From: a virus
Virus record (IMG/VR): IMGVR_UViG_3300012936_000235
Coordinates: 1-20,790 of that record
Direction: 5' to 3' (one strand)
DNA: 20,790 nucleotides
The notes beneath the pieces are model-generated. The model saw only the letters and a list, made by a program, of their open reading frames with translations. It was not told the origin of the DNA and searched no databases. Shown here piece after piece: positions 1 through 20,790 of this stretch; the stretch's first letter is position 1, and every line of letters begins with the position of its first letter. A program made the position numbers and the translations under genes.

Positions 1-3000
1 AAGCATATCGGTTTCCGTATTGTTGATGATACTCAACCTTACTACGAAGAGACTGGTGACTCAGGTCTCTATCCAAGATCTATCACACCTCTCTTGGGTG
101 ATAAGTCTGACAAAATTGCAACTACAGAATATGTTCTGAACCTAGCACAGAACGACGTTGGTGGTCGTATCTACGTTTCGCAGACTATTGGTAGTGACGA
201 CAACGATGGTCGTTCTGCTGTTGCTCCTGTAAGAACGATTAAAAAAGCATGTCAGGAAGCATGGAAAACACCTGGCGTTAAAGAAACAATTATTGTTGCT
301 GGTGGTGATTATCTAGAAGATAACCCAATCTCAATTCCTCCCGATGCATCAGTTGTTGGTGACAACCTGCGTCTGGTCATCATTCGCCCAGCAAACCCAA
401 GAAAGCATATCTTCAAGTTCGGTGACAAAAACTATGTCATCGGTGTTACCTATCGTGACCAAGTTGATTCCAACGGCGACTCGGTTGCAACGTGGGACTT
501 TGCTATGGTCTTCGATGACAAGCAAAGAATTGATATTGATCCATCTGCTAATGGAGACTTTGGATTAAGTTTCCCAGTTGGTCACCAGATCTTCGGTCCA
601 AACCGTGAAAGAGTTACATTCCAGACAAACACTGGTTTAAACAATCTTACTGCTGGTCTATCTCTAAGAGGTGTTAACACTGGTGCAACTGCATTAGTCA
701 ATGAAGTAATATTCGACCAAACTACAGGTGTTCAGGCATTCATCTCAGGTACTGCTAACATCGAAATTCTGAGTGGTTCATTCATCTCTGGTGAAACATT
801 TGAATACTTCATTACCACCCCATATACACCAACAAACGTAACCTACGATCCACAGACTGGTATTTCCGAGTTTACGGTTCCCAACCATGGATTTTCTGAT
901 GGCGATAAGATTCGTATTAACATCGAATCTCTTGGATTTACTTGTGGCATGGATGGCAACACCAATGTCAAATTCTACCCAAGATCTTCCGACCCAGTTG
1001 CAAACCAGTTCCTAACTATTTCTGCAGCAACAACTAATACATTTGAACTGGATGTTGGCGACTCTCAACTTGTTAACCATCAGGTATCTTATGCTACTTA
1101 CGATCCTGCATCTGGTGTTGCGGTTCTAACAATCGGCACCCATACTCTAACTGTAGGAACTTCTATTAAGTTAAGAACAGAGTCTCTTGGTTTTACCTGT
1201 TCTAAAGATGGTTATTCAAGTGTTCACTTCTATCCAAGAACTACTGACCCCGCATATGACACTGCGATTGAAATTCTAGAAGTAACTTCTACAACAATTA
1301 CAATTAACGTAGGTGAATCTGGACCTGAAGATCAGTATGAACATGCTTATGATAGTTCTCTAGCAAACGCTGTTATCTCTGGTGGTGATTATCCACATAC
1401 ATTTGTATCCGCAAGAGCAAATGCACTGGATTATCTCGATGCAGAATATGAGTTCGTTTCTACTGACATTCAGTCTATTAGAGCAGAGGGTGAAGTTGTA
1501 TTCACCAATGAACCAGGAGAAGTAGAGTATCCTATTTCTAGAATTGACATCTCTCTACAAGGCACAACCGAAGTTGCTACTGGGGGATTCCAATATGGAT
1601 GGGACGGAGCTGGTCCAGAAGATCTTGGTGGTATCGTTTTCTACACCAACGCACTGATCGGTAGACAGAACGTTCACGAACTGAAAGAAGGTCAAGAAAT
1701 TCTAATTGAAGGTCTACCTACTTCTGGTCCTGACCTATCATTCTTGAATGGTAAGCAGAGAATTTACAAAGTTCTTGAAGATGCTGATGGTCGTGCGAGA
1801 CGCTTTGTCATCCCTAAAAAAACTACAGTCATCACAGACTCCAATTTTGAACCTGGCAATTTAGCGAAGGTTTCTTCAGCATCTAAAGGTGTAACTCTTA
1901 CATTGCTGAACTCGCCAAACAAATTTGATATGGCGACACCTGTAGCAAGAAGATTCCAAGATGCTTCTCTGCAGATTAGAAACAACATTGACTTTATTGC
2001 AGATGAAGTTGTTGGTAGAGTCAATGATGAATTTAAGAAAGAATACTTTGCTGTATATGATGTAGATGGTACACCAACACAACAGTTTACTCCTACTGAT
2101 GTAACGTATGATCCTTCAACTGGTCTTTCTACATTCACCGTTGCAAACCACGGATTATCTATTGGAGATGGTGTTAAAATTGAAGAGGACAGCATTGTCT
2201 TCACTTGTGCAATGGACGGTAACAATACCGAGCACACTGCACCACAGTCTCATCACTACTCCACGGGTAAAGCACTTCCTATCGAGTCAGTAACCACTAA
2301 TACGTTTACTCTTAATGTTGGTGCTTCTGGTCCTAACCAACTGTACACTCCAACTAATGCAACTTACGATCCTTCAACAGGTAACTTAGTTCTTACTATT
2401 GGAACTCACCAACTAGATGTAGGAGAAGGTATTGTCATTGATGACAACTCTTTGACCTTTACCTGCACCATGGATGGCAATGACTCTGCCAAGACGTATC
2501 CAAGACCTGGACACGATCTCTTCTCACAGCGTTCTATTCCCATTACAGCGATTTCTGAGAACACCATCACAGTTAATGTTGGAGTTTCTCCCTCGAACAA
2601 ATATTTCCAACCAACAGACGTTGCATACAATGCTTCAACTGGTGACATGACTGTCACTGTGGGACAGCATGGTTTGCAAGTAGGTAAGTCTGTTGTTCTT
2701 GAGGATAATTCTTTTGCATTCACTTGTGACCAAGACGGTAACACTCAAGTACACACATATCCCCGTGCAGGACAAGATCCTTACTCTGGTAAGTCCATTG
2801 AAATCACTAATGTTGGTTTCACATCCCACACTCCTACAGATGCAGTTTATGATGCTGCTGCAGGAACTATCCAGTTCACATTAGCGAGTCATGGATTTAC
2901 CGATGGTGATTACATTATGGTTGAGGATAATGCCCTCACCTATTCCTGTGTTCTAGATGGCAATACGGTTAACAAGTCTTACCCAAGAACTAACTACGAC

Positions 3001-6000
3001 TATGCCAGCAACCGTTACTTTGAAATTTCAAACGTAACCCAGAATGGATTTAGAATCAATATTGGTGGTTCTGATTATACAGGCGCTCACACCCTCGTCA
3101 GCATCGCTACAGACGCTATTAGAAGACAAGATGGTACATTCACTATCAACGTCGGTGACGCAGGCACTGCATCGGGTTCTACACACACCTTCGTAAGTGC
3201 TCAACCTGCAGCAATTAAGTTTGAACCCCAATCTACTCACACCTTTGTGAGTGCTACTGCAGAAGCAGTCAAACATCTACCACAGTCTGCTCACACATTT
3301 GTAAGAGCAGCAACTAATGCTCTGTCTATTGGTGGTGATGAATTCAAACTATTCCTTGGACCATCGAGATTTGTTCATAACTACGTAAGTGGTGGAACAG
3401 TAACCTTCGGCGGATCTACTTATAATATTACCAGTTTCACTTACGACAATACTGTAACTGGTTCTGCTACCGTCACAACCGATAGTGCTATCCCAGGACT
3501 AGCAAATGACAGTATTGTACAACTTGCTGATATCCTCCTTGAGTGTACTGTTGATAACGTAGTTACACAGAAAACATACCCAAGTTTCAATATTCCAGTT
3601 AGTGATAACAAGTGTCGTAGAGACATTAGACATTTCTTGAATGCTGTCATCCGTGACCTTGAATATGGAAGTAACTACAATGTTATTGACGCTGCTAAGA
3701 AATATATTCAAGGCACCCAAATTGCTACCTACATTGATAACGAAATTATTCAAACTGTACGTGCAATTGAGTATGCTAGAGAACTAGCAATCTTTGCAAT
3801 GCGTAAGTGGAGAACTGGCACAGGTCTTCCAACAGATCCTATTTACACCGCACAGTACACTTCTCTACCAAAATACATCGACTCAACGATCCTAGAGGAT
3901 CTGACTCAACCTGGGGTTGAGCATTGTGCAAACGTTAAGTCTGCAATCAATGTTCTGTCATATCTCTTTGTAGATGTTCTAACTAATGATGCATCTGGTA
4001 CTAAGTTGGATGCAGGTTACTTGATTGCTAGAAACAGAGACTTCATTGCAGATGAAGCATTAGCAAAAACTGAAGCGCAATATCCAAATCATAACTTAAG
4101 TGATATTAATCAAAGAAAATGCAGAAGAGATATTAACTATATCATTACTGCATTGATTAGAGATATTATTCTAGGTGGTAACGCTGCTATTGTTACGAAT
4201 GCTGAGGAATATTATTCTGGAACTATTCTAACTGGCATCCCTGAAGCACAGAGAGATGAAACGATCTACGCTTTCGAGCAGGTAAGAGATCTTTGTATCC
4301 TCGCTATGAGGAACTGGGTGACCTTAGGTGGTGCGGGTGCAGTATATACTCCAGTTCATTCACCAATTCCTCTATTCACAGACAGCAGCATTCTAGTTGA
4401 TCAACTAGGAACTCCATACTGTGCAGGTATTGAGTCTGCCATTACAACTTCCTTCACACTACTCAACGACATTCTTCGTGGAGATATTGCTCCTGGTGGT
4501 ACAGTTAAGAACTTTGGCACACTTCTGGATACTGTTGATCTCTACACATATCCAGATGTAACCATTTACGATGCTAACGGAACTGTTCTAACACCACGTT
4601 CCGATTACGATGATTTCCCAATCATTGAAGCATCTCCATACACTCAGAACTCTTCAATCATCTCCTTCCTAGGTGGCGGCGGTGCTCTAATTGATGGTTC
4701 TAGAGTCAAGCAACCTAACTGTCCTTTCCCAGGTCTGGAACTTGACGGTTCTGCAACCTTCCCCAACCAGGGTAAGTCAATGGTTGCTGCGGCATTCACG
4801 ATTGTTTCCTTTGGTGGTATTGGTTATAAGGTTATCAACGATGGTTACACCCAGTTGGTTTCCGTCTTCGTTATCTTCTGTGCTGATGGTGTCCTTTCCG
4901 AGTCTGGTGGTTATGCATCTATCACCAACTCTGCTACCAACTTCGGTATCTTCGCTCTACGTGCTATTGGATTTAGAGAAGAGGCATATGTCTTTGACGT
5001 TGGTACTATCACGAACGTATCTGCTACTCCAACTGGCAGAACAATCTTTACCGTTGATGGTCTTGGAAGAGAACCTCTTGAGCACTATGTCGTCAAGATT
5101 GATGGTTTTGAAAACGTAAGTTCTGAGATTGAATACTTTATTGATGCAGTTGATGCTGTAACAGTTGGTCCTCCTTTCTCTGCTCAACTTACAATTGACT
5201 CTGGTTCTGGCGGTGGTGCTGAATTTAAGAATACTGCTACTCAGCAAGCAGTATCTACAACCAGCCTGAATGGCGAGACAATCAGACTACACAGACCTTC
5301 TATCGTTAACTCTTCCTCCCACACTTGGGAATTTGCAGGTTCTGGTACTAATTACAACTCATTGCCCGAAAACGGTGGTGTTAAGGTTGAAGCAAACGAG
5401 CAAGTTTCTGAACGCTATGGTCGTGTATACGTCTCTGGTACTGACGAACTTGGTGACTTCAAAGTTGGTGTTTTCGCAAGAATCGAGAACAGAACTGGTA
5501 ACATCACCTTCACGGGTACTGTTACGATCTCGGAAGTTGAATTCTTGAAACTGAAGGGTGGTGACGTTGTTGTTACTGGTTTTGACGCATCAAACACACT
5601 GGGTGGCGCTAACTCCACTGACTCTAAACTACCTACTCAGAAAGCAGTTAAGGACTATATTACAAACAACCTTGGTCCTTACATCAACAAACCATATTCT
5701 ACGAACGCTGTTCCTAGAGCACTGGTTGAACTTACCGACTCTGGTAAAATTTCTGTTGACCAGATCCCAGCTCTACGTCCTTTCAGTGTATACACTGTTC
5801 CCGATGCCGCCGCAAGAACATCTATCGAAGGCGCACTCGCAGGTGACATCGCAATCCAACAGGATACATCAACATCGTTCATTCTTAACAATGACCTAGA
5901 CAGTCTGTTTGCATCCTTCCCTGTTGATCCTACCCTGTCATTTACCCTCGGTGATATCTTTACTGGCAGTCAGTCCAATGGTCAGATCCAAGCAACTGAG

Positions 6001-8142
6001 TATAGAACTGGTGTTGTATTCCAAATCATCATCACAGATCCTGGTTCTGGATATACTTCCCCACCTGTCATCACAATTACTGGTGGTCAACCAACTGCTG
6101 GCAACATTCAAGCATCTGCTACAGCAGAAATTGCTAACGGTCAGGTTGTTGTTGTTGAAATCCAAGAGTTCAATGGACTTATTGGTGGTAAAGGATATAC
6201 TGTACAACCAACAGTTACCTTCTCCGCACCATCTGGTTCTGGTACGCAAGCAACTGGTAGTGCTCTAATTGAAAACAGACTTTATGGCGATATTGTAAAC
6301 AGACTCAAGTTAACTGAAGCAGACAGTATTAACTCTAGTGATCTTCCACCAACAACAGTTAATGTCACCAGAGTTGTCAACACGTCTTCTTTCGATAGTA
6401 ACAACTGGGTATCTCTATCTTCCAATCAGATTGCAGCATCTGACATCACCTCTGGTGTTATTGAGACTGCTCGTTTGGCACTTAACTCCAACGCTGCAAA
6501 CTCCTTCACATTCCTACGTGGTGATCAGTCTTACGCTTTGGCAGTTCAATCCCTGAAGGGTGCTGAAACAAGATACTTCGCTAGACTATACAGTGATGCA
6601 AGCATTGGTGGTCAGCAGTTAGTCTTTACTACCAATGCCGACACTTTACTCGGTCACGAAGTTGTATCAAACGTTGTTGGTATCCAAGAAAACACTAATA
6701 TCGACGGGGTTCTTACTTCTGGTGGTTTAACAACGGTATCAATCTCTAACCCACTGATTGCAACAATTCCTGCAGGAACTGTTATTGAATTTGAGCGTGG
6801 CGCTTCTCCAATTACATTTGAGTCCTCTTACACTCAAGGTACATTCGTAGACAACATTGTTGTTGCTGATGGTGGTTCTAGTTTCACTGATGGACAATAC
6901 TTTGACCAGACTCTAACTGGTGGTACTGGTACAGGACTCAAAGCAAACGTCATTGTTTCTGGTGGAGAGATTACTGAACTTACCGTAACTGATGGTGGTC
7001 TCAACTATAATGCAGACTTTAACATCACTTCTCTGCCTGCAGAGATTGGATCTGGTGTCGGTCTTGTTCTCCAAGCGAAGATTAGTACAGTTAATAAGCA
7101 GTTTGCTAATGTTTCTGTTGACATTCTTCGTGCTACCAACCAGACAATTTCTGCTGATGAGTATGGCACAATCGGTGTTTCGAGATTTAGAAAGTCTCAA
7201 TTCGAGATTGGCGAATCTGGAAACGGTTCTATCACACTGAAGACTGGTGCTGACAGTGGTCTTGATGCTGACCTTTTGGACGGTGTACAAGGTGCTTACT
7301 ATCTAGATGCTTCTAATCTGAACGCAGGTACTGTACCAACAGATCGTATGTCTGGTACATACAACATCAGCATCTCGGGTCAGTCTGGTAACACACTCAG
7401 ACTTATCACTGGTGTAACTAACCCAACGTCTTCTCCATCTCCTAACCTGTTCTCTTCTGGTATTATTGCTGATACTAGAAACAACACTGCTGATGGTCTG
7501 CTTGACGGTGGTCAAAGACACCTAGTAATGACTATCAGAAACTTTGGTTCTGGATTTGATGCTACTGGTGGTGGTGCTAGACAGTTAGCATTTACTGATA
7601 ATGACAACATGTGGCTTCGTGGTTCTGGAACCACTTTGGATGACTGGGGTTCTTGGGGTAAGGTCTGGACCTCACTCAACGATGGTCCTGGTACTGACCT
7701 TGATGCTGACAAACTCGATAACCGCCAAGGTATCTGGTATCAGAACGCATTCAACATAAACTTCGGTGAGTTGTCTGACAATAGACTTCCAGACTTCTTC
7801 ACTCCTAAATCGATTCAAGATAGTTTAGATATTCTTTCAATTTCTGGTAATGCAAGATACAGAATCTACATCTCTGGTTTGATTCTAACTTCTTCACCAT
7901 TCCTACCTGGCAACCCAATTAACCTCTATAACAACTTAGCACAGAGTGTTGGTGAAATTCAGATTACTCAGATCGTAACTAATGACGTAACTGATAACTT
8001 TAACGATTTTACAATCATTTATGGTGTACTACAGTCTGGTACTTTTGATGGTGCTGAGACTATTGGTGTAGCAAACAACCGTGTTGCTTTCCAAGACTTT
8101 ACCCTCGACTCCACAGGTACTTTCCAAGTTGCAAAACTTTAA
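1..8142 (+). CDS. Giant tail/fibre structural protein, 5'-partial, ending at an in-frame TAA
   Basis: The frame is open from base 1, so the true start lies upstream; the first possible internal start, a TTG at 94, has no special support. The visible 2,713 residues are a mosaic typical of cyanophage tail or fibre proteins. An N-terminal part (around 150-400) has the look of a beta-helix entry domain (YVSQTIGSDDNDGRS). Six approximately 80-residue beta-rich repeats follow (823-1323 and 2086-3060), with HTFVSA linker motifs. Next come two CRRDI alpha-helical domains (3610-4480), a glycine-rich beta-helix-like section (4660-5000), a fibre motif KLPTQKAVKDYI (5626-5661), GSGYTSPP-type beta modules (6040-6240), and two DADLLDG/DADKLDN modules near 7260 and 7690. 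No enzyme motif is seen. It probably acts outside the capsid as a fibre or baseplate-associated spike. The same frame resumes straight after the TAA and runs to 9744, so this is probably not the natural C terminus. The structural role is secure at family level; the exact fibre position is inferred. Confidence 0.88.
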   Translation, partial: KHIGFRIVDDTQPYYEETGDSGLYPRSITPLLGDKSDKIATTEYVLNLAQNDVGGRIYVSQTIGSDDNDGRSAVAPVRTIKKACQEAWKTPGVKETIIVAGGDYLEDNPISIPPDASVVGDNLRLVIIRPANPRKHIFKFGDKNYVIGVTYRDQVDSNGDSVATWDFAMVFDDKQRIDIDPSANGDFGLSFPVGHQIFGPNRERVTFQTNTGLNNLTAGLSLRGVNTGATALVNEVIFDQTTGVQAFISGTANIEILSGSFISGETFEYFITTPYTPTNVTYDPQTGISEFTVPNHGFSDGDKIRINIESLGFTCGMDGNTNVKFYPRSSDPVANQFLTISAATTNTFELDVGDSQLVNHQVSYATYDPASGVAVLTIGTHTLTVGTSIKLRTESLGFTCSKDGYSSVHFYPRTTDPAYDTAIEILEVTSTTITINVGESGPEDQYEHAYDSSLANAVISGGDYPHTFVSARANALDYLDAEYEFVSTDIQSIRAEGEVVFTNEPGEVEYPISRIDISLQGTTEVATGGFQYGWDGAGPEDLGGIVFYTNALIGRQNVHELKEGQEILIEGLPTSGPDLSFLNGKQRIYKVLEDADGRARRFVIPKKTTVITDSNFEPGNLAKVSSASKGVTLTLLNSPNKFDMATPVARRFQDASLQIRNNIDFIADEVVGRVNDEFKKEYFAVYDVDGTPTQQFTPTDVTYDPSTGLSTFTVANHGLSIGDGVKIEEDSIVFTCAMDGNNTEHTAPQSHHYSTGKALPIESVTTNTFTLNVGASGPNQLYTPTNATYDPSTGNLVLTIGTHQLDVGEGIVIDDNSLTFTCTMDGNDSAKTYPRPGHDLFSQRSIPITAISENTITVNVGVSPSNKYFQPTDVAYNASTGDMTVTVGQHGLQVGKSVVLEDNSFAFTCDQDGNTQVHTYPRAGQDPYSGKSIEITNVGFTSHTPTDAVYDAAAGTIQFTLASHGFTDGDYIMVEDNALTYSCVLDGNTVNKSYPRTNYDYASNRYFEISNVTQNGFRINIGGSDYTGAHTLVSIATDAIRRQDGTFTINVGDAGTASGSTHTFVSAQPAAIKFEPQSTHTFVSATAEAVKHLPQSAHTFVRAATNALSIGGDEFKLFLGPSRFVHNYVSGGTVTFGGSTYNITSFTYDNTVTGSATVTTDSAIPGLANDSIVQLADILLECTVDNVVTQKTYPSFNIPVSDNKCRRDIRHFLNAVIRDLEYGSNYNVIDAAKKYIQGTQIATYIDNEIIQTVRAIEYARELAIFAMRKWRTGTGLPTDPIYTAQYTSLPKYIDSTILEDLTQPGVEHCANVKSAINVLSYLFVDVLTNDASGTKLDAGYLIARNRDFIADEALAKTEAQYPNHNLSDINQRKCRRDINYIITALIRDIILGGNAAIVTNAEEYYSGTILTGIPEAQRDETIYAFEQVRDLCILAMRNWVTLGGAGAVYTPVHSPIPLFTDSSILVDQLGTPYCAGIESAITTSFTLLNDILRGDIAPGGTVKNFGTLLDTVDLYTYPDVTIYDANGTVLTPRSDYDDFPIIEASPYTQNSSIISFLGGGGALIDGSRVKQPNCPFPGLELDGSATFPNQGKSMVAAAFTIVSFGGIGYKVINDGYTQLVSVFVIFCADGVLSESGGYASITNSATNFGIFALRAIGFREEAYVFDVGTITNVSATPTGRTIFTVDGLGREPLEHYVVKIDGFENVSSEIEYFIDAVDAVTVGPPFSAQLTIDSGSGGGAEFKNTATQQAVSTTSLNGETIRLHRPSIVNSSSHTWEFAGSGTNYNSLPENGGVKVEANEQVSERYGRVYVSGTDELGDFKVGVFARIENRTGNITFTGTVTISEVEFLKLKGGDVVVTGFDASNTLGGANSTDSKLPTQKAVKDYITNNLGPYINKPYSTNAVPRALVELTDSGKISVDQIPALRPFSVYTVPDAAARTSIEGALAGDIAIQQDTSTSFILNNDLDSLFASFPVDPTLSFTLGDIFTGSQSNGQIQATEYRTGVVFQIIITDPGSGYTSPPVITITGGQPTAGNIQASATAEIANGQVVVVEIQEFNGLIGGKGYTVQPTVTFSAPSGSGTQATGSALIENRLYGDIVNRLKLTEADSINSSDLPPTTVNVTRVVNTSSFDSNNWVSLSSNQIAASDITSGVIETARLALNSNAANSFTFLRGDQSYALAVQSLKGAETRYFARLYSDASIGGQQLVFTTNADTLLGHEVVSNVVGIQENTNIDGVLTSGGLTTVSISNPLIATIPAGTVIEFERGASPITFESSYTQGTFVDNIVVADGGSSFTDGQYFDQTLTGGTGTGLKANVIVSGGEITELTVTDGGLNYNADFNITSLPAEIGSGVGLVLQAKISTVNKQFANVSVDILRATNQTISADEYGTIGVSRFRKSQFEIGESGNGSITLKTGADSGLDADLLDGVQGAYYLDASNLNAGTVPTDRMSGTYNISISGQSGNTLRLITGVTNPTSSPSPNLFSSGIIADTRNNTADGLLDGGQRHLVMTIRNFGSGFDATGGGARQLAFTDNDNMWLRGSGTTLDDWGSWGKVWTSLNDGPGTDLDADKLDNRQGIWYQNAFNINFGELSDNRLPDFFTPKSIQDSLDILSISGNARYRIYISGLILTSSPFLPGNPINLYNNLAQSVGEIQITQIVTNDVTDNFNDFTIIYGVLQSGTFDGAETIGVANNRVAFQDFTLDSTGTFQVAKL
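823..3060 (+). repeat. Six diverged ~80-residue tandem beta repeats in the giant tail protein
   Basis: The repeats start near 823, 1084, 2086, 2341, 2602 and 2818. The shared pattern is PTxxTYDPxTG, a beta-hairpin segment, HGxxxGDxIxxEDNSLxFTCxMDGN, YPRxxDxxxxxxxxI and TxNTFxxNVG. The first two and the last four form separate blocks divided by about 760 bases of different sequence. Short HTFVSA/HTFVRA units follow at about 1396 and, three times, at 3184-3310. They are protein-level repeats, diverged in DNA, and probably form a beta-rich fibre shaft. Confidence 0.85.
3610..4480 (+). repeat. Two tandem CRRDI helical domains in the giant tail protein
   Basis: Two copies of a roughly 150-residue mainly helical unit start at KCRRDIRHFLNAVIRDLEYG (near 3610) and KCRRDINYIITALIRDIILG (near 4120). 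Both contain the order CRRDI, IRD, ARELAIFAMRKW or VRDLCILAMRNW, a linker, and then C-A-x-V/I-x-S-A-I. A short NxDFIADE motif precedes each copy in some form (near 1981 and 4030). The domain stands out because it is helical inside an otherwise beta-rich fibre protein. I recognise the pattern from cyanophage structural proteins but know no function for it. Confidence 0.75.
8140..8142 (+). other. In-frame TAA interrupting the giant tail gene
   Basis: The stop reads in the context GCA AAA CTT TAA AGT GAT. The preceding frame is open for over 8.1 kb and the following frame for 1.6 kb without another stop, and both sides have the same fibre-type composition. A single C-to-T change (CAA to TAA, glutamine) would explain it. 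A sequencing or assembly error, a real nonsense mutation, a natural gene split or stop readthrough all remain possible. Confidence 0.75.
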
Positions 8143-9744
8143 AGTGATGGTGGTACTGCAAACCTCAGACTTGGTAGAAAGGATGGCATTCCTTCTTCCC
8201 CAGGTATCTACTTCAGATCTTCTGAGCAAGCAGCAGCAAACTATAACACTGCAATTATCGCAACTGGCGGTAACAGCACAGACTCCAGTGGTACGCTAGA
8301 CGTACAGGTTTTCAACGCTGATGGATTCTCTATCAACGGCAACACAGTCTGGAACACTGGTAACATCACTTTCAATACTGGAAGCGTAGCAAACACAGGT
8401 GTTATTCGTGATGCTAACGGTGGATTCGGTGCTGGCACTATCACTCTAGATGCTGGTTCTCAACTGGTAGGTTCTGCTTCGCTGAACGTACTGAAGTCTG
8501 GTGATACCATGTCTGGTCCTTTGACCATTACTGGTGTACTAGCAACCACTCAGGCGCTGAGCATTTCTGGTAGAGCAGACTTCCTAAGCAACATCACAGT
8601 TGCTACTGATCTGTCAGTTGCGACCGACACTTTATATGTTGATTCCTCAGATAGACGTGTTGGTATTGGTCACAACAATCCATTATCGCTGTTCCATGTC
8701 ATTAGTCCTAATGATGGATCTTTAGAAGGTCTTGATGCTTGGGCAATTTTTGAAGAACAAACTAATAATCATGGAAGAATTCAATTTGGTTATTCTGCTG
8801 GATCTCCACAGATTGGACTTAGCGATAGAACTGGCGATCAGTTCTGGGCAATTGGTGCAGACGATACAAATGTAGGTTACTTCACTGTTTCCTTTGATGG
8901 AACTACTGTTCCATCAATCAATTCATCTGCTAATGGTGGAACCAATTCTGGTGCAGTTAGATTACAACTTAACAGCACTGGTACATTGTTCTTAGGAACA
9001 TCTGGAACAACTGCTACTGATTACAAACTACATGTTGCTGGTAACATCTATACCTCAACAAAACTTCTTATCAATAACGCATCTAACAACAATGGTGCTC
9101 CAATCGAATTTAAAGGATCCACTGGATTCAGAAACTTCAGAATTGGCAACCAGTTACTTGCAGATGATATCTTCGATATCACACCTTCTGACACCAATGG
9201 TGGCGTTGATTGGGGTTCAACTCCTGCTATCGCAATCAAGGGTAATACCAGAAGAGTTGCAATTAACACAACTGCATTCAGTGGAACAGATCCTGAAGAT
9301 AGCACACAAAGAGATTATCAACTCAACGTTCAGGGTGATGTTAACTTCAATGGTCAACTATTCCAGAACAACGCTGAGTTTGTTACCTCACGTTGGACTG
9401 AATCTGCAAATGAAACTGATATCTTTAGAGCATCTAAAGTTTGGATCAATGCTGATCCTACCGTAAATGGATTCACTGGCAACCCAGATTACGGTCTACA
9501 AGTTTCTGGAAGTTTGGGCATCAATGGTGCTTCCTTTACTAGTGGTGCAAACACAGAAGTTATGTACGTCAATGGTGATCGTCAGTTCATTGATACTTAT
9601 GGCGTCTTCAAGACTAATAGGAACGTTATTGATGAAAATATCACAATTCCATCAAATACTAACGCAATGAGTGCAGGACCATTAACTATAAATAATGGTA
9701 TAACAATCACCATTGCCGCAGGTTCTTCCTGGTCCGTTGTATAA
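8143..9744 (+). CDS. C-terminal continuation of the giant tail protein (ORF with first ATG at 8509)
   Basis: This is the same reading frame as the gene at 1-8142, carried on after the TAA. The 122 codons from 8143 to 8508 are open and protein-like (SDGGTANLRLGRKDG, then SINGNTVWNTGNITF). The first in-frame ATG is at 8509, giving a 411-residue product. That ATG falls inside a common phage-fibre motif, SGDTMSGPLTITG, and has no convincing ribosome-binding site, so it is a poor initiation site. Later parts show DRRVGIGHNNPLSLFHV, KLHVAGNIYTSTKLLINN and DYQLNVQGDVNFNGQLF, motifs of fibre shaft or tip proteins. The end, SAGPLTINNGITITIAAGSS, resembles the usual finish of marine phage fibre proteins, so the C terminus looks complete. 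No S74 autoprotease or chaperone domain is evident. It may be the C-terminal part of a protein of at least 3,240 residues, or a separate product if the split is real. Confidence 0.75.
   Translation, partial: SDGGTANLRLGRKDGIPSSPGIYFRSSEQAAANYNTAIIATGGNSTDSSGTLDVQVFNADGFSINGNTVWNTGNITFNTGSVANTGVIRDANGGFGAGTITLDAGSQLVGSASLNVLKSGDTMSGPLTITGVLATTQALSISGRADFLSNITVATDLSVATDTLYVDSSDRRVGIGHNNPLSLFHVISPNDGSLEGLDAWAIFEEQTNNHGRIQFGYSAGSPQIGLSDRTGDQFWAIGADDTNVGYFTVSFDGTTVPSINSSANGGTNSGAVRLQLNSTGTLFLGTSGTTATDYKLHVAGNIYTSTKLLINNASNNNGAPIEFKGSTGFRNFRIGNQLLADDIFDITPSDTNGGVDWGSTPAIAIKGNTRRVAINTTAFSGTDPEDSTQRDYQLNVQGDVNFNGQLFQNNAEFVTSRWTESANETDIFRASKVWINADPTVNGFTGNPDYGLQVSGSLGINGASFTSGANTEVMYVNGDRQFIDTYGVFKTNRNVIDENITIPSNTNAMSAGPLTINNGITITIAAGSSWSVV
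8509..9744 (+). CDS. Tail fibre-like protein, 411 aa (conventional ATG-initiated call)
   Basis: If the TAA at 8140-8142 is taken at face value, a standard gene caller would place a gene here beginning with MSGPLTITGVLATTQALSIS. The product is a fibre-type protein with repeated beta-strand motifs and the closing NAMSAGPLTINNG segment. I list it separately because a reader may meet it in other annotations, but I favour the view that it is the distal part of the frame beginning before base 1. The next gene starts 6 bases after its stop, and a late promoter motif for that gene lies inside its 3' end. Confidence 0.6.
   Translation: MSGPLTITGVLATTQALSISGRADFLSNITVATDLSVATDTLYVDSSDRRVGIGHNNPLSLFHVISPNDGSLEGLDAWAIFEEQTNNHGRIQFGYSAGSPQIGLSDRTGDQFWAIGADDTNVGYFTVSFDGTTVPSINSSANGGTNSGAVRLQLNSTGTLFLGTSGTTATDYKLHVAGNIYTSTKLLINNASNNNGAPIEFKGSTGFRNFRIGNQLLADDIFDITPSDTNGGVDWGSTPAIAIKGNTRRVAINTTAFSGTDPEDSTQRDYQLNVQGDVNFNGQLFQNNAEFVTSRWTESANETDIFRASKVWINADPTVNGFTGNPDYGLQVSGSLGINGASFTSGANTEVMYVNGDRQFIDTYGVFKTNRNVIDENITIPSNTNAMSAGPLTINNGITITIAAGSSWSVV
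9687..9694 (+). promoter_or_regulatory. T4-type late promoter TATAAATA upstream of the adhesin triplet
   Basis: An exact match to the T4 late promoter core lies inside the 3' end of the fibre frame, 56 bases before the first adhesin ATG at 9751. Its position suits transcription of 9751-12024 independently of the giant gene. It is coding sequence as well, so chance cannot be excluded. Confidence 0.55.
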
Positions 9745-9750
9745 AGAACT

Positions 9751-10503
9751 ATGAGTACAATATTTGTAAATAGTATCAAAGCTTCTACAGGCAATACCGT
9801 GACCATCCCAAATGGTCACGCATTGCAAATTGGTAGTCAAGTCCTTGATCAAAACGCTATTCTCCCATCAGGATCTGGTAACGAGGGTAAATTAGTTTAC
9901 TCAGATGGATCTAGTTTCGTCTATTCAGATTATGGTGCTAGCAACATCATCACCTTCACTGCTAACGGAACATATACACCTAGTGCAGGTACTAGATTGG
10001 TATATGTAAGACTTTGTGGCGGTGGAGGTGGTGGCACTAGTTATTCTGAAACTGGTGGTGCTGGTGGATATGCTGAAGGATATGTCAGTATGAATGGCGT
10101 TTCCAGTGTCCAGATTACTGTTGGAGATGGTGGAAACGGCACTACATATTCTGGTGCTGCAGCACAAGGTGGAACCACTTCATTCGGTTCTTACATATCT
10201 GCTACAGGAGGCAATGGTGCCAATTCCAACCACAGACATTGTGGTGGTACTGGTGGACTAGGATCTGGCGGTATGCTCGCCATCTATAGTGGTGGCGGTT
10301 GTGGTCATGGTCGTTATAACGGCAAAGGTGGAACTACTTATTTCGGTGGTGGTGGTCCAGGTGGTCACCCCAATGGTGGAAGATATTCCAACAATAATCA
10401 AGATAATGCTGCTCCTGGAGGCGGTGGTGCCTGTGGTTGGGCTTCCTCCCATGGTGGCGCTAGAGGAAAAGGTGGTATTATCTCAATCATGGAGTATATG
10501 TAA
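9751..10503 (+). CDS. Glycine-rich tail adhesin-like protein, copy 1
   Basis: This 250-residue protein is the first of three tandem paralogues. Residues 1-85 form a non-repetitive N-terminal part that begins MSTIFVNSIKASTGNTVTIP, a pattern shared by all three and probably used for attachment. From about residue 88 it becomes very glycine-rich (GGGGGG, GGAGGYAEGY), with variable loops between glycine runs. HRHCGG occurs at 161-166. The composition matches the glycine-rich domain family of phage tail proteins and recalls the polyglycine-II sandwich adhesins known from gp38 of T-even-like phages. It is probably a tip adhesin contacting the host surface, but receptor binding is inferred. The C terminus (GGIISIMEYM) departs from the GKDGIVVxYEx ending of copies 2 and 3. 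Its stop abuts the next start (TAAATG). Confidence 0.8.
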   Translation: MSTIFVNSIKASTGNTVTIPNGHALQIGSQVLDQNAILPSGSGNEGKLVYSDGSSFVYSDYGASNIITFTANGTYTPSAGTRLVYVRLCGGGGGGTSYSETGGAGGYAEGYVSMNGVSSVQITVGDGGNGTTYSGAAAQGGTTSFGSYISATGGNGANSNHRHCGGTGGLGSGGMLAIYSGGGCGHGRYNGKGGTTYFGGGGPGGHPNGGRYSNNNQDNAAPGGGGACGWASSHGGARGKGGIISIMEYM

Positions 10504-11262
10504 ATGTCAGTTTTAAGAGTAAACGAAATTAGATCCCAGGCGGGAACTATTATTGATATTCCTTCAGGACATAACCTAAGTCTTGATGGAACTATCATAG
10601 ATACAACTTCTATGCCACCTCCAGTTAGTGGCAACCCAGGAACATTCCTCAAAAATATTAGCGGAAGTCCAACTTGGACTGCTGTAGGTCCACATAGAAT
10701 TATTGTTTTCACTGGAACTAGCACTTACACTCCATCCGCTGGCGTTACCAAAATTTTGGTCAGACTTGTTGGTGGTGGCGGTGCAGGATCTGGCGTTGGC
10801 GAAGGTGGTGGTGCTGGTGGATTTGCAGAAAGAATTCTTGATGTTGCTGGCGTTTCTAACGTGAACGTGACTATTGGTCAAGGTAGCGAAGCATCCACGC
10901 AATACTCTTCCGCAGCTGGTGGTGGTGGAACAACATCATTTGGATCTTATCTTTCTGCTACTGGTGGTCATGGTGGTAATCAAGACCATAGACACTGCGG
11001 TGGTGTAGGTGGTGTAGGTTCTGGTGGTGATATGAATCTATATGGTGGTGGTGGAGCAGGACACCAGTATTATGCTGCATGTACTGGTGGTGTTTCTTTC
11101 TTTGGTGGATCTGGTCCTAGTGGATATCCCAACGGAGGAACATACGCTCTAAATAATAGTGCTAACGCTGCTTTTGGTGGTGGTGGATCTCCTGGATACC
11201 ATACTCAACAGCAGGGTGCTTACGGTAAAGACGGCATCGTTGTAGTCTACGAGTTTAAATAA
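10504..11262 (+). CDS. Glycine-rich tail adhesin-like protein, copy 2
   Basis: This 252-residue paralogue has the same architecture as its neighbours: the N-terminal MSVLRVNEIRSQAGTIIDIP segment, a proline-bearing linker (SMPPPVSGNPG), a beta segment ending ITKILVRLV-like, then glycine-rich repeats. HRHCGG is at residues 162-167. The tail GKDGIVVVYEFK closely matches copy 3. Loops between glycine runs, such as GHQYYAACTGGVSFFGG, differ strongly from the other copies, as expected for receptor-contact loops. The ATG directly follows the preceding TAA, suggesting translational coupling. Copies 2 and 3 look closer to each other than to copy 1 in the linker and C terminus. Host-recognition function is inferred from family and location beside the fibre gene. 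Confidence 0.8.
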   Translation: MSVLRVNEIRSQAGTIIDIPSGHNLSLDGTIIDTTSMPPPVSGNPGTFLKNISGSPTWTAVGPHRIIVFTGTSTYTPSAGVTKILVRLVGGGGAGSGVGEGGGAGGFAERILDVAGVSNVNVTIGQGSEASTQYSSAAGGGGTTSFGSYLSATGGHGGNQDHRHCGGVGGVGSGGDMNLYGGGGAGHQYYAACTGGVSFFGGSGPSGYPNGGTYALNNSANAAFGGGGSPGYHTQQQGAYGKDGIVVVYEFK

Positions 11263-12024
11263 ATGTCAACATTAAATGTAAATCAAATTGAATCTTCCCA
11301 GGGTGGTGTAGTTATCATTCCAACTGGGTACACTCTGTCAGTAGGCGGTCTTCAAATCAATGAAGATACTATGCCACCATCCCCATCTGGAAATGCCAAC
11401 AAAGCATTGTATACTGATGGTAGTGCTATCTCATACAATCTTGCTGGTCCAGATAACATTAGAGTTTACAATACTAGCGGACAATACATCCCTCCATCAA
11501 ATGTGACTAAATTCTTTGTCATGGTTGTTGGTGGTGGTGGCGCTGCATCTGGATATTCTGAGTCTGGTGGTGCTGGTGGTTATTCTGAAAGACTACTAAC
11601 TCCAGCAGATATTGGATCTTCTATTCAGGTGACTGTTGGTACTGGAAGCACATCTTATTCCACATATTCTGGTGCTGCTGGACAAGGAAACACTTCATCG
11701 TTTGGTAGTCTTTGCTCCGCTACAGGAGGACTAGGAGGAAACCAAAGTCACAGGCATTGTGGTGGTGTTGGTGGAACTGGTTCTGGTGGAGACCTAAATA
11801 TCTATGGTGGCGGGGGCACAGGACATACCTACTATGGCGTTGGTCATGGTGGGGGTAGTTACTTTGGTGGTGGAAGTCCTTGTGGACACCCCAATGGCGG
11901 TAACTATGCATATAACCACAGAGATCGTGCTGCCCCTGGTGCAGGCGGTGCTGGTGGTTACAGAAGAAATAATCACGGATCAACTGGTAAAGATGGCATT
12001 GTAGTCATCTATGAGTACATCTAA
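11263..12024 (+). CDS. Glycine-rich tail adhesin-like protein, copy 3
   Basis: The third paralogue has 253 residues. It begins MSTLNVNQIESSQGGVVIIP, has the linker TMPPSPSGNANKALYTDG, then a glycine-rich distal domain from about residue 88. HRHCGG lies at 163-168, and the C terminus is GKDGIVVIYEYI. Its loops are rich in Tyr, His and Arg (GHTYYGVGHGGGSYFGGG; YNHRDRAAPGAGGAGGYRRN), which would suit glycan or protein contacts. The start is immediately after the stop of copy 2. The stop codon overlaps the AATAAATA late-promoter-like motif serving the next gene. It could be a minor virion adhesin or an alternative fibre tip; which of the three is displayed cannot be told from sequence. Confidence 0.8.
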   Translation: MSTLNVNQIESSQGGVVIIPTGYTLSVGGLQINEDTMPPSPSGNANKALYTDGSAISYNLAGPDNIRVYNTSGQYIPPSNVTKFFVMVVGGGGAASGYSESGGAGGYSERLLTPADIGSSIQVTVGTGSTSYSTYSGAAGQGNTSSFGSLCSATGGLGGNQSHRHCGGVGGTGSGGDLNIYGGGGTGHTYYGVGHGGGSYFGGGSPCGHPNGGNYAYNHRDRAAPGAGGAGGYRRNNHGSTGKDGIVVIYEYI

Positions 12025-12030
12025 TAAATA
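12023..12030 (+). promoter_or_regulatory. Late promoter-like motif AATAAATA
   Basis: The motif matches the NATAAATA form of cyanophage T4-type late promoters. It overlaps the TAA of the third adhesin gene and lies 24 bases before the ATG at 12055, a spacing like that of the motifs at 16985, 17222 and 20155. Confidence 0.55.
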
Positions 12031-12054
12031 GACACAGGAATAACGTTTACTATC

Positions 12055-12504
12055 ATGAAAAGAGTTTTACTTGACTTTAGAGGTATTATTAACGAGGTTG
12101 TAGACCCTGGACAAGAATTTGATGTCTACGATGGTCCCGATTCAACCATCAAGTGGGTTACTTGTCCTCATGCTGATGTCACTTCTATGTGGCACTGCTC
12201 CAATGGAGAATGGATTGCTCCAGAGCAAAAATTAAATGATGATCATGATCTCCAAAGACGTGTTGCTTATGGAGATCTAGGAGATCAACTTGACATGCTT
12301 TATAAGGACATCAAAGCAGGTAATCTTGCAAACGGTTCCTGGGTCCAGCGTATTGATCAAGTAAAAGCATCTATTACTAAACAGTCTGAATGGGAAGCAA
12401 CTTCTGAATATGCTCAACTAAAGAGAATTCATTTCCATTCCGAAGCAGACCCTGCTTGGAACCATCTTCCCGAAAGCGCACTGACACCTCCCAACATTAC
12501 CTGA
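12055..12504 (+). CDS. Small tail-region protein with DQLDMLYKDI motif
   Basis: The 149-residue product has no signal peptide or membrane segment. The N-terminal half (MKRVLLDFRGIINEVVDPGQ, then TIKWVTCPHADVTSMWHCSN and GEWIAPEQ) has the compact, tryptophan-containing look of small proteins next to phage fibre genes. Residues 70-110 carry RVAYGDLGDQLDMLYKDI...WVQRIDQVKASI, a short module I recognise from many phage tail-fibre and fibre-assembly regions. A plausible role is a fibre-associated or fibre-assembly accessory protein, but this rests on motif and neighbourhood only. A late promoter motif lies just upstream, and the halogenase gene follows 14 bases after the stop, with no terminator between. 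Confidence 0.7.
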   Translation: MKRVLLDFRGIINEVVDPGQEFDVYDGPDSTIKWVTCPHADVTSMWHCSNGEWIAPEQKLNDDHDLQRRVAYGDLGDQLDMLYKDIKAGNLANGSWVQRIDQVKASITKQSEWEATSEYAQLKRIHFHSEADPAWNHLPESALTPPNIT

Positions 12505-12518
12505 TTTAATTAGTTGTT

Positions 12519-14120
12519 ATGAAAGTAAAAACAGTATGTATTGTCGGGGGTGGATCCTCTGGCTGGATGACTGCTGCTGCTCTGGCAAAAAATATGCCAG
12601 ATCTCAGGATCATGTTGATAGAGTCTCCAAATGTTCCCACACTTGGAGTTGGCGAATCTACTCTCGGTCATATTAACAGATATCTTTATTCTGTTGGTAT
12701 GCTAGAAAAAGATTATGAGTGGATGCCTGCGTGTGATGCTACGTATAAAATATCAATTCAGTTTACTGATTTTAAAGAAAAAGGACATTCATTTCAGTAT
12801 CCTTTTGGTGAGGTAGATGCTACTGAAGTAGGAACGATTGATAACTACTATCATCTTATTCAAATTGATCCTGATTATCCTTTAGACTATTCACAATTTC
12901 ACAACCCAATCACTTATCTTACAGAAAAAAATAAGATGGTTGGTAATAGAAATATTATCAGGAATTTTGATTTTAAATGGGATACAGCGTATCATTTCGA
13001 TGCAATTAAATTTGGTAATTATTTAAGAGATAAAGTTGCCATTCCAAATGGTGTTATCCACATCAAAGATGATGTCATAGAAGTTATTCCCAAACAGGAT
13101 GGTGAAGGTATTGATTGCTTGCTTACCAAGAATTGTCCTACGATGAGAGTGGAAGCAGATCTATTCATTGACTGCACTGGTTTCAAATCTCTTCTATTAG
13201 AGCAAACATGTGGATCTAAGTTCATTAGTTTTGAAAACGACCTTCTAAATGATCGTGCAATCGCATGTAGATTGCCTTATACAGATAGAGAGAAAGAGAT
13301 GGTCAACTATACTGACTGTCATGCTCTATCTTCTGGATGGGTTTGGGAGACTCCCTTGTGGAATATTAGAGGAACAGGTTACGTACACTCCTCCAAATTT
13401 ATTTCCTTAGATGGTGCTAAGGAAGAATTTAGAAATCACTTGGCAACTAAAATTGGTAAAGAAAAAGCAGAAGAACTTGAGTTTCGTGTCATTGACATGA
13501 AACATGGTAAGAGAGAAAAAGCATGGGTGGGTAACTGTGTTGGTATCGGACTATCGTATGGATTTTTAGAACCATTAGAATCTACAGGTCTTTATACTAC
13601 ACATGAAAATATTCTCAATTTAATTGATACTCTAGAGAGAAGAAATGGTTACATCACAAAAATTGATCGTGATGGATTTAACTATGCATGTAATTTTACT
13701 TTAGAGTCTATGCGTTCTTTTGTTGCTATGCATTATGTATTGTCACAGAGACGTGATAGTGCATACTGGAGACACTATGCCGATAAAATAGAAATGGTGC
13801 CATATGAGAAGATCGTAGATGATAAGGTTATCTCCCCAAGACTATACAAAGAGTTCTTGCACAACGTAAACGTAGCACATGCTCAAAGTGATCTGGAAGG
13901 AACCCTTTACATTGCTTCTGGTCTAGGGTATAATCCCATTGGACGCACAGAGGTGAACTACAGGTGTTATGAAAAGAGGTTGTCTGATGCCGATTACATT
14001 AAAGGTATTGGCAAAAAGATCCTGAACTACAGAGACCAAGTTTACGAAAAGTTAGAGAACTGTCCTACGACTTTTGAATTTACTAGAGATTATGTTTACG
14101 AAAGGAAAGACAAAACCTAA
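12519..14120 (+). CDS. FAD-dependent halogenase (tryptophan halogenase family, VirX1-like)
   Basis: The 533-residue protein is full length for the family (PrnA is 538). The Rossmann FAD motif GGGSSGWMTAAALAK is at 10-24 and GVGEST at 43-48. The catalytic lysine expected to carry the haloamine or hypohalite falls at K77 in TYKISIQF. The halogenase-type W-x-W segment is W274-V-W276-E-T-P, and the PLESTG segment at 352-357 places E354 where PrnA has its catalytic Glu346. FAD-dependent halogenases use reduced flavin, O2 and halide to halogenate electron-rich aromatic substrates. Marine cyanophages are known to carry such genes, and a viral member, VirX1, was reported to iodinate diverse substrates. 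No flavin reductase lies in the window, so the host would have to supply reduced flavin. The 3' end overlaps the next gene by 29 bases. Substrate and halide are unknown. Confidence 0.88.
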   Translation: MKVKTVCIVGGGSSGWMTAAALAKNMPDLRIMLIESPNVPTLGVGESTLGHINRYLYSVGMLEKDYEWMPACDATYKISIQFTDFKEKGHSFQYPFGEVDATEVGTIDNYYHLIQIDPDYPLDYSQFHNPITYLTEKNKMVGNRNIIRNFDFKWDTAYHFDAIKFGNYLRDKVAIPNGVIHIKDDVIEVIPKQDGEGIDCLLTKNCPTMRVEADLFIDCTGFKSLLLEQTCGSKFISFENDLLNDRAIACRLPYTDREKEMVNYTDCHALSSGWVWETPLWNIRGTGYVHSSKFISLDGAKEEFRNHLATKIGKEKAEELEFRVIDMKHGKREKAWVGNCVGIGLSYGFLEPLESTGLYTTHENILNLIDTLERRNGYITKIDRDGFNYACNFTLESMRSFVAMHYVLSQRRDSAYWRHYADKIEMVPYEKIVDDKVISPRLYKEFLHNVNVAHAQSDLEGTLYIASGLGYNPIGRTEVNYRCYEKRLSDADYIKGIGKKILNYRDQVYEKLENCPTTFEFTRDYVYERKDKT

Positions 14121-14904
14121 GGTTCGTTTCCACACTTTAGTTCCTGCTGTCAGAACCCTATACCCTATCATACCTTCTTCTAAATTAAAGAGGACATGGC
14201 AGGAACCTGAACAACGGGAGTATAAGGAAAAGGTTTCTAAATGCCCTTTTGCTTTTATACTGGATACTGGAGATCAGATTGCTCATAGATCTGTAGGTAA
14301 GTGTCCATCTATTAACAGTTTAATGTCTTCTGGTTATGTTGTAACTGCACCAGCAGATTTTAAGGTCCATGTTGTAGATGGAAAGATGCAAATCCAATGC
14401 GGACAAATCATCCCAGGTTCTGAGTATGTTGGATTCCATGATTCAGATCATGGTAAGTGGTTGAAAGATTCCACTAAAGATTCGTGTATGGATGAAGTCA
14501 TTAAAGTCAACACCCCTTGGAGGGTGACTTCTAGTGATCCAGACATTGTGTTCCTGCAATTGAAAGTCCCGTTTCTTCATGAAGAAAGGTTTACTGCAAT
14601 TACTGGTGTACTAGATCCTCGTCATGCATATGAAATCAATCCACAGATGTGGTGGCATTTGACTGAAGATGGTGTTACTACAATAGAAGCAGGAACGCCT
14701 CTAGCAATGTATATACCTATTTCTAGAAAGTTACTAGGTCCTGACGTTGAAGTTCTTATAGAGGACGCAGATGAAATTGATTTTAAAATGGAATCTGAAA
14801 TGATGTACGCAGGTAACCACAAATTTTTAGAGCTAGATACATTAACGTCAAGAGTAAAACGTATTTTTAAAATTCTTCAGAAATATCATGGAATCAAATA
14901 TTGA
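14092..14904 (+). CDS. Hypothetical protein, DUF6065-like
   Basis: I chose the ATG at 14092, inside the halogenase 3' end, over the upstream TTG at 14074; this gives 270 residues starting MFTKGKTKPKVRFHTLVPAV. Visible features are KCPSINSLMSSGYVVTAPAD, then VNTPWRVTSSDPDIVFLQL, and later INPQMWWHLTEDG followed by TTIEAGTPLAMYIPISR. The order of these (CP, GY/W, PAD, PW, WW, EAGTPLAxxIPxxR) loosely resembles the DUF6065 family, often found with small-molecule or peptide-modification genes; that assignment is from memory and tentative. No metal triad or nucleotide site is obvious. There is no signal peptide. The gene is overlapped at both ends by enzyme genes, so it is probably co-expressed with them. 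It may be a partner or scaffold of the oxygenases, but function is unknown. Confidence 0.7.
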   Translation: MFTKGKTKPKVRFHTLVPAVRTLYPIIPSSKLKRTWQEPEQREYKEKVSKCPFAFILDTGDQIAHRSVGKCPSINSLMSSGYVVTAPADFKVHVVDGKMQIQCGQIIPGSEYVGFHDSDHGKWLKDSTKDSCMDEVIKVNTPWRVTSSDPDIVFLQLKVPFLHEERFTAITGVLDPRHAYEINPQMWWHLTEDGVTTIEAGTPLAMYIPISRKLLGPDVEVLIEDADEIDFKMESEMMYAGNHKFLELDTLTSRVKRIFKILQKYHGIKY

Positions 14905-15493
14905 ATTATTTCCTATCACAGTTAACAAATCTCAGATAGTATTACCTGAGGAACAGCGGATAGAATGTATTCAGACCATCCATGATATTCTAAACCAACC
15001 TGCTAAAGCATTTTTTCCTGGAGAAGATGGCGAGACTACAGGTTCCAGAGATCTATGCTTACATGGCAGACCACAATTTGCTTCTTTGTTTTTACAAATT
15101 CAAGAACAAGTGCAAAAATATTGGAATCAACTTTTGTATACTACAGAACTAACTCCACAAATAGACAGTTCGTGGGCAAACGTTCATAGAAAAGGAAACT
15201 GGACTATGCAGCATTGTCATAATGATGGGTACTGGGGATCATGTCACATTTCTGGTGTGTACTACATCCACAAAGATTGGAATGAATCTGATATCGAATT
15301 TATTGATCCATTAGATTTGATACATAGATTAACACCATCACAGAATATGATGGGGATTCACTCAAAGGCAACTTCTTTTGAGACAAAAACCAACGATTTA
15401 CTTTTGTTCCCTTCTTGGTTAAGTCACCGAGTAAACAGGAACAAATTTGACGAACCTCGCATTGCTATTTCATTTAATTATAAAGGTGTTTGA
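14888..15493 (+). CDS. 2OG-Fe(II) oxygenase 1 (2OG-FeII_Oxy_5/TIGR02466-like)
   Basis: The 201-residue product has the pattern of small 2-oxoglutarate/Fe(II) oxygenases: SSWANVHRKGNWTMQHCHND, then SGVYYI, then LLLFPSWLSHRV and PRIAISFNY. In that family the HxH-SGVYY segment and the later LFPSWLxH...RIxISFN segment form the iron and cosubstrate sites. Here they are H109/H111, with D113 nearby, H180, and R191 as the likely 2-oxoglutarate-binding arginine. These enzymes hydroxylate or otherwise oxidise a substrate using O2 and 2-oxoglutarate. The start overlaps the preceding gene by 17 bases. Residue assignments come from motif alignment by eye. The substrate is unknown; protein side chains and small molecules are both used by this superfamily. 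Confidence 0.8.
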   Translation: MESNIELFPITVNKSQIVLPEEQRIECIQTIHDILNQPAKAFFPGEDGETTGSRDLCLHGRPQFASLFLQIQEQVQKYWNQLLYTTELTPQIDSSWANVHRKGNWTMQHCHNDGYWGSCHISGVYYIHKDWNESDIEFIDPLDLIHRLTPSQNMMGIHSKATSFETKTNDLLLFPSWLSHRVNRNKFDEPRIAISFNYKGV

Positions 15494-15494
15494 T

Positions 15495-16106
15495 ATGTTA
15501 TGTTACGAAGAAAATAATTTTTTAGGCAAACAACTAAATGATCATGTTTGTGAATGCATTATGCATAAAAATTATCCCTGGTATTATCTTCCTGACATTA
15601 CTAGAGAAGATGTAAATAAAGATGAGTACGCTCAACCAGGGTTTCAACATACACCTTTTGTAGGATACAAACCTACATCAAATTTTTATGATTCTATTTC
15701 TTTCCTTCCAGGATTAATTGGTAGAAAAATTGAAGAGTTGACAGATTATAAATTTGAAAACCTGCTCTTGAATAGAGTTAGAGTAGGTCTGAATATTCCA
15801 TTGACTGATGAGAGTAGAAAATTTAATCTTCCATATAATTTTCCTCATGTAGATTGCGATGCTAGAGAAGCATTGATCAGCAAACACTGGACAGCATTGT
15901 ATTATCTAAACGATAGCGATGGTGCTACATATATTTTTGAGGACACAGAGAAGCGAGAAAAAGCAGAAGATTATATTATCCATAAAGCGATTGCACCCAG
16001 AAAGGATAAGTTGCTTATCTTTGATGGAGAGCAATATCACGCAAGTTCAAGTCCCATCAAAGCAAACAATAGAGTTGTAATCACGGTAAATTTCCATGTT
16101 AGATAA
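15495..16106 (+). CDS. 2OG-Fe(II) oxygenase 2
   Basis: The ATG at 15495, one base after the TGA of oxygenase 1, gives 203 residues (MLCYEENNFLGKQLNDHVCE). Longer versions of this frame run back into the previous gene and have no support. The double-stranded beta-helix motifs are complete: H118-V-D120 in YNFPHVDCD, then WTALYYLND, then H182 in DGEQYHASSSP and R193 in NNRVVITVNF. This is the canonical HxD...H...R set for iron and 2-oxoglutarate. The early region (PGFQHTPFVGYKP, RVRVGLNIPLTDE) matches the lead-in strands of phage prolyl-hydroxylase-like proteins. It is not closely similar to either flanking oxygenase outside the motifs, so it is probably not a recent duplicate. It overlaps the next gene by 11 bases. 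The substrate is unknown. Confidence 0.8.
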   Translation: MLCYEENNFLGKQLNDHVCECIMHKNYPWYYLPDITREDVNKDEYAQPGFQHTPFVGYKPTSNFYDSISFLPGLIGRKIEELTDYKFENLLLNRVRVGLNIPLTDESRKFNLPYNFPHVDCDAREALISKHWTALYYLNDSDGATYIFEDTEKREKAEDYIIHKAIAPRKDKLLIFDGEQYHASSSPIKANNRVVITVNFHVR

Positions 16107-16728
16107 GGTTCACTATTTAAAAGGTGCTATGCCTAAAGAGGTAGTATCTTTTCTACTCATGCAGTTTACTATGATGCATGATTGTATGGAGACTACACAA
16201 GGAGTAAATGGTTTTGTAGATCCTACAGTTGGGGACAACAATTTCTCGTGGTATGGATCTCTGCCTTTTGAAACTTCACTGGAATATTTCAGACCTTTGT
16301 TTGAGAAAACTATTGGAAAGAACTTGCATCCTACGTATTCTTATGGTAGAATATATGGTCATGGTAGTTATCTAAATAAACATATGGACCGCAGAAGTTC
16401 ACAGTGGTCTGCCAGTTGCTGTCTGAGTAAAGATTCAGATTGGCCAATTAGTTTTGAACATGAAGGTAAAATTAAAACCTTTGAAATGGAACCTGGAGAC
16501 ATGGTTCTATTCCCTGGATCCACTATCGTTCATTATAGAAATAGATATAAAGGTCAAAGGCATGTTCAATTCTTCTTACAATATGTTGAGCAAGATGGTA
16601 AGTATTCTTACTTAAAGTATGATACAAGACCATGCTTAGCATCTGGTTTTGAATTAGTAGATCAATCCATTAAAGACGAACTAAACAGTCAAGTATACAC
16701 ACCACCTGAGGAAGATTATGACATCTGA
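16096..16728 (+). CDS. 2OG-Fe(II) oxygenase 3 (prolyl 4-hydroxylase-like fold)
   Basis: This 210-residue protein carries H96-M-D98 in SYLNKHMDRRSSQWSASCCL, a core segment DWPISFEHEGK, then EPGDMVLFPGSTIVHYRN with distal H146, and R155 in KGQRHVQFFLQYV as the probable 2-oxoglutarate anchor. The order and spacing match the HxD...H...R facial triad of prolyl-hydroxylase-type oxygenases. The start codon is embedded in the end of oxygenase 2 and its stop overlaps the next gene by 11 bases, so the cassette is probably translated as one coupled unit. It differs in sequence from oxygenases 1 and 2. No catalytic residue appears to be missing. Target unknown; a phage structural protein is a testable option given the adjacent adhesin genes. 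Confidence 0.8.
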   Translation: MLDKVHYLKGAMPKEVVSFLLMQFTMMHDCMETTQGVNGFVDPTVGDNNFSWYGSLPFETSLEYFRPLFEKTIGKNLHPTYSYGRIYGHGSYLNKHMDRRSSQWSASCCLSKDSDWPISFEHEGKIKTFEMEPGDMVLFPGSTIVHYRNRYKGQRHVQFFLQYVEQDGKYSYLKYDTRPCLASGFELVDQSIKDELNSQVYTPPEEDYDI

Positions 16729-16993
16729 AACTGTTACCGAAGAAACTGCTACAGAAGAGATTACGTTTGATAGTCTCTGGGAAACATTCTCCACTCAATT
16801 AGAAGATTGCACTGCTAAATTTAATGAGTGTGAAAGAAAAATTAATGAAGAGACAGCATCTTGCAATCGAATTGATTTACAAGAACTCAATACGTTAAAA
16901 ATTGCTAAGCATAAATTGGAAGCAGCACTGGAAGCATTGGATCTCGTTAGAGTTCATTGCCTCAAGATGGACTCTCTCATCAACTATAAATAA
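16718..16993 (+). CDS. Small acidic coiled-coil protein, 91 aa
   Basis: The product starts MTSETVTEETATEEITFDSL with an acidic, threonine-rich head. From about residue 20 it is helical with heptad-like spacing (LWETFSTQLEDCTAKFNECE, then LNTLKIAKHKLEAALEALDL). It has four cysteines and no membrane segment. I do not recognise a family with certainty; small helical proteins just upstream of gene 13 are common in cyanophages. Its stop codon is part of an exact TATAAATA motif that probably drives the next gene. Confidence 0.65.
   Translation: MTSETVTEETATEEITFDSLWETFSTQLEDCTAKFNECERKINEETASCNRIDLQELNTLKIAKHKLEAALEALDLVRVHCLKMDSLINYK
16985..16992 (+). promoter_or_regulatory. Exact T4-type late promoter TATAAATA
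   Basis: A perfect match to the T4 late core lies across the stop codon of the 91-residue gene and 27 bases before the ATG at 17020. It sits in one of the few non-coding gaps, which makes chance less likely than for motifs inside genes. Confidence 0.65.
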
Positions 16994-17019
16994 TTCGTAC
17001 ATCATTTCTCGTTAGTACC

Positions 17020-17205
17020 ATGGACACTGAACAACTTAAGGCAAATTTTGAAGAGCAACTAGGTAAAGCAGATCAACAAATTGCAGAACTAGAAGCAAAT
17101 TTGGATAAAGCAAAAGAATATAAACTTAAACTACAAGGCGGTTTAGAGACTCTTCAACTCTTAGAAAAACAAGCAGAAGAATCAGAAGAAGCACCTGCAG
17201 AATAA
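17020..17205 (+). CDS. Small coiled-coil protein, 61 aa
   Basis: The product, MDTEQLKANFEEQLGKADQQ onward, is almost wholly predicted helix with regular leucine/isoleucine heptads (IAELEANLDKAKEYKLKLQG, then LETLQLLEKQ) and an acidic tail (EESEEAPAE). Its composition resembles the preceding 91-residue protein, though direct homology is not clear. It lies between a perfect late promoter motif and a strong terminator, so it could be made from its own short transcript. Function unknown; small coiled coils of this kind may be scaffolding or adaptor proteins. Confidence 0.65.
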   Translation: MDTEQLKANFEEQLGKADQQIAELEANLDKAKEYKLKLQGGLETLQLLEKQAEESEEAPAE

Positions 17206-17212
17206 CTACAAG

Positions 17213-17245
17213 TCCCTACCTGATAAATACAGGTAGGGATTTTTT
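17213..17245 (+). terminator. Rho-independent terminator
   Basis: A perfect 10-bp stem pairs 17213-17222 with 17230-17239 around the 7-base loop ATAAATA, followed by a run of six T at 17240-17245. It closes the unit upstream of gene 13. It begins 7 bases after the stop of the 61-residue gene. Confidence 0.9.
17222..17229 (+). promoter_or_regulatory. Late promoter-like GATAAATA inside the terminator loop
   Basis: The terminator loop plus its closing G reads GATAAATA, matching NATAAATA. It lies 29 bases before the gp13 ATG, the same spacing as the other late motifs here. It could start the neck/terminase operon just as the hairpin ends the preceding one. Confidence 0.5.
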
Positions 17246-17258
17246 GTATGGATAATCA

Positions 17259-18089
17259 ATGGCAAAGCCATCATCACGCCAAGAACTAGTTGATTATTGC
17301 AAGAGGCAGTTAGGTGCTCCTGTGCTGCAGATTAATATCGCAGACGAACAGGTAGATGATATTGTTGATACCGCTCTTCAATTTTACCAAGAGTGGCATT
17401 ATGATGGTGTAGAGAGAATGTATCTGAAACATCAGATCACAGCAGATGATGTTACTCGTTTTACCGAGACTAACGAAACTGCTTCGACTCCTGATCCAGA
17501 TACTGCTACGTGGGAGAATAGAAAGAACTTTATTGAAATTCCAGACCATGTTCTGGGGGTTTCTAAAGTGTTTGGAGTATCTTCCAACTGGGTTCGCAAT
17601 GACCTCTTTGGTCTAAGCAACCAATACTTCCTGATGGATATGTTCTCATTCTCTTCGGGGTTTGCTTTTGGTAGGTTTGATCTTACAAACTTCTATATGA
17701 TCAAGCAATACTTTGAAACTATTGACATGGTAGTTAACACTGGACAACTTGTTCAGTTTAGATTTAACAAGCGACAGGATCGTTTGTTTGTTGATATTGA
17801 TCCTTCTAGAATTGTAAAAGATAATTATCTTTTGATTGAGTGTCACAGAGCACTTGATCCAGATGAGTTTACTCAAGTATATGATGACAGTTTTGTCAAA
17901 AGATACACCACTGCCTTAATGAAGAGACAGTGGGGACAGAATTTAATCAAGTATCAGAATGTTCAACTCCCTGGTGGCATTACACTCAATGGTCGCCAGA
18001 TCTGGGAAGATGGCAATAAAGAAGTCATGGAATTAGAAGCGGATATGCCATCCAAATATACCCTTCCACCCATGGATATGATCGGATAA
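17259..18089 (+). CDS. gp13: Neck protein gp13
   Basis: The 276-residue product matches T4-like gp13 in opening (MAKPSSRQELVDYCKRQLGA, then INIADEQVDDIVDTALQFYQ and EWHYDGVERMYLKHQIT) and in position as first of the 13-14-15-16 run. In T4, gp13 and gp14 form the neck that seals the DNA-filled head and accepts the tail. The protein is somewhat shorter than T4 gp13 (309 residues), as is common in cyanophages. The C-terminal region includes a conserved-looking KRYTTALMKRQWGQNLIKYQ segment and ends near LPPMDMIG. The ribosome-binding site is weak. It begins 14 bases after the terminator T-run, and the gp14 ATG follows its stop by one base. Confidence 0.92.
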   Translation: MAKPSSRQELVDYCKRQLGAPVLQINIADEQVDDIVDTALQFYQEWHYDGVERMYLKHQITADDVTRFTETNETASTPDPDTATWENRKNFIEIPDHVLGVSKVFGVSSNWVRNDLFGLSNQYFLMDMFSFSSGFAFGRFDLTNFYMIKQYFETIDMVVNTGQLVQFRFNKRQDRLFVDIDPSRIVKDNYLLIECHRALDPDEFTQVYDDSFVKRYTTALMKRQWGQNLIKYQNVQLPGGITLNGRQIWEDGNKEVMELEADMPSKYTLPPMDMIG

Positions 18090-18090
18090 A

Positions 18091-18969
18091 ATGCCTACTA
18101 GTCCTTATTTTCCAACATATTATCAAGGTTACTCGGGAGAGCAAGACCTTGCACAAGACCTTGTAGACGAACAGATCAAACTGTTTGGATCTGATATCTA
18201 TTATCTACCTAGAACTATCTTTAAAGATACAACTCTAGACGATATCATTTACTCTAAGTTTGAGAATCAGTTCCAAGTAGAGATGCTGCTTGTGAACGTA
18301 CAAGGTTTTGGAGATCAATCAGAATTTATTTCTAAGTTTGGTCTACGCATTACCGATGAAGTTAAGTTTATTGTCTCCAGTAGGAGATGGGACGAGACTA
18401 CCGTTGGTTACAATTTAACTGTAGTTGGTAGACCCAACGAAGGGGATCTATTATATTTCCCACTAACAGAAGACTTATACGAAATCAAGTTCGTAGAGCG
18501 AGAGACGCCATTCTACCAGTTTGGTAAACTACAGTTTTATGTAATGACTGCAGAGATCTACGAAGTTGGCAACGACAAGATCGATACTGGAGTTGATGAA
18601 ATTGATGAGATCGAAACTCTCTTTAGTTCTGCTATTGGTATCACCATGGCAGTTGGAGGCACTACAGACTTTACTGTCGGTGAGACGGTTACTGGTAGTG
18701 TCTCTAATGAGACTGGTGAAGTCAAGTCTTGGGATAGTGTCAATAGGATCTTACAGGTAATTAATAGAACAGGTACTTTTGCGACAGGTGAGAACATTAC
18801 TGGTGATAGTAGTGGTGCTGTCTGGACTGTTGCTACGTACTCCACTATTGAGAATACGAATAGTGAATATGATCAAAATGCCTATATAGAAGATGAGGCA
18901 GATGAACTCATCGATTGGGGAGAAAGAAATCCCTTTGGCGAATACGGCAACTTTACGGATAGTTTCTAA
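18091..18969 (+). CDS. gp14: Neck protein gp14, with a small inserted beta domain
   Basis: The N-terminal 170 residues (MPTSPYFPTYYQGYSGEQDL, then DEQIKLFGSDIYYLPRTIFK and EMLLVNVQGFGDQSEFISKF) are characteristic of T4-like gp14, the gp13 partner in the head-tail neck. The C terminus EADELIDWGERNPFGEYG is also typical. Residues about 181-255 look like an insertion made of two related beta units, FTVGETVTGSVSNETGEVKS and FATGENITGDSSGAVW, a module found scattered in marine phage structural proteins. This helps explain a length of 292 compared with 256 in T4. The stop overlaps the gp15 start (TAATG). Confidence 0.92.
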   Translation: MPTSPYFPTYYQGYSGEQDLAQDLVDEQIKLFGSDIYYLPRTIFKDTTLDDIIYSKFENQFQVEMLLVNVQGFGDQSEFISKFGLRITDEVKFIVSSRRWDETTVGYNLTVVGRPNEGDLLYFPLTEDLYEIKFVERETPFYQFGKLQFYVMTAEIYEVGNDKIDTGVDEIDEIETLFSSAIGITMAVGGTTDFTVGETVTGSVSNETGEVKSWDSVNRILQVINRTGTFATGENITGDSSGAVWTVATYSTIENTNSEYDQNAYIEDEADELIDWGERNPFGEYGNFTDSF

Positions 18970-19772
18970 TGTTAGGACCGCACTACTACAACGAAGCAAT
19001 TAGGAAAACCGTTATTGCTTTCGGTACGCTTTTCAACAATATTGAAATTCAAAAAGTGGATCCTACTGTAGGAACTACACTTGAAGTTGAGAAAGTTCCT
19101 CTTGCTTACGGACCCAAGCAAAAGTTCTTGACCCGTCTGGAGCAAAACCCAGATGTGACACGCAAGGTTGCTATCACGTTACCACGTCTTTACTTTGAGT
19201 TGACTGGTGTTGAGTACGATGCTCAACGCAAGACATCTCCTATTCAGAAGTTTAGGGCAGTAATTTCAGATGAAGGTAGTGAGGTAAAGGTTCAATATGT
19301 GCCCGTACCATACAACCTTTCATTTGAACTTGGTATCATTGCTAAGTCACAGGATGATGGTCTTCAAATTTTAGAACAGATTCTACCATACTTTCAACCA
19401 AATTTCAACGTCACTTTAAACTTTATTCCAGACATGAATGAAAAGAGAGACGTAGCAATCATCTTAAATAATATTAGTCACGAAGATGATTGGGAGGATA
19501 GTTTCTCCCAACGTAGAAGTATTACCTGGACATTAAACTTTACTGCCAAGTCTTACATCTACGGTCCTTACAGCAACAATGGTATCATTCGTAAGGCAAC
19601 CATTTACGAATCTCTTGGTGATATAGATACCAGTAGAAGAGCAGTTGGTCTTACTTATCAACCTAAGGCACTGGAAGATAAGAACAATGATGGTGTAGTT
19701 GATACACTTGATGATGCACTGTTGGTTGCATCTGACGATTTCGGATTTAACGAGGGGATTGAGTTATTCTAA
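18969..19772 (+). CDS. gp15: Tail sheath stabiliser and completion protein gp15
   Basis: The 267-residue product opens with the near-diagnostic MLGPHYYNEAIRKTVIAFGT LFNNIEI region and is close to T4 gp15 in length (272). gp15 forms the terminator ring at the head-proximal end of the tail and binds the neck. Later segments (TRKVAITLPRLYFELTGVEY, SFELGIIAKSQDDGLQILEQ and SHEDDWEDSFSQRRSITWTL) are typical of cyanophage versions. Near the C terminus, residues 237-248 read DKNNDGVVDTLD, matching an EF-hand/dockerin-type calcium loop (DxNxDGxxDxxD). Whether this binds calcium is unknown. Start and stop are coupled to neighbours by TAATG overlaps. Confidence 0.92.
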   Translation: MLGPHYYNEAIRKTVIAFGTLFNNIEIQKVDPTVGTTLEVEKVPLAYGPKQKFLTRLEQNPDVTRKVAITLPRLYFELTGVEYDAQRKTSPIQKFRAVISDEGSEVKVQYVPVPYNLSFELGIIAKSQDDGLQILEQILPYFQPNFNVTLNFIPDMNEKRDVAIILNNISHEDDWEDSFSQRRSITWTLNFTAKSYIYGPYSNNGIIRKATIYESLGDIDTSRRAVGLTYQPKALEDKNNDGVVDTLDDALLVASDDFGFNEGIELF

Positions 19773-20185
19773 TGAGCACTTTTGAGGAAAACATGGAAGA
19801 CGTATTTGATATTGAGCTGAGTCCTACTGAGGAGATTAAACCTGTTGCTCCTAAGAAGGAGAAGGATGATCAGAAAGATGACTATGAATATACCCGTGGG
19901 CAACTCTACAACCTCATCAGCAAGGGTCAGGAGGCGCTAGACGGGGCGTTAGAGGTCGCTCAGGAGTCGGGGCACCCAAGAGCGTATGAAGTCGCTGTAA
20001 ACGCCATGAAGCAGGTAGCAGACACTACTGATAAACTTCTGGATCTACAGAAAAAGATGAAGGATTTGGATGCTCCCACTAAACGTGAGACTAACAACAC
20101 CACTAATAATCTATTCGTAGGTAGCACAGCAGACCTTCAAAAAATGCTCAAACAAATAAATAAGAAAGAGGATAAGGGAGAGTAA
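19772..20185 (+). CDS. gp16: Terminase small subunit gp16
   Basis: The 137-residue product sits directly after gp15, the T4 gene order, and has the right size and composition. An acidic N terminus (MSTFEENMEDVFDIELSPTE) is followed by a helical hairpin-like core, YTRGQLYNLISKGQEALDGA and NAMKQVADTTDKLLDLQKKM, then an Asn/Thr-rich linker and a lysine-rich tail. gp16 regulates the large terminase gp17 and recognises DNA for packaging as an oligomer. The large subunit is not in the window and probably lies to the right. The gene is coupled upstream through TAATG, and a purine-rich GAGGGG lies about 14 bases before its start. The identification rests strongly on synteny. Confidence 0.88.
   Translation: MSTFEENMEDVFDIELSPTEEIKPVAPKKEKDDQKDDYEYTRGQLYNLISKGQEALDGALEVAQESGHPRAYEVAVNAMKQVADTTDKLLDLQKKMKDLDAPTKRETNNTTNNLFVGSTADLQKMLKQINKKEDKGE
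20155..20162 (+). promoter_or_regulatory. Late promoter-like motif AATAAATA in the gp16 3' end
   Basis: The motif lies 22 bases before the ATG at 20185, near the usual spacing in this window. It is in an A-rich lysine-coding stretch (KQINKK), so a chance match is quite possible. Confidence 0.35.
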
Positions 20186-20631
20186 TGCTAGTCACACCAA
20201 TCGGTAAAATTACATCGTTGGATTCTGCTTCTGATATTGATGCTGGATATCCTTCTGGTAGTGGAGCAGGTACGTTGTCAGGAAAAGAAATTCTCCGAGC
20301 AAGCATTGTTAAAATCAACAACGCTACAGACAAACCTGTTTGTGCCAGAGTAGTTAGAGTCACTGGTCTTAATACTTCTACTGGAGAACCACAAAGTATT
20401 TTCCAGCAGAATAATATTGAGACTTTCAATTATCATGACGTTATTGTTGGTGTTGGTGAGACTGTCTACATCAGAAAAGAACCTACTCAAACTACCTTTG
20501 ACGATCCTGACATTCCAACTTACAAGGATCAACCAGCATCTGGTGGAGAAACTATCCAGATAAGATTGGCACCAAACCAAACTGCTGGCACTGGTTATGT
20601 CTATGCTTCTCCTGTAACAATCGTTGGGTAA
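20185..20631 (+). CDS. Hypothetical protein between gp16 and the expected terminase large gene
   Basis: The 148-residue product starts MLVTPIGKITSLDSASDIDA and appears mainly beta-structured: ILRASIVKINNATDKPVCAR, VVRVTGLNTSTG, DVIVGVGETVYIRKEPTQTT, ending GTGYVYASPVTIVG. It has no signal peptide or membrane helix. A good ribosome-binding site (AGGGAG) lies 4-5 bases before the ATG, which is also coupled to the gp16 stop by TAATG. Small beta-rich proteins of this type occur beside terminase genes in cyanophages and may be minor virion components, but I cannot name a family or function. Confidence 0.75.
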   Translation: MLVTPIGKITSLDSASDIDAGYPSGSGAGTLSGKEILRASIVKINNATDKPVCARVVRVTGLNTSTGEPQSIFQQNNIETFNYHDVIVGVGETVYIRKEPTQTTFDDPDIPTYKDQPASGGETIQIRLAPNQTAGTGYVYASPVTIVG

Positions 20632-20636
20632 TAAAT

Positions 20637-20790
20637 ATGAAGTCGTTTAGACAACTCAGGCAAGAACTAAATGAAGCAGCCTGGACAAGAAAGGAAGGAA
20701 AGAACAAATCTGGAGGATTAAATGAAAAAGGCAGGAAGTCGTATGAGCGTGAAAACCCAGGAAGCGATCTTAAGAGACCTTCAAAGAAAG
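20637..20790 (+). CDS. DUF6321-like small basic protein, 3'-partial
   Basis: The frame begins at an ATG 5 bases after the preceding stop and runs off the window after 51 codons. It reads MKSFRQLRQELNEAAWTRKE, then GKNKSGGLNEKGRKSYEREN and PGSDLKRPSKK. The W-T-R-K-E-G-K-N...GGLNxKGRKSYExENPGSxLKxP signature is one I recognise from short, very basic proteins (DUF6321) of cyanophages. The function is unknown; the charge would suit nucleic-acid contact. The frame was too short and truncated to stand out by length alone; the motif is what supports it. Confidence 0.75.
   Translation, partial: MKSFRQLRQELNEAAWTRKEGKNKSGGLNEKGRKSYERENPGSDLKRPSKK

Follow-up and report, generated by a model that had tools for sequence, protein, structure and literature searches.

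Introduction

Halogenases and multiple 2OG-Fe(II) oxygenases of cyanophages have been on record since 2010 or earlier (PMC3037559); the literature accessible to us takes them for auxiliary metabolic genes whose roles would lie in antibiotics, DNA repair or nitrogen signalling. The closest described enzyme is VirX1 of cyanophage Syn10 (PDB 6QGM), termed the first characterised viral halogenase, which is an iodinase in vitro, accepts many small aromatics and has a reported active site that is large and open (PMC8407142); the accessible VirX1 literature mentions neither a native substrate nor an adhesin-linked context. The closest described fibre is that of phage Pam3, where gp24, whose Gly-rich tip has been proposed to recognise the host, is followed by the chaperone gp25. 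In the accessible descriptions of the Pam3 fibre and of T2/S16-type gp38 adhesins, no enzyme module appears. We analysed 20,790 nucleotides of viral DNA (IMG/VR record IMGVR_UViG_3300012936_000235, positions 1 to 20,790; hereafter the window), in which enzymes of both kinds lie behind Gly-rich fibre adhesins.

Results

An enzyme run behind Gly-rich fibre adhesins

The features of the region are as follows.

94..9744, +, long tail fibre/adhesin frame, from the window's first start codon (phrog_5342 tail fiber protein, both halves)
9751..10503, +, Gly-rich fibre adhesin 1, 250 aa, 26% Gly (PF21722 Gly_rich_2, E 1.3e-6, above cut-off; phrog_863)
10504..11262, +, Gly-rich fibre adhesin 2, 252 aa (PF21722, E 3.6e-11, above cut-off)
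11263..12024, +, Gly-rich fibre adhesin 3, 253 aa (PF21722, E 3e-10, above cut-off)
12023..12030, +, late promoter motif AATAAATA, 5' of the chaperone-like gene (motif search)
12055..12504, +, tail-fibre-chaperone-like protein, putative role from position (phrog_1787, E 7.6e-26)
12519..14120, +, putative flavin-dependent halogenase, VirX1 clade, 533 aa (PF04820, E 1.3e-98; phrog_2928, 1.5e-150)
14092..14904, +, phrog_7084 protein, predicted dUTPase-like fold, 270 aa from ATG (AlphaFold2 pLDDT 86)
14888..15493, +, putative 2OG-Fe(II) oxygenase 1, group OX0, 201 aa (PF13759, E 3e-17; TIGR02466, above cut-off)
15495..16106, +, putative 2OG-Fe(II) oxygenase 2, group OX1, 203 aa (PF13640, E 3e-6, just above cut-off; phrog_274, 4e-27)
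16096..16728, +, putative 2OG-Fe(II) oxygenase 3, group OX3, 210 aa (phrog_2954, 2e-44)
16718..16993, +, small conserved protein phrog_20247, final gene of the run (E 1.3e-18)
16985..16992, +, late promoter motif TATAAATA (motif search)
17020..17205, +, small protein phrog_580
17210..17242, +, strong terminator-like hairpin, 13 pairs, before gp13 (terminator scan)

An ORF check confirmed the preliminary description of 12519-16728 as an intact halogenase, an unknown protein and three oxygenases on the + strand, joined by 29-, 17- and 11-base overlaps and a single 1-base gap. The run extends past 16728, where the small gene 16718-16993 overlaps oxygenase 3; a phrog_20247 relative also closes the array in some related loci. 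The oxygenase array is placed between fibre and neck genes, away from uvsX, uvsY and uvsW. Upstream, an in-frame stop (8140-8142) splits the long fibre frame into ORFs 94-8142 and 8509-9744; the long fibre is one gene in Sf-FR1, to which 7601-9000 aligns gap-free with 89.7% identity.

We then examined the transcription signals. The late promoter motif NATAAATA, as defined in PMC2984593, occurs at 12023, 16985 and 17222 and nowhere on the + strand between 12031 and 16984, which places the chaperone-like gene in the same promoter interval as the halogenase run; a looser CTAAATA is found at 16372, within oxygenase 3. Between 11900 and 17400, the + strand has the strong terminator-like site at 17210-17242 and a weak one at 15659-15677, inside oxygenase 2, and both strands together have eight such sites against 2.6 expected; sigma-70-like sites are at chance level (21 against 20.3 expected). 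In relatives, the late motif precedes the first adhesin in 25/37 cases, the chaperone-like gene in 21/42 (deduplicated) and oxygenases in 3/316. The proposal of a single gene unit, apparently under late control, is supported.

Adhesin 3, the sole adhesin modelled, gave an AlphaFold2 model (pLDDT 86) whose top Foldseek match is the Pam3 fibre (7ypx, E 3e-8), suggesting a gp24-like fold (TM 0.53, 25% identity), while a sequence-profile search of this protein against PDB chains found no significant match (best E 0.62). As in Pam3, the adhesins are followed by a chaperone-like gene, for which a search against PDB sequences found no match. Unlike Pam3, the window adhesin has nearly fixed Glu, Tyr, Asn and His positions in its Gly-rich part.

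Assignment of the enzymes

By its sequence, the halogenase is a flavin-dependent tryptophan-type enzyme of the VirX1 clade. It shares with VirX1 the GxGxxG motif (GGGSSG at 10), the WxWxxP motif (WVWETP at 274), the catalytic Lys (K77) and EPLES (at 351, with the catalytic Glu), and the two fall into one clade with support 100/99. VirX1 is its best PDB match (484 bits over residues 2-528), the Syn10 VirX1 gene is 45% identical (tblastn), and this gene itself sits in an adhesin-linked module.

The phrog_7084 protein, of the same length as in the Sf-FR1 annotation, was labelled unknown in the preliminary description, a label that can now be refined to a predicted dUTPase-like fold. A structure search with its model returned dUTPases at the top (Foldseek E 6e-4; Z 10.9, rmsd 4.2 over 125 residues). 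It therefore resembles the dUTPase/dCTP deaminase superfamily in predicted fold without significant sequence similarity: a profile search against dUTPase sequence found no match, and hhalign gave a probability of 1.4%, on a path that pairs dUTPase motifs III and IV.

The three remaining proteins are assigned to the 2OG-Fe(II) oxygenase superfamily, with candidate iron residues H111xD113 and H180 in oxygenase 1, H118xD120 and H182 in oxygenase 2, and H96xD98 and H146 in oxygenase 3. Since the automated HxD...H pattern is loose, and also fires in the 7084 protein, several halogenases and adhesins, the family matches carry the assignment. Oxygenase 3 lies below every Pfam cut-off (PF13640, 0.02) and is assigned from phrog_2954 together with its HxD and His. 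Two PHROG names look mistaken, namely 'DNA endonuclease V' for oxygenase 2 and 'ferrochelatase' for oxygenase 3. The array group OX2 is absent from the window; its Syn10 member matches PF08007 (E 1e-16) and has the JmjC-type protein hydroxylases NO66, MINA53 and YcfD as first solved-structure matches.

The module is conserved across relatives

We examined the linkage from both ends. Of 281 confirmed adhesin relatives, the 80 best were kept and gave 79 loci, and wherever at least 2.5 kb lay behind the last adhesin, a halogenase followed within 1.5 kb (61/61; 42/42 after deduplication). The 18 loci left out are cut by contig ends: 12 show the halogenase and six end 0-577 bases behind the adhesin. 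As the set comprises the best 80 of 281 adhesin relatives, distant adhesins without a halogenase may exist. When loci were selected by the 7084 protein, the halogenase was directly upstream in 79/80, and an adhesin was upstream in 67/68 of those with enough upstream DNA. The scattering of the genes in relatives, which the preliminary description had named as evidence against its reading, is thus not seen for the halogenase-7084 pair and is seen in part for single enzymes.

In many viruses related to phages of marine cyanobacteria, the module runs from the Gly-rich adhesins through the chaperone-like gene, the halogenase(s) and the 7084 gene to the oxygenase-like array, an order found in all 38 deduplicated loci with both flanks. 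The chaperone-like gene is conserved between adhesins and halogenase in relatives, and in named phages picked by their halogenase it is, where present, in this position in 9/9. Uncut arrays hold 3-11 oxygenase-like genes, often with two halogenases per module. The Gly-rich adhesins 5' of the run belong to the conserved module, of which the window carries a short form with three oxygenases; what had been described as a compact five-gene pathway is instead an abridged version of a larger array associated with Gly-rich fibre adhesins. The arrangement is not a matter of chance, because it recurs in loci whose 7084 proteins are only 32-51% identical to that of the window; three near relatives share it as well.

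Related enzymes at other loci

Fibre loci with genes for such enzymes are also found in other phages. The S-SRM01 halogenase (outside the VirX1 clade, on a long branch of unsure place) lies between fibre genes and a 'gp37-gp38 adhesin tip complex' gene. In S-CAM8 and S-SSM5, the gene for a 30-34% Gly protein at the fibre locus precedes one for a carbamoyltransferase and, by HMM, five oxygenase-like genes per phage; the stretch lacks a halogenase.

Several observations count against modification of the tail tip by such enzymes. In S-B64, S-MbCM6, Syn1, S-PM2 and S-H38, the annotation shows no fibre gene within 5-8 kb of the halogenase, and the halogenases of S-B64 and S-MbCM6 belong to the VirX1 clade, yet lie away from fibres. 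Oxygenases also stand beside halogenases away from fibres in Syn1 (2OG genes) and S-H38 ('DNA endonuclease V' genes). Other phages widely carry relatives of the array oxygenases, in part at other sites: those of oxygenases 1 and 3 occur in 154 phage records each, and an OX2 relative in Syn30 is among replication genes. In S-CAM8, a chaperone-like gene lies behind the fibre gene in the stretch without a halogenase.

The virion mass spectrometry of the relative S-SZBM1 lists the fibre-locus proteins gp51-gp54; its Table 1 is without the Gly-rich adhesins gp48/gp49, gp50, gp47 (chaperone-like), gp46 (halogenase) and gp42-gp45 (PMC9146016). The adhesins are missing although gp48 and gp49 each have 8-9 tryptic peptides of 7-30 residues; this could reflect modification, low copy number, or adhesins not being in virions.

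Discussion

We consider it fairly probable that co-transcribed late enzymes halogenate and hydroxylate receptor-binding tail tips, the tips being the substrate that we infer from the observed linkage. The chaperone-like protein would hold the adhesins during assembly while the enzymes act, the halogenase iodinating or brominating exposed aromatic residues (Tyr, Trp and perhaps His) while the oxygenases hydroxylate selected residues of the tip, such as His, Asn or Pro. As the gene of the dUTPase-fold protein regularly lies behind the halogenase, we guess that this protein is probably a partner or substrate-presenting subunit and not a nucleotidase. Contact with the receptor would then draw on chemistry that the 20 amino acids do not offer, and gain and loss of oxygenase genes would tune it. 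In ribosomal-peptide tailoring of the MibH type, a flavin halogenase acts on a peptidyl aromatic residue and is accompanied by oxygenases; by analogy, the module would do likewise, although here the substrate would be a folded fibre protein of the phage and not a leader-peptide precursor.

Tip modification is supported by the adhesin-halogenase linkage found from either end, by the fibre loci of S-SRM01, S-CAM8 and S-SSM5, by the Pam3-like adhesin model and the promoter placement, and by the nearness of OX2 to NO66, MINA and YcfD and the open active site of VirX1. Against it, we count the absence of OX2 from the window and an S-SZBM1 virion list without adhesins or enzymes, and gene neighbourhood can reflect hitch-hiking. 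The earlier idea of virion modification is nevertheless the best reading.

It is unlikely that the enzymes instead tailor small molecules, making or changing host metabolites late in infection, such as an antibiotic-like halo-indole or a signal. Halogenases and oxygenases do both act in natural-product pathways, VirX1 takes its many small aromatics in vitro, a phage halogenase has been proposed as antibiotic protection (PMC2984593, PMC9964418), and a Myxococcota MAG halogenase inside the phage clade has an NRPS-like gene nearby. However, the genes constantly found beside the enzymes are those of fibre adhesins and of a chaperone-like protein, and an oxygenase-like gene number that varies so widely is unlike a fixed pathway. 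The modules of named phages, where many genes are 'hypothetical', have no annotated substrate-supplying enzyme, transporter or carrier protein; no small-molecule pathway genes (pyrrolnitrin, PrnA-type) were found among the assignable window genes or the named-phage module annotations, the IMG/VR loci having been scanned for the module's own families only. Marginally less likely again are other virion or host-surface proteins or glycans as targets, such as the long fibre or outer-membrane proteins of the host. The huge fibre gene does adjoin the module, and of the 80 best bacterial halogenase loci (out of at least 593), 30 have a TonB-receptor-cluster gene within ~8 kb of the halogenase (two receptor clusters, one representative of each confirmed by Pfam), suggesting that surface proteins may be clients elsewhere; promoter placement and strict adjacency favour the adhesin and chaperone-like genes instead, and the host-surface modification suggested earlier found no support in phages.

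Nucleotide or DNA modification, with the dUTPase-fold protein and the oxygenases acting on bases, appears improbable. It would draw on the predicted fold of the 7084 protein and on proposals that phage 2OG oxygenases are DNA-repair enzymes (PMC3037559, PMC9146016), but the array lies here at fibre genes and not at uvsX/Y/W, OX2 is closest to protein hydroxylases, and the similarity of 7084 to dUTPase sequences is not significant. We give equally little weight to a metabolic use of 2-oxoglutarate, in which the oxygenases would lower 2OG or feed succinate and their placement would be incidental; a role in 2OG metabolism has been proposed for cyanophages (PMC3037559), but it leaves the halogenase, the conserved order of sequence-diverse oxygenase groups and the late placement unexplained.

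In summary, the conserved block links a large class of such halogenases and oxygenases to receptor-binding tips, and tip modification would supply a native substrate both for VirX1 and for the products of blocks of up to ~11 oxygenase-like genes, a hypothesis testable on the cultured phages Syn9, Syn10, S-CREM1, S-SZBM1 and P-RSM6. Whether phages more generally possess a modular machinery dedicated to the oxidative and halogenating post-translational modification of receptor-binding tail tips is, in our view, evenly balanced. Its chemistries and oxygenase number would vary between phages, combining hydroxylases with either a halogenase or a carbamoyltransferase; in the sea, proteins would be iodinated or brominated by the halogenase, and host recognition would evolve via the modifying enzymes as well as the tip sequence. 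If tip modification is true, this would be host-recognition chemistry of a kind not yet described in phages, and receptor binding by these marine viruses would rely on non-standard residues that are invisible to sequence-based host prediction.

Gene Order and Promoter Motifs of the Window

The window is a 20,790-base IMG/VR virus fragment, which makes up the whole of its record. It originates from a T4-like cyanomyovirus, and its closest relative in the phage collection is the Synechococcus phage Sf-FR1, with a 94% DNA identity across 12400-16800 and a 97.7% identity between the two halogenases. The five genes of the preliminary description, a halogenase, an unknown protein and three oxygenases, prove intact and closely packed in the window sequence. 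The genes lie in the following order:

First in order, + strand: very long tail fibre frame
9751-12024, + strand: three Gly-rich paralogues (the adhesins) of about 250 aa each
12055-12504, + strand: small phrog_1787 gene, termed chaperone-like from its position
After phrog_1787, + strand: halogenase, phrog_7084 protein, three 2OG oxygenases and two small genes, in that order
End of the gene order, + strand: neck, tail sheath stabiliser and small terminase genes (gp13-gp16 homologues)

The late promoter motif NATAAATA, as defined in PMC2984593, occurs at 12023, where the last adhesin gene ends, and again at 16985; the interval between these two sites is free of it. A strong hairpin resembling a terminator is found at 17210-17242. 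Because of this arrangement of motifs, a transcript probably begins at the chaperone-like gene and continues through the enzyme genes. The long fibre gene, which is a single gene in Sf-FR1, is broken by one in-frame stop (window 8140-8142) and, since the alignment to Sf-FR1 is gapless there, this stop is a substitution in the window contig, either a real variant or an assembly error.

Linkage of the Enzyme Genes to Adhesin Genes in IMG/VR

Linkage was tested by two IMG/VR searches with different queries, the phrog_7084 protein and the adhesin alone. A relative of phrog_7084 is encoded by 254 stretches, the best 80 of which were taken as loci and scanned with HMMs built from named phages on stop-to-stop frames, on which the gene counts also rest. 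Among these best 80 of 254, a halogenase lies directly upstream of phrog_7084 in 79 of the 80 loci, and an adhesin lies upstream of it in 67 of the 68 having 4.5 kb of upstream DNA. Deduplication, in which loci whose marker genes have more than 30% of 14-mers in common are joined, put the one locus that has neither an upstream halogenase nor an adhesin (L089) together with L087. The order adhesin, chaperone-like gene, halogenase, phrog_7084, oxygenase-like gene was found in all of the loci with both flanks (38/38, among 46 deduplicated), with a tolerance for a single oxygenase-like gene after the chaperone-like gene, ahead of the halogenase, and for a small gene after phrog_7084.

The adhesin query gave 79 loci from the best 80 of at least 281 relatives, and these overlap partly in contigs with the loci selected by phrog_7084. 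A halogenase is found at most 1.5 kb behind the last adhesin in every adhesin-selected locus that extends for 2.5 kb or more past it (61/61, or 42/42 after deduplication); of the 18 loci excluded, 12 also have a halogenase and 6 end at most 577 bases from the adhesin. The late promoter motif is present before the first adhesin in 25/37 cases, before later adhesins in 13/64 and before the chaperone-like gene in 21/42, compared to 9/43 for the first halogenase, 2/46 for phrog_7084 and 3/316 for the oxygenases.

The number of oxygenase-like genes in an uncut array ranges from 3 to 11, and the window array, with three oxygenases, is at the low end of this range. The cassette of the preliminary description was correctly observed but understated, as the window is a short example of a widespread module.

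Oxygenase-like genes per uncut array (35 deduplicated blocks)
Three: 2 blocks
Four: 2 blocks
Five: 6 blocks
Six: 12 blocks
Seven: 3 blocks
Nine: 2 blocks
Ten: 1 block
Eleven: 7 blocks

The Module and Related Loci in Named Phages

The same block with more enzymes is present in Sf-CH3, S-RIM44, Syn10/Syn9, P-TIM40 and S-CREM1, with two halogenases in S-RIM44 and in Syn10/Syn9 and ten oxygenase-like genes in Syn10, and it occurs without phrog_7084 in P-RSM6, S-WAM1 and S-SZBM1. In 9/9 phage loci having the chaperone-like gene (Sf-FR1, Sf-CH3, S-RIM44, Syn10, P-TIM40, S-CREM1, P-RSM6, S-WAM1 and S-SZBM1, phages chosen for their halogenase), this gene is preceded by a homologue of the Gly-rich adhesins and followed by the halogenase. 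The 3′ side of the block is occupied by gp13 in the window group and by small genes in Syn9. Just past the oxygenase array, the loci L057, L058, L061, L063, L067, L071, L094 and L098 carry additional halogenase genes, one or two each, in the opposite orientation.

Fibre genes accompany such enzymes in other arrangements as well. The S-SRM01 halogenase, which is not part of the VirX1 clade (28% tblastn identity; long branch of unsure placement), has fibre genes on one side and, on the other, a gene with the annotation gp37-gp38 adhesin tip complex; the tip protein contains a Trp-rich stretch, and its comparison with PDB and Pfam gave nothing useful. The P-SSM2 halogenase adjoins oppositely oriented "L-shaped tail fiber protein assembly" genes and is near a 2OG gene, and two Gly_rich_2 proteins flank a halogenase and four oxygenase genes in Sf-CH11. 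The fibre locus of S-CAM8 and S-SSM5 encodes a Gly-rich protein (30-34% Gly) and a Nol-like carbamoyltransferase on the other strand, together with five oxygenase-like genes detected by HMM and one further annotated 2OG gene, and there is no halogenase in the stretch. The carbamoyltransferase lies between the Gly-rich protein and the oxygenase genes in both phages (L279 and L280), and it is a testable idea that their fibres are hydroxylated and then carbamoylated. In S-CAM8, a chaperone-like gene is also found behind a later fibre gene.

Counter-examples exist for both enzyme families. The halogenases of S-B64, S-MbCM6, Syn1, S-PM2 and S-H38 have no annotated fibre gene within 5-8 kb; their neighbours are replication, tRNA, photosynthesis or unassigned genes, and oxygenase genes are near the fibre-distant halogenase in Syn1 and probably in S-H38. 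In the Pelagibacter phage HTVC008M, the small and large terminase genes enclose a halogenase and a 2OG oxygenase (L272, 4989-6383), and the S-SSM7 halogenase precedes gp13, surrounded by sugar-related and oxygenase genes. Single oxygenases also occur outside the module, since relatives of oxygenase 1 and of oxygenase 3 occur in 154 phage records each and a relative of OX2, one of the array groups, is found among replication genes in Syn30.

The Gly-Rich Adhesins

The adhesins belong to Pfam Gly_rich_2. The model of adhesin 3, the last of the three (pLDDT 86), first matches the fibre of cyanophage Pam3 (E 3e-8) and next the Bxb1 tail tip. The Pam3 fibre is described as trimeric, with a Gly-rich end proposed to recognise the host, and the Pam3 chaperone as not detected in virions (PMC9608196); a comparable Gly-rich sandwich with receptor loops is reported for gp38 of T2-type phages (PMC12892980). 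The S16 and PP01 gp38 proteins were absent among the 50 Foldseek matches listed for adhesin 3, which is no evidence against kinship. Nothing useful came from an adhesin profile search against PDB sequences or from phmmer searches of PDB with adhesin 3 and the chaperone-like protein. By tblastn, adhesin 3 found 8 phage records only, though other phages clearly have relatives, and this low count is probably due to the low-complexity filter.

Conservation was derived from 278 distinct adhesin sequences of both IMG/VR searches. Several non-Gly positions in the Gly-rich part are near-fixed, namely E100, Y135, N160, H165 and H188 (97-99%), H209 (91%) and H219 (84%) in the numbering of the window adhesin 3; these are candidates for acceptor sites but may have a structural role.

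The Halogenase

The flavin motif, WVWETP, K77 and EPLES are all present in the window halogenase, and VirX1 of cyanophage Syn10 is its best solved relative. In an ML tree of 52 sequences, the window halogenase falls into a clade of 18 rows (support 100/99), in which 15 rows are adhesin-linked genes of 11 phages and the others are S-B64, S-MbCM6 and one gene of a Myxococcota MAG. This bacterial gene (L099), placed within the cyanophage VirX1 clade, has a nearby gene whose cluster was judged NRPS-like by its sequence only, and an exchange between phage and bacterial pathways is possible. Among the best 80 of at least 593 bacterial halogenase loci (L099-L178), for which the gene calls are crude, the halogenase has a gene from either of two TonB-receptor clusters in its vicinity (22 and 8 loci), possibly a parallel link of halogenases to surface proteins.

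Oxygenases and phrog_7084 Protein

All three window oxygenases have HxD and a distal His. Oxygenase 1 belongs to TIGR02466/PF13759, oxygenase 2 is just above the PF13640 cut-off (a phmmer search of PDB with it gave nothing useful) and oxygenase 3 is assigned to the 2OG proteins by its PHROG family and motif only. OX2, which has no member in the window, is closest to NO66, MINA and YcfD, whose PDB names describe protein hydroxylases of histidyl or arginine residues. OX4 is counted as oxygenase-like only, because it falls into the same PHROG family as OX6 but matches no Pfam family.

The names "DNA endonuclease V" (oxygenase 2), "ferrochelatase" (oxygenase 3) and "minor coat protein" (OX6) were rejected in view of 2OG family matches or common iron residues, and the first two look mistaken for such proteins in public records. 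The names are carried by phrog_274, phrog_2954 and phrog_1644, families whose members in these loci resemble 2OG-Fe(II) oxygenases. Such misleading PHROG-derived names conceal oxygenase arrays in annotated cyanophages.

The phrog_7084 protein was modelled from a 63-sequence alignment (pLDDT 86, pTM 0.80), and among solved structures the model is best matched by dUTPases, with a Foldseek E of 6e-4 and a Z of 10.9 (rmsd 4.2, 125 residues); the best Z of a model lacking a clear match is typically 7-8. A profile search against PDB sequences gave no match, and hhalign with four bacterial dUTPases reached at best E 0.037, compared to 0.038 for an unrelated control. Since the sequence comparison gives no significant support, we claim a predicted dUTPase-like fold and not the activity. 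A Pfam match to Replic_Relax (E 0.04) was treated as due to chance. A relative of the protein in S-RIM4 (22% identical; L018, 7896-8690) is encoded near ribonucleotide reductase and transaldolase genes, in a 16.7-kb stretch in which no halogenase is annotated.

Proposed Function of the Module

Going beyond the observed linkage, families, folds and promoter-motif pattern, we infer that the adhesins would be the substrate of the module enzymes, because the adhesin and the chaperone-like gene are their constant partners, because OX2 is closest to protein hydroxylases, and because the VirX1 active site is reported to be open and to accept bulky substrates (PMC8407142). We consider it moderately probable that the enzymes act on the adhesins. 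The strongest datum against adhesin modification is the virion proteome of S-SZBM1 (PMC9146016, Table 1 and section 3.4), which contains the fibre-locus proteins gp51 to gp54, the list lacking the Gly-rich adhesins gp48 and gp49 as well as gp50, gp47, the halogenase gp46 and gp42-gp45 (gp numbers paired with the record by protein length). As gp48 and gp49 offer 8-9 tryptic peptides of 7-30 residues each, their absence may reflect a modification missed by a standard search, a low copy number or adhesins that are not part of the virion. The same source reports S-SZBM1 to be without long tail fibres.

Cyanophage halogenases have been read as protecting against antibiotics (PMC2984593, PMC9964418) or as AMGs (PMC10452541, PMC10436341). 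For the 2OG oxygenases, the published interpretations are DNA repair, 2OG/nitrogen effects or several functions including general protein modification (PMC3037559, PMC9146016, PMC9964418). No fibre modification is reported in the titles and abstract openings of the open-access papers found by searches on halogenases, 2OG oxygenases and tail fibre modification, a scope outside which most subscription journals and all preprints lie. As far as searched, the gene families are known, and there is apparently no description of the module or of its link to receptor-binding tips; the chances are even that it represents a new kind of phage system. Acting on the adhesins, the module would extend the known protein tailoring by halogenases and 2OG oxygenases.
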